Shown: piece by piece, positions 1-64,000 of the stretch
How positions within the stretch are numbered: position 1 is the first letter of the stretch
Layout: the number at the start of each line of letters is the position of its first letter
Assembly: GCF_013363975.1 (NCBI RefSeq)
Contig: NZ_JABWGN010000003.1
Location: 1-64,000, forward strand
Length of the DNA: 64,000 bases
Direction of reading: 5' to 3'
From: Nonomuraea montanisoli
Lineage (GTDB): Bacteria > Actinomycetota > Actinomycetes > Streptosporangiales > Streptosporangiaceae
Position numbers and translations under genes: made by a program
Notes under the pieces: model-generated
The model's database searches: none
What the model saw: only the letters and a program-made list of their open reading frames with translations
Told to the model about the DNA's origin: nothing

Positions 1-211
1 CCGCGGTGCGGTGCGGGGTCGTATGGGGCCGGCTGGAGCGGTCGTGCAAGCCCGCTTCGCCATGGTCGCGCCATCGACGTACCCACTTGTAGGCCGTGGG
101 CCGGGAGATGCCCATCTCGGCGGCCACATGCGCGACCGGGCGGCCGGACAGGACGCGGTGAACGAGCAGACGGCGACCATGAACGGTCAGCCGGGCGTTA
201 CGGTGGGACAC
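1..211 (-). CDS. IS481-family transposase, N-terminal fragment (cut by window edge)
   Basis: From a GTG at 211 the minus strand encodes a protein beginning MSHRNARLTVHGRR, followed by a helix-turn-helix segment containing GRPVAHVAAEMGIS and a basic stretch KWVRRWRDHG. This is the usual opening of actinobacterial IS481 transposases: a homeodomain-like HTH that precedes a DDE integrase core. Only about 70 residues are visible; the catalytic core lies beyond base 1. The frame is open to the window edge, so the gene may be intact. It is probably the only protein needed to move this element. Confidence 0.75.
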   Translation of the reverse strand, partial: MSHRNARLTVHGRRLLVHRVLSGRPVAHVAAEMGISRPTAYKWVRRWRDHGEAGLHDRSSRPHTTPHRTA

Positions 212-308
212 GAGGCCTCCGCGTGTGCTGCAGATTCGACACCTACACCACACCGGAGGCCTCTCCTATGATCAACCCCCACTGTTAACAACGTCCGTGA
301 TCAATACA
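1..308 (-). mobile_element. End of an IS481-family insertion sequence (partial)
   Basis: The terminal part of an insertion sequence reads leftward out of the window. It contains the start of an IS481-type transposase (positions 211 to 1) preceded by about 97 bases of non-coding end sequence. Read inward from the right on the minus strand, the probable terminal repeat begins at 308 with TGTATTGATCACGGACGTTG; many IS481 members begin with TGT. The other end lies outside the window, so the pairing of terminal repeats and a target duplication cannot be checked. The boundary is inferred. Confidence 0.65.
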
Positions 309-339
309 TCTAGCAGGCGGTCGTCCCCTGGCGGGCGCG

Positions 340-378
340 CTCACGCTCGGCCGCCTCACGCTCGGCCGCCTCACGCCG
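340..378. repeat. 15-bp tandem repeat, two full copies and part of a third
   Basis: The unit CTCACGCTCGGCCGC occurs at 340-354 and 355-369, and CTCACGCCG begins a third copy at 370. It sits between the insertion-sequence end and the stop codon of the broken ORF at 382-665. Confidence 0.8.
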
Positions 379-381
379 CAG

Positions 382-665
382 TCACCGGACCAGCTCCAGG
401 GACTCGCGCGCCGCCATGAGCTCATCCCCGGAGACCGAGCCCGCGCCCCGGTTCCAGGGGCTGTTCCACTCCTTCTCCAGCGAGCGGAGGTCGGCGGCGT
501 GTTCCTCGTGCAGGACCGCGAGCATGGAGCCGCCGCAGCGCGCCGCCTCGCCCAGCAGGTCGAGGGACCACAGCCCCGCGTCGACGACGACGAAGAGCTC
601 CTCGGGGAACGTGGGCCCGCACCCGCACCTCCTCGGCCGCCACCGAAGGGCCCGGCGGTCGTCAC
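382..665 (-). pseudogene. Frameshifted small ORF of unknown function
   Basis: The minus strand carries coding-like sequence split across frames. From about 643 the frame with GC-rich third positions reads VAAEEVRVRAHVP. The coding signal then moves by one base at a CCCC run (near 603) into EELFVVVDAGLWSLDLLGEA and continues to a TGA at 384-382. A ribosome binding site (GAAGGAG) lies just before a GTG at 665, in a third frame, which suggests a second one-base shift in a GGGCCC run. No known family was recognised. Either this is a decaying gene next to an insertion-sequence end, or two homopolymer sequencing errors hide an intact protein of about 95 residues. It follows the HerA-like gene on the same strand. 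Confidence 0.55.
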
Positions 666-740
666 CGCTCCTTCGGGAGAGCGCGACGGGCGCCCTTCGT
701 GATCTTTCGCCGAGCGTACGTCACGATGCGAGGCAGGGGT

Positions 741-2276
741 TCAGCGTCGCCCGCGGCGGGCCGTGCCGAAGAGGGATCGGGTGATCTCCCGGCCGAACGC
801 GGACGCCGCCGACCGCGCCATGGAGCGGAACTCCTTCGACTCCAGCACGCTCTCCAGCATCGACGGTTCGGCCTCCGGCTCCTCGCGGGTCTCCCGCTCG
901 CGAGGGGCCTCGGCGGGGGTGGGAGCCTCGGCGGGTGTGGGAGCCTCGGCGGGCGGCGGGGCGGCCAGCTTCGCCGACAGCATCTCGTACGCCGAATCCC
1001 GGTCCACCGCCGTGCCGTACTTCCGCTGGAGCGGCGAGGCGGCGATGACACCCGCGATCGCGTCCGGGCTGGACGGCGCCATGAGCGTGCGAGGGGCGCG
1101 CAGGCGCGTCCAGGCGACCGGCGTCGGCGCGCCCGTCTCCGACAGGACCGTGACGACGGCCTCGCCGATGCCGAGCTCGGTGAGCAGCCGCTCCAGGTCG
1201 TAGGCGGAGGCGGGGAAGGTGGAGACGGTGGACCTGAGCGCCTTGGCGTCCTGCGGGGTGAAGGCGCGCAGGGCGTGCTGCACGCGCGCCCCGAGCTGGG
1301 CGAGCACGTCGGCCGGCACGTCGTTGGGCGTCTGGGTGACGAAGAAGACGCCCACGCCCTTCGACCGGATGAGCCGCACGGTCTGCGCGATCGACTGCAG
1401 GAACGCCTTGGACGCGTCGTCGAACAGCAGATGCGCCTCGTCGAAGAAGAACACGAGCTTCGGCTTGTCGAGGTCGCCCACCTCGGGGAGCTCGTGGAAG
1501 AGGTCGGCGAGCAGCCACATCAGGAAGGTGGAGAAGAGCTGCGGCCGGTCCTGCACGGCGGGCAGTTCGAGGATGGAGACCATGCCCTGGCCGTCCGGCG
1601 TCACCCGGAGCAGGTCGTGCACGTCGAACTCCGGCTCGCCGAAGAACGCGTCGGCGCCCTGCGCCTCGAAGTTGGTCAGGGCGCGCAGGATGACCCCGGC
1701 CGTGGCCGCCGAGAGCCCGCCGATCCCGCTCAGCGCCTCGGGTGTGCCGGTCAGGTACCGGATGACCGCGATGAGGTCCTTGAGGTCGAGCAGCGGCATG
1801 CCGTTCTTGTCGGCGAAATAGAAGATCAGCCCGAGTGACGACTCCTGCGTCTCGTTGAGCCCGAGGACCTTGGCCAGCAGCGTCGGTCCGAAGGCCGTCA
1901 TCGTGGCGCGGATCGGGACGCCGGACCCCAGCCCGCCCAGGCAGTAGAACTCCGCCGGGCACGCCGCCGGCGACCAGGTCTGCCCGACCTCGGCGGCTCG
2001 CCGGGTGACCCGGTCGGAGGCGGCGCCCGGCGAGGCCAGCCCCGACAGGTCGCCCTTGACGTCGGCGAGGAAGACCGGGACTCCCTGGGCCGCGAGCTGC
2101 TCCGCCATGAGCTGGAGGGTCTTGGTCTTGCCGGTCCCGGTGGCGCCGGCCACCAGCCCGTGCCGGTTGAGCATGCTGAGGGGGATCCGGATCGGCTCCG
2201 AGGGGTCGGCGGTGCCGTCCTCGCGCACCAGGGCCCCGAGCTCCAGCGCCGGTCCCTCGAAGTCGTACCCCTTCAT
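741..2276 (-). CDS. HerA/DUF853-family ATPase
   Basis: This 511-residue protein belongs to the helicase HerA-like DUF853 family (YjgR type) of FtsK/HerA-related ATPases. The Walker A motif GATGTGKT lies at residues 44-51. A Walker B motif LVFFFDEAHLL centres on Asp279. A conserved LADVKGDLSGLA segment follows the P-loop. Family members are cytosolic ATPases of unproven substrate, presumed to act on DNA. Near the C-terminus are three copies of a Pro/Thr/Glu/Ala unit (PAEAPT) that look like a flexible linker. The last about 40 residues (SMLESVLESKEFRSMARS) form the conserved tail. The ATG at 2276 is preceded by GAGAGGGG. The family assignment is strong; the cellular role is unknown. Confidence 0.9.
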   Translation of the reverse strand: MKGYDFEGPALELGALVREDGTADPSEPIRIPLSMLNRHGLVAGATGTGKTKTLQLMAEQLAAQGVPVFLADVKGDLSGLASPGAASDRVTRRAAEVGQTWSPAACPAEFYCLGGLGSGVPIRATMTAFGPTLLAKVLGLNETQESSLGLIFYFADKNGMPLLDLKDLIAVIRYLTGTPEALSGIGGLSAATAGVILRALTNFEAQGADAFFGEPEFDVHDLLRVTPDGQGMVSILELPAVQDRPQLFSTFLMWLLADLFHELPEVGDLDKPKLVFFFDEAHLLFDDASKAFLQSIAQTVRLIRSKGVGVFFVTQTPNDVPADVLAQLGARVQHALRAFTPQDAKALRSTVSTFPASAYDLERLLTELGIGEAVVTVLSETGAPTPVAWTRLRAPRTLMAPSSPDAIAGVIAASPLQRKYGTAVDRDSAYEMLSAKLAAPPPAEAPTPAEAPTPAEAPRERETREEPEAEPSMLESVLESKEFRSMARSAASAFGREITRSLFGTARRGRR

Positions 2277-2295
2277 CGCTGGTTCCGCCCCTCTC

Positions 2296-2862
2296 TCACG
2301 CCGAGGCGGAGCCGCAATCGTCGCTGAGATAGGCCAGTGCGGCGTCCCCCAGCCTGCTCCATTCCTGGGAGCTGGGATCGTTGAGGTAATTCACGCCTTC
2401 CAGGAGGACGCCCGCGGCGAGTGTCCGGCAGCAGGCGCGCCGCTGGTCGCTGCCGTCCCCGGCCCCGTTGTCGAGCGCGTATCCGACGGTGATGAGGGAA
2501 TCGGCCAGGGCCGCCCAGTTCTGCGTGAGCTGGGTGAAGTCCGGATTACCGGTGGAGTCGCTCTCGTGGATGACGAAGTGCCCGGCCTGCCCGACCTCCT
2601 GGCCCACGACCTCGTAGCCGTACTCGGACGACGCCGAGATGCTGCCCTTGAAGGTCACCTGCTCGGCCCCCGCGGCCAGGTCCAGCTCGATGCCGCCCGA
2701 GAATCCCGCCGTCAGCCTGCCGGCCTCCTTCCCGTCGTCGCTGAAGCCGGAGACGACGAGTCCGGAGTCGCTGTCGGAGATCGTGCACCAGGAGATGCCG
2801 GTGGCGTCCAGGAACTGCGGGGGCGAGGGCACGATGATCAGTGGATCGGCGTTCTGGCCCAC
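2296..2862 (-). CDS. Hypothetical protein
   Basis: A protein of about 188 residues with no recognised family. The chosen GTG at 2862 has GAAGGGA eight bases upstream. The open frame extends to a GTG at 2928, but that start has a weaker site. The sequence is acidic, lacks a clear signal peptide or membrane segment, and looks like a small beta-rich domain (repeated Gly/Ser turns such as GFSDDGKEAGRLTAGFSGG) followed by a helical C-terminal part with a CCRTLAAG segment. It lies 20 bases upstream of the HerA-like ATPase gene on the same strand and may be co-transcribed with it. Confidence 0.6.
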   Translation of the reverse strand: MGQNADPLIIVPSPPQFLDATGISWCTISDSDSGLVVSGFSDDGKEAGRLTAGFSGGIELDLAAGAEQVTFKGSISASSEYGYEVVGQEVGQAGHFVIHESDSTGNPDFTQLTQNWAALADSLITVGYALDNGAGDGSDQRRACCRTLAAGVLLEGVNYLNDPSSQEWSRLGDAALAYLSDDCGSASA

Positions 2863-2979
2863 GGCGGCATTCCCTTCAGGCGTGCGTGGCTGCGCCGGGA
2901 ATCCTCCCCTCGCCCTGTCCGCCGACACGGGAAGGCGAATAAAATGCGCGCCTGCTCATGTTCTCTCCCGTGGTGATCG

Positions 2980-4044
2980 TCAGGCGGCCAGGTTCAGGGC
3001 CCTGGCCACCTCTCCCGTGGCGGCCGCCGTCCGCAGGGAGGTGTAGCCGTCCCGCAGGGAGGCGTCCGGATCCTTGAGGCCGTCGCCGCTGAGCGTGACG
3101 ACGACGCGCGAGCCCGCGGGGACGTTGCCCCGCTCGTGCTGGTCGAGGAGGCCGGCGACGCCCGCGGCGGAGGCGGGCTCGGCGAAGACGCCGTCGTGGC
3201 GGGCGATCATGCGGTACGCGTCGAAGATCTGCTCGTCGGTCACCGCCGCGATCAGGCCGCCGGACTCGTCGCGGGCCGCGACGGCGCCGTCCCAGGTGGC
3301 GGGGTTGCCGACGCGGATGGCGCTGGCGGCCGTGGCGGGCTCGGCGACGGGCGCGCCCGTGACGAGGGGGGCGGCGCCGGCCGCCTGGAAGCCCCACAGG
3401 CGCGGGACACGGGTGGCCGGGCCTTCGGCGGCGTAGGTCCGGTAGCCGTGCCAGGTGGCGGTGATGTTGCCGCCGTTGCCCACCGGCAGGCAGTGGAGGT
3501 CGGGCGCGTCGCCGAGGGCGTCCACGATCTCGTACGCCACCGTCCGCTGCCCGGCGAGCCGCAGCTCGTTCCGTACCGAGTTGACCAGTGCGACGGGGTG
3601 GTGGGCGGCCAGGTCGCGGGCCACGCGCAGGCAGTCGTCGAAGGTGCCGTCGATCTCCACGATGCGCGCCCCGTACCGGACGGCCTGGCCGAGCTTGCCG
3701 AGCGCGACGGCGCCGCGCGGGATGAGGACGGCGGCGGCGAGCCCGGCGCGGGCGGCGTAGGCGGCGGCCGAGGCGCTGGTGTTGCCGGTGGAGGCGCAGA
3801 TGACGAGTTCGGCGCCCGCCTGGGCGGCCCGGCTGACCGCGATGGTCATGCCGCGGTCCTTGAACGATCCCGTCGGGTTGGCGCCCTCGACCTTCAGCCA
3901 CACGTCGCAGCCGGTCAGCTCCGAGAGGCGGGCGGAGCGGAGCAGCGGCGTGTTGCCCTCGTGGAGGGAGACGGAGGGGGTGTCGTCGGTGACGGGCAGC
4001 CAGCGCCGGTACGCGCTGTCGATCAGGCCATGCCAGGTGCTCAT
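2980..4044 (-). CDS. thrC: Threonine synthase
   Basis: A 354-residue PLP enzyme that converts O-phosphohomoserine to threonine. It has the fold-type II core: substrate-loop region [12 protein letters not shown] lysine in PTGSFKDRG (Lys62), and phosphate-binding loop PVGNGGNI. Its length fits the short bacterial and archaeal form. The open frame extends to 4101, but the ATG at 4044 gives the standard N-terminus ([16 protein letters not shown]) and leaves room for a promoter facing the divergent regulator at 4110. No strong ribosome binding site precedes it. Family threonine synthases act in the cytoplasm, last step of the aspartate-to-threonine branch; here the gene is not with hom or thrB. 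This may be a second paralogue. Confidence 0.9.
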
Positions 4045-4061
4045 GCCCCGGACCATAACAT

Positions 4062-4102
4062 TCGTTTCGCACATGCGGTCAAATCCGAAACGATGTAACA
4101 TC
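4062..4102. promoter_or_regulatory. Divergent regulatory region with inverted repeats
   Basis: The 65 bases between thrC and the RpiR-type gene contain the inverted pair TCGTTTCG (4062-4069) and CGAAACGA (4086-4093). An overlapping smaller palindrome, GATGTAACATC, lies at 4092-4102. Position and symmetry suit an operator for the divergent MurR/RpiR protein. No binding data are available. Confidence 0.5.
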
Positions 4103-4109
4103 TGTCAAC

Positions 4110-4943
4110 ATGGAGCCCGATACGCTGGCGGCCCGCCTCGGCGCGGTCTATCCCGAGCTTCCCCCTGGCGAACGGGCGATCGCCCGGGTGATCCTCGACG
4201 ACTACCCGTTCGCGGCGCTCGGCTCGCTGCGTTCGCTCGCCGAGCGCGCCGGTGTGAGCCCGCCGACCGCCTCCCGGCTGGTCGGGCGGCTCGGGTTCGC
4301 CGGCTTCGCCGACTTCCAGGCAGCGGTACGGGCGGGCGCCCGCGAGGCGGACCGGTCACGGCTGCGGGAGTTCGTCACCCGGCCGCCCGACACCGGTCAG
4401 GCGGCCGAGGACCTGCGCTCCGGACTGGAGGGCACGCTGGCCGCGGTGACCGGGCCCCTGCTGGACGCGGTCGCCGCGCGACTGGCCGAGGCCCGGGGGG
4501 TGTGGGCGCTGGGCGGGCCGCTGAGCGAGCTGGCCGCCGACTACCTGGTACGCCAGCTCGCCGGTCTCCGCCCCGGGGCGCGCCGCGTGCCCGAGACGCC
4601 GCCCGCGCGCGCCCGGGCCCTGCTCGACCTCGGGCCGTCCGACGTGGTCGTCGCCTACGACTTCCGCCGCTACTCCCCCGGCACGGCCAGGTTCGTCCGG
4701 GCCGCGCGCGGACGCGGGGCACGGCTGATCCTGGTGACGGACGCGTGGGAGTCGCCGCTGGCCGACGAGGCCGAGGTTCTGGTACGGCTGCCGCGCGAGG
4801 CGGCCGGGCCGATCGCGCCCCTCACCCACGAGATCGCGGTCACGGAGCTCGTCCTCGTCGCCACGGCCGCCCGCCTCGACGCCGCCCAGCGGCTCGCCGA
4901 CCTCGACGCCCTCACGCGCGAACTCTCATCAGACCCCTCGTGA
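4110..4943 (+). CDS. MurR/RpiR-family transcriptional regulator
   Basis: A 277-residue regulator. The N-terminal about 80 residues form the RpiR HTH_6 domain (LPPGERAIARVILDDYP, then the helix-turn-helix around SLAERAGVSPPTASRLVGRLGFAGFADFQ). Residues from about 105 form a SIS-type sugar-isomerase domain with a VVVAYDFRRYSPGTARFVRAA segment. SIS domains in this family usually bind phosphosugars or related phosphorylated ligands. The ATG has no clear ribosome binding site, so the message may be leaderless. Divergence from thrC suggests it controls that gene as well as itself; the ligand is unknown. Confidence 0.85.
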   Translation: MEPDTLAARLGAVYPELPPGERAIARVILDDYPFAALGSLRSLAERAGVSPPTASRLVGRLGFAGFADFQAAVRAGAREADRSRLREFVTRPPDTGQAAEDLRSGLEGTLAAVTGPLLDAVAARLAEARGVWALGGPLSELAADYLVRQLAGLRPGARRVPETPPARARALLDLGPSDVVVAYDFRRYSPGTARFVRAARGRGARLILVTDAWESPLADEAEVLVRLPREAAGPIAPLTHEIAVTELVLVATAARLDAAQRLADLDALTRELSSDPS

Positions 4944-5020
4944 GACCCGGCGTCCGGGCGCGCCCGAACGCCCCTGCGAGGGCGGCTCCTCCTGAGGACG
5001 GGCGTCTCTCTTCGGAGCGC

Positions 5021-5064
5021 GGCTCTCCCTCCCCGAATCGGAGGTTCCCTTTTGAGGGAGAGCC
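5021..5064. terminator. Stem-loop between convergent genes
   Basis: GGCTCTCCCTC (5021-5031) and GAGGGAGAGCC (5054-5064) form a perfect 11-bp stem with a 22-base loop. It lies between the end of the RpiR-type gene and the end of the minus-strand gene at 5102. It could end transcription from both sides. There is no U tract, which is common in high-GC actinobacteria. Confidence 0.6.
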
Positions 5065-5101
5065 ACGCCCGTGAGACCTCTCGCGAGGGACGCGGACGGC
5101 C

Positions 5102-5698
5102 TCAGGTGGCCGCGACGACCCTGGCCTGCACCACCTGGCCGAGCTTGTCCAGCTCGATCAGCGTCGTCACCAGGTCGCTCCCGCCCCCGCCCGGCGCGCC
5201 GGCCCAGCTCACCGTGACATAGTGGCCCATGGCGCGTACCGTGGCCCGGCTGTGGGCGGCGTCGAGGGACACCGCCGGCCGGACGAACCCGTCCCTGCCC
5301 AGCGCCGTCACCAGGGCGTCGGCGGCGCGCCCGTCGGCCAGGTTGAAGATGACGAACTGGCCCGCGCCCCCCGCCGGCCCCTCGTACGTGGCCCGCAACG
5401 CCTGCGTGCAGCCGGCGGCCGAGGCGCCCCACAGCGCGTCCTCGCAGCCGTCGAGCTGCTCGGCCGACACCCGCCGCAGCGGGCCCAGCGTGGCGGTGCC
5501 GCCGGTGAAGACCTCGTCGACCGTCAGCGGCCGGGAGTCGGCCTGGCGGGTGTCGATGAGGGAGTAGAGGGCGGAGGTGCGTTCGCTGCGGAGCGCGGCC
5601 GGCCGGGGCTCGTCGCCGCCGAGCCAGAACCACGCCCCGGCGGCGGCCGCCGCGAGCCCGGCCACGGCCGCCAGCGCGACGATGAGACGGCGCGGCAT
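5102..5698 (-). CDS. Membrane-anchored hypothetical protein, paralogue of the upstream gene
   Basis: A 198-residue protein with one N-terminal hydrophobic segment (LIVALAAVAGLAAAAAGAWFW) and an extracytoplasmic domain. The domain shares a plan with the C-terminal part of the gene at 5775-6590: a LT(V/D)xEVF segment, a Cys-containing region (DGCEDALWGASAAGCTQALRATY), a QFVIFNLADGRAADALV segment and a GHYVxxxWAG segment. Two Cys residues may form a disulfide. The ATG at 5698 has AGGAG upstream. It is the last gene of an operon that starts at lgt. The function is unknown. Confidence 0.7.
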   Translation of the reverse strand: MPRRLIVALAAVAGLAAAAAGAWFWLGGDEPRPAALRSERTSALYSLIDTRQADSRPLTVDEVFTGGTATLGPLRRVSAEQLDGCEDALWGASAAGCTQALRATYEGPAGGAGQFVIFNLADGRAADALVTALGRDGFVRPAVSLDAAHSRATVRAMGHYVTVSWAGAPGGGGSDLVTTLIELDKLGQVVQARVVAAT

Positions 5699-5716
5699 CA
5701 GGTCTGCGCTCCTGTC

Positions 5717-5791
5717 ATGGTGGCGGTCGACGGCATGAGGACTCCGGTCCCGCGGATGGTGGCGGTCGGCGGCATCAGGACTTCGGTCCCG
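5717..5791. repeat. 39-bp-period tandem duplication across a gene junction
   Basis: Two 36-base copies with about 90% identity (5717-5752 and 5756-5791) span the stop codon of the gene at 5775-6590 and the spacer before the gene at 5102-5698. Each copy contains ATGGTGGCGGTCG and ends in CGGTCCCG. One copy encodes the last residues and stop of the upstream gene. The other is non-coding spacer, which suggests a recent local duplication that lengthened the gap. Confidence 0.8.
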
Positions 5792-6590
5792 TGATCGTGA
5801 CGACCCGGCGGTAGACGGCCTTCTCGGCGCCGCGCAGCGTCAGCGCGAGCCCCACGAAGTCGTCCCGGGCGGTCGGCTCCGACCCGTCGGCCCTGCCCAG
5901 CCACACCAGGCCGACGTAGTGGCCGAGCGCGTAGCCGGCGCCCTCGGAGTAGCCGCCCCGGGGGAACGTTGCCGAGCCCGCGGGCAGCGCCTGCACCCAG
6001 CCGCCCCGGTAGCCGAGCTTCAGCGACTCCACGAGGTCGGCGGCGGCCTGGCCGTCGCGCAGGTTGAGCAGGGTGTACTGGCCGATGTAACGGCCGTCGG
6101 AGCTGGTGTAGAAGCCGCGGGCGGCCTGGCTGCACTCGGCGTCGGCGACCTTGGCGCGCAGTTCCTCGCCCCATACGGCGGCCGAGCAGTCGGCGTCGAT
6201 CTGCCGGGCGGCGAGCTTGAGCGTGAGCTTCTTGTCGCCGGTGAGGGTCTTCTGGGCGAAGACCTCCTTGTCTGTGAGCGGCTTGGCGTCCTTGGCCCGG
6301 TCGAGGACGGGCTCGAACAGCTTCGGCGAGGACCAGCCGTTGTAGGTGGCGGGCAGCACGGCATTGCCGCCGACCGTGCCGCCGGCCTCGCGGTCGGGGG
6401 TGAAGCTGCCCAGCGAGGCGATGGCGAACACGAGGCCGCAGGCGCCGGCGACGACGCCGATGACCGTGGCGACGATCACGATGAGCTTCTGGCGGTTCGG
6501 TGCCACCCCGAGGTCGGTGAGCACGGGGAACTGCCAGTCCGAACGCGGGGGACGGCGCCGCTTGCGCGGCGCCTGCCTGGTGGTGGTCAC
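5775..6590 (-). CDS. Membrane-anchored hypothetical protein
   Basis: A 271-residue protein: a basic cytoplasmic N-terminus (RQAPRKRRRPPRSDWQ), one membrane segment (LIVIVATVIGVVAGACGLVFAIASLG) and a domain of about 200 residues outside the membrane. The domain contains LTDKEVF, two Cys-bearing helices (DADCSAAVWG, ADAECSQAARGFY), QYTLLNLRDGQAAADLVESL and GHYVGLVWLG. The same blocks occur in the next gene (5102-5698), so the two are paralogues. The GTG at 6590 overlaps the stop of the VIT gene by four bases (GTGA), which implies translational coupling. No family name was recognised. Confidence 0.75.
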   Translation of the reverse strand: MTTTRQAPRKRRRPPRSDWQFPVLTDLGVAPNRQKLIVIVATVIGVVAGACGLVFAIASLGSFTPDREAGGTVGGNAVLPATYNGWSSPKLFEPVLDRAKDAKPLTDKEVFAQKTLTGDKKLTLKLAARQIDADCSAAVWGEELRAKVADAECSQAARGFYTSSDGRYIGQYTLLNLRDGQAAADLVESLKLGYRGGWVQALPAGSATFPRGGYSEGAGYALGHYVGLVWLGRADGSEPTARDDFVGLALTLRGAEKAVYRRVVTITGPKS

Positions 6591-7291
6591 AGGCCGGACG
6601 CTCCGATCAGGTTGCCCAGGGCGAAGGTGAGCGCGGCGGCCAGGGCGCCCACGAGGAGCTGGCGCAGGCCGGAGAACCACCAGCTGCGGGCCGTCACCGT
6701 GGACACCAGGGCGCCCGCGGCGAACAGTGACACGCAGGACACCACGGCCGACAGCACCAGGCTCGTGGCGCCGAGCAGGTAGGGCACGAGCGGCAGGAGC
6801 GCGCCGGCCGCGAACGACAGGAACGACGAGACGGCCGCCAGCCTGGGCGAGGGCAGGGAGTGGGGGTCGACGCCGAGCTCGTTCTGGGAGTGCACCTCCA
6901 GGGCGCGCTCGGGGTCGCGGGAGATCTGGGCGGCCACCTCGGCCGCGGTCTCGGGCAGGACGCCCTTGTCGACGAGGGCCTGGGCCAGCTCGTCCTGCTC
7001 CGCCTCGGGATTGCGCTGCAGCTCGCGGCGTTCGACGGCGATCTCGGCCAGGGCCAGCTCGCGCTGGCTGGCCACCGACACGTACTCGCCGCCGGCCATG
7101 GAGAACGCGCCCGCCGCCAGGCCCGCGCCGCCGGCCAGCAGCACGACCTTGGCGTCGGGGGTGCCGCCGGCGACACCGGCGATGAGCGCGAAGTTGGACA
7201 CCAGCCCGTCCATCGCGCCGAACACCGACGGCCGCAGCCAGCCGCCGGTGACGTCGCGATGCTGGTGGTGGATCTCCGCGCGTCCGGTCAT
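6587..7291 (-). CDS. VIT1/CCC1-family transporter
   Basis: A 234-residue membrane protein of the vacuolar iron/manganese transporter family. The signature FGAMDGLVSNFALIAGVAGG opens the first membrane segment. The second segment ends in AGGEYVSVASQREL, followed by a long acidic helical loop (about residues 85-140) that in this family carries metal-binding acidic residues. Three further hydrophobic segments complete the usual five. It probably moves Fe(II) or Mn(II) across the cytoplasmic membrane. The ATG overlaps the lgt stop (ATGA) and its own stop overlaps the next start (GTGA), so it is the middle of a translationally coupled operon. Confidence 0.88.
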   Translation of the reverse strand: MTGRAEIHHQHRDVTGGWLRPSVFGAMDGLVSNFALIAGVAGGTPDAKVVLLAGGAGLAAGAFSMAGGEYVSVASQRELALAEIAVERRELQRNPEAEQDELAQALVDKGVLPETAAEVAAQISRDPERALEVHSQNELGVDPHSLPSPRLAAVSSFLSFAAGALLPLVPYLLGATSLVLSAVVSCVSLFAAGALVSTVTARSWWFSGLRQLLVGALAAALTFALGNLIGASGL

Positions 7292-8478
7292 CGCGCGTGC
7301 TTCTCCTCTGCCGTGGCGTGCTCACCGGGCGCCCGGGCCGCCCCTTCCGCCTCGGGCTCGCCCTCCGCCTGCGCGGTGCTCTCCGCCTTCACCGTACTCT
7401 CCGGACCCGCCTCGGCCTCCGCGGCCCCCGCGGGTTCCGCGTCAGCGCCGGCAGCGGAAGCACCGGGCTCGGCGGACGTACCGGACTCAGCGGACGTACC
7501 GGACTCGGCGGCGGGCGCGTCCGGCTCCGTACGGGCCGGATCGGGCTCCGTACGGGCCGCGCCGGAGGTCTCCTCGTCGTCGGCCTGGTCGGCCGGGTGA
7601 GCCGGGTCCACGGCCACCCCGTCGCCCTCGACCAGCGGCTGGACCCCCGGCGGGACCACGTGCTCCACGGTGTCCTTGTTACGCGTGGCGAAGAAGTAGA
7701 CGACCGCCCCCACGAACACCACGAGGGCGGTCCACTGGTTGAGGCGCATGCCCAGGAACGTCACGGCGTGGTCCACGCCGCCCACGGGGTCGATGCGCAG
7801 CCCCTCGACCCAGAAGCGCCCCAGCGTGTAGCCGGCCGCGTACAGCGCGAACAGCCGCCCGTGGCGCAGCTTGAACCTGCTGCCCGCGAAGAGCAGCAGG
7901 AACCCGAGGGCCACGTTCCACAGCGACTCGTACAGGAACGTCGGGTGGTAGAGCACCCCCGGCTCCCCGCCGTGCTGCTGGTCGATCTGCAGCCCCCACG
8001 GCAGCGTGGTGGGCCCGCCGTACAGCTCCTGGTTGAACCAGTTGCCCCAGCGCCCGATGGCCTGGGCGAACGCGATGCCGGGGGCGACCGTGTCGGCCAC
8101 GGCGCTCAGCGACAGGCCGCGGCGGCGGCAGGCGATCCACACGCCCACGGCGCCCAGGGCGATCGCGCCCCAGATGCCGAGGCCGCCCTCCCAGATGAAC
8201 AGCGCCTTGTAGGCCGGCTTGATGGCCCGGGGGCCGAAGTACATCTGCCAGTCGGTGATGACGTGGTAGAGCCGGCCGCCGATGAGGCCGAAGATCACCG
8301 CGGGCACGGCGATGTCGATGATCGTGCCCTTCTGGCCGCCGCGGGCGCGCCAGCGGCGCTCGCTCAGCCAGACGGCGACGATCACGCCTGCGACGATGCA
8401 CAGGGCGTAGGCCCGGACCGGGATGAATCCGAGGTACCAGACCCCCTGGGAAGGGCTGGGAATCGAGGCAAGGGGCAT
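7288..8478 (-). CDS. lgt: Prolipoprotein diacylglyceryl transferase
   Basis: A 396-residue integral membrane enzyme that transfers diacylglycerol to the lipobox cysteine of prolipoproteins. The Lgt signature is present as IGRWGNWFNQELYGGPT, with HPTFLYESLWN and VEGLRIDP downstream. About seven membrane segments cover residues 1-265. The last about 120 residues form a charged Ala/Glu/Pro/Ser tail (AEPGASAAGADAEPAGAAEAE) not needed in the standard enzyme, which is common in actinobacterial Lgt. The ATG at 8478 starts MPLASIPSPSQGVWYLG. A TACCCT hexamer just upstream would suit leaderless transcription. The open frame upstream of this start overlaps the DsbA-like gene and is not convincing. Confidence 0.95.
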   Translation of the reverse strand: MPLASIPSPSQGVWYLGFIPVRAYALCIVAGVIVAVWLSERRWRARGGQKGTIIDIAVPAVIFGLIGGRLYHVITDWQMYFGPRAIKPAYKALFIWEGGLGIWGAIALGAVGVWIACRRRGLSLSAVADTVAPGIAFAQAIGRWGNWFNQELYGGPTTLPWGLQIDQQHGGEPGVLYHPTFLYESLWNVALGFLLLFAGSRFKLRHGRLFALYAAGYTLGRFWVEGLRIDPVGGVDHAVTFLGMRLNQWTALVVFVGAVVYFFATRNKDTVEHVVPPGVQPLVEGDGVAVDPAHPADQADDEETSGAARTEPDPARTEPDAPAAESGTSAESGTSAEPGASAAGADAEPAGAAEAEAGPESTVKAESTAQAEGEPEAEGAARAPGEHATAEEKHAR

Positions 8479-8503
8479 GTCGGTGAGGGTAGCGGACGCC
8501 AGG

Positions 8504-9241
8504 CTACTTGGCCGCCTTCGTGACCTGATCGCGTAGCTGCTGAGGCGTGAAGGCGACATTGCCCTCCAGGTCCACCCCGTTCAGCTTCACGGTGGGCGTG
8601 CCCTCGATCTTCTGCGCCTTGATGACCTTGTCGGCGTAGGAGAGCTGGGCCTGGGCGTGCTTCTGCGAGGTGACGCACTGCTCGAAGTCGGGCGAGGTGA
8701 CGCCGGCCTCCTTGCCCCAGCCGACCAGATCGTTGATCTTGAAGCCCTCGACGGTCTCGGACGGCTGGTTCTTGTAGAGCAGGTCGTGGAAGGCCAGCCA
8801 CTGCCGGCCGTCGGCGACGCAGCGGGCGGCGGCGCCGGCCCGCAGCGAGTTGCCGCGGGTGGGCTCACGCTGGAAGATCGAGATCGGGTGGTAGACGACC
8901 TTGGCCTTGCCCTCGGCGGCGAGGTTCTTGAACGTCTGCCCGCTGACGGTCTCGAGCTGCTTGCAGGCGGGGCACTGGAAGTCCTCGTAGATGTCGAGGA
9001 CGGGCTTCTCGACGCCGGCCTTGGCCATCACCACCGAGCCGTCGGACTGCACGGTGACCGGCGCCTGGTCGCCCGCGGCCGCCTCCTCCGACTGCGACCT
9101 GCTCGCCGCGTACAGCCAGCCGCCCCCGATGGCGGCCAGCGCGACGACGCCCACGGCCGCGTAGGTCACGACACGCCTGCGCTGCTCGCGCTGGCGCTCG
9201 GCGGCCTGCTGCTGCTTGATCTTCTCGCGTGCGGTCTTCAT
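8504..9241 (-). CDS. DsbA-like thioredoxin-fold protein, membrane anchored
   Basis: A 245-residue protein with a basic helical N-terminus (KTAREKIKQQQAAERQREQRRR), one membrane segment (VVTYAAVGVVALAAIGGGWLYAA) and an extracytoplasmic DsbA-type domain (thioredoxin_4). The redox motif is CPAC in YEDFQCPACKQLE, and the cis-Pro loop is EGTPTVKLNG. It probably makes or exchanges disulfides in exported proteins. The ATG at 9241 has AAAGGGGAG upstream; an ATG at 9259 overlaps the stop of the DoxX-like gene and is the alternative start. Pairing with a MauE/DoxX protein supports a redox relay. Confidence 0.88.
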   Translation of the reverse strand: MKTAREKIKQQQAAERQREQRRRVVTYAAVGVVALAAIGGGWLYAASRSQSEEAAAGDQAPVTVQSDGSVVMAKAGVEKPVLDIYEDFQCPACKQLETVSGQTFKNLAAEGKAKVVYHPISIFQREPTRGNSLRAGAAARCVADGRQWLAFHDLLYKNQPSETVEGFKINDLVGWGKEAGVTSPDFEQCVTSQKHAQAQLSYADKVIKAQKIEGTPTVKLNGVDLEGNVAFTPQQLRDQVTKAAK

Positions 9242-9255
9242 CCGCTCCCCTTTGC

Positions 9256-9825
9256 TCATGCCCGTGTCCCCTGGTCGTGATCGTCGCCGTCGTCGTCGTG
9301 GTCGTCGCCGGCCGGGCCGCTGCTCCCCGTGTCGCCGGCCAGGCCGAGCGCCGAGTCGAGCGCGAAGGCGCCCGGCGCGAAGCGGACGGTCCAGACGCCC
9401 AGCAGCACGAGGCCGAAGTCGCGCAGGATGTCGAGCAGGTAGGACGGCTCCTGCCCGACGCCCAGTTCGCCGCCGCCCCCGAAGCAGCCGCAGTCGATGC
9501 GCAGGCCGTGGGCCCACGCCCAGCCGATGCCGAAGACGAAGGCCAGCATCAGCAGCGCCGCGATCACCCCGGCGACCTTCGTCATCAGGCCGACCACCAG
9601 CAGCACGCCGACCACGATCTCGATGATCGGCAGGCCGTAGCCCACGGTCGTGGCGACCGAGTCGGGCAGCAGCTGGTACGCCTTGACCGCCACGACGCTG
9701 TCGGACGGGTTGCCGATCTTGAGCCAGCCGGCCGCGATCAGCACTCCGCCCAGCACGAGCCGGGCGACGGTCGTCACCAAGGGTATCGCTGCCCTCCCGG
9801 GCAGTGACGCAGACGACGCGATCAC
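9256..9825 (-). CDS. MauE/DoxX-family redox-associated membrane protein
   Basis: A 189-residue protein with four hydrophobic segments of the MauE/DoxX type. A loop containing two close cysteines (RIDCGCFGGGGELG) is typical of MauE-like proteins that act with thiol-disulfide partners. The C-terminus is very acidic and His-rich (GDDHDDDGDDHDQG), which could bind metal. The GTG at 9825 has AAGGAGAAGG upstream. The open frame continues to 9885 without a ribosome binding site. Its stop overlaps an alternative start of the DsbA-like gene, so the two are likely made together to supply or remove electrons for extracytoplasmic disulfides. Confidence 0.82.
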   Translation of the reverse strand: MIASSASLPGRAAIPLVTTVARLVLGGVLIAAGWLKIGNPSDSVVAVKAYQLLPDSVATTVGYGLPIIEIVVGVLLVVGLMTKVAGVIAALLMLAFVFGIGWAWAHGLRIDCGCFGGGGELGVGQEPSYLLDILRDFGLVLLGVWTVRFAPGAFALDSALGLAGDTGSSGPAGDDHDDDGDDHDQGTRA

Positions 9826-9962
9826 GGGCCTTCTCCTTGTCTCTGTGCTGGGATGCGCACAGTTACCCGGAGACCATCCGATCACGGAGCCGATAAGCGT
9901 CGGTTAAGGCGGGAAAAGAGTGCCCCGCCTGGCGTTTCACGACCTCCCGGGTGAGACCCAGG

Positions 9963-12900
9963 CTAGCAGCGGAAACGGGCGTCTCCCCAGTCAGCGTGGT
10001 CGTTTCCCACCCCGTCTCCGCCGTCGTCCACGACAAGCTCGGCATATCGGGCGCCGCTCACGTCCGCCGCCACTTCGTACGGCGGGTCGGCCGCCCGCAG
10101 GACCCCGCTGGCCGCCTTGACCACGCCGTCGGCCAGCACCGTGAACCGGACCGAGCCCCTTGTGCCCTGCGAGTCGTCCACGCCCACGGAGGCCGTGAAC
10201 GCCGTGCAGGAGCCGCCGAGGAAGTAGCGGACGCGGGCGGGCGCGTGCGTGCCGAGGCCCTTGGCGAAGACCTGGCCGCCGATCGTCAGGGGCGGGCCGT
10301 CGCCGGGCGCCGAGTCGCCGTTGGAGCGGTCGCGCTCGGCCGGTCCCCAGCCGTTGTCGGCGCTCACCCAGTCGAGGTCGCTCGCCCAGGCGTCGCCGGA
10401 GGGCGGTGGCGGGAGGGTGCGCACGGAGGCCGCCGCCGCGACGGTCCTGGGGCTCCCGGCGGCGGTGTAGGAGGCGGTCGCCCCGATCTCGTAGACGTCG
10501 TACGGCGCGCCGGCCGGGGGCGTCACCTTCCAGGCGGTCTTCAGCGTGCCTCCCGGCTCCACCGTGGCCGGGCCGCCGCCTCCCGCGACGGTCCACCCGT
10601 CCGGTACGGCCGGCGTCACGACGACGTCCACGGCCGGCACGTCCTCGCGGTTGACGAAGGTCACGCCCACGTCGCCCGCCACTCCCTGCTCGAACACCGG
10701 TGACGCGGGCGTGACGGTCAGCGACGCGCACGCCTGGGCCTCGGGCGACTCCCCCAGGTCCCGGACGGCGAAGTCGTCGAGGACGAGGTCGGCTCCCTCC
10801 TGTTCGGCCTGGAGGGAGCGCAGCCCCACCCACACGTCGCCGCAGCCCGCGACCACGCGCTCGGCGAACCGGGTGGTCGCCCGCCGCTCCGGCAGCGGCG
10901 TGGCGCGGGTCTCGACGGTGTCGCCGCCCTTGTCGTAGCCGGTCACCCAGGCGTACGCGCCGGCCAGGCCGCTCTGGTACCGGAACGACACCTCGTAGGC
11001 GTGCCCCGGCTCGAACCGCGCCGTCCACGGGAGCGTGCGGTAGACCAGGCCGCGCCGCTCCTCGTGCGCCTTGAGCGAGAACCGCCCGTCGATGACGTCG
11101 TCGACGGTCTTGCCGTTCCAGCCCGCCTGCGTGTACGGCTCGTGCCGCTCGGCCAGATGGGTGCGCGCGTCGAAGGCGCCTCCGGCGTCGCCCTTGACGA
11201 ACGGTCCCCAGCCCGGCTCCGGCGACTCGAAGGCCCCGACGGTCTCCGGCGCGGCGGACCGCATGAGCCGCACGTCGTCCACGCGCACCCGCCCGGTCCC
11301 CCCGGCGGCGGCGATCCGGAACGTCACCGTGGAGCCCCGCGGCGTGAACCGCACGGGCACGCGCTGGAAGAACGTGTCGTGCTTCTCGTCGGAGGCGATG
11401 TAGTTCCTGGCCGTGGAGCGGGTGAGGGTCACGCTCTCGCGCAGGCCGGGCGCGCTCACCTCCAGCGTGGTCGCGCGGGCGCGACCGGGCTCGACCTCGA
11501 CGGCGGCCGACACGGTGTACGGCCGTCCGGGCCGCAGCCCCGTCAACCGCTGTTCGAGGCTCGCCGGCGCGCCGTCGCCGTCGGAGGCGGAGGGGGACGC
11601 GGAGGCGGAGGGGGAGGCGCCGAGCAGGGCGACGCGGTGGCCGAGCGCGTTGGTCTCGACGCTCACGGGCCCGGTGACCGTCCAGCCGCGCAGCCGGTCG
11701 TCGGAGAAGCCGGGGTCGCGCACGCCGCTCCCCTCGCCCCATCGCGGGTCGGGCACGGCGGGCGCGGCGCCGGGGTAGAGGACGTAGGCCACGCCGGCCT
11801 CGGCGCGCAGCGTGATCCGGCCCCCGGCCGGGGTGACGACGCCGGTCCGCACCCGTCCCTGGTCCGTGAGCCGGTAGACGGTCAGCGGCCGGTCGGCGTC
11901 CCAGGTGGTCTCGCCCCCGGCGGCGTTGTAGTGGTAGAGGCGGCCGTCCCACGGCAGCAGGTACGCATCCCCTTCGAGGATCTTGTGGCCGTCGGCGTAG
12001 AGCCGCCGCGTGCCTCCGGAGGAGGTCCCGCGGACGCCGCCGGAGAAGACGATCTCGTCGGCGTTCCAGTCGAGGATGCGGTGGCGCTGCAGGAACTTGG
12101 CGGGCAGGTTGTGCTGCCAGATGTTGCGGGAGAACGCGGTGTAGTCGTTCTCCGCGGTCCAGCCCTCGAACTCGACGATCCGGGCGTTGCCCAGGATGGG
12201 GTGGGCGTTCCAGACGTCCTTCTCACCGTTGCGGATGAACCGGATGATCTGCGAGTTGAGTCCCTTGTTGGTGGCGCCGCCGTAGTTGAGGTCGTTCGCC
12301 CAGTGCGCCCACAGGGAGGTGCGTTCGAGCTTGTCCGACCACTCGGTGGCGACCTGGAAGCCCTGCGCGGCCAGCTCGCGGCCGGTGCGGTCGGCGACCC
12401 AGCCGAACGGCCGGAACACGTCCACGTACAGCAGCGCGAGGTTGGGGTCGGTCTCCTCGCGCAGCCGCCTGAGCCGCGCGGCGAGCGTGCCCCGGGTCAG
12501 GTCGCCGCGCTGGTCGATCAGGTACGCCTGGTCGAGCCAGTCCCAGCCCTTGGCCTTGGGGTCGGCGAGCTGCTCGCTGAAGGCGTGGGCCTCGGGGTAG
12601 GCCTCGGTGGCGTTGACGTGGGCGCCGAAGGTGGCGTTCCACCGCCGGCCCGTCCTCAGCAGCGTGTTGAGGTCGGCCAGGCCGCCGGCGCGGTCGTTGT
12701 AGTGGCCGCCGTAGTCGGGGTGGGCCGAGTCGTGGCCCTCCGACTGGTAGCCCTTGAGGATGGCGAGCTGGCCGAGGCCGTCGGTGGCCAGCGAGACGCG
12801 CTTGACGTCGTCCAGGGTGCGCAGGAACGGGTGGGTGGCCTGGCTGGAGAAGTTGAACGGGATGTGGGTGACGACGCGGTCCTTGGTGGCGTCCGCGCCG

Positions 12901-13943
12901 GGCGCCTTGACGCCGATCTCGTGGAAGGCGAGCGCGCCGTCCTGCCAGTCGAGGGTGCCGTCGCCGTTGGCGTCGGGGGTGACGACGACCTTGGCCCAGG
13001 GGCGTTCCTCGGTGAACGGGGAGCCGGTGGCCCGGTGGGTCCACTGGCCGCTCCACACGCCCACCCTGACCGTGCCGCCGGGCTCCTTCCTGGCCTGGTG
13101 CCAGAAGCGGGCGGCGTCCTTGTCGGTGGGGCCGGCCGGTCGGTCGTAGGTGGAGTCGGACTCGACGGCGGCGGCCAGCCTTGAGGTGTTGACGATCGCG
13201 TACGTGGCCCCGACCGGAGCGGGGTCGGGCGCGGTCCGCTCGGTGACGGCGGCGAACACGTCGGCAGTGCGGGTGGAGTTGGGGTCGAGCCGGGTGAAGG
13301 CGGTGGCAGCGCCGGGCTCGTCGCTCGCCACGGAGACGAGGTCGTGGCCGGGCAGGTCGATCGTGTTGACGCGGAAGGCGGCGGTGTCGGCGACCCCGTC
13401 GACGGCGAACGTCGTCACCCGGCCCCGCACGCGGACGCTCGTCTCCAGGCTCACGCCGGGCAGGGCGGGGAAGCCGAGGCGGTAGCGGGCACCGGCGGCG
13501 TCGTGGCCGGTCTGCCGGACGGTCACCTCGTACGGCCGGTCGTTGAGGACGACGGCGGGCACGCCGGTGCTGCCGCCGAGCGTGGCGCCGGTGGCGCGGT
13601 CGGTGTAGCGCAGGATCCGCGGGAAGGCGGGGTCGAGATCGACCGTGAGCCGGTCGGAGGAGATCGTGAGCGGCTCGGCGACGGTGACGGGCTCGGGGGC
13701 GATGGCCTGCGCGGTGGGCGTGGGAGCGGGGGCCCCGGTGGGCCGCGGGTCCGGCGAGGCCAGGTCGTAGGACGGCGGCGCCGGGGTGGGGTCAGGCGTG
13801 GGCGGCGGGGCGGTCCCCTGCGCGACCGTGGCGGGCGGCACGGGGCCAAGGGAGGCGGACGCCTGCGCGGCCTGCGCGGGCGGGGCGAAGGGAGTCAGGA
13901 GGGATAACGCGAGGGAGGCTGCGAGCGCGGCGGGACGGCGCAT
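9963..13943 (-). CDS. Secreted GH101-type endo-alpha-N-acetylgalactosaminidase
   Basis: A 1326-residue exported protein. A signal peptide (MRRPAALAASLALSLLTPFAPPAQA) is followed by a Pro/Thr-rich linker to about residue 75. The GH101 region follows, with an N-terminal beta-sandwich (LTISSDRLTVDLDPAFPRILRY) and a catalytic barrel. The candidate nucleophile is Asp508 in LLYVDVFRPFG and the candidate acid/base is Glu534 in QVATEWSDKLERTS; their order fits the family, though the spacing (26) is shorter than in the best-known enzymes. Carbohydrate-binding-like sandwich domains, a NEW3-type domain (TPASPVFEQGVAGDVGVTF) and a C-terminal NPCBM domain (DLDWVSADNGWGPAERDRS) follow. Family members release core-1 disaccharide from mucin-type O-glycans. 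AAGGA precedes the ATG. Confidence 0.87.
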   Translation of the reverse strand: MRRPAALAASLALSLLTPFAPPAQAAQASASLGPVPPATVAQGTAPPPTPDPTPAPPSYDLASPDPRPTGAPAPTPTAQAIAPEPVTVAEPLTISSDRLTVDLDPAFPRILRYTDRATGATLGGSTGVPAVVLNDRPYEVTVRQTGHDAAGARYRLGFPALPGVSLETSVRVRGRVTTFAVDGVADTAAFRVNTIDLPGHDLVSVASDEPGAATAFTRLDPNSTRTADVFAAVTERTAPDPAPVGATYAIVNTSRLAAAVESDSTYDRPAGPTDKDAARFWHQARKEPGGTVRVGVWSGQWTHRATGSPFTEERPWAKVVVTPDANGDGTLDWQDGALAFHEIGVKAPGADATKDRVVTHIPFNFSSQATHPFLRTLDDVKRVSLATDGLGQLAILKGYQSEGHDSAHPDYGGHYNDRAGGLADLNTLLRTGRRWNATFGAHVNATEAYPEAHAFSEQLADPKAKGWDWLDQAYLIDQRGDLTRGTLAARLRRLREETDPNLALLYVDVFRPFGWVADRTGRELAAQGFQVATEWSDKLERTSLWAHWANDLNYGGATNKGLNSQIIRFIRNGEKDVWNAHPILGNARIVEFEGWTAENDYTAFSRNIWQHNLPAKFLQRHRILDWNADEIVFSGGVRGTSSGGTRRLYADGHKILEGDAYLLPWDGRLYHYNAAGGETTWDADRPLTVYRLTDQGRVRTGVVTPAGGRITLRAEAGVAYVLYPGAAPAVPDPRWGEGSGVRDPGFSDDRLRGWTVTGPVSVETNALGHRVALLGASPSASASPSASDGDGAPASLEQRLTGLRPGRPYTVSAAVEVEPGRARATTLEVSAPGLRESVTLTRSTARNYIASDEKHDTFFQRVPVRFTPRGSTVTFRIAAAGGTGRVRVDDVRLMRSAAPETVGAFESPEPGWGPFVKGDAGGAFDARTHLAERHEPYTQAGWNGKTVDDVIDGRFSLKAHEERRGLVYRTLPWTARFEPGHAYEVSFRYQSGLAGAYAWVTGYDKGGDTVETRATPLPERRATTRFAERVVAGCGDVWVGLRSLQAEQEGADLVLDDFAVRDLGESPEAQACASLTVTPASPVFEQGVAGDVGVTFVNREDVPAVDVVVTPAVPDGWTVAGGGGPATVEPGGTLKTAWKVTPPAGAPYDVYEIGATASYTAAGSPRTVAAAASVRTLPPPPSGDAWASDLDWVSADNGWGPAERDRSNGDSAPGDGPPLTIGGQVFAKGLGTHAPARVRYFLGGSCTAFTASVGVDDSQGTRGSVRFTVLADGVVKAASGVLRAADPPYEVAADVSGARYAELVVDDGGDGVGNDHADWGDARFRC

Positions 13944-14038
13944 ACGTGTCCTTCGTCGGGAACTCCGACTCTCGCCGCGATACTGACATCTCGCAAGACT
14001 TATGCGTCAATACGCATCCCCATCAGGATGAAACGACA

Positions 14039-14071
14039 CACGCCCGGGCCCCGTGCGGGAACCCGGGCGTG
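14039..14071. terminator. Stem-loop downstream of trpA
   Basis: CACGCCCGGG (14039-14048) and CCCGGGCGTG (14062-14071) pair perfectly over 10 bp with a 13-base loop. The hairpin starts 17 bases after the trpA stop on the minus strand and precedes the GH101 promoter region. It is the probable end of the trp transcript. Confidence 0.65.
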
Positions 14072-14087
14072 CCCGTGTCGGAGGGGA

Positions 14088-14888
14088 TCAGCCGCGGGAG
14101 CGGACGCCCTGCGCCATCTCGCGGGCCAGCTCGGCGATCGAGGCGAGGCCCGCGGCCTCGTCCGGGGCGTCCAGCAGGCGGCGGATGAACGCCGACCCCA
14201 CGATGACGCCGTCGGCGTAGCCGGCCACCTCGGCGGCCTGCGCGCCCGTGCCGACGCCGAGCCCCACGCACACCGGCAGGTCGGTGTGCGCGCGCGTGCG
14301 CTTGACCAGCCCCTCGGCGGCGACGTTGACCGACTCCCTGGCCCCCGTGACGCCCATGAGCGAGGCGGCGTACACAAACCCGGTGCAGCAGTCGGCGACC
14401 GCCTGGATGCGCTCCTCGGTGGAGCTGGGCGCCACGAGGAACACCGTGTCGATGCCCGCCGCGGCCGACGCCTCGCGCCACGTGCCCGACTCCTCGGGCG
14501 TCAGGTCGGGCGTGATCGTGCCGACGCCCCCGGCGCTGGCCAGGTCGCGGGCGAACCGCTCGGCGCCGTAGCGGTCGATCGGGTTCCAGTACGTCATGAC
14601 GAGCGTCGCCGCGCCGGTGGCGGCCACGCCCTCGACGGTGCGCATGACGTCGGCGATGCGGGTGCCGTTGGTCAGCGACCGGTGGACGGCGTCCTGGATG
14701 GTGGGGCCGTCCATGAGCGGGTCGGAGTAGGGCAGGCCGATCTCGATGACGTCGCAGCCGGCCTCGACGAGGGCGGTCGCGGCGGCGATGGCGCCGTCCT
14801 TGGACGGGAAGCCCGCGGGGAGGTAGCCGACCAGCGCGGCCCGGTTGTCCGCCTTCGCCTTGGCGAACACCGTCTGAAGAGTAGTCAT
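14088..14888 (-). CDS. trpA: Tryptophan synthase alpha subunit
   Basis: A 266-residue TIM-barrel subunit that cleaves indole-3-glycerol phosphate to indole and glyceraldehyde 3-phosphate, passing indole to TrpB. The catalytic Glu and Asp lie in VIEIGLPYSDPLMDGPTIQ. The phosphate-binding glycines lie in GLGVGTGAQAAEVA and DGVIVGSAFI. The ATG has AGGAACGG upstream. A 198-base spacer separates it from trpB, longer than the usual overlap, and contains only GC-rich sequence with a short GATGACGGCA direct repeat. It is the last gene of the trp transcript. Confidence 0.97.
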   Translation of the reverse strand: MTTLQTVFAKAKADNRAALVGYLPAGFPSKDGAIAAATALVEAGCDVIEIGLPYSDPLMDGPTIQDAVHRSLTNGTRIADVMRTVEGVAATGAATLVMTYWNPIDRYGAERFARDLASAGGVGTITPDLTPEESGTWREASAAAGIDTVFLVAPSSTEERIQAVADCCTGFVYAASLMGVTGARESVNVAAEGLVKRTRAHTDLPVCVGLGVGTGAQAAEVAGYADGVIVGSAFIRRLLDAPDEAAGLASIAELAREMAQGVRSRG

Positions 14889-15086
14889 GATCGTCCGTTC
14901 CTGGTGGTCGGTGGCCTCTTCGCCGCCGCCCTTCCCATCATGCCGTCATCGGGCCCGTCGTGCCGTCATCGCGCCGCCGCCGACGCGTGCGCCCGGGCCA
15001 GGACCGGGGCCGTGCCGCCGGGGCCGTCACGCGGTCCCGGCGGGGGAGGGCCCCGGCGTCAGGGCGAGGGGCCTCGGTGCCCTGGG

Positions 15087-16328
15087 TCAGAGGTTGAAGT
15101 ACTTCATGGCCGTGCCCATGTCCTTGTCGCCGCGACCGGACAGGTTGACCAGGATCGTGGCCTCGGGCCCGAGCTCGCGGCCGAGCTCCAGCGCGCCGGC
15201 GAGCGCGTGGGAGGACTCGATGGCCGGGATGATGCCCTCGGTCCTGGCCAGCAGCGAGAAGGCGGCCATCGCCTGGTCGTCGGTGACGCCGTGGTAGGTG
15301 GCGCGGCCGGTGTCCTTCAGCCAGGCGTGCTCGGGGCCGACGCCCGGGTAGTCGAGCCCGGCCGAGATCGAGTGGGAGTCGATGGTCTGGCCCTCGTCGT
15401 CCTGCAGCACGTAGGTGCGCGAGCCGTGCAGCACGCCGACGGAGCCGGCGGTGAGGGTGAGCGCGTGCTCGCCGCTCTCCAGGCCGTGGCCGGCGGCCTC
15501 GTAGCCGTGGAGCTGGACGTCGCGGTCCTCGATGAAGGCGTGGAAGATGCCGATCGCGTTGCTGCCGCCGCCGACGGCGGCGCAGACCGCGTCGGGCAGC
15601 CGGCCGGTCAGCTCCAGCGTCTGGCGGCGCGCCTCGACGCCGATGATCCGCGCGAAGTCGCGCACGATCTCGGGGAACGGGTGCGGCCCGGCCACGGTGC
15701 CGAACAGGTAGTGGGTGGTGTCGACGTTGGTCACCCAGTCGCGGAACGCCTCGTTGATCGCGTCCTTCAGCGTGCGCGAGCCGTTGTGGACGGGCACCAC
15801 GGTGGCGCCGAGCAGCTTCATGCGGGCCACGTTGAGCGCCTGGCGCTCGCAGTCGACCGCGCCCATGTAGATGACGCACTCCAGGCCGAGCAGGGCCGCG
15901 GCGGTGGCGGTGGCCACGCCGTGCTGACCCGCGCCGGTCTCGGCGATGACGCGCTTCTTGCCGAGCCGCTTGGTCAGCAGCGCCTGGCCGATCACGTTGT
16001 TGATCTTGTGGGCGCCGGTGTGCGTGAGGTCCTCGCGCTTGAGGATGATCCGCGCGCCGCCGGCCTGCTCGCCGAAGCGCGGCACCTCGGTCAGCGTGGT
16101 CGGCCGCCCCGCGTACGTGCGCAGCAGGTGGTCGAACTCGCGCAGGAACTGCGCGTCGTTCTTGGCCTTCTCGTAGACCGAGGCCACCTCGTCGAGCGCC
16201 GGGATCAGCGCCTCGGGCACGTAGCGCCCGCCGAAGATCCCGAACTTGCCGTGCCGGTCGGGATCGTCGCCGTGGACGCCGTTGCCGGCCAGGTCGGCTG
16301 CGGTCAGGATGGAGCCGTCGTGTGTCAC
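15087..16328 (-). CDS. trpB: Tryptophan synthase beta subunit
   Basis: A 413-residue PLP enzyme that condenses indole with serine. It has the TrpB1-type N-terminus ([21 protein letters not shown]), PLP lysine in HTGAHKINN, the catalytic region [13 protein letters not shown] and phosphate-binding loop VGGGSNAIG. The GTG start overlaps the trpC stop by four bases (GTGA), so translation is coupled. Some actinobacterial trp operons carry a small trpM gene between trpC and trpB; here there is no room for it. Confidence 0.97.
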
Positions 16329-17170
16329 TGCTGTCCCTCTGCTCCGTGGTCGGGGCGCGTGGCCGGGTGGGCGCCGGCGGTCACCAGCGCCTCGACCGCC
16401 TTGCGCGGGTCCTTGCCGGTGACCAGGCTCTCGCCCACCAGCACCGCGTCGGCCCCGGCGCGGGCGTAGGCGAGCAGGTCGTGCGGGCCGCGCACGCCCG
16501 ACTCCGCGATCTTGATGACATTATCCGGGATCTTCGGCGCTATCTTGGCGAAGACATCCCGGTCGACCTCGAGTGTCTTCAGGTTGCGCGCGTTGACCCC
16601 GATGACGCGGGCGCCCGCCGCCAGGGCCCGGTCGAGCTCCTCCTCGGTGTGGACCTCGACCAGCGGGGTGAGCCCGATGGAGGTGGCCCGCTCGATCAGC
16701 GAGACCAGCCCCTCCTGCTCCAGGCAGACGACCATGAGCAGTGCCAGGTCGGCGCCGTGGGCGCGGGCCTCCCAGAGCTGGTAGGAGGTCAGGACGAAGT
16801 CCTTGCGCAGGATCGGGATGTCGACCCGGGCGCGGACCGAGGCGAGGTCGTCGAGGCTGCCGCCGAACTTGCGGCGCTCGGTGAGCACGCTGATGACGTG
16901 GGCGCCGCCCTCTTCGTAGTCGGCGGCCAGCGCCGCGGGGTCGGCGATCGCGGCGAGCGCGCCCTTGGAGGGGCTGGAGCGCTTGACCTCGGCGATCACC
17001 GAGACCCGGTCGCCGCCCAGCGCCGCGAGCGCGTCGCGGGGGGCGGGAGCCCGCTCGGCCCGCCGCTTGAGCTCGTCGAGCGAGACGTCCTGCTGGCGTG
17101 CGGCGAGGTCGGCACGCACCCCGTCGAGGATGTCGTCGAGGACGCTCGGTCCTTCCGTCCGCTCACTCAC
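16325..17170 (-). CDS. trpC: Indole-3-glycerol phosphate synthase
   Basis: A 281-residue TIM-barrel enzyme that closes the indole ring from carboxyphenylamino-deoxyribulose phosphate. Characteristic segments are [26 protein letters not shown] (catalytic Lys and phosphate loop), [12 protein letters not shown] and [13 protein letters not shown]. The GTG at 17170 gives the usual N-terminus, and GAGGG lies 12 bases upstream. The open frame continues upstream through low-quality sequence and is not the start. It overlaps trpB. Confidence 0.95.
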
Positions 17171-17289
17171 GCGCTTGGGATCCCTCCGGTCGGCAGTAGG
17201 GGATGGCAGGAAGTTCGCGTCGCGTCCGCTCCCGGCCTGTCCCTGCGATGGTATCGGCCCCGGCGGCGTCGCTCCGCCACCGGCCCCGG

Positions 17290-17721
17290 CTAGGGCGCGA
17301 GGAACGCGCCGAAGGGCAGGTTCCGGACCACCCAGTACACGAGGACGAGCGCGAGGAACGCCCACAGCCACGCCGGGTGCGCCAGGTCCGTCCGGCGCGG
17401 CCGGCCCTGCAGGGCGCGCACCAGCCAGCGTCCCCACCAGAACACCAGGAACGGGATCATCGCCACGGCGAGCGGGTTGAGGCCCAGCGCGGCGGCCGGG
17501 TCGAGGTGGGCCAGCGCGTGGATGGTGCGCAGCGTGCCGCAGCCCGGGCAGTACAGGCCGGTGGCCCACAGGAACGGGCACGTGGGGTAGTGCCCCGGCT
17601 CGTTGGGGTCGATCGTGCCCACCACGGCGAAGACCACGCCCGCGGCGGCGGCGACGCCGAGCGGCGCGAGCACCGACCGCAGCCGGTCGGAGCCGCGCCG
17701 CTCGATGTCCGCCATGCCCAT
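17290..17721 (-). CDS. DUF2752 membrane protein
   Basis: A 143-residue protein with three membrane segments and the DUF2752 signature [19 protein letters not shown], in which four cysteines lie close together. The ATG at 17721 shares its A with the stop codon of the CD225 gene (TGATG), so it is translationally coupled to it. A second ATG at 17715 is possible. DUF2752 proteins have no proven function. It sits between the CD225-type gene and trpC, 119 bases upstream of the latter. Confidence 0.85.
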
Positions 17722-18239
17722 CAGTACGTCGAGCTCGGGGCGTTGGCCGCCACGATCACGAACAGCAGCACGTATCCGATGATCACGAGGACCCACCAGA
17801 TGATGCCGGCGATCAGCGAACGCTTCCACCAGGTCTTGGCCTCCTCGGACGCCTGCACCGCGCCCTGGTAGTCGCCGACCTGCCACTTGGAGTTGACCTG
17901 CGACGACTTCACGATCGAGACGATACCCAGGGGAAGGCAGCAGAAGAGCGTCGTCAGGATCGCGGCGACCAGGTGGTTGTCCGGCGGGGTCTGCGGGGCG
18001 CCGTAGCCGCCGGGCTGGCCGTAGCCGCCGCCGGGGGGCTGCTGACCGTAACCGCCGCCGTAGCCGCCACCGCTCGGCGGCTGCTGGCCGTAGCCACCGC
18101 CGCTGGGGGGCTGCTGGCCGTAGCCGCCACCGCTGGGAGGCTGCTGGCCGTAACCGCCACCGCTCGGCGGCTGCTGGCCGTAGCCACCGCCCGGAGGCTG
18201 GGCGCCGTACCCGCCGTCGCCCTGGTTCCCGTAGCTCAT
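17721..18239 (-). CDS. CD225/dispanin-family protein with Gly-Tyr-Gln-rich N-terminus
   Basis: A 172-residue protein. Residues 1-85 are a low-complexity tail of near-perfect [11 protein letters not shown] units. The C-terminal half is a CD225 domain: a first hydrophobic segment with paired Cys ([22 protein letters not shown]), a loop ([20 protein letters not shown]) and a second membrane segment. Family proteins insert as re-entrant or two-pass membrane proteins. The prion-like tail probably lies in the cytoplasm. GAGGAG precedes the ATG. It is coupled to the DUF2752 gene downstream. Confidence 0.88.
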
Positions 18240-18419
18240 GCTGTGACTCCTCAAGTGTCCATCTCTGGCGAGTTGCGCGCGGCAGCCTAGCGAGAAACCA
18301 CCCGGGACGTGGAAATACGTCCACTTTGCGGACAATTTGTGATCAGACCGGAAGTCTCCGTGACCAACCGGCGGGCTTCACCGAACAGCACTGAACCGGT
18401 CAGGACGACCCGCAGGTCG

Positions 18420-19139
18420 TCAGTACGAGCCGGAGGTGCTCGCGGCCGTGGTGACGCCGATGAGGGCCAGCCACATGCCGCCGAAGAACAGCCACAGGAC
18501 CAGCCAGAGCACGATCGTGATGTAGGAGGTGACCAGGCCGCCCATGGCCATGCCCTGCCCCTCCTCGCCGGTGCGCTTGATGCGGCTGAGCGCGATGTGG
18601 CCGACGATCGCGCCCGGGATGCTGGTCAGACCACAGAACACCAGGCCGACGATGCCGAGGACGAGCGAGGTGACCGCCAGGCCGTTGGTGCTGCGCTGCT
18701 GCGGGGGGCCGTACCCGCCGTAGGGGGCCTGCCCGTACGCCTGGCCGTAGCCCTGCTGGCCGTACGCCTGCTGGTCGTGGTTCGGCTGGCTGTAGCCCTG
18801 CTGGCCGTACGCCTGCGGCCCCGAACCCGGCTGGCCGTAGCCCTGCGCCCCCGAGCCGGGCTGGCCGTACCCGTAACCGCCGCTCCCCGGCTGGCCGCCG
18901 TAACCCCCGCCGTAGCCGCCGGCGGGCTGCTGACCGTAGCCCTGGCTCGGAGGCTGCTGGCCGTAGCCCTGGCTCGGGGGCTGCTGGCCGTAGCCCTGGC
19001 CGCCGCTCGGAGGCTGGCCGTAGCCGCCGTTGGGCGACTGCTGACCGTAGCCGCCCTGGCTCGGGGGTTGCTGGCCGTACCCTCCCCCAGGCGGCTGCGC
19101 GCCGTACCCGCCGCCGCCGCTCTGGTCCCCGTACCCCAT
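18420..19139 (-). CDS. DUF4190 membrane protein with long Gly-Tyr-Gln-rich N-terminus
   Basis: A 239-residue protein. About residues 1-145 are low-complexity repeats ([23 protein letters not shown]). A DUF4190 domain follows: [18 protein letters not shown], then [32 protein letters not shown], then a last hydrophobic segment. The tail composition matches that of the adjacent CD225 protein, so the two may share a partner or self-associate. GGAGG precedes the ATG. A 180-base spacer without recognisable genes separates it from the CD225 gene. Confidence 0.87.
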
Positions 19140-19312
19140 GTCGATCCTCCGTCGTCGTGGCCCGTTGCAGGGGCAGCTTATTGACAAAAGGAACAGCGGT
19201 CCGGCGGGCCGGGACACCGAGGGCGAGTTGTAACCTCCACGCGACAGCCGCGACCAGGACAGACGCCCCAGTCGGGGCCGTTCCACCACGAAACCCGCCA
19301 ACGCGCGGGTTC

Positions 19313-19957
19313 TCAGGTGGGGTCGTCGCCCCGGTCGAGGGCGTCCCACAGGGCGCGGTCGCCGGCGACCTCGCGACGGCCTCCCGCCGGGGCGCGTTCG
19401 TAGCGGTCGGACATGCCCGCCCATCGCGGGCCGCGCACGGCGGCGAGCACCCCGCCCGCGACCATCAGCGCCGCGCCGAGCCCGGACAGCGCGGGCCAGG
19501 CCGCCACCACGTCCCAGGAGAACGAGCCGAGGCCGCGCAGCGCGTCGTGCTCGCGCAGCCAGCCCGCGGGGGCGTCACCGGCGACCGCCAGCCAGGTGGC
19601 GAGACCGGCGCCCAGGCCGCACACGGTCAGCAGCGCCCCCACCACACGGCGGGCGAACCCCTTCGAGGCCAGCGCCGCCACCACGCCCGCGAGACCGGCC
19701 AGCGCGAGAGGCGTCAGCACGGGGGCGAGCTCGCCGCCCGTCGGCGCCGCCGGGTCGGCTCCCGCGCCGCCCGGCACGCCCGCGGGGTGCCCGGCGCGCA
19801 CGGTGATCCACGCGCGGGTCGCGGCGAACAGCACCAAGGCGCAGCCGAGCGCCGTCAGGCCCACCCACGTCCACAGCTCGCGACCGCGCCCACGACCCGC
19901 CGCACGGGCGGTGTCGCGCGGGCCGTCAGGGCCACCGGTGTCGTGCGGGCCGGTCAT
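19313..19957 (-). CDS. Trp-operon-associated membrane protein (TIGR02234 type)
   Basis: A 214-residue protein with four hydrophobic segments and a C-terminal [11 protein letters not shown]...[11 protein letters not shown] tail typical of the actinobacterial trp-associated membrane protein family. The function is unknown; it usually lies between trpE and trpC. Here its ATG overlaps the hisI stop (ATGA), so trpE, which normally separates the two, is absent. The 173 bases downstream, before the DUF4190 start, contain no gene. Confidence 0.88.
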
Positions 19958-20304
19958 GGCGCGGCCGACACCTCCAGCGGGGCGGCGTCGAAGCAGGTGC
20001 GGTCGCCCGTGTGGCAGGCGGCGCCCACCTGGTCGACCTGGACCAGCAGCGTGTCGCCGTCGCAGTCGAGCGACACCGCCTTGACGTGCTGGACGTTGCC
20101 CGAGGTCGCGCCCTTCACCCAGTACTCGGAACGGCTGCGCGACCAGTAGGTCGCCCTGCCGGTGGTGAGCGTGCGGTGCAGCGCCTCGTCGTCCATCCAG
20201 GCGAGCATGAGGACCTCGCCCGTGTCGTGCTGCTGGACGATCGCGGGCACCAGCCCGTCGCCGTTGCGCTTGAGCCGCTCGGCGACCTTCGGGTCGAGGG
20301 ACAT
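19954..20304 (-). CDS. hisI: Phosphoribosyl-AMP cyclohydrolase
   Basis: A 116-residue enzyme of histidine synthesis that opens the adenine ring of PR-AMP. It is the single-domain HisI form. Conserved segments are [46 protein letters not shown] and [10 protein letters not shown]; the three cysteines bind zinc. The ATG at 20304 gives the standard N-terminus; an in-frame TTG at 20316 is an alternative. It is separated from hisF by about 35 kb, although the two are near neighbours in related genomes. Confidence 0.96.
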
Positions 20305-20354
20305 GCCGCCATTCAACCAGCCGCGCCGGCCGCCCGCCGCACCGGAGCGCCCGC

Positions 20355-20690
20355 TCAGGCCAGGGCCTGGGAGAGCGTGGCGTAGATGGGGAACAGCGGC
20401 GCGAGGTTGGTGCGGCGCAGCCGGCGCAGCACCTGGCCGCCGGGCGCGACGAGGGCGATGCTCCCCTCCCGTTCGCGCAGGTCGGCGCGGACCCGCACGA
20501 GCACGCCGAGCCCGGTCGTGTCGATGAACGTCACCCCGCTCAGGTCGACGACCAGCCGGGAGCCCCGCGCCCTGGCCGACTCGTCGAGGCAGGTGCGCAT
20601 CCGGCCCGAGTTGTCGACGTCCACCTCACCGGCGAGGCTGACGACCGTCAGGTCGCCGTGCCTGCGCCGCGTCATCCGCAGCACGTCCAC
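20355..20690 (-). CDS. STAS-domain anti-anti-sigma factor
   Basis: An 111-residue single STAS domain of the SpoIIAA/RsbV type: [22 protein letters not shown], then [22 protein letters not shown]. The residue that is phosphorylated in relatives is Thr here (DTTG) rather than Ser. GGGGAG lies before the GTG at 20690. It is divergent from the MEDS/STAS gene at 20787, and an anti-sigma-type kinase follows that gene, so the three look like a partner-switching set. No sigma factor gene is nearby. Confidence 0.85.
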
Positions 20691-20786
20691 GCCCTGCTCC
20701 CCATGACGCCCTCCGGCCCCGCGGACCGGTCCCGTGTTCAGCACCGTACCGGTTTCGACGGCCCGTCACCCTGAGTTCGTTGAAGA

Positions 20787-21698
20787 ATGCACTACGTGAT
20801 GACGCCTGGCCGGGTACGGTCGTCGTCGGCGGGGATGCGAGCGGCGAGCACCGGGAGGGCCGTGACGGACGTGGCGGGGTCCGTCCTGGACCCGGAGCTG
20901 GGTGACCACGTGTGCCTGCCGTTCGCGGGCGAGGGCGAGCGGATCGCGGCGACCCGGCTGTTCACCGCGAACGGCCTGCGGCGCGGGGCCCGGGTGCTCA
21001 TCGTCACCTGCGCCCGCACGCCCGAGGAGACCAGGGCCTGGCTGGCCCCGGCCGTGCCCGGGCTGGCGCGGGCGGAGGCGGAGGGCCGGGTCGTGATCCG
21101 GCCGGCCGGCGGCACCAGCCTGACCTGCGGCCGGCCGGACCCGGGCCGGGTGCTCAAGGGGCTGAGCGCCGCGGTCGAGCAGGCGGGGCAGGACGGCCAC
21201 GCCGGTCTGTACGCGCTGGTGGACGCGGCGTGGGGGGCTCGCGACCCGGCCCGGCAGACGACGTGCGAGGCGGTGTCCAACCCGCTGTTCGGCGAACGGC
21301 GGCTGGCGTCGGTGTGCCAGTACGACGTGCGGCTGTTCTCCGGCGAGGCGGTGGAGCGGGCGGCGTCGGTCCACCCGATCGCGCCGGAACGGGCGGCGCT
21401 GCGCTACGCCGCGACGTCCCGGCCGCCGGGCCTGCGGCTGTCGGGGGACGTGGACCTGACCAACAGGCAGGCGCTGGCCTCGGTGCTGGCGCCGCTGGAG
21501 CGCGAGCCCGGCGAGGTGGTCGTCGACGCGACCGCGATGGGGTTCATCGACGCCGGGTCGGCGCAGCTCCTCTCGGCGACGGCGCTGGCCCGGCAGGGCC
21601 GCCCGACGGTCGTGGTGTGCGGGGAGGCCGTGGCGCGGGTGCTGCGGCTGGTGCGGGCCGACGCGCTGCTGACGGTCCGCCGGGGTGACGGTGGGTAG
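20787..21698 (+). CDS. MEDS-domain sensor fused to a STAS domain
   Basis: A protein of up to 303 residues. Residues about 35-195 form a MEDS/DcmR-type sensory domain (GDHVCLPFAGEGER, then GLRRGARVLIVTC and YALVDAAWGARDPARQT). The C-terminal about 95 residues form a STAS-like domain (LRLSGDVDLTNRQALASVL, VVVDATAMGFIDAGSAQLL), in which the usual phospho-acceptor Ser is replaced by Ala in DAGS, followed by Ser. The ATG at 20787 lacks a good ribosome binding site; GTGs at 20862 and 20871 with GGGAGG upstream are alternatives. It overlaps the kinase gene by 14 bases. Confidence 0.8.
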   Translation: MHYVMTPGRVRSSSAGMRAASTGRAVTDVAGSVLDPELGDHVCLPFAGEGERIAATRLFTANGLRRGARVLIVTCARTPEETRAWLAPAVPGLARAEAEGRVVIRPAGGTSLTCGRPDPGRVLKGLSAAVEQAGQDGHAGLYALVDAAWGARDPARQTTCEAVSNPLFGERRLASVCQYDVRLFSGEAVERAASVHPIAPERAALRYAATSRPPGLRLSGDVDLTNRQALASVLAPLEREPGEVVVDATAMGFIDAGSAQLLSATALARQGRPTVVVCGEAVARVLRLVRADALLTVRRGDGG

Positions 21699-22080
21699 GC
21701 CGGCGCTGGTGCGCAGCTTCGCGCGGGGCCGCATCACCGTGGTGCGGCGCGCGGTGGCGGAGTTCGCCGCGGCGGAGGGGCTGGCGGGCCGCCGGCTGGA
21801 GGACTTCGTGCTGGCGGTGAACGAGATCACCACGAACGCGGTGCTGCACGGCGGCGGCGGCGGCCGGCTGCGGCTGTGGTCGCTGGACGGCCGGCTGTGG
21901 TGCGAGGTGACCGACGAGGGGCCGGGCCTGCCGCCGGGGTGGATGGGGTCGGAGCGGACGCCGTCGCGCTACGACACGGGCGGCCGGGGGCTGTGGCTGA
22001 CCCGGCTGCTCTGCGACCACGTGACCATCGTGTCCACACCCGCCGGGACCAGCGTGACGTTCTCCACCTGCACCGGCTGA
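21685..22080 (+). CDS. RsbW/SpoIIAB-type ATP-binding protein
   Basis: A 131-residue HATPase_c protein of the anti-sigma regulatory kinase group. The N box is LAVNEITTNAVLHGG, the G1 box VTDEGPGLP, and the G2 box GGRGLWLTRLLCD. Such proteins bind a sigma factor or phosphorylate STAS partners. The GTG start lies inside the MEDS/STAS gene, so expression is coupled. Its natural partner is probably the STAS part of that protein or the separate STAS protein at 20355. Confidence 0.87.
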   Translation: MTVGRPALVRSFARGRITVVRRAVAEFAAAEGLAGRRLEDFVLAVNEITTNAVLHGGGGGRLRLWSLDGRLWCEVTDEGPGLPPGWMGSERTPSRYDTGGRGLWLTRLLCDHVTIVSTPAGTSVTFSTCTG

Positions 22081-22112
22081 GCCGCTCAGGAGCGGTGCAC
22101 CGGCTGGGCCGC

Positions 22113-23900
22113 TCAGGAGCGGGCGGCGGAGACCCAGGAGGCGTGCAGGGCCGCGTACACGCCGTCCTCCTGCCGGACGAGCTCGTCGTGCGGGCCGCGC
22201 TGGACCAGCCGGCCGCCGTCGAACACCAGCACCTCGTCGGCGTTCTCCGCCGTCGAGAGGCGGTGCGCGATGGAGATGGCCGTGCGGCCGCGCGTGACGC
22301 CCTCCAGCGCCCGGGCGAGGCGCACCTCGGTGGCCGGGTCGACGGCCGAGGTGGCCTCGTCGAGCAGCAGCAGGTCGGGGTCGGCGAGGTAGGCGCGGGC
22401 CAGGGCGACGAGCTGCCGCTCGCCGGCCGACAGCGACTCGCCGCGCTGCCCCACGGGCGTGGCGAGCCCGGCGGGCAGGCCGTCCACCCAGTCGGCCAGG
22501 CCCAGCTCGGTCATGGCCAGCTCGATCTCCTCGCGGGTGGCGGCCGGGCGGCCGTACCGGATGTTGTCCTCCAGCGTGCCGTCGAACAGGAAACCGTCCT
22601 GCGGCACCATGACGATGCGCTCGCGCAGCGAGGAGAAGCGCACGCCGCGCAGGTCGTGCCCGTCGACGGTGACGCGCCCGGAGACGGGGTCCATGAGCCG
22701 GGTGAGCAGCTTGGCGAACGTGGTCTTGCCCGACCCGGTCTCCCCCACCACGGCCACGCGGGAGCGCGGCGGGATCACGGCCGTCACCTCGCGCAGCACG
22801 GGCGGGCCGCCCGGGTAGGCGAAATGGACGCCCTCGAAGGCGACGGAGATGGGGCCGCGGGGCAGCTCGACGCCGTCCGCGCCCGGGTCGGCGACGTCGG
22901 GCGGCGTGTCGAGCACGCCGAGGACGCGCCGCCAGCCGGCCACGGCGTTCTGGGCCTCGTTGAGCACCTCGGTGGCGGTCTGCAGCGGGGAGACGAACAG
23001 CGTCACGAGGAACAGGAAGGCCACCAGCCGCCCGGCCGTGATGTCGCCGGACAGGCCGAGCCTGACGCCGAGCAGCACGATCCCGGAGATCGCGAGGGCG
23101 GCGACGATCTCGGTCAGCGGGAAGACGAAGCCGACGATGGTCTGCGCCCGGGTCTGGGCCGCCTTGTTGGCGTCCACGGCCTTGTCGACGCGCTCGGCGG
23201 TGCGCCGCTCGGCGGCGTACGCGCGGATGACGGCCGCGCCGACGACGGACTCGCTCACGGCGGCGAGCATGTCGCCGGTGCGCTCGCGGACCGAGGTGTA
23301 GGCGCCCGACAGCCACCGCTGGAAGCGCGGCAGGGCGATCATCAGCGGCAGGAAGCACGCCCAGACCAGCAGCGTGAGCTGCCAGGAGTAGAAGAGCATG
23401 AGCACGCTGGCCACGAGGAGCTGGCCGAGCGACACGATGATCATCAGCCCGCCCCACTGCATGAACGTGCTGATCTGGTCCACGTCGTTGGTGACGCGGG
23501 AGACCAGCGCGCCGCGCCGCTCGGTGTTCTGGGTGAGCACCGACAGGTCGTGGACGTGGCGGAAGCCGCGCACGCGCAGGGTCGCCAGGGACGACTCGGT
23601 CGCCTTGTAGAGGCGGACGTTCATGACGTAGCCGGCCAGGGCGGTCAGCACGACGGCCGCCGCGCACAGCAGGACGGCCCGTGTGACGTACCCGACGTCG
23701 GGCGTGGAGTCCTTCAGGCCCGTGTCGATGGTCTGCTGCACCGCGATCGGCACGATGACCTTGCCGGCCGTGGCCACCACCGCGAGGGCGAGCGTCCCGG
23801 CGAGTCCCTTGCGGAACTCGGGCGTCAGGGACAGCCCGCGGCGGATGGTGGCCAGCGCGGAGCGTTCGGCGCTGGCGCCGATCCCCCGGACGTCGCTCAC
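22113..23900 (-). CDS. ABC exporter subunit, half-transporter with complete catalytic residues
   Basis: A 595-residue fusion of six membrane segments (residues about 25-330) and an ATPase domain. Walker A is GETGSGKTT, Walker B LLLLDEATSAVD with the catalytic Glu present, and the switch histidine lies in ISIAHRLST. The signature motif is LSAGERQ instead of LSGGQ. Its GTG overlaps the stop of the partner gene (GTGA). Together they form a heterodimeric multidrug- or lipid-type exporter, with one complete ATP site formed by this subunit's Walker motifs and the partner's LSGGQ. Confidence 0.93.
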   Translation of the reverse strand: MSDVRGIGASAERSALATIRRGLSLTPEFRKGLAGTLALAVVATAGKVIVPIAVQQTIDTGLKDSTPDVGYVTRAVLLCAAAVVLTALAGYVMNVRLYKATESSLATLRVRGFRHVHDLSVLTQNTERRGALVSRVTNDVDQISTFMQWGGLMIIVSLGQLLVASVLMLFYSWQLTLLVWACFLPLMIALPRFQRWLSGAYTSVRERTGDMLAAVSESVVGAAVIRAYAAERRTAERVDKAVDANKAAQTRAQTIVGFVFPLTEIVAALAISGIVLLGVRLGLSGDITAGRLVAFLFLVTLFVSPLQTATEVLNEAQNAVAGWRRVLGVLDTPPDVADPGADGVELPRGPISVAFEGVHFAYPGGPPVLREVTAVIPPRSRVAVVGETGSGKTTFAKLLTRLMDPVSGRVTVDGHDLRGVRFSSLRERIVMVPQDGFLFDGTLEDNIRYGRPAATREEIELAMTELGLADWVDGLPAGLATPVGQRGESLSAGERQLVALARAYLADPDLLLLDEATSAVDPATEVRLARALEGVTRGRTAISIAHRLSTAENADEVLVFDGGRLVQRGPHDELVRQEDGVYAALHASWVSAARS

Positions 23901-25804
23901 GCGTTGATCCCCTCTTCCTCGGCGGCCGCGACGGCGGCCCGCTCTGCTGCTTCCCGATCGGCCGCTCCAGGGCCGGCCGCCCCGCGGGCGGCGGCCTCCT
24001 CCTCCTCGGCCGAGAGGGCGGCGCGCTCGGCCTCCTCGCGCTCGTAGGCGGTGACCAGGTTGCGGTAGCCGTCGCAGCGGGCGAGCAGCTCGTCGTGCGT
24101 CCCGTGGTCCACCACGCGTCCGCGGTCGAGGTAGACGACCTCGTCGGCCAGGGCGATCGTGGCCAGCCGGTACGCGACGACCACCACGCTGGAGGCGGCG
24201 GCCGTGTCCCGCAGCCCGTGCAGGATGCGGGACTCGACCTGCGGGTCCACGCTGGAGGTGGCGTCGTCGAGGATGAGCAGGCGCGGCCGACGGGCGACGG
24301 CCCGGGCCAGCGCGAGCCGCTGCCGCTGGCCGCCCGACAGGGTGGCGCCCCGCTCCCCCACCTTCGTGTCGAGGCCGGACTCCAGCCGGGCCACGAACCC
24401 GTCGGCCTGCGCCAGGCGCAGGGCCGCCCACACGTCCTCGTCGCTGATGGAAAGGCCGAGCGTGATGTTGCCGCGCACGGTGTCGTCGAACAGGAACGTC
24501 TGCTGCGGCACCAGTGCGACCGACTCGGCCACGGCGCCGTACGGCAGCTCGCGCAGGTCCACGCCGTCGAGCAGCACGCGCCCGTCCGCCGGGTCCACCA
24601 GCCGGACGAGGAGCTGCACCAGCGTCGACTTGCCGGAGCCGGTGGGGCCGACCAGGGCGACGGTGCGGCCGGGCTCAACCCCGAAGGAGACGTCGTGGAC
24701 CACGGCGGCGGCCTCGGGGCCGGTGCCGTAGGAGTAGGACACGCCGGACGTCTCCAGCCGGGCCGGCTCCGAGGTCGCGGGCGGGGCGGTGCGGCCGTAC
24801 TCCATGGAGCCGCTCGCCTCCAGCACGGCCCGCACCCGCTCCCAGCCGACCACGCTGCGCGGCAGCTCGGCGAGCACCCAGCCGAGCGCCCTGATGGGGA
24901 AGGACAGCAGCGTGAACAGGTAGGCGACCTGCACCAGGTCGCCCGGGTCGATGGAGCCGGACGCGAGCCGGGCGGCGCCGACGCCGAGCACGGCGAGCAC
25001 GCCCAGCGTGGGCAGCGCCTCCAGCATCGGGTCGAACAGGCCGCGCACCCGGCCGACGGCGATGTTGGCGTCACGCAGCTCCTCGGCGCGCCGCCGGAAC
25101 CGGTCGGTCTCCAGCTCCTCCCTGCCGAGGGTCTTGACGACGAGCGCGCCGTCGAAGCTCTCGTGCGCGATCTCGCTGACCTCGGCGCGCAGTTGCTGGG
25201 CGCGGGTGGCGAGCGGGCTGAGCCGGCGCTGGTAGACCAGGTTGAGCACGGCGATGGCCGGGAAGATCAGGAAGCCCACGAGGGCGAGCGCCGGGTCGGT
25301 GAGGACCATCGCGACGGCGGCGGTGACCAGCATGACGATCACGCCCACGGCCATGGGCAGCGGCGCGAGCGGCGCCCAGGCGGCCTCGGCGTCGGAGCTG
25401 GCGTTCGACAGGAGCTGTCCGGTCGGATGCCGGTGGTGCCAGGCGAGCGGCAGCCGCAGGTACTGCTTGGTCACCTCGCGGCGGGAGCGGGCCTGCATGC
25501 GGTACTGCATGAGCCCGGCCAGGATGCGCCGGCCGGCGACGCCGATCGACTTGAGCAGCGCGGCACCCATGATCAGCAGCACGCCGGTCCACAGGGCCCC
25601 GGCGGTCGCGGAGCCGGTGGAGAAGGCGGGCAGCACGACGTGCTCGGTGGCCCAGCCCAGGGCCCACGCGGAGCCCACGGTCATGCCTCCGTACAGGGCG
25701 CTGGACAGGACGGCCGAGGCGAACACCGCCTTCTCGGCGCGGATCGCCACCCCGAGGACGCGCATTCCCTGGCGCATGACGGCGGAGGTCACCTTGCTGG
25801 CCAC
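23897..25804 (-). CDS. ABC exporter subunit, half-transporter with degenerate ATP site
   Basis: A 635-residue fusion of a six-segment membrane domain and an ATPase domain. Walker A is GPTGSGKST and the signature is canonical, TLSGGQRQR. Walker B reads LLILDDATSSVD, so the catalytic Glu is Asp, and the switch His is replaced by Tyr (VVVAYRLATI). These changes mark the degenerate site of heterodimeric exporters such as TM287/288 or BmrCD (established family knowledge). The C-terminus is a long Ala/Glu helix (ERAALSAEEEEAAARGAAG). GGAAGGAA precedes the GTG. The substrate is unknown. Confidence 0.93.
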   Translation of the reverse strand: MASKVTSAVMRQGMRVLGVAIRAEKAVFASAVLSSALYGGMTVGSAWALGWATEHVVLPAFSTGSATAGALWTGVLLIMGAALLKSIGVAGRRILAGLMQYRMQARSRREVTKQYLRLPLAWHHRHPTGQLLSNASSDAEAAWAPLAPLPMAVGVIVMLVTAAVAMVLTDPALALVGFLIFPAIAVLNLVYQRRLSPLATRAQQLRAEVSEIAHESFDGALVVKTLGREELETDRFRRRAEELRDANIAVGRVRGLFDPMLEALPTLGVLAVLGVGAARLASGSIDPGDLVQVAYLFTLLSFPIRALGWVLAELPRSVVGWERVRAVLEASGSMEYGRTAPPATSEPARLETSGVSYSYGTGPEAAAVVHDVSFGVEPGRTVALVGPTGSGKSTLVQLLVRLVDPADGRVLLDGVDLRELPYGAVAESVALVPQQTFLFDDTVRGNITLGLSISDEDVWAALRLAQADGFVARLESGLDTKVGERGATLSGGQRQRLALARAVARRPRLLILDDATSSVDPQVESRILHGLRDTAAASSVVVVAYRLATIALADEVVYLDRGRVVDHGTHDELLARCDGYRNLVTAYEREEAERAALSAEEEEAAARGAAGPGAADREAAERAAVAAAEEEGINA

Positions 25805-25882
25805 TCGATGGGTTTCCTTCCGTCGCGAGAGCTATGTCCGTAACACCCAATCAATCCCGATCATCACGTTATTCCCCGCGGG

Positions 25883-25888
25883 TAAGGT
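25883..25888 (+). promoter_or_regulatory. Probable -10 element of a leaderless transcript
   Basis: TAAGGT fits the actinobacterial TANNNT consensus and ends seven bases before the GTG at 25896. The start codon would then lie at the 5' end of the message. No clear -35 hexamer and no ribosome binding site were seen. Confidence 0.45.
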
Positions 25889-25895
25889 TGAGAGC

Positions 25896-26525
25896 GTGAC
25901 TCACGCTCGCGGCGAACGCGCGGCCCTGTGCGACCTGCTGGACCGTCTGGGCCCCGACGCCCCGACCCTGTGCGACGGGTGGACGACCTACGACCTGGCC
26001 GCCCACCTCGTGCTGCGCGAGCGGCGGCTGGACGCGGCGGCGGGCATCGCGCTCAAGCCGCTGGCGGGCCACACCGCCGCGGTCCAGGAGTCGCTGAAGG
26101 CGCGCCACCCGTACCCGGAGCTGGTCGGGCTGGTGCGCAGGCCGGGCGGCGTCTACGGGCTGGTGCCGTTCCTGGACGACGCGGTCAACACGCTGGAGAT
26201 GTTCGTCCACCACGAGGACGTGCGCCGGGCCCAGCCCGACTGGGAGCCGCGCACCATGCCCGAGGACCTCGACCGGCTCATGTGGAAGCGCGTGTCGGCC
26301 GGCGGGCGGCTGATGCTGCGCCGCTCGCCGGTGGGCGTGGTGCTGCACCGGACGGGCGGCGGCGTGGCGCTCGGCGGCCCGAGGATCGGCCCCAAGGTGG
26401 AGGTCACCGGGCCGGCGCCGGAGCTGCTGCTGTTCTGCTTCGGGCGGCAGGAGCACGCGCGGGTGGAGCTCACGGGCGCCCCCGAGGCGATCTCCCGCCT
26501 CAAGAGCGCCCACCTCGGCATCTGA
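25896..26525 (+). CDS. TIGR03085-family metal-binding protein (DinB/MDMPI fold)
   Basis: A 209-residue protein of the mycothiol-dependent maleylpyruvate isomerase-like/DinB group. The first helix contains ERAALCDLLDRLGPDAPTLCDGWTTYDLAAHLVLRERR, where His37 in the AAHL segment is one predicted metal ligand. FVHHEDVRRAQPDW supplies further His/Glu. The C-terminal about 80 residues form an SCP2-like domain (VEVTGPAPELLLFCFGRQ). It is cytosolic; the reaction is unknown. The start is chosen because a -10-like element lies at the right distance. It converges on the MerR gene with a 12-base gap. Confidence 0.82.
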   Translation: MTHARGERAALCDLLDRLGPDAPTLCDGWTTYDLAAHLVLRERRLDAAAGIALKPLAGHTAAVQESLKARHPYPELVGLVRRPGGVYGLVPFLDDAVNTLEMFVHHEDVRRAQPDWEPRTMPEDLDRLMWKRVSAGGRLMLRRSPVGVVLHRTGGGVALGGPRIGPKVEVTGPAPELLLFCFGRQEHARVELTGAPEAISRLKSAHLGI

Positions 26526-26537
26526 TCCGATCCCGCC

Positions 26538-27167
26538 TCAGTCCGCGCCGTAGCGGCGCAGGGCGACGTTCGCCTGGGCGAGGCGGCGCAGCGCCGTGAG
26601 CATCGTGTCGCCCATCAGCGTGCCGAGCACCACCACCTCCAGCGTCCGCTCCCGGTCCCCCAGGTCGCCGACCACCCTCATGTCGGCCTCGGCGATCATC
26701 TCGGCGGCCTCCGCGTAGGCGGGCAGCGAGGCGAGCATGGACTCGTGGCCGAGGTCCTCCAGGCTCGCCATCACCCCCACCAGCGTGGTGTACGCGGGAT
26801 GCTCGCCCATGTCCTTCCAGCCCTGACGGGCGCACAGCTCGTCGAGCGCCCGCCGCGCCCGCTCGACATGGGGCCCCGGCTGCGGCTCCTGGCGGGAGGT
26901 GACCATGAGCTGGCCGAGCCCGAGCAGGTTGTTGTCGCTGACCCCCGGATCCTCCAGGTACCGGACCAGCTCGCCGATGGCGGCGATGCTCAGACCGCCG
27001 TACTCGGCCAGCGCCCGGACCAGCTTGAGCCGCCGGACGTGCGCGGGGCCGTAGTCGGCCTGGTTGCGGCCCACCGGCCGGCCCGGAGGCAGCAGGCCCT
27101 CCCGCAGGTAGTACTTGATCGTCGGGACGGGCACTCCGGTGTCCGTGCTCAGCTCGGCCATGCGCAC
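26538..27167 (-). CDS. MerR-family transcriptional regulator
   Basis: A 209-residue regulator. The N-terminal MerR HTH and wing (MAELSTDTGVPVPTIKYYLREGLLPPGRPVGRNQADYG) precede a coiled dimer helix and a helical effector domain of about 110 residues with no cysteine cluster for metal binding, so a small organic ligand is more likely. AGGGGAG lies eight bases before the GTG; an ATG two codons later is an alternative. It is divergent from a membrane-protein gene across an AT-rich palindromic region and probably controls it. Confidence 0.88.
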   Translation of the reverse strand: MRMAELSTDTGVPVPTIKYYLREGLLPPGRPVGRNQADYGPAHVRRLKLVRALAEYGGLSIAAIGELVRYLEDPGVSDNNLLGLGQLMVTSRQEPQPGPHVERARRALDELCARQGWKDMGEHPAYTTLVGVMASLEDLGHESMLASLPAYAEAAEMIAEADMRVVGDLGDRERTLEVVVLGTLMGDTMLTALRRLAQANVALRRYGAD

Positions 27168-27204
27168 TTCTGTGACTCCCCTCTTGTGGACAGTGGAGAG
27201 TTTA

Positions 27205-27239
27205 GCTATAGATAGTAGTAAGTAGCACTATCCGCTATC
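27205..27239. promoter_or_regulatory. AT-rich palindromic operator between divergent genes
   Basis: In a strongly GC-rich setting this stretch is AT-rich and symmetric: GATAGT (27211-27216) and ACTATC (27227-27232) form an inverted pair around AGTAAGTAGC, with further partial symmetry (CTATA and GCTAT) outside. Its place between the MerR gene and the gene at 27254 suits a MerR binding site between promoter elements. Confidence 0.55.
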
Positions 27240-27253
27240 CGAAAGGAGGCGCC

Positions 27254-28216
27254 ATGTTGCGCTGGCACCGCCCGCTGATGGTCTCGACGGGGCTCATGTC
27301 CGTCCTCGCCGTGGTGACCGCCGTGGCGCTCGTCCTGGACGACCGGACGCTCGACGGCCTGTCCGTCTGGGCCAAGCCGCTCAAGTTCGCCGTGTCCCTC
27401 GCGATCTACTCCTTCACCTGGGCCTGGCTGCTGTCGTTACAGCGCCGCGAGCGCCGCTGGGGCCGCAGGGCCGGCACCGTCCTGGCCGTGGCGGGGGTCG
27501 CCGAGGTCGCGCTCATCACCTTCCAGGCGGCCCGCGGCCACCGCAGCCACTTCAACGCCACCACGCCGCTCGACGGCATCCTGTTCGGCGTCATGGGCAT
27601 GATGATCATCGGGCTGATGGTGGCGAACATCGTCGCCGCCGTCGCCGTCCTGCTCGACCGGCAGGCCGACGGGCCCTCCACCTGGGCGGTCCGCCTCGGG
27701 CTGGCGATCTCCACCCTGGGGCTCGCCAGCGGCGGCCTCATGCTCGGCCCGCAGCCCGGCCAGAGCGTCGACGGCGGCGTCATCGGCGCCCACACCGTCG
27801 CCGCCCCCGACGGCGGGCCCGGCCTGCCGCTGCTCGGCTGGAGCACCGTCGCCGGCGACCTGCGCGTGCCGCACTTCGTCGGCATGCACGCCCTGCAGCT
27901 CCTGCCGCTGCTGCCCCTCGTCCTCGCGGCCCTGTCCAGCCGTTTCCCGGTCCTCGCCCCCGAGCGCGTGCGGCAGGGCCTGACGGTCACCGCCGGCCTC
28001 GTGTACGCGGGGGTGTTCGGACTGGTCCTGTGGCAGGCGGAGCGCGGGCAGTCGCTGATCCACCCCGACGGGCTGACCCTGGCCGCGGCGGGCGTCCTGG
28101 TCCTGCTGGCGATCGCCGGCGTGGTGGTGTCCACCCGCGCCCGCGCCCCGAGGCAGGTCCCCATGACCACCCCCGTCCCCACCCCGACCCCTGCTGCCGC
28201 GGAAGCCGCCCGGTGA
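27254..28216 (+). CDS. Polytopic membrane protein of unknown function
   Basis: A 320-residue protein with about eight hydrophobic segments, among them MVSTGLMSVLAVVTAVALVL, LLPLLPLVLAALSS and LTLAAAGVLVLLAIAGVVV. A conserved-looking block WAKPLKFAVSLAIYSFTWAWLLSL follows the first segment, and histidines occur in GVIGAHTV and VPHFVGMHALQLLP. The C-terminus is a Pro/Thr-rich tail. AAAGGAGG precedes the ATG. It is probably controlled by the divergent MerR protein. No biochemical role is proposed. Confidence 0.75.
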   Translation: MLRWHRPLMVSTGLMSVLAVVTAVALVLDDRTLDGLSVWAKPLKFAVSLAIYSFTWAWLLSLQRRERRWGRRAGTVLAVAGVAEVALITFQAARGHRSHFNATTPLDGILFGVMGMMIIGLMVANIVAAVAVLLDRQADGPSTWAVRLGLAISTLGLASGGLMLGPQPGQSVDGGVIGAHTVAAPDGGPGLPLLGWSTVAGDLRVPHFVGMHALQLLPLLPLVLAALSSRFPVLAPERVRQGLTVTAGLVYAGVFGLVLWQAERGQSLIHPDGLTLAAAGVLVLLAIAGVVVSTRARAPRQVPMTTPVPTPTPAAAEAAR

Positions 28217-28325
28217 CCCTGCGCCATCGCCGCGGAGGTCACCCGACCGCCGGCCGCACACCGTCCGGTCCCGCCGTCACCGGCGGGACCGGCGTCCCGT
28301 CCCCCGCCCGACCGGAGAGTCACCG

Positions 28326-28805
28326 ATGAGCACCGCGACCCTGTTCGACCTGAGCTTCTACGCCGCCGCGCCGTTCTGGGCCCTGATGATCCTGGCCCCG
28401 ACCTGGTCGGTCACCCGCAGGGTGGCGGCCTCGCCGCTCATCGTCCTGCCCGCCCTGGCGGTGAACCTCGTCCTGCTGGCCCCGGTGCTCGGCCAGGTCT
28501 GGCCGGTCGTCACCAGGCCCTCGCTGGCCGGGCTGACCGCCCTGGTCGCCACTCCCGGGGCGCTGGCCGCCCTGTGGGCGCAGATCATCGCCTGGGATCT
28601 CTTCCTCGGCCGGTGGATCTACCTCGACAGCCGGGAGCGGGGCGTGCACCCCCTGCTCATGGCCCCGGTCATGGTGCTGACGATCCTGCTGTCGCCCGTG
28701 GGGCTGCCGGTGTACCTCCTGCTGCGCCTGGCATACCGGGGCAACAACTCTGATACCCCCTCGGCCAGTCCCGTGATCCGTACCATGACTCCTCCGCTCC
28801 CCTGA
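28326..28805 (+). CDS. ABA4-like (DUF4281) membrane protein
   Basis: A 159-residue protein with four hydrophobic segments. The block WDLFLGRWIYLDSRERGVHPLLMAPVM and the following LSPVGLPVYLLLRLA are typical of ABA4-like proteins, which include plant neoxanthin-synthesis factors and uncharacterised bacterial members. The family similarity ends near residue 137. The last about 22 residues (NNSDTPSASPVIRTMTPPLP) look like read-through into the adjacent transposable element, so the natural C-terminus may have been replaced. It follows the MerR-controlled membrane gene and may share its transcript. Confidence 0.8.
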   Translation: MSTATLFDLSFYAAAPFWALMILAPTWSVTRRVAASPLIVLPALAVNLVLLAPVLGQVWPVVTRPSLAGLTALVATPGALAALWAQIIAWDLFLGRWIYLDSRERGVHPLLMAPVMVLTILLSPVGLPVYLLLRLAYRGNNSDTPSASPVIRTMTPPLP

Positions 28806-30003
28806 AGACAGCGGCTTCTCGCCAAGCCGCTTGCGCGGCCTCACGAAGGGCAAGCCCTGCCCTGAGAATGTTCTTGGCCGCGTTGACGTCGGCGTGCGCG
28901 CCATGCCCGCACGCCACGCACTGGAACTCGGCCTGGGTGAGGCGGTTGTCCTTCCCACAGTGCCCGCATCGCGAGCAGGTGCGGGAGGTGTTGCGGGGAT
29001 CGACTGCGATCAGCTCACGACCGGCGCTTTCAGCCTTGTTCGCGAGGATCGTCAGGAACACCGCCCAACCCGCGTCCAGGATGCTGCGGTTCAGCCCGGC
29101 CTTCTGAGCGACGTTCCGGCCGGGATGCTCGATCGTGCCGGACGCCGAGCGGGTCATACCGATGATCCGCAGGTCCTCATGCGCGATCACGTCGTAGGCG
29201 CGCACCAGCGCGAGCGCGGCCTTGTGCGCGCCGTCCAGGCGTTGTCGCCGCACTCTGGCGTGCAGCGCGGCCACGCGGGCGACGGCCTTGCGGCGCCGCG
29301 TGGAACCGCGTTCCTTGCGGGCGAGATCGCGTTGCGCCGCCGCGAGCCGGTCGGCGCAGGCGGCCAGGTGACGCTGGTTGTCAAGGTGTACGCCGTCGCT
29401 GGTGGTGGCCAGCGATGCGACACCCATGTCGATCCCGGCCACGACGCCTGTCGCGGGCAGCGGCTCGGTGGGCACGTCATCGCACGACAGCACGACGAAC
29501 CACCGGGCGCCTTCCCGCTTCACGCTGATCATCTTGACCGTGCCGGACACGCGCCGGTGACGATGGACCCGCACATGCCCGATGCCGAGCAGGTAGACGC
29601 GCGTCACTGGCTCGTGCGGTTGGGAGTCCCAGGTCGCGCCGTTCTTGACGGCGGGCCACTGCACGGTGTCGAACCGGCCCCGGCCCTTGAAACGCGGGTA
29701 CCCGGCCTTCCGCCCGGCCCTCACTCTGCGGAAGAACGCGGCGAACGCCTTGTCCAGCCGGCGGAGGGTCTGCTGCTGGGAGCCTGCCGACCAGCGGCCC
29801 TGCCCGCCGGGGTCGGCCTTGCGGATCTCCTTCAGCTCCGCCGACTGCTCGCCCTAGCCGATCGTGACACCGGCCTGGCCATAGGCGGTGCGGCGATGCT
29901 CCAGCGCGGCGTTGTACAGCTGACGGTGGTCTTCCAGGCACTGCGTGAGCGCGAGGGCCTGCTTGCTGGTGGGACGCAGCAGGAACTTGAACGACCTGCG
30001 CAC
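28669..30003 (-). pseudogene. tnpB: IS605-type tnpB interrupted by a TAG codon
   Basis: From a GTG at 30003 the minus strand encodes a typical TnpB (RNA-guided nuclease of IS200/IS605 elements): RRSFKFLLRPTSKQALALTQ, then a TAG at 29856-29854 (codon 50), then GEQSAELKEIRKAD in the same frame. Relatives have Tyr at this point, so TAC to TAG is the simplest explanation. Downstream everything is intact: RuvC residues in AGIDMGVASLA, AHEDLRIIG and HADVNAAKNIL, and the zinc ribbon CSRCG...CVACG. A GTG at 29724 could start a shortened protein. No tnpA is present. The frame runs past the expected element end into the ABA4-like gene on the other strand. Confidence 0.85.
28745..28900 (-). ncRNA. Candidate reRNA/omega RNA and element end of the tnpB insertion
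   Basis: In IS605-type elements the guide RNA scaffold overlaps the 3' end of tnpB and the right end. Here AGCGGCTT (28810-28817) and AAGCCGCT (28824-28831) form a perfect 8-bp hairpin with a 6-base loop, close to where similarity to the ABA4-like host gene stops. If the RNA exists, its guide would be copied from bases just below about 28745. The extent is inferred from family knowledge. Confidence 0.3.
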
Positions 30004-30225
30004 ACCCGCTCCTCACACTCAGCAATCAGACGACCACGATATCGATCGATAGCGGTCCGGCATCGGCAAAGCAGGGAAGACATCCATGATGCGCGAACCT
30101 GGCAGGTCAGGGCTCGCTCAGGCCTTGGCGGCCCTCCCGCCCTCCATCCCTCGCCAGTTGAACCGCCGGCCTCCGCGGGAGATTCTGATGGCGTGAGAAG
30201 GAAGCCCCCCGGTTAGGATCAAGAA

Positions 30226-30242
30226 CATCTTCATAGAAGATG
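30226..30242. promoter_or_regulatory. Perfect inverted repeat and TATATA box upstream of a small gene
   Basis: CATCTTC (30226-30232) and GAAGATG (30236-30242) are a perfect 7-bp inverted pair with a 3-base centre. TATATA follows at 30265-30270, 30 bases before the start codon at 30300, and suits a -10 element. The pair may be an operator or a weak hairpin. Confidence 0.4.
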
Positions 30243-30299
30243 CCAGTGATCGCCCAGATCCGGGTATATACGGCTGGGAATGGACTGCAGGAGGCCCCC

Positions 30300-30461
30300 A
30301 TGCAGGTCAAGAAGGTAGCCACGTACGTGCTCGTGGCCTTTGTGATCTTCTACCTGTTCACCCGGCCGGCCCAGGCCGCGTCCGCGGTCAACGGCGTGTT
30401 CGACGGAATCGTCCATGGAGCCAATCAGTTGGCCGTCTTCTTTACCAATGTTCTAGCGTGA
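30300..30461 (+). CDS. Small single-pass membrane protein
   Basis: A 53-residue protein. After a basic start (MQVKK) it has one hydrophobic segment (VATYVLVAFVIFYLFTRPAQA) and an amphipathic C-terminal half (ASAVNGVFDGIVHGANQLAVFFTNVLA). AGGAGG lies six bases before the ATG, which decides this start over an upstream ATG at 30240. It could be cleaved after AQA by a signal peptidase or stay anchored. No family name was recognised; similar short proteins occur in related actinobacteria as hypotheticals. Confidence 0.65.
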   Translation: MQVKKVATYVLVAFVIFYLFTRPAQAASAVNGVFDGIVHGANQLAVFFTNVLA

Positions 30462-30469
30462 GCTGGCCT

Positions 30470-30522
30470 CCTGTCTGCGTCAGACGCTTCCCCGTACCCG
30501 CGGAACGTGTTACGCAGACAGG
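30470..30522. promoter_or_regulatory. Perfect 11-bp inverted repeat ending at a start codon
   Basis: CCTGTCTGCGT (30470-30480) and ACGCAGACAGG (30512-30522) pair perfectly across 31 bases, and the ATG of the glutamine-synthetase-family gene follows directly at 30523. The loop contains a second symmetric pair, CTTCC and GGAAC. As RNA it would hide the ribosome binding region (ACAGG). As DNA it could be a two-site operator. It also follows the small gene by eight bases and might terminate its transcript. Confidence 0.6.
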
Positions 30523-31884
30523 ATGAGAGATCGCCTCACCGCCTCCAAGATCAACCAACCTGATCCCCACGTGCGGCGCATCCTGGAGCGGGCCGAGCTC
30601 GAAGGAGTCGAGCTCATCCGCTTCCTGTACGCCGACCACGGAGGCGTGATCCGCGGCAAGGCGGCGTCCCGGTCGCGGCTGGCCGAGCGCCTCACCACGG
30701 GGATCGGGCACACGGTGGCCATGATGGCGATGAACATGCTCGACCAGTTGCAGGACGTCGAGCACATGGGTCCGGTGGGCGAGGTGCGCATCGTCCCGGA
30801 CCCCGCGACGTACGTCCCGCTCCCGTACGCACCGGGCGCCGCCGCGATGCTCTCGGATCTGCGGCGGCAGGACGGCACCCCCTGGGACGCCTGCTCGCGC
30901 ACCTTCCTCAAGGACGCGATCGCGGCCCTGGCCGCCGAGGGCTACACGCTGATGGCGGCCTTCGAGCCGGAGTTCACGCTGGGACGCCGCCTGCCCGACC
31001 CGGCGGGCGGGCCCGACCGGATCGTGCCGATCGACGACACCCTCTGCTACGCGGGCACCGGATTCGACACGGCCCACGATTACGCGATCAAGCTCATCCG
31101 GGCGCTGGAGACGCAGGGGCTCCGGGTCGAGCACTACCATCCCGAGCTGGGACCGGGCCAGCAGGAGCTGTCCATCCGGCACGCCACCGCCCTGCGGGCC
31201 GCCGACAACCACGTCCTGTACCGCGAGACCGTGCGCGGCGTCGCGATGCGCATGGCGATGTGGGCCACGCTGGCCCCCAAGCCGCTTTCCGGCGAGGCGG
31301 GCAACGGCGCGCACCTGCACCTGTCGCTGTGGCGCGACTCGCGCAACGTCTTCGCCGACGGAGGCGAGGAGCTGGAGTGCTTCGTCGGCGGGCTGCTCGC
31401 CCACCTGCCCGCCCTGACCGCGCTCACCTGCGGCACGGTCAACTCCTTCCGCCGCCTGGCGCCACGCTCGTGGGCCAGTGCGTACGCCGTCCACGGGCCC
31501 GACAACCGGGAGGCGGCAGTACGGATCTGCTCGCCCCTGGGCGAGAGCGGCGAGCCCAACCTGGAGCTCAAGCCGTCCGACTCCTCGGCCAACCCGTACC
31601 TGTCGCTCGGCGCGGTCATCCACGCCGGTCTCGACGGGCTGCGCCGCAAGCTCGACCCGGGCGAGTCGGTCGACGTGGACCCCGACACCCGGCCGGGACG
31701 CTACCGGCGGCTGCCGGCTTCCCTGGACGAGGCGCTCGACGCGCTGGAGGCCGACGAGATGCTCATGGAGGCGCTCGGCCCGCTGCGGCGCGACGCCTAT
31801 CTGGCGGTCAAACGCTCGGAGGCGGCGGCGTTCGGGGCCATGGACGAGGCGTACGAGCTGTTCCACCACATGAAGGTCTTCTGA
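30523..31884 (+). CDS. Glutamine-synthetase-family ligase
   Basis: A 453-residue protein of the glutamine synthetase fold, of the type that joins glutamate to amines rather than ammonia in several characterised members (PuuA, GlnT-like; inference). The N-terminal beta-grasp region (VELIRFLYADHGGVIRGKA) is followed by the catalytic domain: metal-binding EPEF, Glu in GPGQQELSI, the nucleotide/glutamate site GNGAHLHLSLW, and the NREAAVRICSP segment. The adenylylation region of classical GlnA is not evident. It precedes the IclR gene by about 100 bases. Whether it belongs to the sugar-acid cluster is unclear, because the cluster's palindrome is absent from its promoter. Confidence 0.88.
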   Translation: MRDRLTASKINQPDPHVRRILERAELEGVELIRFLYADHGGVIRGKAASRSRLAERLTTGIGHTVAMMAMNMLDQLQDVEHMGPVGEVRIVPDPATYVPLPYAPGAAAMLSDLRRQDGTPWDACSRTFLKDAIAALAAEGYTLMAAFEPEFTLGRRLPDPAGGPDRIVPIDDTLCYAGTGFDTAHDYAIKLIRALETQGLRVEHYHPELGPGQQELSIRHATALRAADNHVLYRETVRGVAMRMAMWATLAPKPLSGEAGNGAHLHLSLWRDSRNVFADGGEELECFVGGLLAHLPALTALTCGTVNSFRRLAPRSWASAYAVHGPDNREAAVRICSPLGESGEPNLELKPSDSSANPYLSLGAVIHAGLDGLRRKLDPGESVDVDPDTRPGRYRRLPASLDEALDALEADEMLMEALGPLRRDAYLAVKRSEAAAFGAMDEAYELFHHMKVF

Positions 31885-31940
31885 CCCCCGCCCCGGCGGG
31901 CCGTGATCTACGGTGGCGTCATTCCGCGCAACGCGATAGC

Positions 31941-31957
31941 ATTCCATGATTCGGAAA
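31941..31957. promoter_or_regulatory. Candidate IclR-type operator, site 1
   Basis: ATTCCATGATTCGGAAA matches the cluster palindrome (TTCC, seven bases, GGAA) and lies 33 bases before the GTG of the IclR gene. A degenerate copy, ATTCCGCGCAACGCGAT, precedes it at 31921. Autoregulation is inferred. Confidence 0.55.
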
Positions 31958-31989
31958 ACTCCGGCCACCGGGCCGTCCGAGGAGGAACC

Positions 31990-32745
31990 GTGAGCGGTAC
32001 GCAGTCGCCGGTGACCAGCGTCGATCGCGCTCTGCTGATCCTGCAGGAGATCGGCAGGCACAGCAGAGGCATGACCATCGACGAGTTGTCGACCCGGCTG
32101 GGGCTGCCCAAGAGCTCGCTGCACCGCCTGCTGGGCGCGCTCAAGCACCGCGGGTTCGCCGCGCAGCCCGATCCCGGCGGGCCGTACTTCCTCGGCACGG
32201 AGATGCTCGCGACCGCGTTCCGCTTCTACGAGACCATGGACGTCCGCGCCGTGATCCACCGGCTGCTGCTGCGCCTGAGCGAGGAGTTCGCCGAGACGGT
32301 GCACATGGCCACGCTCGACGGCGCCGAGGTCGTCTACCTCGACAAGGTCGAGACGATGCGGGCGATCACGATGACGTCGGTGGTGGGCGGGCGCAACGCC
32401 GCGCACGCCACCGGCGTCGGCAAGGCGTTGCTGGCCTGGACCTACCCCACCGACGAGGCGATCAAGGCGTGGGCCGAGCGCCACGCGCCGCTCGCCGCGC
32501 CCACCCGGTCCACCATCACCAACCCGGCGAAGCTGGCCGCCCACATGGCGCTGATCCGCGAGCGCGGCTACGCGCTCGACCTGGAGGAGAACGAGCCCAG
32601 CGTGCGCTGCGTGGCCGCCCCGGTGTTCATGGGCAAGCCCACGCCCGTGGCCGCGGTGAGCGTGACGGCGCTGAAGGACCGCATGCCGCCGGCCCGCATG
32701 GAGGAGATCGGCACGGCCCTGACCAAGGCCATCGCCGAGTTCTGA
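31990..32745 (+). CDS. IclR-family transcriptional regulator
   Basis: A 251-residue regulator. The N-terminal winged helix (TSVDRALLILQEIGRHSRGMTIDELSTRLGLPKSSLHRLLGALKHRGF) is followed by the IclR effector domain (VHMATLDGAEVVYLDKVE, HATGVGKALLAW, RGYALDLEENEPSVRCVAAPVF). GAGGAGGAACC precedes the GTG at 31990. Effector domains of this family bind small acids or sugar-derived ligands. It is the only regulator in the catabolic cluster, and a repeated 17-bp palindrome in six neighbouring intergenic regions is its likely binding site. Confidence 0.93.
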   Translation: MSGTQSPVTSVDRALLILQEIGRHSRGMTIDELSTRLGLPKSSLHRLLGALKHRGFAAQPDPGGPYFLGTEMLATAFRFYETMDVRAVIHRLLLRLSEEFAETVHMATLDGAEVVYLDKVETMRAITMTSVVGGRNAAHATGVGKALLAWTYPTDEAIKAWAERHAPLAAPTRSTITNPAKLAAHMALIRERGYALDLEENEPSVRCVAAPVFMGKPTPVAAVSVTALKDRMPPARMEEIGTALTKAIAEF

Positions 32746-32746
32746 C

Positions 32747-32862
32747 GGGTTCCGACCTCGGCCCGCGCGCGGCCGCCGCCGGGTTCCGGCCCCGGCCCGC
32801 GCGCACCCGCCGCCAGGTTCCGGCCCCGGCCCGCGCACGGCCGCCGCCGGGTTCCGATCCCC
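32747..32862. repeat. 34-bp tandem repeat, 3.4 copies
   Basis: Exact-period units lie at 32747-32780, 32781-32814 and 32815-32848, with a fourth partial copy to about 32862. Each begins GGTTCCG and ends CCGCCGCC. The array starts one base after the IclR stop codon. It contains no convincing ORF. It could be a spacer, a terminator region or a repeat prone to copy-number change. Confidence 0.85.
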
Positions 32863-32925
32863 CTGCCTGCGGCTGAGCTGCCGCGCCCTCCCGTCCATAC
32901 CCGTCTCCGCTCTGCATGGAAGATC

Positions 32926-32942
32926 GTTCTGTATCACGGAAT
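32926..32942. promoter_or_regulatory. Candidate IclR-type operator, site 2
   Basis: GTTCTGTATCACGGAAT fits the shared palindrome with one changed half-site base. It lies 60 bases upstream of the SMP-30 start codon at 33002, in a promoter-proximal position. Confidence 0.6.
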
Positions 32943-33001
32943 GAGGTCCGGATGACTGCCCTGAAGTGTCCCCGCCACGCCGCCCGCTACCGGAGGGTCC
33001 G

Positions 33002-33877
33002 ATGACCAGGGTCTCCGAGCCCGAGATCGTCGCGGTGCCGCCGGCGCGGCTCGGCGAGGGCCCGCGCTGGGACGAGCGCACCGGCACGCTGCTGTGGGTG
33101 GACATCCCGCGGGGCCTGGTGCGCCGCCTGGACCCGTCCGACGGCTCGCACGCGGTGATCGGCGTGGGGCAGCCCGTCGGGGTGGCGGTCCCGCGGGCCG
33201 CCGGCGGCCTGGCGCTGGCCGTGCGCGACGGCTTCGCGCTGCTGGACGAGCCTGCCTGGGACGGAGCGGCGGCGGACGGCCTGAAGGTGGTGGCGCCGGT
33301 GACCGCCGCCGAGCGGCCCGGCAACCGCATGAACGACGGGGCCTGCGACCGGGTGGGCCGCTTCTTCGCCGGCACCAAGGCCGAGGACGACACCCCCGGC
33401 GCCGGAGCGCTGTACCGGCTCGGCCCCGACCGCCGCGCGGAGCGGGTGCTCGACGGGGTCGGCATCTCCAACGGCATCGCCTGGAGCCCGGACGAGCGGC
33501 TGTGCTACTACGTGGACACCCTCACCCGCCGGGTGGACGTCTTCGACTACGACCCCGCCGTCGGGCGGCTCGCGGGGCGGCGCACGTTCGCCGAGATCAC
33601 CCGCGGCATGCCCGACGGCATCACCGTGGACGCGCGGGGTCACGTGTGGGTCGCGCTGTGGGACGGCGGCGCGGTGCTGCGCCTGCGCCCGGACGGGCGG
33701 CTGGACCTGACGGTCGAGATCCCCGTGCGCAACGTCACGAGCTGCGCCTTCGGCGGCCCCGGCCTCACCGACCTGTACGTGACGACCGCCTGGGACGGCA
33801 CGGCGGGCGGCGAGCTGCTGCGCTGCCGCACCTCCGTCGAGGGCGGCCCGGCCAACCCCTACCGCGACGCCGCCTGA
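33002..33877 (+). CDS. SMP-30/gluconolactonase-family lactonase
   Basis: A 291-residue six-bladed beta-propeller hydrolase of the regucalcin family, which opens aldonolactones. Metal ligands are expected at Glu in RLGEGPRWDE, Asn in GISNGIAWSPDE and Asp in GITVDARGHVWVALW; substrate contacts lie near GNRMNDGACD. CGGAGGG precedes the ATG at 33002; the open frame continues upstream without a site. In the proposed pathway it hydrolyses the lactone formed by the SDR or the zinc dehydrogenase. It converges on the zinc dehydrogenase gene across a strong terminator hairpin. Confidence 0.9.
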   Translation: MTRVSEPEIVAVPPARLGEGPRWDERTGTLLWVDIPRGLVRRLDPSDGSHAVIGVGQPVGVAVPRAAGGLALAVRDGFALLDEPAWDGAAADGLKVVAPVTAAERPGNRMNDGACDRVGRFFAGTKAEDDTPGAGALYRLGPDRRAERVLDGVGISNGIAWSPDERLCYYVDTLTRRVDVFDYDPAVGRLAGRRTFAEITRGMPDGITVDARGHVWVALWDGGAVLRLRPDGRLDLTVEIPVRNVTSCAFGGPGLTDLYVTTAWDGTAGGELLRCRTSVEGGPANPYRDAA

Positions 33878-33881
33878 CCTC

Positions 33882-33911
33882 CGCCCGGCGCCCTTCCCCC
33901 GGCGCCGGGCG
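33882..33911. terminator. Bidirectional terminator hairpin
   Basis: CGCCCGGCGCC (33882-33892) and GGCGCCGGGCG (33901-33911) form a perfect 11-bp stem with an 8-base loop between the convergent SMP-30 and zinc dehydrogenase genes. Confidence 0.75.
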
Positions 33912-33966
33912 GGCACACGAGCGCGCCCGCCACGCGGACGACACGCGTGGAGGAGGGCTGCCGCGG

Positions 33967-34902
33967 TCAGGGGGCGAGTAACGCCTTGACCGGGGTGGCG
34001 CGGCCGTTCATGAGAGCGGTGAACACCTCCGCCCCCTCCTCCAGCGGAAAGGTGTCCACCCAGCTCAGGTCCCACCGCCCGACGAGGTCCACGGCGGCGG
34101 CGAAGTCGGCGTCGCGGTAGGCGAAGGACCCGAGCACCCGCTTCTCGCCCCGGACCAGGGCGGCCGCGTCGAACGCGGCGTCGCTGTCGGCCAGGCCGAG
34201 CCAGACCGCCGCTCCGCCGGGCCGCAGGAGGGCCAGCGACTGCTCGTGGGTGACGGCGGCCCCCACCGCGTCGAAGATCACGTCGTACTCGCCCGACAGC
34301 CGGGAGACTGCCGCGTCGGCGCCGAGCCGGGAGGCGGCGGCCAGGCGCTCCTCGGAGCGGTCGGCCACCTCGACCCGGGCGGCGCCGCCCGACCTGGCGA
34401 CCAGCAGGCAGGCCAGGCCGATGGCGCCGGCCCCGATCACGCCCACCCGGGCGCCCGCCGGGGCGCCGGCCAGCTCCCAGGCGTGCACGGCGTTGGCCGC
34501 GGGCTCCACGACTCCGGCGGCCGTCCAGCCGAGCGAGTCGGGCACCGGGACGAGGGCCCCGGCGGGCACGGCGACCCGCTCGGCGAACGCGCCGGGCGTG
34601 TGGACGCCCACGATGCGCCGCTCCCGGCACACGTTGCGCAGGCCGGCGGCGCACAGGTCGCAGCGCCCGCACGACAGGATCGGGTTGGCGACCACCCGGC
34701 GCCCGTCGTCGGTGCTGCCGGCGAACTCGTGGCCCATGACCAGCGGCGGCACGCGGAAGCCCGGGGTGCGCACGCCGTGCAGCTCGCTGCCGCAGATGCC
34801 GGAGGCGGCCACGTGGACGAGCACCTCGCCGGGGCCGGGCTCCGGCTCGGGCACGTCGCGCAGCTCGACGACGCCCGGCGCGGTGAACACCACCGCCCTC
34901 AT
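33967..34902 (-). CDS. Zinc-dependent medium-chain dehydrogenase
   Basis: A 311-residue alcohol/polyol dehydrogenase of the MDR superfamily. Catalytic zinc ligands lie in ASGICGSELHG and MGHEFAG; the structural zinc site is CGRCDLCAAGLRNVC. The NAD-binding Rossmann motif reads VGVIGAGAIGLACLL. It is slightly shorter than typical 340-350-residue members. The ATG at 34902 overlaps the stop of the FAH gene (ATGA). It probably oxidises a sugar or a keto-deoxy acid, using NAD(P)+; relatives include L-idonate, threonine and L-galactonate dehydrogenases. Confidence 0.9.
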   Translation of the reverse strand: MRAVVFTAPGVVELRDVPEPEPGPGEVLVHVAASGICGSELHGVRTPGFRVPPLVMGHEFAGSTDDGRRVVANPILSCGRCDLCAAGLRNVCRERRIVGVHTPGAFAERVAVPAGALVPVPDSLGWTAAGVVEPAANAVHAWELAGAPAGARVGVIGAGAIGLACLLVARSGGAARVEVADRSEERLAAASRLGADAAVSRLSGEYDVIFDAVGAAVTHEQSLALLRPGGAAVWLGLADSDAAFDAAALVRGEKRVLGSFAYRDADFAAAVDLVGRWDLSWVDTFPLEEGAEVFTALMNGRATPVKALLAP

Positions 34903-35738
34903 CGGGTGCCGTCCACGACGGGGTTGCGCAGCTCGCCGATGCCCTCCACGCTGACCTCGACCACGTCGCCGGGGCTCAGGGAGCGCGGCGGGTCCATGAA
35001 CGCGCCGCAGCCCCATGGGGTGCCGGTGAGCACGACGTCCCCGGGTTCGAGGGTGAAGGAGGCCGAGCAGAACGACAGCAGCTCGGCGACGCCGAAGAGC
35101 ATCTCCGCGGTGCTGGAGTCCTGCACGGTCTCGCCGTTGACCACGGTGCGCAGGCGCAGCGCCTGCGGGTCGCCCAGCTCGTCGGGGGTCACGACGACGG
35201 GCCCGAGGGGGCAGAAGGTGTCGAGGCTCTTGCCCCGCGTCCACTGGCCGTCGGAGAACTGCAGGTCGCGGGCCGAGACGTCGTTGGCCACGGTGTAGCC
35301 GGCGACTCCGGCCAGCGCCTCGGCGGGACCGGCGTGCCGCAGGGGCGTGCCGACGACGACGGCCAGCTCCACCTCCCAGTCGACGCTGCCGGTCAGCCCG
35401 GAGTCGATGACGACGGCCTCGCCGGGGCCGATCACGCTGGAGGGGAACTTGGCGAACATCAGCGGGCGCGCGGGCTTGTCCATCCCGGTCTCGCGGATGT
35501 GGTCGAGGTAGTTGAGGCCGATGGCGACGATCTTGCCCGGCCGCAGCGGCGCCACCGGCACCGCGCCGGGCAGCGGCCCGACGGCGCCGGCGGCCGCGCG
35601 CCGCGTCTCCTCGGGGCCCTGCGCGAGCAGCGCCTCCAGGGTGACGCCCGCCGGGATGTCCAGGGCATGCCAGAGCCCGTCCCTCTCCACGGCGGGGAGC
35701 CTGGCTCCGTCCCCGACGCGGACCGTTCCTAGCCTCAT
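34899..35738 (-). CDS. Fumarylacetoacetate hydrolase-family protein
   Basis: A 279-residue FAH-fold hydrolase. The N-terminal small domain (residues 1-65) precedes the conserved core: KIVAIGLNYLDHIRETGM, metal-binding DWEVELAVVVG, then NDVSARDLQFSDGQWTRGKSLDTFCPLGP and LTGTPWGCG. Members that act in non-phosphorylating sugar-acid pathways hydrolyse 2,4-diketo-3-deoxy acids to pyruvate and a hydroxy acid, or act as ketopentonate/hexonate hydrolases (family knowledge). Pairing with a coupled dehydrogenase supports that role. A candidate IclR site lies 22 bases upstream of the start. Confidence 0.9.
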   Translation of the reverse strand: MRLGTVRVGDGARLPAVERDGLWHALDIPAGVTLEALLAQGPEETRRAAAGAVGPLPGAVPVAPLRPGKIVAIGLNYLDHIRETGMDKPARPLMFAKFPSSVIGPGEAVVIDSGLTGSVDWEVELAVVVGTPLRHAGPAEALAGVAGYTVANDVSARDLQFSDGQWTRGKSLDTFCPLGPVVVTPDELGDPQALRLRTVVNGETVQDSSTAEMLFGVAELLSFCSASFTLEPGDVVLTGTPWGCGAFMDPPRSLSPGDVVEVSVEGIGELRNPVVDGTR

Positions 35739-35759
35739 ATCTGCCTACTTCCTCATGTT

Positions 35760-35776
35760 ATTCCGTATGATGGAAC
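35760..35776. promoter_or_regulatory. Candidate IclR-type operator, site 3
   Basis: ATTCCGTATGATGGAAC is a close match to the shared palindrome. It begins 22 bases upstream of the FAH-family start (minus strand). A further half-site, ATTCTGAATCG, follows at 35780. From here to 35971 the sequence is GC-rich with no gene or further structure seen. Confidence 0.65.
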
Positions 35777-35971
35777 GCTATTCTGAATCGCTGTCAGGAC
35801 ATCATCCGCGCTCGCGACCTGTCAAGGGGAACCCCGTCCTCTCAGGCGGGAACGCCACCCTGGAGGGGGCGCCCGGCGCACCCTCGCCCGCCCCGCGAAG
35901 GACGCCAAGCCTGGCCCCGCAGGGCCCCGGACGACCCGCCCGGAGCCACCGAAAGTGGCCTCTGCCACAAT

Positions 35972-35988
35972 GTTCCGCCTAACAGAAC
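35972..35988. promoter_or_regulatory. Candidate IclR-type operator, site 4
   Basis: GTTCCGCCTAACAGAAC fits the TTCC-N7-(G/A)GAA pattern and lies 67 bases before the ATG of the PLP enzyme at 36055. It is the plus-strand counterpart of site 3 in the same 316-base divergent region. Confidence 0.55.
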
Positions 35989-36054
35989 GCTGGACCATGA
36001 AGCGGAACCAGTGCTAGCTTCGTGCCGTATCCGCCGTGCGGCCGAGAGGACACC

Positions 36055-37152
36055 ATGTATCCCGAGCTCGACACCCCGGCACTCCTCATCGACCTGGGCG
36101 CGGTCCGCGCCAACGTGGCCGAGATGGCGAAGGTGGCCGCCACGCACGGCGTGGCGCTGCGCCCCCACATCAAGACCCACAAGATGCCGGAGCTGGCCCT
36201 CATGCAGATCGAGGCCGGGGCGCGCGGCATCACGTGCGCCAAGCTCGGCGAGGCCGAGATCATGGCCGACGCCGGGATCGACGACATCCTGCTCGCCTTC
36301 CCGGTCTGGGGAGAGCCCAAGCTGCGGCGCCTGGAGGCCCTGCGCGAGCGCGCCACCGTGCGCGTCAGCCTCGACTCCCCCGAGATCGCCGCCGGCCTGG
36401 GCCGGCTCGGCCTGCGCACCGGCTCGCCCGTCGAGGTGCTGGTGGAGGTCGACACCGGCCAGCACCGGCTGGGCCGCCCGCCCGGACGCCCCACCGCCGA
36501 CCTGGTCGCCGAGATCGCGGCGATCCCCGGCGTCGAGGTCGTCGGGCTGCTCACCCTGGCCGGCCACGCCTACCACGCGCGCACGCCCGCCGAGTTGGCC
36601 GAGGTCTCCCGCCGCGAGGGCACCGACCTGGTCGCCACCGCCGAGCTGTGCGCCCGCGACGGCATCGGGCTGCGCGAGATCAGCGTCGGCAGCACCCCCA
36701 CCGCCCGGCACGTCGCCGGGGTCGCCGGGGTGACCGAGATCCGGCCCGGCACCTACATCTTCAACGACACCGCCATGATGCGCCTGGGCGTCGCCACCGA
36801 GGACAGCGCGGCCTCGCGCGTGCTGGCCACCGTCATCGCCCGCCCCTCGCCCGACCGCGTCGTGCTGGACGCCGGCACCAAGTGCCTCACCTCCGACAAC
36901 GCGGGCTCGCCCGGCTGGATCCGGGCCGCCGGCATCCCGTGGCTGCGCATGGACTTCCTCAACGAGGAGCACGCCGTCGCCCGGCTCGACCCGGAGCACG
37001 CCCGCGAGGGCGAGCTGCCGGTCGGCACCCGGGTACAGCTCATCCCGGGGCACGCCTGCACCGTCACGAACCTGTTCGACGTGGCGTGCGGTGTCGAGGA
37101 CGGCCGGGTCGTCACCGAACTGCGCGTCGCCGCCCGCGGCGCCGTGCGCTGA
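36055..37152 (+). CDS. D-threonine aldolase/D-serine dehydratase-like PLP enzyme
   Basis: A 365-residue fold-type III PLP protein. The alanine racemase-like N-terminal barrel starts YPELDTPALLIDLGAVRANVAEMA, with the PLP lysine in RPHIKTHKMPELA. VEVDTGQHRLGRPPG and ISVGSTPTA line the phosphate site. The C-terminal DSD1-type domain ends with IPGHACTVTNLFDVACGVEDG, whose His and Cys are the usual metal ligands. Relatives split beta-hydroxy-D-amino acids or dehydrate D-serine types. GAGAGG precedes the ATG at 36055. Its role in the cluster is uncertain: it may handle an amino-sugar acid or act on a hydroxy-amino acid substrate. Confidence 0.88.
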   Translation: MYPELDTPALLIDLGAVRANVAEMAKVAATHGVALRPHIKTHKMPELALMQIEAGARGITCAKLGEAEIMADAGIDDILLAFPVWGEPKLRRLEALRERATVRVSLDSPEIAAGLGRLGLRTGSPVEVLVEVDTGQHRLGRPPGRPTADLVAEIAAIPGVEVVGLLTLAGHAYHARTPAELAEVSRREGTDLVATAELCARDGIGLREISVGSTPTARHVAGVAGVTEIRPGTYIFNDTAMMRLGVATEDSAASRVLATVIARPSPDRVVLDAGTKCLTSDNAGSPGWIRAAGIPWLRMDFLNEEHAVARLDPEHAREGELPVGTRVQLIPGHACTVTNLFDVACGVEDGRVVTELRVAARGAVR

Positions 37153-37195
37153 GCGCCGAGCAGGCGAAAGGCACAGAGCAGGAGAAGGGATCGTC

Positions 37196-37960
37196 ATGCG
37201 TGGACTTACGGGCAAGAGGGTGCTGGTCAGCGGGGGCAGCAGCGGCATCGGCGCCGCCACCGCCCGGCGCTTCCTCGAGGAGGGCTCCCGCGTCGTGATC
37301 GGCGGGCTGGACCCCGACGAGGTGGAGCGCGCCGTGGCGGAGCTGGCGCCGCTGGGCGAGGTGAGCGGCCTGGCCGGAGACGTCAGCTCCGAGAGCGACG
37401 CGACCGGCCTGGTCGACGGCGCCGCCACCGCGCTCGGCGGGCTGGACGTGCTGGTCAACAACGCCGGCACCGCCTGGCGCGAGCCGTTCCTGGAGATCAC
37501 GCCGGAGCACTGGGACCGGATCATGGCGGTCAACCTGCGCGGCATGTTCCTCGTCGCCCAGGCGGCCGCGCGGCTGCTGGTGGCGCAGGGCGGCGGCGGG
37601 GTGATCCTCAACATGTCCTCCACGAACGGGATCGGCGGGGAGGGCGACTACGCCCACTACAACGCCTCCAAGGCCGGCGTGCTGCTGCTGACCAGGACGA
37701 TGGCGGTCGAGCTGGGAGGGCACGGCATCCGGGTCAACGCGCTGTGCCCCGGCTACATCCGCACCCCGCTCAACTCCGCCATCGCGGCGGGGCTGGAGGG
37801 CGGCTTCGTCTCGGCGTACGAGCGCGACCACATCCCGCTCGGCCGGGCGGGCCTGGCCGAGGAGGTCGCCGCCGGCTACGCGTTCCTCGCCTCCGACGAC
37901 GCGGCGTTCGTGCACGGGACCGAGCTCGTCATCGACGGCGGCCAGCTCGCCGTCATGTGA
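37196..37960 (+). CDS. SDR-family oxidoreductase
   Basis: A 254-residue classical short-chain dehydrogenase. The cofactor motif is SGGSSGIGAAT, the NNAG motif is NNAGTAW, and the catalytic residues are Ser in NMSSTNG and Tyr/Lys in YNASKAG. Acidic residues after the second strand (GGLDPDE) favour NAD+. GGAGAAGG lies before the ATG. It follows the PLP enzyme by 43 bases and is probably in the same transcript. In the proposed pathway it oxidises a sugar to its lactone, or a keto-deoxy acid to the diketo form. Confidence 0.9.
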   Translation: MRGLTGKRVLVSGGSSGIGAATARRFLEEGSRVVIGGLDPDEVERAVAELAPLGEVSGLAGDVSSESDATGLVDGAATALGGLDVLVNNAGTAWREPFLEITPEHWDRIMAVNLRGMFLVAQAAARLLVAQGGGGVILNMSSTNGIGGEGDYAHYNASKAGVLLLTRTMAVELGGHGIRVNALCPGYIRTPLNSAIAAGLEGGFVSAYERDHIPLGRAGLAEEVAAGYAFLASDDAAFVHGTELVIDGGQLAVM

Positions 37961-37961
37961 G

Positions 37962-37992
37962 CCCGTGCGGGCGGTCCGGCCGCCCGCACGGG
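37962..37992. terminator. Bidirectional terminator hairpin
   Basis: CCCGTGCGGGCGG (37962-37974) and CCGCCCGCACGGG (37980-37992) form a perfect 13-bp stem with a 5-base loop in the 35 bases between the convergent SDR and permease genes. Confidence 0.8.
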
Positions 37993-37995
37993 ACC

Positions 37996-38814
37996 TCATC
38001 CCTTGACCGCGCCGGTCAGCGCCTGGATGAAGCGGCGCTGGCCGAACAGGAAGACGCCGAGCACCGGCAGCGTGGTGAGCACCGTCCCGGCCATGACCGC
38101 GGGCCAGTCGGCGCGGTGCTGGCCCTGGAACGTGGTCAGCCCCACCTGCACGGTGTACTTCGCCTCCGAGTTGATGACGACCAGCGGCCAGAACAGGTCG
38201 TTCCAGGCCGTGATGAAGGTGATGACGGCCAGCGCGGCCAGGGCCGGCTTGGCCACCGGCAGCACCACCCGGAAGAACACGGCGAAACGCGAGCAGCCGT
38301 CGATGCGGCCGGCCTCCTCCAGCTCCTTGGGGAACGACTGGAAGAACGACGTCATCAGGTAGATGCCCACCGCCGAGCTGAGCTGGGGCACGATCAGCGC
38401 GCCCAGCGTGTCGGTGAGCCCGACCTTGTTGAAGATGAGGAACGTCGGGATGACGGTGAGCTGGAACGGGATCAGCGCCGTGGCGATGACCAGGACGAGC
38501 ACGAGCCGCGAGCCGACGAACCTGATGCGGGCGAAGGCGTAGCCGGCCATGCCGCACAGCACCACCTGGGCCACCACGATGGCCCCGGAGACGAGGACGC
38601 TGTTGAGGAACCAGCGCGGGAAGTTCGACCCCTCCAGCACCCTCTGGTAGCCGCCCAGGTCGACGGCGTCGGGCCAGATCGGCGGCGGGAACCGGTTGAG
38701 CTCCGCCTGGGTCATCAGCGAGCTGAGCACCATCCACACGAACGGCAGCACGGTGACGAGCGACATGGGCGCCAGCACCAGGTGCCAGCCGCTGGGAAGC
38801 CTGCGCCGTCTCAT
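37996..38814 (-). CDS. Carbohydrate ABC importer permease (MalG type)
   Basis: A 272-residue inner-membrane permease with six hydrophobic segments. The coupling-helix EAA loop reads KELEEAGRIDGCSRFAVFFRVVLPVAKPALA. It belongs to the MalG/UgpE-like CUT1 group. The ATG overlaps the stop of the first permease (ATGA). No ATPase gene is present in the cluster; CUT1 systems of actinobacteria commonly share an MsiK-type ATPase encoded elsewhere. Confidence 0.94.
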   Translation of the reverse strand: MRRRRLPSGWHLVLAPMSLVTVLPFVWMVLSSLMTQAELNRFPPPIWPDAVDLGGYQRVLEGSNFPRWFLNSVLVSGAIVVAQVVLCGMAGYAFARIRFVGSRLVLVLVIATALIPFQLTVIPTFLIFNKVGLTDTLGALIVPQLSSAVGIYLMTSFFQSFPKELEEAGRIDGCSRFAVFFRVVLPVAKPALAALAVITFITAWNDLFWPLVVINSEAKYTVQVGLTTFQGQHRADWPAVMAGTVLTTLPVLGVFLFGQRRFIQALTGAVKG

Positions 38815-39740
38815 CGCATCGCTCCCCTGCGCCGGGCGAGCAGCAGGCCGGCCACGATCAGCACGAGCGTGCCGGCGAACAGCACGTACGCCACGGCCGC
38901 GCCGTACCCGGCGGTGAAGTAGGTGAAGGCGAGCTGCCAGACGTAGTAGACGATGGTCACCGTCGCGTTGGCCGGGCCGCCCTTCGTGGTCGTCATGACC
39001 AGGTCGAAGAACTGCAGCACGTCGATCATCCCCCAGACCGCCAGGAAGACCGTCATGTGCCGCACCGACGGCACGATGACGTGCCGGAAGGTCGCCCACC
39101 GTCCGGCGCCGTCGATGGCGGCGGCCTCCACGACCTCCTTGCTGATCTCCTGGAGCGCCGCCAGGTAGATCACCACCGAGAACCCGAACCGCGTCCAGAA
39201 GAAGATCACGGTCAGCACGAGCATGGCCTGCGACGGGCTGCTCAACAGCCCCTGGGCGGGCAGGCCCAGCTTGACCAGCATGCCGTTGAACAGGCCGAAG
39301 TCGCGGTCGAAGATGTAGCCCATGAGCAGGCCGGCCGCGGTGGCCGAGGCGACGTACGGCACGAGGAAGCAGGTGCGGTAGAAGCCGATGCCGCGCACCT
39401 TGCGGTTGAGCAGCACCGCCACGGCCAGCCCCGCGACCAGCGACGCCGGCAGGTACAGGAACAGCAGCAGCGCGGTGTTGCGCAGCGCCTGGTGGAAGAC
39501 CGGGTCGGCGACCAGCGCCCGGTAGTTCTCCAGCCCCACGTCGCGGCCCGGCGACATGAGGTCGGAGTCCGTGAACGACAGGGCGAGCGCCCACGCCATC
39601 GGGACCAGCGAGAAGCCGAGGATGATCAGCGTGGCGGGCCCGGCGAAGGTCCACCCGGTGATGTTGTCGGCCAGTTTGCGCCGGTCGGGTGGCGCGGTGT
39701 GGCGGGAGGCGCGGCTCAGCGCCGTCGCGGTGCTCGTCAC
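38811..39740 (-). CDS. Carbohydrate ABC importer permease (MalF type)
   Basis: A 309-residue permease with six membrane segments after a cytoplasmic N-terminal tail. The EAA loop reads KEVVEAAAIDGAGRWATFRHVIVPSV. CUT1-type MalF/UgpA-like. The GTG at 39740 overlaps the stop of the substrate-binding protein gene (GTGA). It pairs with the permease at 37996-38814 to form the membrane channel. Confidence 0.94.
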   Translation of the reverse strand: MTSTATALSRASRHTAPPDRRKLADNITGWTFAGPATLIILGFSLVPMAWALALSFTDSDLMSPGRDVGLENYRALVADPVFHQALRNTALLLFLYLPASLVAGLAVAVLLNRKVRGIGFYRTCFLVPYVASATAAGLLMGYIFDRDFGLFNGMLVKLGLPAQGLLSSPSQAMLVLTVIFFWTRFGFSVVIYLAALQEISKEVVEAAAIDGAGRWATFRHVIVPSVRHMTVFLAVWGMIDVLQFFDLVMTTTKGGPANATVTIVYYVWQLAFTYFTAGYGAAVAYVLFAGTLVLIVAGLLLARRRGAMR

Positions 39741-41032
39741 GAGCCCGGCACGGCGAGCGCCGCGTCCGTCTTGGCGGCCGCCTCGTCCAGCGCCGACTTG
39801 GCGTCGGCCCGGCCGAGCAGGGTCCGGGCGATGGCGTCGGCGACGAACGAGGAGATCCGCGGGTACGACGTGGTCGGCGGGCGCACGCGCTTGGCGTTGG
39901 CCAGGTTGCCGGAGATGACGTCGATGCCGGGGTACTTCTTCAGGTAGTCGTCGTAGCCGGGCTGCTCCGAGATCGACGCCCGGATCGGCAGGGAGCCGGT
40001 GTCCTTCATCCACTGCAGCTGCTGCTCGGGCGCGGTGAGCCAGGTGAGGAACGTCGCCGACGCCTTGACCCGCCGCTCGTCGTGCTCGAAGACCGTCCAG
40101 GTGTCGGGGCCGGAGATGGTCTCGTGGTTGCCCGCGGTGCCCGGGAGCTGGACCACGCCGTAGTCCACCCCGGCCGCCTGCAGGTCGGGCAGCACCCACG
40201 GGCCGGACAGGAAGAACGCGAGCCGTCCCGACTCGAACAGCTTCTGGCCCTTCTCGGCCGGGCTGGAGTCGAGGTAGACGGACTTGTCGTCCACCGCCAT
40301 CGAGCGCAGCAGGTCGAGCGAGCGCCGCCCGGCCTCGGAGTTGAAGGCCGCCTTCTTGTTGTCGGCCGTGAGGATCTCGCCGCCGGACTGCCACACCAGC
40401 GGCCACAGGCCCCACACCGCCTCCTCGCCGCCGCTGATCGGCCACGTGGTGCCGAAGACCCCGGCCCGGGCGTCGGTGGCCCGCTTGGACATGGCGCGGA
40501 AGTCGTCCCACGTCCAGTCCTTCGACGGCGGCTTGAGGCCCGCCTTGGCCAGCAGCTTCTTGTTGTAGAGGACGACCATGTTGTCGACCACCGCGGGGAA
40601 GCCGATGATCTTGCCGCCGACGGTGACCGTCGCGCGCTCGCTGGCCCAGAAGTCCTCCCACTTCACCGCCGGGTCCTTGATGTACGGGGTGAGGTCGGCG
40701 GTCTTGGGGTTGCGCGCGATGTTGGGCGCCCACGAGCCGTACAGGTAGGCGATGTCGGGGTGGGCGTCCGAGGTGAGCGCCGCGGTGATCTTGGGCAGCA
40801 TGCCGTCGGCCGTGACGCCGCCGGAGGTGATCTGCACCTTGACGTCCGTGTGCGTCTGGTTGAACGTGGCGACGAGCCGCTCGATGGACTTGGCGGAGGT
40901 GTCCTCCTGGCCGTGCCACATGAGGATCTCCACGGGCCCGCCGGCCCTCTGCTCCGTCCCGTCGCCGCCGCACGCGGTCAGCAGGGCGGGCAGGAGCAGG
41001 GCGGCGGCCGCGGCGGTCACTGCGCGTCTCAT
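39737..41032 (-). CDS. Sugar-binding lipoprotein of an ABC importer
   Basis: A 431-residue family 1 extracellular solute-binding protein. The signal peptide ends in a lipobox LLTAC with the lipidated Cys21. Mature blocks include VEILMWHGQEDTSAKSIERLVATFNQTH, DIAYLYGSWAPNIA, PAVVDNMVVLYNKKLLAKAGL and FFLSGPWVLPDL. It should be anchored on the outer face of the membrane and deliver an oligosaccharide or glycoside to the two permeases. The start overlaps the GH4 stop (ATGA), so uptake and cleavage are made together. Confidence 0.94.
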   Translation of the reverse strand: MRRAVTAAAAALLLPALLTACGGDGTEQRAGGPVEILMWHGQEDTSAKSIERLVATFNQTHTDVKVQITSGGVTADGMLPKITAALTSDAHPDIAYLYGSWAPNIARNPKTADLTPYIKDPAVKWEDFWASERATVTVGGKIIGFPAVVDNMVVLYNKKLLAKAGLKPPSKDWTWDDFRAMSKRATDARAGVFGTTWPISGGEEAVWGLWPLVWQSGGEILTADNKKAAFNSEAGRRSLDLLRSMAVDDKSVYLDSSPAEKGQKLFESGRLAFFLSGPWVLPDLQAAGVDYGVVQLPGTAGNHETISGPDTWTVFEHDERRVKASATFLTWLTAPEQQLQWMKDTGSLPIRASISEQPGYDDYLKKYPGIDVISGNLANAKRVRPPTTSYPRISSFVADAIARTLLGRADAKSALDEAAAKTDAALAVPGS

Positions 41033-42318
41033 CGGATCCCCTCGGGAAGCAGGTCGCCGTGAGCGGCGATCATCTCGTCCACCATGTCGTGGATCTGCTG
41101 GAGCGTGAGCGTGGCGGAGGTGTTGGGGTCGAGCATGGCCGCGTGGTAGACGTGGTCGCGGCGGCCTTCGAGGGCGGCGCGCACGGTCAGCTCTCCGACG
41201 TTGAGGAACGTCTGGTTGAGCGCGGCGAGCTGGGGCGGCAGGTCGCCGATCCGGGTGGGGCGCACGCCGGCCCGGTCCACGACACAGGGCACCTCGACGC
41301 AGGCGGCGTCGGGCAGGTTGCCGATCAGGCCGCCGTTGCGGACGTTGCCGTGGACGATCCTGCGGGTGCCCGTCTCGATCGAGTGGATGACCTCGGAGGC
41401 CAGCTCCATGGCGGGCTCGATCTCCACGCCCTCGCCCGCGGCCAGCCGCCGGCGCGTCTCCTCGAAGGTGTCGACGTTCTCCTGCGACCACCGCAGGTAG
41501 ATCTCGACGGGGATGCGCAGGCGCTCCACCTCGGCGTCGTGGTGCAGGAACCAGGGCAGGTACTCCGAGCCGTGCTCGCTGGACTCGGTGGGGAAGTGCC
41601 CCAGCCGGCGGTACATCTCCACCCGCACGGTGCGGCGCAGCTCGGGGTCGTTCGCGATGACCTCGTCCAGCACCGGGTAGAGGTTCTCGCCGCCGCGCTC
41701 GAAGGTCAGCACGAACGCCTGGTGGTTGACCCCCGCGGTGATGAACGAGACCTCCTCCTCCGGCACGCCGACGAGGGAGGCCAGGCGGGCCTGGGTGTCG
41801 CGCACCGAGTGGCACAGGCCCACGACCCGGTCGAACGAGCTGCCCTCGTAGACGGCCCGCGGGATCATCGACATCGGGTTGGTGTAGCTGAGCAGCAGCG
41901 CGTGCGGGGCGAGCTCGGCCAGGTCCTCGCCGAGGCCCACCATGACGGGGATGGTGCGCAGGGCGCGGAAGATGCCGCCGATGCCGAGGGTGTCGCCGAT
42001 CGTCTGGCGCAGGCCGTGGCGGCGGGGGATCTCGAAGTCGCGGACGGTGGCGGCGTGGCCGCCGACGGCGATCTCGTTGATCACGTAGTCGGCGCCCTCC
42101 ACGGCGGCGCGCCGGTCGAGATGGGCCTCCACCTTGGCGCCGAGGCCGAGCGCGCCCACCATCCAGATGGCCATGGCCTCGGCCGTGGCCAGCCGGTCGG
42201 CGTCGATGTCATGCAGGACGAGGGTGGACTCCCCCAGTTCTGGAAATGTCAGGATGTCCGAGAGGACATTCTTGGTGAATTCGACGCTGCCGGCGCCGAT
42301 GAACACGATGCGTGCCAT
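41029..42318 (-). CDS. GH4-family NAD-dependent glycosidase
   Basis: A 429-residue GH4 enzyme. It binds NAD+ through IVFIGAGSVEFTKNV and a divalent metal through Cys in GLCHSV and His in GVNHQAF. GH4 enzymes work by oxidation at C3, elimination and re-reduction. The CHSV tetrad is associated with alpha-galactosidase/alpha-galacturonidase members (MelA/LplD group) rather than phospho-glycosidases, so the substrate is probably unphosphorylated. The conserved block GDTLGIGGIFRALRTIP follows. It is the first gene of the uptake operon and faces the oxidase genes across a promoter region with three candidate IclR sites. Confidence 0.93.
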   Translation of the reverse strand: MARIVFIGAGSVEFTKNVLSDILTFPELGESTLVLHDIDADRLATAEAMAIWMVGALGLGAKVEAHLDRRAAVEGADYVINEIAVGGHAATVRDFEIPRRHGLRQTIGDTLGIGGIFRALRTIPVMVGLGEDLAELAPHALLLSYTNPMSMIPRAVYEGSSFDRVVGLCHSVRDTQARLASLVGVPEEEVSFITAGVNHQAFVLTFERGGENLYPVLDEVIANDPELRRTVRVEMYRRLGHFPTESSEHGSEYLPWFLHHDAEVERLRIPVEIYLRWSQENVDTFEETRRRLAAGEGVEIEPAMELASEVIHSIETGTRRIVHGNVRNGGLIGNLPDAACVEVPCVVDRAGVRPTRIGDLPPQLAALNQTFLNVGELTVRAALEGRRDHVYHAAMLDPNTSATLTLQQIHDMVDEMIAAHGDLLPEGIR

Positions 42319-42402
42319 GGGGCTGTTCCCTTGCGGAGCACGGCGGGCCCGAGGGCCCGCTGAAGTGGCGAGTATAGCCTTCTGTCTGTTTTGTTGATGA
42401 TC

Positions 42403-42419
42403 ATTCCGTTCAACGGAAC
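42403..42419. promoter_or_regulatory. Candidate IclR-type operator, site 5
   Basis: ATTCCGTTCAACGGAAC, 85 bases upstream of the GH4 start. Both TTCCGTT and AACGGAA arms are perfectly symmetric, which makes it one of the best copies. Confidence 0.65.
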
Positions 42420-42560
42420 GCCGATCAGGAGAGGAGGTGCGCCACCCCGGGCTCTTCGCTCTTCCCTCGCGGTCCCGTCCGCGGCGATCTCGCTGGTGAC
42501 GCGCGGCCCGGGCGCGGTGGCCGGGCGTCCCGGCGGAGTCGTCCTTCCCACATGGCGCCT

Positions 42561-42577
42561 ATTCCGTATCGCAGAAT
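42561..42577. promoter_or_regulatory. Candidate IclR-type operator, site 6
   Basis: ATTCCGTATCGCAGAAT, in the middle of the divergent region, with a weaker neighbour (GTTCTGAATTGGGAAT) four bases further on. Confidence 0.55.
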
Positions 42578-42667
42578 GCAGTTCTGAATTGGGAATAGGA
42601 CACCACCCCGGCATGCGACTGTCAACCCTCCGGGTCGCTGACCGCACGAAACCGCATGATGATCGGC

Positions 42668-42684
42668 ATTCCATACAATGGAAC
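42668..42684. promoter_or_regulatory. Candidate IclR-type operator, site 7
   Basis: ATTCCATACAATGGAAC, 39 bases before the ATG of the FAD oxidase gene. It would overlap or adjoin the -35 region of that gene's promoter. Confidence 0.6.
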
Positions 42685-42722
42685 ACTAGACCGCTATACA
42701 GAATGCTGTTAGTTTGCGGTAC

Positions 42723-44132
42723 ATGCCCGTGAAGACCACCGCGACCGGGGAGCCGCTGGACGCCGCCACGCTGCGCGAGCTGCGCGCGATCGTCGGCGCC
42801 GAGCACGTACGGCACGCCGACGGCGACGTGACCCCCTACGCCCGGGACGCCACTCCCCTGTTCCGCGCCCGGCCCGGCGCCGTCGTCCACCCGGCCTCCA
42901 CCGAGGAGGTCGCGGCCGTGCTCCGCCTGGCCGGCGCGCGGGGCATCCCCGTCGTCCCCCGCGGCGCCGGCTCCAACCTGTGCTCGGCCACCGTCCCCCT
43001 GGAGGGCGGCATCGTGCTGGTCCTGACCCGGCTCGACCGCATCCTGGAGATCAGCGCGGAGGAACTGCTCGCCGTGTCGCAGCCCGGCGTCACCTCCGCC
43101 GCGCTCGCCGACGCCGCCGCGGCCCACGGCCTGCTCTACGCGCCCGACCCCGGCAGCAGGAGCGTGGCCACGATCGGCGGCACCGTCGCCACCTGCGCCG
43201 GCGGGCTGCGCGGCCTCAAGTACGGCGTCACCCGCAACTACGTGCTGGGCCTGGAGGCGGTGCTGGGCACCGGCGAGGTCATCCGCACCGGCGGCCGGCT
43301 CTGGAAGGACGTCGCCGGCTACGACCTCACCCGGCTGCTCACCGGCTCCGAGGGCACCCTCGGCGTGATCACCGAGGTCACGCTGGCGCTGCTGCCCGCC
43401 CCCGGGACCGCCGGCAACGGCCTGGCCTACTTCCCCACCCTGGCCGACGCCGGACGCGCCGTGACCCGCGTCATCGCCGCCGGCATCGTCCCGGCCACCC
43501 TGGAGTTCCTCGACGCCCGCTGCGTCGACGCGGTCGAGCAGCACGCCCGGCTCGGGCTCCGGCGCGACGCCGGAGCGCTGCTCATCTTCGGCGACGACGG
43601 CGAGCCCGCGGCCGTCGCCCAGCGGCTCGACCGCATGGCGGAGCTGTGCCGGGACACCGGCGCGATCGAGGTGTCCGTGGCCGGCCACGCCGCCGAGTCG
43701 GAGGCCCTGCTGGCCGCGCGCCGCTGCACGCTGCCCGCGCTGTCCCGGCTCGGCTCGATCACCATCCTGGAGGACGTCGGCGTGCCCCGTCCCCGCATCG
43801 CCGAGATGGTCGGCCACATCGACGACATCGCCGGGCGGCACGAGGTCACGATCGCCACGTTCGGGCACGCCGGCGACGGCAACCTGCACCCGACGTGCGT
43901 CATCGACAAGGGCGACGACGAGGCGGCCGAGCGCGCGCACCTCGCCTTCGGCGAGATCTTCCGGACCGCGATGCGGCTCGGCGGCACCATCACCGGGGAG
44001 CACGGCGTCGGCGCCGCCAAGCTCCCCTACCTCACCGAGCGGCTCGGCGCCGCCCAGATCGACCTGCAACGCCGGATCAAGGCCGCCTTCGACCCGGCGG
44101 GCATCCTCAATCCCGGAAAGGCCGGCTCATGA
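42723..44132 (+). CDS. GlcD-type FAD-linked oxidase
   Basis: A 469-residue VAO-fold flavoprotein of the D-lactate/glycolate dehydrogenase group. The FAD-binding domain contains VVPRGAGSNLCSATVP and DPGSRSVATIGGTVATCAGGLRGLKYG. The C-terminal cap contains IATFGHAGDGNLHPTCV and ITGEHGVGAAKLPYL. It oxidises a 2-hydroxy acid and passes electrons to the iron-sulfur partner. No ribosome binding site precedes the ATG at 42723; leaderless translation is possible, and a TTG at 42714 is the alternative start. Its stop overlaps the next start. No GlcE-type subunit is present. Confidence 0.92.
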   Translation: MPVKTTATGEPLDAATLRELRAIVGAEHVRHADGDVTPYARDATPLFRARPGAVVHPASTEEVAAVLRLAGARGIPVVPRGAGSNLCSATVPLEGGIVLVLTRLDRILEISAEELLAVSQPGVTSAALADAAAAHGLLYAPDPGSRSVATIGGTVATCAGGLRGLKYGVTRNYVLGLEAVLGTGEVIRTGGRLWKDVAGYDLTRLLTGSEGTLGVITEVTLALLPAPGTAGNGLAYFPTLADAGRAVTRVIAAGIVPATLEFLDARCVDAVEQHARLGLRRDAGALLIFGDDGEPAAVAQRLDRMAELCRDTGAIEVSVAGHAAESEALLAARRCTLPALSRLGSITILEDVGVPRPRIAEMVGHIDDIAGRHEVTIATFGHAGDGNLHPTCVIDKGDDEAAERAHLAFGEIFRTAMRLGGTITGEHGVGAAKLPYLTERLGAAQIDLQRRIKAAFDPAGILNPGKAGS

Positions 44133-45193
44133 CCGGTTTCACCCCCGACCTGCTCAACCGCTGCATCGCCTGCGGCTTCTGCCTGCCGGCCTGCCCCACG
44201 TACGCGCTGACCAAGGACGAGACGTCCTCGCCGCGCGGCCGCATCGACCTCATGCGCGCCCTGGACGAGGGCATCCTGCCCGCCGACGACCCGCGGGTGC
44301 GGGAGGAGGCGGCCTTCTGCCTCGGCTGCCGGGCGTGCGAGACGGTCTGCCCGGCCGGCGTGCAGTACGGGGACCTGCTGGAGGAGTGGCGCGACCAACA
44401 GTGGCAGGGCACCGGCCGGCCGCTGGTCGCCCGGCTGCTGATGATCCTGGTCGACGCCCGCTGGCGGGTACGGCTGCTGGGGCTGCTGCGCCGTCACGCC
44501 CGCACCCGCGGCGGGCCGCAGGGCCCGTCCCTGATGCTGGGCTGCTTCGAACGCGCCCTGTTCCCCAAGGTCAGCCGGGCGGCCCGGCGGCTGTTCCCCG
44601 AGCTGGCCGCCCCGGCGGCGCAGGGCTGCTGCGGCGCCCTGCACGCCCACAACGGCGACTCGGCCCGGGGCCGCCGGATGGCCGAGGAGCTGGGCCGGCG
44701 GCTGCCGGGAACGATCGTGACCACCTCCGGCGGCTGCGCGGCCCACCTGTCGTCCGTCCTCGGCCGCGACCGGGTCAAGGAGCTGTCGCAGTACGCGTAC
44801 GAGCGCGACACCCCCGGCGGGGACCCGGCCGAAACCGCCGGGCGGCCGCGCATCGCCCTCCAGGACTCCTGCCACCTGCGCAACGGCCTGGACGTCTGGC
44901 GCGAGCCGCGGGCGATGCTGGAGCGGGTCGGCACGTACGTGGAACTGCCGTCGGCCGGGACCTGCTGCGGCGCGGCCGGCACCTACGCCCTGGTCAGGCC
45001 CCGCGACAGCCGGCGGGTCCTGGACGCCAAGCTGGACGAGATCGAGGCGGCCGGGGTCGACTACGTCGCCGTCGTCAACCCCGGCTGCTACCGCCAGCTC
45101 GACCAGGGCCTGCGGCGCAGGAAGTCACGGGTGCGCGCCGTGCACCTCGCGGAGCTGCTGGCCGGCGAGCGTCCGCGTCGCCGCGCACAGTGA
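44129..45193 (+). CDS. GlcF-type iron-sulfur oxidoreductase subunit
   Basis: A 354-residue protein. Two ferredoxin-type 4Fe-4S clusters are bound by CIACGFCLPACP and CLGCRACETVCP. Two CCG domains of the heterodisulfide reductase type follow: GCCGALHAHNGD and DSCHLRNGLD...TCCGAAGTY. It is the electron-accepting partner of the GlcD-type oxidase, probably passing electrons to the quinone pool at the membrane. The ATG overlaps the upstream stop (ATGA). The pair would turn glycolate or lactate from the pathway into glyoxylate or pyruvate. Confidence 0.92.
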   Translation: MTGFTPDLLNRCIACGFCLPACPTYALTKDETSSPRGRIDLMRALDEGILPADDPRVREEAAFCLGCRACETVCPAGVQYGDLLEEWRDQQWQGTGRPLVARLLMILVDARWRVRLLGLLRRHARTRGGPQGPSLMLGCFERALFPKVSRAARRLFPELAAPAAQGCCGALHAHNGDSARGRRMAEELGRRLPGTIVTTSGGCAAHLSSVLGRDRVKELSQYAYERDTPGGDPAETAGRPRIALQDSCHLRNGLDVWREPRAMLERVGTYVELPSAGTCCGAAGTYALVRPRDSRRVLDAKLDEIEAAGVDYVAVVNPGCYRQLDQGLRRRKSRVRAVHLAELLAGERPRRRAQ

Positions 45194-45233
45194 CTCCCCG
45201 CCGTGGTCGGCGCGCGGTGACTCCCCGCCGCGG

Positions 45234-46759
<1,526 letters not shown>

Positions 46760-46837
46760 GGGCCTACGGGACACGCCTCGCGCGGCGCCGGCGGCGTCCC
46801 TCCGCCGGCGCTGCGGCCACGACGGCCCGGACAGGTC

Positions 46838-47866
46838 TCAGAAGTTGGCTATCTTGCCGCCGCGCGACACCCAGCCGTTCCGCCACGAGCCGCCCGCCTC
46901 CTGCCACGTATGCCAGACGGCGGAGTCGTAGCCGAGATAGAAGGCCTCCAGCCGGCCGTCCGCGCTGCGGGCCAGCACCGGGTCGGCGCTCGCCTCACCG
47001 CCGAGCGACTGCCACGAGCCCCAGGCGCCGCCGGCCTGGGAGATCCACGACACGGTGGAGTTCTTGTCACGGGCGAGGACGACGAGGTTGTCCTGGCCGT
47101 CCTGGAGGACCGCCGGGACGCCGCGGACGTCCCCGCCGAGGTTCGCCCACTCGCCCCAGCCGCCGTTGGCGGTGGTCTGCCTGACGCACCACAGGTTGGT
47201 GTCGGAGTCGCCGTCGGAGCCGTGGGCGGCGAACACCTCCAGGCATCCGTCGGCGTCCCGGAACACCGCCGGATCGGCGAGCAGCTTGCCGCCGAGGCTC
47301 TGCCATGCGCCCCATCCGCCGTTGGCGCCGCTCTGCCTGATGTGCCACACGGCGTCGTCGGACCACCGCACGAACACCTCCAGCGTTCCGTCGGCGTTCT
47401 GGAACACCGCCGGGTCGCTGCGCAGCTTGCCGCCGAGGTCCTTCCACCCGCCCCACTCCCCGGCCGGGCTGGTCTGCCAGATGTACTGAAGCGTGCTGTC
47501 GGCTCCGCGCATGAACGCGGCCAACTGCCCTCCGGCGTTCTGGAACACCGCCACCTCGCCGCCGAGCGACTTGCCGCCGAGGTCGTCCCACTCGCCCCAT
47601 CCGCCGTCGTCCTGCTGCCGGATGTGGCGAATGCCGCTGTCGACGCCCGGGGCGAACACCTCCAGGCGCCCTTCGGCGTCGCGGAAGACGGTCGGCGCGG
47701 CGACGATCATGCCGCCGAGGCTCACCCAGTCGTCACTCCAGCCGCTGTTCGGGCTGGTCTGCCAGATGTGTTGCAGGGTGCTGTCGACGCCCCGGGCGAA
47801 CGCGTCCAGGCAGTCATCGGCGTCGAGCGCGACGCGGAGGCTGGCGAGTGCGGGATCCAGAGGCAT
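46838..47866 (-). CDS. Seven-bladed PLL-type beta-propeller lectin
   Basis: A 342-residue protein made of seven consecutive repeats of about 47 residues. Each has the pattern DGxLEVFxxGxD, then WHIRQ or IWQ, then GGWGxWxxLGG. This is the arrangement of the PLL family of fucose-binding lectins known from Photorhabdus (family knowledge). No signal peptide was seen, so export, if any, would need another route. GAGGAGGGG decides the ATG at 47866. It diverges from the unknown gene at 48118, which suggests a shared function or control. Confidence 0.85.
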   Translation of the reverse strand: MPLDPALASLRVALDADDCLDAFARGVDSTLQHIWQTSPNSGWSDDWVSLGGMIVAAPTVFRDAEGRLEVFAPGVDSGIRHIRQQDDGGWGEWDDLGGKSLGGEVAVFQNAGGQLAAFMRGADSTLQYIWQTSPAGEWGGWKDLGGKLRSDPAVFQNADGTLEVFVRWSDDAVWHIRQSGANGGWGAWQSLGGKLLADPAVFRDADGCLEVFAAHGSDGDSDTNLWCVRQTTANGGWGEWANLGGDVRGVPAVLQDGQDNLVVLARDKNSTVSWISQAGGAWGSWQSLGGEASADPVLARSADGRLEAFYLGYDSAVWHTWQEAGGSWRNGWVSRGGKIANF

Positions 47867-48117
47867 GGCGCCCCTCCTCACGGAACGGAGTCGATTGACG
47901 ACGGAAAGTCAATCACGCCATGGTCGACGAACCCCGGAGGCACAACGGGTGGAATCGGCCATGACATCGCCACAGCGACACGTAGCCACGAAAAGGAAGA
48001 TCTTACTGGAATTGGGCGACAGCCACCCGGGGCGAATCGGCCGCAAGCCGGACCACGTTGATAACTTCGGCGCAGTCGGTGGCCAAACGCCGCGGAAATG
48101 CACTGGAGGAATTCATC

Positions 48118-48909
48118 ATGGGCTGGCTGGACACTGCTCTCTCTGTCGCCACGACGATCGGCAAGATCGCGGGAACGATTCAGGCACGCAACGGGTTCGC
48201 CCACTTCGGTCCGACCGGCACCGGCGCCAACCAGAAGATCGGTCAGGTGATTTTCTGGCAGGACGAGAACAGCCACATCTGGGCGGTCAACCAGTCACTC
48301 GAGGACGGCGTGGGCCTCTGCTTCCCGGCCGCCATGGGCGGCACTCCCGGCGGACAGAACCTCCTGCTTCCCAAACTCAGCAAATTCGATATCACCTTGG
48401 CGTTCAACGTGTATTCCCTGGCGGACGTGGACCAGTTCGTCATCACTCCGTGGAAGACCAACAATCCCACCGGAGCTGACAATGACGACGAAGACACCCT
48501 CATCCAGGCGCAGGCCACGAACCAGCCCACGAACGTGGAATTCGCGCTCGGTTCCTACATGCGCATCAGGGTGAGCGGGTCGGAGCGGGTCTGCGTCGTC
48601 ACCGTCGTCGGCGGTCTGATCCTGACGGGCATCGTCCTGCTCTCCCTGAGGGGCGCCGGTAGCACCACGGCCCAGGTGTCCAACCTCCGCCGCCTCCTCC
48701 CCGCGACGACGAACGGCGACCAGTCGAGCATGACGATCCCGATCCCGGCCGGCGTCGACGTGAGCAACGGCGTGTCCTCGATCTACGTCACCGCGTCCGT
48801 CCAGGGCCTGGACGCGCTCGTGGAGGACTTCGTCCGCGAGAACGCGGGCCGGCTGGTTCCGCTCACCGAGGAGGACCACGCGAGGATCGCCAACTACGTG
48901 GAGGACTGA
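48118..48909 (+). CDS. Unknown protein divergent from the PLL-type lectin
   Basis: A 263-residue protein with no recognised family. The N-terminus is a hydrophobic helix (LDTALSVATTIGKIAGTI). The next about 100 residues look like a beta-rich domain (GQVIFWQDENSHIWAVNQSLEDGVGLCFPAAMGG). An acidic linker (GADNDDEDTLIQAQ), a hydrophobic segment (VCVVTVVGGLILTGIVLLSLRG) and a C-terminal domain rich in Val/Ser strands follow. TGGAGG precedes the ATG. The WQDENSHIWAV piece recalls the HIWQ element of the neighbouring lectin, but this is weak. Confidence 0.65.
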   Translation: MGWLDTALSVATTIGKIAGTIQARNGFAHFGPTGTGANQKIGQVIFWQDENSHIWAVNQSLEDGVGLCFPAAMGGTPGGQNLLLPKLSKFDITLAFNVYSLADVDQFVITPWKTNNPTGADNDDEDTLIQAQATNQPTNVEFALGSYMRIRVSGSERVCVVTVVGGLILTGIVLLSLRGAGSTTAQVSNLRRLLPATTNGDQSSMTIPIPAGVDVSNGVSSIYVTASVQGLDALVEDFVRENAGRLVPLTEEDHARIANYVED

Positions 48910-48944
48910 GGGCTCCCGCCGGATCCCCCCACCCGGGAGTTCGC

Positions 48945-49352
48945 TCAGTCGAGGACCGCGATGGCCTCGACCTCGACCAGGTGATCGGGCACGTCCAGCG
49001 CGGCGACGCCCAGCAGCGTGGCCGGCGGCACCGGGGTGACCCCCAGCTTGGCCGCCGCCCGCGCGATCCCCTCCATCAGCAGGGGCATCCTGGCGGGGTT
49101 CCAGTCCACGACGTGGACGGTGAGCTTGGCCACGTGCTCGAAGGAGGCGCCGATCCCCGCCAGGGCGGTGCCGATGTTGAGGTAGCACTGCTCGACCTGG
49201 GCGGCGAGGTCACCGGCGCCGACCGTGACCCCGTCGGCGTCCCAGGCGACCTGCCCGGCGACGAAGACCAGCCTCGAGCCGGTCGCGATCGACACCTGCC
49301 GGTAGGCGTCGATCTCCGGCAGTCCGCCGGGGTTCACCAGGGTGATGGTCAT
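48945..49352 (-). CDS. RidA-family enamine/imine deaminase-like protein
   Basis: A 135-residue YjgF/YER057c/UK114 protein. Conserved segments are LVFVAGQVAWDADG, the active-site Arg in DWNPARMP and Glu near VEVEAIAVLD. RidA proteins hydrolyse reactive enamines, but many regulator-linked homologues have unknown substrates. GAAGAGGGG precedes the ATG. It is divergent from an HxlR regulator with a 99-base gap, which is a common arrangement for inducible RidA-like genes. Confidence 0.9.
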   Translation of the reverse strand: MTITLVNPGGLPEIDAYRQVSIATGSRLVFVAGQVAWDADGVTVGAGDLAAQVEQCYLNIGTALAGIGASFEHVAKLTVHVVDWNPARMPLLMEGIARAAAKLGVTPVPPATLLGVAALDVPDHLVEVEAIAVLD

Positions 49353-49451
49353 GATGTCGTTCCCCTCTTCACTCTCTTGTGGTTACCGAGGAACTGTAGG
49401 AGAGTATGCGCTGACGTGGAAGAACGCACTTTTCAGTGACTGAGGAACCGT

Positions 49452-49832
49452 ATGGTGACCAAGCAGTTCAGCGGCTCGCCCGACGAGGCGGATCTGCGGC
49501 GCGCGGACTCCCTGGCGCGGGAGATCTTCTCGGACGTCGCCAACAAGTGGGCGCTCCTGATCATCGAGGCGCTGGGGGAACGCACGCTGCGCTTCAGTGA
49601 GCTGCGGAACGAGATCGACGGCGTCAGCCACAAGATGCTCACCCAGAACCTGCGCATGCTGGAGCGCAACGGCCTCGTGGAGCGAACGGTGCACCCGACC
49701 GTGCCGCCCCGCGTGGAGTACACCTTGACCGAGCCGGGACAGGCGCTGCGGGCGACGGTCCACATGATGTGCGACTGGACGCACCTGTACCTCGGTCACA
49801 TCGAGCACTCCCGCCGCCGCTTCGACGCCTGA
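49452..49832 (+). CDS. HxlR-family transcriptional regulator
   Basis: A 126-residue winged-helix protein: DVANKWALLIIEALGERTLRFSELRNEIDGVSHKMLTQNLRMLERNGLVERTVHPTVPPRVEYTLT is the HxlR domain over most of its length. TGAGGAACC precedes the ATG. The direct repeat GAGGAACTGTA / GAGGAACCGTA (near 49391 and 49442) flanks the divergent promoters and may be part of its binding site. The lack of cysteines in the domain argues against formaldehyde or redox sensing by thiols. Confidence 0.9.
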   Translation: MVTKQFSGSPDEADLRRADSLAREIFSDVANKWALLIIEALGERTLRFSELRNEIDGVSHKMLTQNLRMLERNGLVERTVHPTVPPRVEYTLTEPGQALRATVHMMCDWTHLYLGHIEHSRRRFDA

Positions 49833-49848
49833 CCACAGATTCGGGGGC

Positions 49849-50580
49849 TCAGCGGCGTTCGGCCCGGTAGGCCCTGGTGACGTAGCGCAGGTCGAACGAG
49901 GGCGGAAGGTCGGCGGCGAGCGCCTGGACGGTCTCGTCGATCCGCCGGCGACGCTCCTCGGACGCGGTGAGATACCAGGAATGAGAGCGTGTGAGGGCGA
50001 GCAGTGACGCCGCCGTGTGCGGCCGGCTGTGCGGGAAGTCGCGGCACTCGACCGGGCCGAACGCGTTTCCGAAGCTCGCGTCCAGCGAGATGGAGCCCGT
50101 CACCGAGCCGTCGCGGTGCTCGTGGACGAGCTCGGCGAGCCGGGCCACCCAGCCGACCGTCTCGTCGCGCAGGTTCCACAGCGGCGCGAACACGCCCCCG
50201 GGACGCAGCACCCGGGCGATCTCGGCGTGGGCGGGTCCGGGATCGAACCAGTGGTACGCCTGCCCCGCGACGACGGCATCCGCCTCGCCGTCGGCCAGGG
50301 GGATCGCCTCGGCCGATCCGGCGACGACGGCGCACCCGGGCAGCCGCTCCGCCAGCTTCGCCCGCATCTTCGGATCGGGCTCGACCGCGGTCACCTCATG
50401 CCCCAGCTCCACCAACCGGCGGGTGAGCAGCCCCGTCCCCGCGCCCAGATCGACGATCCTGAACGGCGTGACGCCCAGAGCCCACTCCAGCGCCTGAACC
50501 GGATAGGACGGCCGGATCCTGTCATAGGCGTCCGCCGCCGCACCGAACGACAGACGCTGCTGGTCGAAGATGTCGGTCAT
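49849..50580 (-). CDS. Class I SAM-dependent methyltransferase
   Basis: A 243-residue methyltransferase of the UbiE/Methyltransf_11 type. The SAM-binding motif is IVDLGAGTGLLTRRL, with the acidic residue in TAVEPDPKMRAKL and motif II near VVAGQAYHWFD. IARVLRPGGVFAPLWNLRDE is typical. The ATG at 50580 gives MTDIFDQQRLSFGAAADAYDRIRPSYP; the longer frame upstream is spurious. The substrate is unknown; the gene diverges from the secreted protease. Confidence 0.88.
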   Translation of the reverse strand: MTDIFDQQRLSFGAAADAYDRIRPSYPVQALEWALGVTPFRIVDLGAGTGLLTRRLVELGHEVTAVEPDPKMRAKLAERLPGCAVVAGSAEAIPLADGEADAVVAGQAYHWFDPGPAHAEIARVLRPGGVFAPLWNLRDETVGWVARLAELVHEHRDGSVTGSISLDASFGNAFGPVECRDFPHSRPHTAASLLALTRSHSWYLTASEERRRRIDETVQALAADLPPSFDLRYVTRAYRAERR

Positions 50581-50782
50581 CGCACCACGGTCGCAGCATC
50601 CGCCGCCGCCCCACAAGCCGCCCGGACGCGGCGAGACGCCCGGCTGCGCCGAGCGTGGCGGACGAGCGGGGCCGAACCACGCCCCGCCGGCCTCGCTTCC
50701 ACACAAAACCGCAGGTAGCCTGGCCCGCACAACCCCCCGGCCACACCTCCGCCCCCACCAGACGGACCCCATGGAGATGTGC

Positions 50783-51673
50783 GTGTTCACGACAACCAGG
50801 AAGCGAGCCGCGCTGCTCGCCACGGGCATGGCCGCCGGGATCGCCCTGATCTCCGCCGGCACGGCCGCCGCCGCGACCACCCTCCACGCGACGCCCCCGG
50901 CCGTCCCGGCGGGCGCCGACCGCGCCGCCATCATCGGCGGGAGGACGGCGAGCGAACCCTACTCGTTCATGGCCTCCCTCCGGCTGCCGTCGCTGCCCGC
51001 GCACCACTGCGGCGGCTCGCTCGTCGCCCCCGACTGGGTGGTCACCGCCGCCCACTGCGAGGGCCTGCTGAAGCCCGGCAAGACCCGGGTACGCGTCGGC
51101 TCCTCCGACCGCGACAAGGGCGGCTCCGTCGCCGGCGTCAAGCGCGTCATGACCTATCCCCTCCGCTACGACTCCCGCCTGGGCAAGGTCCCCGAGGGCG
51201 ACCTCGCGCTGGTCCAGCTCGACCGGCGAGTCTCCCAGACGCCCATCCGCATCGCCGACGGCCCCGGCCGGGTGGGCGAGCCGACCCGCGTCATCGGCTG
51301 GGGCATGACCTGCGAGTACCGCCGGACCTGCGGAGGAGGCCCCCAGCAGCTGCGGGAGCTCGACACCGTACGCCTGGCCGACCAGCGGTGCACGTCCCTC
51401 GACCACGGCACCGAGGTCTGCACCGGCGCGCTGTCCGGCAAGGCGGCCAACGCCTGCAACGGCGACTCGGGCGGCCCGCAGATCCGGCGCGTGGCCGGCC
51501 GGTGGGAGCTGATCGGCGCCACCTCGCGCGACGGCGACGACAAGGACCCGCGCACCGGAGGCTCCGCCGGCTGCGCCACCACTCCCGACGGCAAGCCGGG
51601 GGCCGGCGTCTGGACCGACGTCACCCACTACCGGTCATGGATCGACGACGTCATCGGGAAGGACGCCCGCTGA
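50783..51673 (+). CDS. Secreted trypsin-like serine protease
   Basis: A 296-residue S1-family protease. The signal peptide (FTTTRKRAALLATGMAAGIALISAGTAAAA) is followed by a short propeptide and the mature N-terminus IIGGRTASEPYSFMASL. The triad is His in VVTAAHC, Asp in EGDLALVQL and Ser in CNGDSGGPQ. Cysteines suit three disulfides. The GTG at 50783 has GGAG seven bases upstream; an ATG at 50771 in the same frame is an alternative. The Cys-rich loop (TCEYRRTCGGG) is a common feature of actinobacterial trypsins. Confidence 0.92.
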   Translation: MFTTTRKRAALLATGMAAGIALISAGTAAAATTLHATPPAVPAGADRAAIIGGRTASEPYSFMASLRLPSLPAHHCGGSLVAPDWVVTAAHCEGLLKPGKTRVRVGSSDRDKGGSVAGVKRVMTYPLRYDSRLGKVPEGDLALVQLDRRVSQTPIRIADGPGRVGEPTRVIGWGMTCEYRRTCGGGPQQLRELDTVRLADQRCTSLDHGTEVCTGALSGKAANACNGDSGGPQIRRVAGRWELIGATSRDGDDKDPRTGGSAGCATTPDGKPGAGVWTDVTHYRSWIDDVIGKDAR

Positions 51674-51719
51674 TCCGCGGGTCCGTGAGCCGGTCGTGGT
51701 TCACATCGTCGTACGCCCT

Positions 51720-52044
51720 GTGCTCCTCGAACGCAGACGGGACGGCGGTGACGCCTCCGCCGAGGCGGCTGTCATGTGCCACCTCTCCAGCCAAGGGTGT
51801 CCGGCGCCGCGCGTCCGCTCTCCTGCCGCGGGTCTCGACCGAGCCGGCGGATCGCGTTCTCCACCTGGACCCGCACCCGGAGAACGTGATGCTCGCGCCC
51901 GAGGGGCCGATGGTGATCGATTGGGCCGACGCCGCGGAGGGAGTGCCCGCCCTCCTTGACGAGGCCGTGGCGCTGGTGCGCTCCATGCTCGGCGTTCAGG
52001 GACGCCGGCGAGAGCCCCGCGATCAGCCACCGAACCTCTCCTGA
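51720..52044 (+). pseudogene. Remnant of an APH-type phosphotransferase
   Basis: Two pieces of a phosphotransferase are visible in different frames. An N-terminal piece (about 51720-51830) reads GGDASAEAAVMCHLSSQGCPAPRVRS. A C-terminal piece (51840-52044) reads RVLHLDPHPENVMLAPEGPMVIDWADAAEG, with the catalytic-loop HLDPHPEN and the metal-binding IDW of aminoglycoside/choline kinase-like enzymes. The middle of the protein and the reading frame are lost, so it cannot be functional. It ends 15 bases before the XRE gene on the opposite strand. Confidence 0.7.
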
Positions 52045-52059
52045 GGCCCCCGGGCCTCC

Positions 52060-52656
52060 TCACCCGGCCGCGCCGCGCCTCGGTGCCGCACGCACGTGCG
52101 CCCGTTCGCCCTGTTTCCCGATGAGACTCAGGAACTCGACGGGGTCGGCGCCGGTGGCCCCGAACCAGTGCGGGGTGCGCGTGTCGAACTCCGCGGCCTC
52201 CCCCGGCTTGAGGATGAGGTCGTGTTCCCCGAGGACGAGGCGGAGTCTTCCGTTGAGGACATAGACCCAGTCGTAGCCCTCGTGGGTGCGCAGATCGGGT
52301 TCGGCGTCGTCGCTTCCGGCCGGGAGGACGAACTTGTAGGCCTGGATTCCTCCCGGCCGCTGGGTCAGCGGCAGGATGACCGAGCCGTCGCCGCACGGGA
52401 CGGGACGCAGGTTGACGCGGGGGTCGCCGGTCGGCGGCGCGTCGACGAGCTCGTCCAGCGTGACCCCGTGGGCACGGGCCAGGGGAAGCAACTGCTCCAG
52501 CGTGGGACGGCGCAGCCCCGCCTCCAGCCGGGACAGGGTGCTGACGGAGATCCCGGTCTCCTTCGCGAGGTCGGCGAGGGTGACGTCGCGATGCAGCCGA
52601 AGGCGTTTCAGCCTCGGTCCGACAGCGTCAAGAGTGCGGTCCATGGCTTCGTCCAT
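52060..52656 (-). CDS. XRE-family regulator with C-terminal cupin domain
   Basis: A 198-residue protein. The N-terminal HTH (GPRLKRLRLHRDVTLADLAKETGISVSTLSRLEAGLRRPTLEQLLPLARA) is joined to a cupin domain (THEGYDWVYVLNGRLRLVLGEHDLILKPGEAAEFDTRTPHWFGA), where His/Glu and the final His may bind metal. This HTH-cupin type often controls adjacent transport or catabolic genes. It is divergent from the methyltransferase and MFS genes, and a palindrome just upstream of its start is a likely operator. Confidence 0.92.
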   Translation of the reverse strand: MDEAMDRTLDAVGPRLKRLRLHRDVTLADLAKETGISVSTLSRLEAGLRRPTLEQLLPLARAHGVTLDELVDAPPTGDPRVNLRPVPCGDGSVILPLTQRPGGIQAYKFVLPAGSDDAEPDLRTHEGYDWVYVLNGRLRLVLGEHDLILKPGEAAEFDTRTPHWFGATGADPVEFLSLIGKQGERAHVRAAPRRGAAG

Positions 52657-52665
52657 CCGCCTATT

Positions 52666-52679
52666 TTGCCATTCGGCAA
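52666..52679. promoter_or_regulatory. Candidate operator of the XRE-cupin regulator
   Basis: TTGCCATTCGGCAA is a perfect 5-bp inverted pair around ATTC, 10 bases upstream of the XRE start and within the divergent promoter region. Confidence 0.5.
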
Positions 52680-52775
52680 CAACGTTTGCTCATCCGCCTT
52701 CTCCCTCCGCACCATGGAGCGCGCACCGAGGAACGCCCCACACAGAGGGATCCTCGCGAACGAGGAGGACGACCG

Positions 52776-53402
52776 ATGACGCACGCGTTCGACAAGGACT
52801 ACTGGGAGCGGCAATGGCGAAAAGGGCGCACCGGGTCCATGGGCGGCAACCCGCCGAACCCGTACCTCGCTCGTGAGACCAGCGGCCTGACCCCGGGCAC
52901 GGCGCTGGACGCGGGGTGCGGCGGCGGCGCCGAGGCCATCTGGCTCGCCGCGCAGGGCTGGCACGTCACCGCGGCCGACATCTCGGCCGAGGCCCTCGCA
53001 CACGCCGCTGAGCGCGCCGCGACGAGCGGGGCGCCCGAGCGGTTGCGGTGGGTCGAGGCGGATCTGAGCGTCTGGAGCCCCGACACGCGGTTCGACCTGG
53101 TCATGACCCACTACGCCCACCCGGCGATGCCCCAGCTGGAGTTCTACGACCGCATCGCGGGGTGGGTGGCTCCCGGCGGCACGCTGCTCATCGTGGGGCA
53201 CCTGCACGCCCCGGGCTCCACCGGCCACGGGCACCACCCTCCCGCCGAAGCGTCGGCCACCGCCGCGGCCGTCACCGCGCGCCTGAACGGCACGGCGTGG
53301 GAGATCGTCACCGCCGAGGAGCGCCTCCGCACGCTCACCGGCCCCGGGGGCCGGGCGGTCCCCCTCCACGACGTCGTCGTGCGCGCCACCCGCCGCCGGT
53401 GA
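52776..53402 (+). CDS. Class I SAM-dependent methyltransferase
   Basis: A 208-residue methyltransferase. The SAM motif is ALDAGCGGGAEAIWLAAQGW, with the next acidic residue in VTAADISAEAL and a post-motif VEADLSVWSPDTRFDLVMTHYAHP. The N-terminal DKDYWERQWRKGRTGSMGGNPPNPYLA suits thiol/thiopurine-type or tellurite-type small-molecule methyltransferases. GAGGAGGAC precedes the ATG. The MFS exporter gene starts 59 bases later, so the pair may modify and export the same compound. Confidence 0.88.
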   Translation: MTHAFDKDYWERQWRKGRTGSMGGNPPNPYLARETSGLTPGTALDAGCGGGAEAIWLAAQGWHVTAADISAEALAHAAERAATSGAPERLRWVEADLSVWSPDTRFDLVMTHYAHPAMPQLEFYDRIAGWVAPGGTLLIVGHLHAPGSTGHGHHPPAEASATAAAVTARLNGTAWEIVTAEERLRTLTGPGGRAVPLHDVVVRATRRR

Positions 53403-53461
53403 TCACACCGTCCGGCCACGCCAGGGCCGGCCGACACCCCTCGCCGTCCCCGGAGGAATCC

Positions 53462-55024
53462 ATGAGTACGACCCGATCCTCGGACCCGGCAGCCTCCGAC
53501 CCGGCGGCCTCCGACCCGACCGTCCACGACCCACGACAACGACGCACGATCCTGGCCGGGGTCTGCATCGCGCTCATGGCGGTCATCGCGTCGGTGTCCG
53601 GGCTGAACGTCGCCCAGCCGCAGCTCACCGTCGCGTTCGACGCCTCGCAGGGCGAGGTCCTGTGGTTCATCAACATCTACACCATCAGTCTGGCCGCGTT
53701 GCTCCTGCCGCTGGGCGCGATGGGCGACCGGTGGGGCCGCAGGCCGGTGCTCCTCGCAGGACTGCTCGTCTTCGGAACAGCGAGCGCGGCGGCCGGCCTC
53801 GCCCCGTCGTCCGAGATCATGCTCGCCGCGCGGTTCCTGAGCGGCGTGGGCGCAGCGATGATCATGCCGGTCACTCTCGCCGTCATCACCTCGACCTTCC
53901 CGGACGAGGAACGTTCCACGGCGATCGGCGTGTGGACCGGCGTCGCCGGCGGTGGCGGCATCCTGGGGATGTACCTGTCGGCCGTCCTCGTCGACCTGGC
54001 GAGCTGGCGGTGGCTCTTCGTCCTGCCGGTCGTGCTCGTCGTCGTCGCCGTCGTCATGGCGCTGCGATCCATCCCGAACTCGCGTGAGGCGGCAGGGCCC
54101 GCGTTCGACGCCGTCGGTTCGCTGTTGTCCGCGGTCGCGGTCGTCGGGCTCGTCTTCTTCCTCCACGAGGGCCCCGAACGAGGCTGGACCGCGCCCGCGA
54201 CGCTCCTGAGCCTCCTCGCCGGCGTCATCGCCGCCGCCGCGTTCCTGGCATGGGAGCTGCGCCGGCCGGCTCCCCTCCTCGACGTCCGCCTGTTCCGCGA
54301 GCGAGGTCTCGCGAGCGGTTCCGTGTCGCTGCTGACGGTCTTCGGCGTGCAGGCGGGGATCTTCGTGGTCCTCTTCCCGTACTTCCAGGCGGTGCTCGGC
54401 TGGTCCGGCCTCCGCTCCACCCTGGCGCTCATGCCGATGGCGCTGCTGATGATGGTCGCCTCCGGCCTCGCCCCGAAGGCGGCCGCGCGCATCGGCAGCC
54501 GCTCGACGATGGCCGTAGGGATCTTCCTGGGCGTCGCGGGGCTGGTCCTCATGGCCGCCTTCGTCTCCGTCGACGGCGGCTACCTGTCGATCCTCCCCGG
54601 CATGCTCGCCATGGGGCTCGGCATGGGGCTGACGATGACGCCCTCCACCGAGGCCATCACCACCGCCCTGCCGCGGGAGCGTCAAGGCGTCGCGTCCGCG
54701 CTCAACGACATCACCCGGGAGCTCGGCACCGCGCTCGGTGTCGCGCTGCTCGGAGCGGTCCTGACCACCGGCTACCGCGGCGCCGTCGACTCCCGGCTCC
54801 ACGGAGTGCCGAAGGACGCGGCCCACGCCGCCCGCGAGGGCGTCGCCAACGCCCTCGCCGCCGCCGACCGGCTCGGCCCCCAGGCGGAGGCGCTGACCCG
54901 AGCCGCCCGGGAGTCCTTCGTCGACGGCTGGCAGCAGGCCATGTGGGCGGGCGCGGCGGTCATGGCGGTCCTGTTCGTCTACGTTCTCGTGCGAGGTCCA
55001 CGGCAACGGATCGGACCTGCCTGA
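53462..55024 (+). CDS. MFS exporter of the 14-segment DHA2 type
   Basis: A 520-residue drug:proton antiporter-type protein. After a Ser/Asp/Ala-rich N-terminal repeat (SDPAASDPAASDPTVHDP) there are about 14 membrane segments. Motif A is GAMGDRWGRRPVLL, and motif C-like GVAGGGGILGMYLS follows. The closing region contains ERQGVASALNDITRELGTALGVALLG, typical of the EmrB/QacA group. CGGAGGAATCC precedes the ATG. The divergent XRE-cupin protein probably regulates it together with the methyltransferase gene. Confidence 0.92.
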   Translation: MSTTRSSDPAASDPAASDPTVHDPRQRRTILAGVCIALMAVIASVSGLNVAQPQLTVAFDASQGEVLWFINIYTISLAALLLPLGAMGDRWGRRPVLLAGLLVFGTASAAAGLAPSSEIMLAARFLSGVGAAMIMPVTLAVITSTFPDEERSTAIGVWTGVAGGGGILGMYLSAVLVDLASWRWLFVLPVVLVVVAVVMALRSIPNSREAAGPAFDAVGSLLSAVAVVGLVFFLHEGPERGWTAPATLLSLLAGVIAAAAFLAWELRRPAPLLDVRLFRERGLASGSVSLLTVFGVQAGIFVVLFPYFQAVLGWSGLRSTLALMPMALLMMVASGLAPKAAARIGSRSTMAVGIFLGVAGLVLMAAFVSVDGGYLSILPGMLAMGLGMGLTMTPSTEAITTALPRERQGVASALNDITRELGTALGVALLGAVLTTGYRGAVDSRLHGVPKDAAHAAREGVANALAAADRLGPQAEALTRAARESFVDGWQQAMWAGAAVMAVLFVYVLVRGPRQRIGPA

Positions 55025-55166
55025 ATGCGGGTGATCGACCGCCCGTGGCGGACCGGGGGATAACGCCTGGGCTACCGCGAACCGCCGGCGAAGGCATGCA
55101 GGGCAGGCAGGTCATCGAGTAGGTTTCGCCTGGTTGTCCCAGGCCGCTGTCCCATCTGAGACCGTG

Positions 55167-55212
55167 CCCCGGCTTGGGCGTGTCTGCGTGTCGCAGCTCG
55201 CCCACGCCGGGG
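55167..55212. repeat. Long stem-loop in a gene-free stretch
   Basis: CCCCGGCTTGGGCG (55167-55180) pairs with CGCCCACGCCGGGG (55199-55212), 13 of 14 positions, across an 18-base loop. It may be a terminator shared by the convergent MFS and hisF genes or an extragenic palindromic element. Bases 55025-55130 show nothing else. Confidence 0.6.
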
Positions 55213-55244
55213 GTCCGGGGCCGGAAGGCCACCGGCAAGGGGGT

Positions 55245-55267
55245 GTGGGGGAGCTCGACTCCCCCAC
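55245..55267. terminator. Perfect stem-loop between MFS and hisF
   Basis: GTGGGGGAG (55245-55253) and CTCCCCCAC (55259-55267) form a perfect 9-bp stem with a 5-base loop in the 368-base gap between convergent genes. Confidence 0.55.
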
Positions 55268-55271
55268 TGTC

Positions 55272-55389
55272 ACAGCCCGAGCCTTGTCGCGCGAAGCGCG
55301 CACGTGCGAGGACCGTGCTTTGAGGCCCTGACAGCCCGATTCCCGTCGCGCGAAGCACCCCGCATGCGAGGACCGTGCTGCGAAACCCT
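55272..55389. repeat. 59-bp direct repeat, two copies
   Basis: Copies at 55272-55330 and 55331-55389 share ACAGCCCGA at the start, GTCGCGCGAAGC in the middle and TGCGAGGACCGTGCT near the end. The array stops directly at the hisF stop codon (55393). No ORF with good codon use crosses it. Confidence 0.8.
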
Positions 55390-55392
55390 CGC

Positions 55393-56154
55393 TTAGCGCA
55401 CCGGGTAACCCGCCGTGCGGAGCGTCTCCTTCACGTCGGCGATCTTGAGGGTGCCGAAGTGGAACACCGACGCCGCCAGCACCGCGTCAGCGCCCGCCTC
55501 CACCGCCGGCGGGAAGTCCTCCAGCCGTCCCGCGCCGCCGCTGGCGATCACCGGGACCCGCACCACGGCCCGCACCGCGCGCAGCATCTCCAGGTCGTAA
55601 CCCTCGCGCGTGCCGTCGCCGTCCATCGAGTTGAGCAGGATCTCACCCACGCCCAGCTCCTCGCCGCGCGCCGCCCACTCCACCGCGTCGAGGCCCGTGC
55701 CGCGCCGCCCGCCGTGCGTGGTCACCTCGAACCCGCTCGGCGTGCCGGGCGCCCGGCGCGCGTCCACCGACAGCACCACGCACTGCGCGCCGAAGCGCCG
55801 CGACGCCTCGGTCAGCAGTTCGGGACGGGCGATGGCCGCCGTGTTGAGCGAGACCTTGTCGGCCCCCGCCCGCAGCAGCCGGTCCACGTCGTCCACCGAG
55901 CGGATGCCGCCGCCCACGGTCAGCGGGATGAACACCTGCTCGGCGGTCCGGCGGACCACGTCCAGCATCGTCTCGCGCTCGCCGGAGGAGGCGGTGATGT
56001 CGAGGAAGGTCAGCTCGTCGGCGCCCTCCGCGTCGTAGCGCCTGGCCAGCTCGACCGGGTCGCCCGCGTCGCGCAGGTTGGCGAAGTTGACGCCCTTGAC
56101 CACCCGGCCGGCGTCGACGTCCAGACAGGGGATCACCCTGACGGCCACGGTCAT
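55393..56154 (-). CDS. hisF: Imidazole glycerol phosphate synthase, cyclase subunit
   Basis: A 253-residue TIM-barrel enzyme. It uses ammonia from HisH to turn PRFAR into imidazole glycerol phosphate and AICAR. Catalytic Asp residues lie in [16 protein letters not shown] and VVLSVDARR; phosphate loops are [10 protein letters not shown] and [13 protein letters not shown]. Its ATG overlaps the stop of the RidA-like gene (ATGA). It ends the upstream his block, and hisI, which usually follows closely, is about 35 kb away. Confidence 0.97.
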
Positions 56155-56555
56155 GCGCGCATCGCCTCGATCTCGATCTCGACCAGCATGCGCGGGTCGA
56201 CCAGCCCGGCGACCCGCACGCCCGTGCAGGCGGGGCGGACGTCGCCGAACACCTCCCCGATGGCCTGGCCGACCAGGTCGAAGTGACGCTGGTCCACCAC
56301 GTAGTAGCGCACCATCACCACGTCCTTCTTGGTCAGACCGGCCAGCTCCACGGCGTCGAGCGCGATGCCCATCGCCGTGAGGCTCTGCCGGTAGGCGTCG
56401 CCGACATGCCGGACCTCGCCGTCGATCGTGGCGGTGCAGCCCGACACGATGACCCGGTCCCCTACCACGACCGCGCGGGAGTAGCCGTACCGCTCCTCCC
56501 ACACGCCGCCGGAAAACACCCGCGAACCGGTGCTTTCCATACTCATGCTGCTCAC
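56151..56555 (-). CDS. RidA-family protein inside the his operon
   Basis: A protein of about 134 residues of the YjgF/YER057c/UK114 family: [36 protein letters not shown], then [48 protein letters not shown]. The usual active-site Arg lies in [10 protein letters not shown] and Glu in VEIEIEA. GGAGGGG lies before tandem GTG codons (the second, at 56555, is chosen); ATGs at 56546 and 56540 are alternatives. It overlaps hisF. It might destroy a reactive by-product of the HisF/PriA steps; this is inference from position. Confidence 0.87.
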
Positions 56556-56573
56556 CACGGCCCCTCCTACCAT

Positions 56574-57296
56574 CTAACCGCGAACAGCGACCAAGGCGCT
56601 CTCGAGCGTGAACGCCTGGGCGTACAGGGCCCTGCCGACGATGGCGCCCTCGACGCCGTCCGGCACGAGCCGCGACAGCGCCACCAGGTCGTCCAGCGAG
56701 GACACTCCCCCGCTGGCCACGACCGGCTTGTCGGTGCGGGCGCACACCTGGCGCAGCAGGTCGAGGTTGGGACCGCGCAGCGTGCCGTCCTTGGTGACGT
56801 CCGTGACGACGTAGCGGGGGCAGCCGTCGGCCTCCAGCCGCTCCAGCACCTCCCACAGGTCGCCGCCCTCCTCGGTCCAGCCGCGCGCCGCGAGCGTGGT
56901 GCCGCGCACGTCCAGACCCACCGCGATCTTGTCGCCGTGCTCGGCGATGATCCTGCGGCACCAGTCGGGGTTCTCCAGGGCGGCCGTGCCGATGTTCACG
57001 CGACGGCACCCGGTGGCCAGCGCGGCGGCCAGCGACTCGTCGTCGCGGATGCCGCCGGACAGCTCCACGTTCACGTCCAGCCGGCCGATCATGTCGGTGA
57101 TCAGCTCACGGTTGGAGCCCCGGCCGAACGCGGCGTCGAGGTCGACCAGATGGATCCACTCCGCCCCCGCCTCCTGCCAGGCCAGCGCGGCGGCCAGCGG
57201 CTCGCCGTAGCCGGTCTCGGTCCCGGCCTCACCCTGGACCAGGCGTACGGCCTGGCCGTCCGCGACGTCCACGGCGGGAAGGAGTACGAGCGACAT
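56574..57296 (-). CDS. priA: Bifunctional HisA/TrpF isomerase
   Basis: A 240-residue TIM-barrel sugar isomerase that serves both histidine synthesis (ProFAR isomerase) and tryptophan synthesis (PRA isomerase) in actinobacteria lacking trpF. The catalytic Asp residues lie in [18 protein letters not shown] and [16 protein letters not shown]. The active-site segments [13 protein letters not shown] and [10 protein letters not shown] are present. No trpF is found in the window, which fits the dual role. Its ATG shares a base with the upstream stop (TGATG). Confidence 0.95.
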
Positions 57297-57625
57297 CAGA
57301 TCCTCCGGTCGAAGGCAAGGGTCACGACAACAGGTACGAGCAACAGGGACAGGACCAGGACGCCGAAGCTGACGGCGAGGGAGGCCCACACGAGCCATAC
57401 CATCACCTGGACGAGCACGAACGCGAGAGCCACGACGGCGTTCTGGGCACGGCGGCGGCGGGCGCGCAGGCCGCCCTGGCGGGCGAAGCGCACCGGGCGG
57501 GGCGTGAGACGGGCCACCACGGCCCGCCGGCGGGCGGCACGGGCCTGACGCTCCTCGTTGCGCAGCGCCGAGCGCTCCCGCGCCGCCTCACGCTCCGCGC
57601 GCCGCCGCGCCCGCTCCTTACTCAC
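57296..57625 (-). CDS. Small basic membrane protein of the his operon
   Basis: A 109-residue protein. The first about 65 residues are Arg/Ala-rich and helical ([32 protein letters not shown]). Two hydrophobic segments ([46 protein letters not shown]) follow, probably a helical hairpin in the membrane. Similar small proteins occur between hisH and priA in actinobacteria, without known function. It is coupled to priA by a TGATG overlap. The GTG at 57625 has GAGGGG upstream, within a short repeat array. Confidence 0.8.
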
Positions 57626-57730
57626 GGCCCCTCACGAAGGGACTCACGGCACACACGGCCCCTCATGACAGAACTCACGGCACTGACCGCCCCTCATGAC
57701 GGGACTTACGGCCCCTCACGACAGGACGGC
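57625..57730. repeat. Degenerate tandem repeat in the his operon spacer
   Basis: Four copies of a unit near CGGCCCCTCATGACGGGACTCACGG (starts at about 57625, 57657, 57688 and 57709) fill the gap between hisH and the small membrane-protein gene. Read on the minus strand each copy carries GTGAG and GAGGGGC, so each looks like a start region with a ribosome binding site. The copy nearest the gene is the one in use. Confidence 0.7.
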
Positions 57731-57762
57731 GCGGGACGCCGCCGCTGCGGCGCGGCCGCCGC

Positions 57763-58398
57763 TCACAGGACGCCGAGCCAGTTGGTCAGCAGCGCGGCGC
57801 CGGCGTCGCCGGACTTCTCCGGGTGGAACTGCGTGGCCATGAGCGGCCCGTTCTCAGCCGCGGCCACGAACGGCACCCCGTGCTCGGCCCACGTCACCAG
57901 CGGCTCGGCGAACCCGGGCCCCGGCCGCAGCTCCCACTCCCGCACACCGTACGAGTGGACGAAGTAGAACCGCGTGTCGGCGTCCAGCCCTCGGAACAGC
58001 ACGCTGCCCTCGGGCGCCTTGACCGTGTTCCACCCCATGTGCGGCAGCACCGGGGCCTCCAGGTGCTCGACCGTGCCCGGCCACTCGCCGCAGCCCTCGG
58101 TCTCCACGCCATGCTCGACGCCCTTGGCGAACAGGATCTGCATGCCCACGCAGATGCCCAGCACCGGCCGCCCGCCCGCCAGCCTGCGGCCGACGACCCG
58201 CTCGCCGCGCACCCTGAGCAGGCCCGCCATGCACGCGGCGAACGCCCCCACACCGGGCACCACGAGACCGTCGGCCTCCATGGCCGCGTCCAGGTCGGAC
58301 GTCACGGTCACGTCGGCGCCGACCCGGGCCAGCGCGCGCTCGGCCGAACGCAGGTTGCCCGACCCGTAGTCGAGCACCACCACGCGCTTCACCACCAC
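57763..58398 (-). CDS. hisH: Imidazole glycerol phosphate synthase, glutaminase subunit
   Basis: A 211-residue class I glutamine amidotransferase that feeds ammonia to HisF. The nucleophile Cys is in [10 protein letters not shown], and His/Glu of the triad are in [14 protein letters not shown]. The oxyanion region is [10 protein letters not shown]. Its start overlaps the end of a small membrane-protein gene by 10 bases, so the his genes are coupled here. Confidence 0.96.
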
Positions 58399-58540
58399 AT
58401 CACCCCTGCCGTGATCGCCAGCGCCGCGCCGACCGCGCAGATGGCCGCGCCCGCCTTGAGCCCCTGCTTGATCAGCGAGACCACCCCGCCGACCAGGAAG
58501 AGACCGATGAACATCATCGCGATCGACAGCGTGTTGTCAC

Positions 58541-58544
<4 letters not shown>
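58389..58544 (-). CDS. Small two-segment membrane protein of the his operon
   Basis: A 51-residue protein with two hydrophobic stretches: [24 protein letters not shown] and [21 protein letters not shown]. The ATG overlaps the hisB stop (ATGA), and its end overlaps hisH, so it is translated as part of the operon. Similar tiny proteins lie at this place in related actinobacteria, with no known role. Confidence 0.75.
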
Positions 58545-61680
<3,136 letters not shown>

Positions 61681-61682
61681 TC

Positions 61683-62171
61683 ATGGTGCGTGAGGAAGAG
61701 CTGCGGCATCTGCGCCGCTGCGTGGAGCTGGCCGCCGAGGCCCTGTCCGTGGGCGACGAGCCGTTCGGCTCGGTGCTGGTGTCCGCCGACGGGGAGGTCC
61801 TGGCCGAGGACCACAACCGGGTGGCCGGCGGCGACCACACGAGGCACCCGGAGTTCGAGCTGGCGCGCTGGTCGGCCGCCCATCTGACGCCCGAGGAGCG
61901 GGCCGCCGCGACCGTCTACACCTCCGGCGAGCACTGCCCCATGTGCGCCGCCGCGCACGGGTGGGTCGGGCTCGGCCGCATCGTCTACGTCGCCTCCTCG
62001 GCGCAGCTCGTGAGCTGGCTGGCCGAGCTGGGCGTGCCGGAGCCCCCGGTGCGTCCGCTGCCGGTCTCCGAGGTCGCGCCGCGCGTCGTCGTAGAGGGTC
62101 CCGTGCCGGGGCTCGACGAGGAGGTACGCGAGCTGCACCGCCGTTTCCATCGCAGCGCCTTTACAAAGTAG
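61683..62171 (+). CDS. Cytidine/deoxycytidylate deaminase-family nucleoside deaminase
   Basis: A 162-residue zinc deaminase. The catalytic His/Glu motif is in GDHTRHPEFELARWSA, and the zinc cysteines are in SGEHCPMCAAAHGW. The arrangement is that of guanine deaminase/TadA-like proteins, but the HAE motif is replaced by HPE and the PC-x-x-C by HCPMC. It probably acts on a free purine or pyrimidine compound. The ATG at 61683 has GGGAGG upstream. The divergent neighbour is hisD. Confidence 0.88.
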   Translation: MVREEELRHLRRCVELAAEALSVGDEPFGSVLVSADGEVLAEDHNRVAGGDHTRHPEFELARWSAAHLTPEERAAATVYTSGEHCPMCAAAHGWVGLGRIVYVASSAQLVSWLAELGVPEPPVRPLPVSEVAPRVVVEGPVPGLDEEVRELHRRFHRSAFTK

Positions 62172-62198
62172 ATTCCGAGATCGTCCGGAGGTCGAGAC

Positions 62199-62690
62199 GT
62201 GGGCAAGGCGAAGGCGCAGGGGGGCACCCCGGCCACGGTGGCGCTGACCAGGGCCAAGGCCGACTTCACGCTGCACCCGTACGACCACGACCCCTCCGCC
62301 CAGGCGTACGGTGAGGAGGCCGCCGACGCGCTCGGCGTGCCGTACGAGCGGATCTTCAAGACGCTCGTGGCCGAGACCGAGAGCGGGCTCGCGGTGGCGG
62401 TCGTGCCGGTGGCGGGCAAGCTCGACCTCAAGGCGCTGGCCTCGGCCCTGGGCGGCAAGCGCGCCGCCATGGCCGACGCGGCGAGGGTGGAGCGGGTGAC
62501 CGGATACGTCGTGGGCGGCATCAGCCCGCTCGGGCAGCGCAAGCAGCTCCCCACGGTGGTCGACGCGTCGGCGCTGGAGTTCGAGACGATCTACTTCTCG
62601 GCGGGCAAGCGCGGGCTCCAGATCGAGACCGCGCCGGCCAACCTGGTCGCACTCACCCGCGCCGTGACCTCCCCCATCGCCAAGCGCTGA
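62199..62690 (+). CDS. ybaK: YbaK-type Cys-tRNA(Pro)/Cys-tRNA(Cys) deacylase
   Basis: A 163-residue editing enzyme that removes cysteine wrongly attached to tRNA(Pro). The fold markers are ADFTLHPYDHDPSAQAYGEEAADALGVP, the catalytic Lys in RIFKTLVAE, GGISPLGQRKQLPTVVD and the closing ANLVALTRA. CCGGAGG precedes the GTG. It begins 27 bases after the deaminase stop and is probably co-transcribed with it. Confidence 0.93.
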   Translation: MGKAKAQGGTPATVALTRAKADFTLHPYDHDPSAQAYGEEAADALGVPYERIFKTLVAETESGLAVAVVPVAGKLDLKALASALGGKRAAMADAARVERVTGYVVGGISPLGQRKQLPTVVDASALEFETIYFSAGKRGLQIETAPANLVALTRAVTSPIAKR

Positions 62691-62713
62691 ACCCCGGCCC
62701 CACCGCCCCCGCG

Positions 62714-64000
62714 CTACCGACCTGTGGTCACCGGCGGGACCGCTCCCGGCACGACGGCCTGGGGCATGGCCGCTCCGGGCTCGCCGGCGCCGGACACGGC
62801 CATGCCCGGCCCCATCGGCGCCACCCCCGTCCGCCCCGAGAAGCGCGGACGGCGCTCTCCCGGCGTGCCCAGCACGTCCCCGCCGGGCGGCCACAGCTGG
62901 TGCCCGTGGCGGCGCGCCCACCGCAGCCACTGCCGCTGCCGGTGCAGCATCTGCCGGATCTGCTCCGCCTCCTCGGCCTCCTTCAGCCCCGGCGTGAAGC
63001 CGCCGCCGAAGCGGGACATGTCCGCGGGATGGAAGTCGCCCGCCGGGGTGTCGCGCAGCGCCGACTCCATCGAGGCCACCCAGATCGGCCCCGGCAGCGA
63101 CGCCCCCTGGACCGACCCGTAGTACTCGCCGCCGATCTCCACCCCGCGCAGCGGGTACCGGTAGGAGCCCCGGATGTCGCCCACGCTGACCGCCGCCGCG
63201 AGCTCCGGGGTGTAGCCGGCGAACCAGGCCGAGGTGTAGCCGTTGTTGGTGCCCGTCTTGCCGGCGGCGGGCCGGCCGATGCCCTGCCCGGTCATCGTGC
63301 CCTTGTCGAACACGCCCTGCAGCACGTGGTTGACGGCGTCGGCGACCTTGCGGTCCAGCGCCTGCTCGCAGGTGGGCCGCACGTGGGCGGTCCGGCCGTC
63401 CCGGCCGGTGATCTCCACGATGGCCTGCGGCCGGCAGTACCGGCCGCGCGCCGCGAACGCCGCGAACGCCGCCGCCACCGTCACCGGGTCCATCTCGTTG
63501 ACGCCCAGCGTGAACGTCGGCACCTCGCGCAGCGGCCGGCCGTCGGCCCGGGCGATGCCGAGCGCCCTCGCGGTCCGCACCACGTTGCACAGGCCGACCT
63601 TGCGCTCCAGCATCATGTAGAAGATGTTCACCGACTTCCACGTGCCGGTGGACAGGCTGTACGGGCCGCCCTCGCCCTCCCCGCTGGCGTTGTGCACCCG
63701 CACGCTGGGCGCGTTGACGGCCCGGCCGCGGCAGTCGCGGTAGCCCTGCGACGGCACGAGCACGCCAGGTGTCTGGAAGCCCTGGTCGAAGCGCCAGCCC
63801 TGCTGCAGCGCGGTCGCCAGCGTGAACGCCTTGAACGTCGAGCCCGCCTGGAGCCCCATCCCGCCGCCGTGGGCCATGTCAGCCACCAGGTTGAACGTCG
63901 TCCGCGTCCCGTTCTTGCGGTCGCCGGGGTTGCGGCCGAAGTCCTTGCTGGCCGCCATCGCCCGGATGCGTCCCGAACGCGGCTCGACCATGGCCTCGGC
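62714..64000 (-). CDS. Class A penicillin-binding protein, C-terminal part (cut by window edge)
   Basis: The visible about 428 residues are the end of a large murein synthase. The transpeptidase motifs are in order: SxxK in LQAGSTFKAF, SxN in TWKSVNIFYM and KTG in AAGKTGTNNGYTSAWFAGYTPEL. The N-terminal glycosyltransferase domain would lie beyond base 64000. After the catalytic domain there is a Pro/Gly/Ala-rich extracytoplasmic tail (GPGMAVSGAGEPGAAMPQAVVPG). It makes and cross-links peptidoglycan. It converges on the ybaK gene with a 23-base gap. Confidence 0.92.
   Translation of the reverse strand, partial: AEAMVEPRSGRIRAMAASKDFGRNPGDRKNGTRTTFNLVADMAHGGGMGLQAGSTFKAFTLATALQQGWRFDQGFQTPGVLVPSQGYRDCRGRAVNAPSVRVHNASGEGEGGPYSLSTGTWKSVNIFYMMLERKVGLCNVVRTARALGIARADGRPLREVPTFTLGVNEMDPVTVAAAFAAFAARGRYCRPQAIVEITGRDGRTAHVRPTCEQALDRKVADAVNHVLQGVFDKGTMTGQGIGRPAAGKTGTNNGYTSAWFAGYTPELAAAVSVGDIRGSYRYPLRGVEIGGEYYGSVQGASLPGPIWVASMESALRDTPAGDFHPADMSRFGGGFTPGLKEAEEAEQIRQMLHRQRQWLRWARRHGHQLWPPGGDVLGTPGERRPRFSGRTGVAPMGPGMAVSGAGEPGAAMPQAVVPGAVPPVTTGR

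What the first reader, a model, noticed from the sequence alone, without database searches (positions are those of the whole stretch)
31921..42705. A repeated 17-bp palindrome defines a putative IclR regulon over the whole catabolic cluster
Seven good copies of a TTCC-N7-GGAA palindrome occur at 31941, 32926, 35760, 35972, 42403, 42561 and 42668, plus weaker half-matches. The best copies are ATTCCGTATGATGGAAC and ATTCCGTTCAACGGAAC. All lie in intergenic regions upstream of the IclR gene itself, the SMP-30 gene, the FAH/dehydrogenase operon, the PLP/SDR operon, and both sides of the GH4/ABC versus GlcD/GlcF divergent region. None was noticed in coding sequence of the cluster. IclR-family proteins bind short palindromes of this kind, and the only regulator in the cluster is of that family. 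The operator-protein link is inferred.
Basis: partly seen in the sequence, partly recalled or inferred. Interest (0 to 1): 0.78.

Follow-up and report, generated by a model that had tools for sequence, protein, structure and literature searches.

The report
Split IclR regulon with tandem operators
Short DNA palindromes in front of an actinobacterium's sugar-breakdown genes mostly come in pairs exactly 20 bases apart, and in 54 related genomes a paired form was found only where one particular regulator gene is present, so they are likely the switches by which that regulator would control genes predicted to digest a galactosamine-containing polymer.

Summary
In 13 loci from 12 Nonomuraea genomes it occurs 65 times, never in an assigned cluster gene. 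(1) Most sites are tandem: a second palindrome lies exactly 20 bp away at 57 of 65 sites; other spacings tested give at most 12. (2) The regulon is split: three more sites, about 480 kb away, precede a GH114 (polygalactosaminidase-family) gene and a paralogous dehydrogenase-GH4-amidohydrolase operon, whose relatives lie inside the main cluster in other species. (3) There are two promoter layouts, one repressor-like and one activator-like. A 35-bp composite operator is found in exactly the 18 of 54 genus genomes that carry this IclR (80% identity or more), six of them held out, and in none of 36 others. Known kind: IclR 'group 1' motif with 18-22 bp tandem sites (PMC8222616); a new member. The galactosaminide substrate is an inference; no binding or expression was measured.

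The parts
31990..32745 (+). iclR-family regulator gene (GTG start, AGGAGG ribosome-binding-like sequence by eye)
   Evidence: Pfam HTH_IclR 52.3 bits and IclR_C 137.4 bits; below the cut-off of every NCBIfam model matched
31922..31956 (+). predicted operator of iclR: partner 31922-31936 plus main palindrome 31942-31956
   Evidence: main exact; partner 8/10; composite pattern hit
32907..32941 (+). predicted operator of the SMP-30 gene: main 32927-32941, weak partner 32907-32921 (5/10)
35761..35795 (-). predicted operator of the FAH-dehydrogenase operon: main 35761-35775, partner 35781-35795; just downstream of promoter-like TTGACA 35820-35825 / TGTCCT 35796-35801 (minus strand)
35973..36007 (+). 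predicted operator of the PLP-SDR operon: main 35973-35987, partner 35993-36007; -10-like TAGCTT at 36015-36020
42384..42418 (-). predicted proximal operator of the GH4-ABC operon: main 42404-42418, weak partner 42384-42398 (5/10); -10-like TATACT 42371-42376 (minus strand)
42562..42596 (-). predicted distal operator facing the GH4-ABC operon: main 42562-42576, partner 42582-42596; promoter-like TTGACA 42620-42625 / TGTCCT 42597-42602 (minus strand)
42669..42703 (+). predicted operator of glcD-glcF: main 42669-42683, partner 42689-42703; -10-like TAGTTT 42710-42715
33002..33877 (+). SMP-30/gluconolactonase-type lactonase
   Evidence: Pfam SGL 272.7 bits
33967..34902 (-). zinc alcohol dehydrogenase family
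   Evidence: Pfam ADH_zinc_N, ADH_N
34899..35738 (-). FAH-family hydrolase; solved relatives include L-2,4-diketo-3-deoxyrhamnonate hydrolase 8gsr
   Evidence: Pfam FAA_hydrolase 254.3 bits
36055..37152 (+). PLP enzyme (D-threonine aldolase / D-threo-3-hydroxyaspartate dehydratase / D-serine dehydratase kin)
   Evidence: Pfam Ala_racemase_N + D-ser_dehydrat; 4v15, 3wqc, 3anu
37196..37960 (+). SDR-family dehydrogenase, matches glucose 1-dehydrogenase subfamily above its cut-off
   Evidence: NF005559 240.7 vs cut-off 215
37996..41032 (-). ABC sugar importer: two permeases (37996-38814, 38811-39740) and binding protein (39737-41032)
   Evidence: Pfam
41029..42318 (-). GH4 glycosidase
   Evidence: Pfam GH4/GH4C; alpha-galactosidase subfamily NF011657 564.2 vs cut-off 486
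42723..45193 (+). GlcD-like (42723-44132) and GlcF-like (44129-45193) D-2-hydroxyacid dehydrogenase pair
   Evidence: both below equivalog cut-offs

Best explanation
The seven palindromes are the strong elements of mostly tandem sites spaced exactly 20 bp, and these are likely the operators through which the IclR-family protein encoded at 31990-32745 would control this catabolic cluster and a second locus about 480 kb away. Predicted mechanism: two dimers bind side by side on one DNA face. At promoters with a TTGACA -35 box (in this genome FAH-dehydrogenase, GH4 distal, and the remote GH114 and dehydrogenase-GH4-amidohydrolase promoters) the tandem site lies from about -6 to +29, where bound protein would block transcription. 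At PLP-SDR, GH4 proximal and glcDF promoters, which have a TAnnnT -10 box at a fixed place but no TTGACA, the site covers about -54 to -20, where the protein would help recruit polymerase (activation) or, almost as likely, occlude the -35 region. The protein is predicted to repress its own gene. The inducer is probably an intermediate of the pathway. The pathway is predicted to use alpha-linked galactosaminides: GH114 endo-hydrolase outside the cell, ABC import, GH4 cleavage, SDR oxidation to a lactone, lactonase, PLP dehydratase removing the amino group, dehydrogenase, then FAH cleavage to pyruvate plus a C3 acid, which GlcDF would oxidise. Shown by computation: site positions, spacing, conservation, co-occurrence. 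Inferred: binding, tetramer, repression/activation, inducer, substrate. The confidence given is for the regulon with tandem operators; activation about 0.5, substrate about 0.42.
For: Seven of seven refined-motif hits of the 64 kb window lie in 1,248 intergenic bases of the cluster. 65 sites in 13 loci, 0 in 137 kb assigned to cluster genes. iclR promoter 12 of 12, PLP 9 of 9, GH4 7 of 7, GH114 6 of 6, remote-type dehydrogenase 4 of 4 units. Partner at exactly 20 bp: 57 of 65 (>=6/10) and 44 of 65 (>=7/10), against at most 12 and 3 at the other offsets tested. Composite operator in 18 of 54 genus genomes = exactly the 18 with the regulator at 80% identity or more (6 of 6 held out), 0 of 36 others, 0 reversed-pattern control hits in 54. 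Other genera (9 of the 23 loci were scanned): iclR promoter site in 9 of 9, 26 sites, none in a recognised cluster gene, 22 with partner >=6/10. Recognition-helix residues P[KR]S[ST]HR in 12 of 12 orthologues aligned and in 0 of 8 own paralogues, whose loci lack the motif. TTGACA 46-50 bp upstream of the main site at 19 of 59 sites; these are 19 of the 25 TTGACA in 96 kb of unassigned DNA. TAnnnT 6-9 bp after the partner at 21 of 26 candidate rows, the other 5 being sites of the repressor layout. GH114 catalytic Asp/Glu conserved.
Against: No binding or expression data. Misses: SMP-30 orthologues of G022 and G002 (70-72%) have no strict site; in G004, G064 and G076 the regulator is present but GH114 has no site. 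The partner is weak (5/10) at the SMP-30 and proximal GH4 sites of the window. One paralogue differs from the orthologue recognition residues at one position only (PRSSHA). Related genomes are not independent samples, and 12 of the 18 positive genomes helped to define the composite. The activator role rests on promoter geometry alone, and some of these promoters have TAGACC (4 of 6 to TTGACA) at -35. A TGTCCT-like -10 was read in the window promoters but varies elsewhere and was not found at GH114 promoters. Substrate: Streptomyces sp. SID3343 and Embleya clusters show no GH114 or PLP gene in the DNA held; the GH4 best fits an alpha-galactosidase subfamily.
Confidence: 0.85

Rival explanations
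1. The sites are operators of this IclR, but it acts only as a repressor: at the PLP, GH4-proximal and glcD promoters it also represses, by covering the -35 region.
For: The sites share one consensus at all promoters; some activator-layout promoters carry TAGACC at -35, 4 of 6 to consensus. Repressors are common in the family (PMC8222616 passage).
Against: No activator-layout site has TTGACA at the expected place while a TAnnnT sits at a fixed distance in 21 of 26 candidate rows, as in activator-dependent promoters; IclR-family activators and dual regulators are known (PMC8222616 passage).
Confidence: 0.4
2. The palindromes are bound by another IclR paralogue or a global regulator and not by the adjacent IclR protein.
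For: IclR-family motifs resemble one another across the family (PMC8222616, abstract); the genome has 8 further IclR-like matches, one with recognition residues differing at one position.
Against: The composite operator occurs only in the 18 of 54 genomes with this orthologue, although other genomes hold IclR proteins of up to 46% identity (63% in G071, which has its own diverged cluster and sites); none of the 8 paralogue loci (3.4-3.7 kb each) has the motif.
Confidence: 0.04
3. The regulon serves a neutral or uronic alpha-galactoside, not an amino sugar; GH114 joins it for the galactose part of a heteropolymer or has another specificity.
For: GH4 scores above the cut-off of an alpha-galactosidase subfamily; clusters in Embleya and Streptomyces sp. 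lack GH114 and PLP genes in the DNA held; galactosaminogalactan contains galactose too (PMC12054363 passage).
Against: A PLP enzyme of the D-3-hydroxy-amino-acid dehydratase/aldolase kin stands where a sugar-acid dehydratase would be expected, which fits a 2-amino sugar acid; GH114 has the catalytic pair of Ega3 and sits in the cluster in Nonomuraea, Streptosporangium, Spongiactinospora and Actinomadura.
Confidence: 0.4
4. The palindromes are chance or repeat-family sequence without regulatory meaning.
For: Single palindromes do occur elsewhere in the genome (28 of 38).
Against: 0.24 expected against 5 seen in the window; sharp 20-bp spacing peak; conservation in rearranged clusters at 59-99% regulator identity.
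Confidence: 0.01

Closest known systems
IclR-family group 1 operators, WTT-11-AAW / GTT-11-AAC subgroups (Suvorova and Gelfand 2021, PMC8222616)
   Same: Half-site TTYCRY / RYGRAA with 3 central bases, tandem sites 18-22 bp apart predicted for 94 orthologous groups; site centres mostly -20 to -80 from the start codon (abstract, sections 13 and 14).
   Different: This regulon is not mentioned in the parts read: a search of the main text for galact, glycosid and COG1486 gave 0 hits, and sections 13-16, 19 and 22 do not describe it; supplements were not read. Here the spacing is fixed at 20 bp and two promoter layouts recur.
PcaU/PobR (beta-ketoadipate pathway activators)
   Same: IclR family; palindrome plus an external half-site repeat, needed for PcaU binding (PMC8222616 passage).
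   Different: Regulator is far below the pcaR_pcaU NCBIfam cut-off (129.5 vs 284.75); targets are sugar genes.
BhcR (regulator of the beta-hydroxyaspartate cycle)
   Same: Best NCBIfam hit of the regulator (169 bits), in a cluster with a BhcC-like PLP gene.
   Different: Both below equivalog cut-offs (169 vs 350; 156.1 vs 690); the cluster has glycosidases and a sugar importer.
Ega3 and other GH114 endo-alpha-1,4-polygalactosaminidases (PMC12054363, passages)
   Same: Remote regulon gene is PF03537 with catalytic Asp/Glu aligned to Ega3 Asp189/Glu247.
   Different: Here the gene belongs to a predicted uptake and breakdown regulon; its activity is untested.
Predicted glucosamine route of chitin-eating Natrarchaeobius (PMC12343721, passages)
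   Same: Amino sugar oxidised by a glucose 1-dehydrogenase to the amino sugar acid, then a PLP ammonia-lyase; clusters with an IclR-family regulator; also a prediction.
   Different: Archaea, glucosamine, a phosphorylated intermediate and the Entner-Doudoroff end; here no kinase was seen among the cluster genes and an FAH hydrolase ends the route.
Non-phosphorylative L-rhamnose/L-fucose pathways (dehydrogenase, lactonase, dehydratase, dehydrogenase, LRA6-type FAH hydrolase; recalled)
   Same: Same order of enzyme types; FAH protein related to 2,4-diketo-3-deoxy-L-rhamnonate hydrolase.
   Different: The sugar-acid dehydratase is replaced by a PLP enzyme; FAH below the equivalog cut-off (209.7 vs 500).

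Membership tests
IclR-family regulator | HTH_IclR and IclR_C domains in one protein of about 250 aa | tested here: met
   52.3 and 137.4 bits, above gathering scores
IclR group 1 operator (PMC8222616) | palindrome GKTYCRYW3-4RYGRAMC, or subgroup WTTYCRYW3RYGRAAW | tested here: met
   symmetrised matrix of 65 sites fits, with a looser centre
IclR tandem-site group (PMC8222616) | second site 18-22 bp from the first | tested here: met
   exactly 20 bp at 57 of 65 sites
IclR regulon | binding of the protein to the sites | not testable with these tools
   only co-occurrence and recognition-helix conservation
PcaR/PcaU/PobR subfamily | NCBIfam TIGR02431 cut-off | tested here: not met
   129.5 vs 284.75 bits
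BhcR and beta-hydroxyaspartate cycle | NF045644 and NF045642 equivalog cut-offs | tested here: not met
   169 vs 350 and 156.1 vs 690 bits
GH114 endo-alpha-1,4-polygalactosaminidase | PF03537 domain with catalytic Asp and Glu | tested here: met
   213.1 bits; aligned Asp/Glu (position counted by eye)
GH114 endo-alpha-1,4-polygalactosaminidase | activity on polygalactosamine | not testable with these tools
   no assay
2,4-diketo-3-deoxy-L-rhamnonate hydrolase | NF053535 equivalog cut-off | tested here: not met
   209.7 vs 500 bits; related, not the same enzyme

The most novel reading that the evidence does not exclude
A single IclR-family regulator, through paired operators in two promoter layouts, runs a complete non-phosphorylative pathway by which actinomycetes eat galactosamine-rich fungal and bacterial matrix polymers: GH114 cuts the polymer outside, GH4 releases the amino sugar, and a PLP dehydratase stands in for the usual sugar-acid dehydratase. 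My searches of the held open library found no description of it.
Probability: 0.42. Interest if true: 0.72.

Novelty: new member of a known kind. Interest (0 to 1): 0.5.

Why it matters
The operator code ties ten sites in two distant loci into one regulon and gives a substrate lead for genes otherwise known only by family. If the substrate inference holds, it names a regulator, an importer and a full route for breakdown of galactosaminogalactan-type polymers, whose endo-galactosaminidases are called underexplored in PMC12054363 (abstract), and it gives clear tests: one gel shift and one growth experiment.

Tried and rejected
Rfam scan of 30-47 kb: no match at gathering thresholds. Consensus promoter/terminator scan of 42300-42750: nothing, as the layouts found later do not fit a full TTGACA plus TATAAT consensus. 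Exact TTCC-N7-GGAA as the genome-wide test was too loose: 59 in the genome against 25 for the reversed pattern, so refined and tandem patterns were used. The glutamine-synthetase-like gene 30523-31884 was considered as a regulon member and rejected: no site in 2 of 2 genomes examined that have it there. Literature searches of the held open-access library: galactosaminate (0 papers); galactosamine + FAH + lactonase + pathway; galactosamine + IclR + glycoside hydrolase (listing only); galactosaminogalactan + actinobacteria + degrad (listing only); Nonomuraea + IclR + regulon (listing only). None shows this regulon by title or start of abstract; the papers themselves were not read. Searches were listings too; from them PMC8222616, PMC12054363 and PMC12343721 were opened.

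Rows dropped before counts: leave out G026 (near-duplicate of the window genome; 59 of 65 sites kept). One search assigns genes by tblastn hits with at least 40% coverage, so unassigned genes count as non-gene DNA. The list of 26 candidate rows took only sites 30-190 bp from PLP, GlcD, GH4, SBP or SDR with a partner of 5/10 or more. Of the 23 loci the 14 Nonomuraea ones were not rescanned for sites (only gene content). The second GH114 copy of G072 was not examined. Transcription units that have a site, misses included: SMP-30 4 of 8, FAH 7 of 9, GlcD 4 of 6, ADH 2 of 3, permease-first units 0 of 5, glutamine-synthetase-like 0 of 2, alpha/beta hydrolase 0 of 2, GH43 0 of 1, TetR 0 of 1, SDR 1 of 1, SBP 2 of 2. 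Misses at 29-45% identity: two SMP-30, two FAH, two GlcD, the five permease units. True misses: SMP-30 of G022 and G002, and ADH of G032, which lies 110 bp behind FAH on the same strand.
Full report
OBSERVATION. The window holds five exact TTCC-N7-GGAA palindromes against 0.24 expected from shuffles; four are in the cluster (31942, 35761, 42404, 42669), the fifth is at 53897 outside it. Three further sites of the finding have one mismatch (32927, 35973, 42562). Written as TTCYRN5YRGAA, the motif has exactly seven matches in 64 kb, all in the 1,248 intergenic bases of the 14.7 kb cluster.

GENES. The cluster encodes an IclR-family regulator, an SMP-30-type lactonase, a zinc dehydrogenase plus FAH hydrolase, a PLP enzyme plus SDR, an ABC sugar importer plus GH4 glycosidase, and GlcD/GlcF. 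The regulator stays below the cut-offs of all eight NCBIfam models it matches, so it is a member of the family without a known equivalent there.

CONSERVATION. Orthologues of the regulator at 80-99% identity occur in 17 other genomes, so 18 of 54 genomes of the genus carry it; one more (G071) has a 63% relative; no listed hit of the remaining 35 exceeds 46%, and four of the 20 genomes had none at E <= 1e-40. In 13 loci (the window cluster, its remote locus and 11 relatives) the refined motif occurs 65 times: 0 in 137,260 bp assigned to cluster genes, 65 in 32,342 bp of other DNA. It precedes iclR in 12 of 12, PLP in 9 of 9, GH4 in 7 of 7, GH114 in 6 of 6 and the remote-type dehydrogenase in 4 of 4 transcription units; FAH 7 of 9, SMP-30 4 of 8, GlcD 4 of 6, ADH 2 of 3 (all misses are listed under Tried and rejected). 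Gene order differs between species, so the sites travel with the promoters.

TANDEM ARCHITECTURE. Scoring a second palindrome at 18 offsets gives one sharp peak at 20 bp: 57 of 65 sites score at least 6 of 10 and 44 at least 7; offset 21 gives 12 and 2, all others tested at most 5 and 3 (per-side profile for offsets 15-44). In the window the partner scores 8 (iclR), 7 (PLP), 7 (glcD), 6 (FAH), 6 (distal GH4) and only 5 at SMP-30 and proximal GH4.

SPECIFICITY. In the 9.76 Mb genome the refined palindrome occurs 38 times (18 for the reversed pattern). Ten are in the two regulon loci; of the other 28, none has a 20-bp partner of 6/10 or more, against 8 of 10 in the regulon. Two tandem patterns hit 5 and 5 places (controls 0 and 1); 9 of the 10 are in the two loci, the tenth is C55:406194. 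These patterns were fitted to known sites, so their hits there are expected; the near absence elsewhere is the informative part. A 35-bp composite taken from the iclR-type sites was searched in 54 genus genomes: present in 18, exactly the 18 with the regulator, six of which were not used to define it; 0 of 36 others and 0 control hits (regulator status). The genomes are related, so this is not 54 independent trials.

BEYOND THE GENUS. In nine named loci of Streptosporangium, Spongiactinospora, Sphaerisporangium, Planomonospora, Actinomadura, Embleya and Streptomyces (regulator 59-84%), the iclR promoter has the motif in 9 of 9; there are 26 sites in all, none in a recognised cluster gene, 22 with a partner of 6/10 or more. 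In G071 a compact cluster shows the tandem site before its dehydrogenase-GH4-amidohydrolase-lactonase operon and a site before iclR, although the fixed 35-bp composite does not hit that genome. Six recognition-helix positions read P[KR]S[ST]HR in 12 of 12 orthologues aligned and in 0 of 8 own paralogues, whose loci also lack the motif; the nearest paralogue reads PRSSHA. The positions follow the contact table in PMC8222616 (section read), mapped by eye.

SPLIT REGULON. Three more sites lie about 480 kb away on the same contig, before a GH114 gene (PF03537; signal-peptide-like N terminus by eye, so likely secreted) and before a dehydrogenase-GH4-amidohydrolase operon paralogous to window genes. 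No IclR match lies there. In relatives G032, G003, G025, G022 and G031 the GH114 gene is inside the main cluster with its own site. Of 15 regulator-bearing genomes with a close GH114 (72-100% identity), 12 have a site near it (misses G004, G064, G076); of 3 genomes with a close GH114 (68-71%) and no regulator, 0 have it; of 11 loci with a distant GH114 (36-40%), 0 have it; G071 has none at its GH114 gene.

PROMOTER LAYOUTS (sequence shown, function inferred). Repressor-like layout: TTGACA begins 46-50 bp upstream of the main palindrome at 19 of 59 non-redundant sites, and these are 19 of the 25 TTGACA in 96 kb of unassigned DNA. In the two window promoters of this kind TGTCCT abuts the partner as -10, which puts the tandem site at about -6 to +29; the -10 varies in other promoters and was not found at GH114 ones. 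Activator-like layout: among 26 candidate rows near PLP, glcD, GH4/SBP and SDR, 21 have TAnnnT 6-9 bp after the partner and no TTGACA; the other 5 are sites of the repressor layout seen from the other side. Some of the 21 have TAGACC, 4 of 6 to consensus, at -35. The site then covers about -54 to -20. iclR promoters have the main palindrome 23-41 bp before the start codon with the partner upstream in 12 of 12; their core promoter was not identified. IclR-family repressors, activators and dual regulators are known (PMC8222616 passage).

SUBSTRATE (inferred). Ega3 of GH114 is specific for galactosamine stretches and uses Asp189/Glu247 (PMC12054363 passages); the window genome's protein aligns Asp and Glu there, by my count on the printed alignment. 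The PLP enzyme is closest to D-threonine aldolase, D-threo-3-hydroxyaspartate dehydratase and D-serine dehydratase; such chemistry fits a 2-amino-3-hydroxy acid, as an amino sugar acid would be. In Actinomadura hibisca an ORF with an L-PSP/RidA domain lies next to the PLP gene, which would fit a dehydratase that releases an imine (role of RidA recalled). The FAH protein is related to 2,4-diketo-3-deoxyrhamnonate hydrolase. Against: clusters of Embleya and Streptomyces sp. show neither GH114 nor PLP gene in the DNA held, and GH4 fits an alpha-galactosidase subfamily. A predicted amino-sugar-acid route under an IclR regulator has been put forward for haloarchaea (PMC12343721 passages), with different later steps.

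PLACE AMONG KNOWN SYSTEMS. Suvorova and Gelfand (PMC8222616; abstract, passages and sections 13-16, 19, 22 read) describe this operator type and tandem 18-22 bp spacing for 94 orthologous groups, so the mechanism class is known. This regulon is not mentioned in those parts; the supplements were not read. Verdict: the finding is real and correctly interpreted, better supported and larger than stated, and a new member of a known kind; its most interesting part is the predicted galactosaminide pathway.

Noticed in passing
G000 contig C33:523468-527994 (L014:8469-12995): Second part of the regulon: GH114, amidohydrolase, GH4 paralogue and dehydrogenase paralogue with three operator-like sites, about 480 kb from the window cluster.
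   Followed up: yes
window 42710-42725: The predicted -10 box of glcD ends 7 bp before the ATG, so the glcD transcript may be leaderless.
   Followed up: no
window 30523-31884: Glutamine-synthetase-like gene directly upstream of iclR, best fit gamma-glutamylputrescine synthetase but below cut-off (422.7 vs 650); among the loci examined it is there only in the closest relatives, without a site.
   Followed up: partly
window 46838-47866, minus strand: Protein that seems made of repeated similar modules (by eye), no Pfam match.
   Followed up: partly
L142:7730-8970 (Actinomadura hibisca): ORF with L-PSP/RidA domain beside the PLP gene, and a metallo-beta-lactamase-fold ORF next to it, in the orthologous cluster.
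   Followed up: partly
L094 (G071:C23:240000-259900): Compact form of the cluster with a 63% identical regulator, holding GH114, importer, SDR, dehydrogenase, GH4, amidohydrolase and SMP-30 within about 11 kb.
   Followed up: partly
G000 C55:406194-406228: The only tandem-pattern hit outside the two regulon loci; likely chance, its gene context was not looked at.
   Followed up: no
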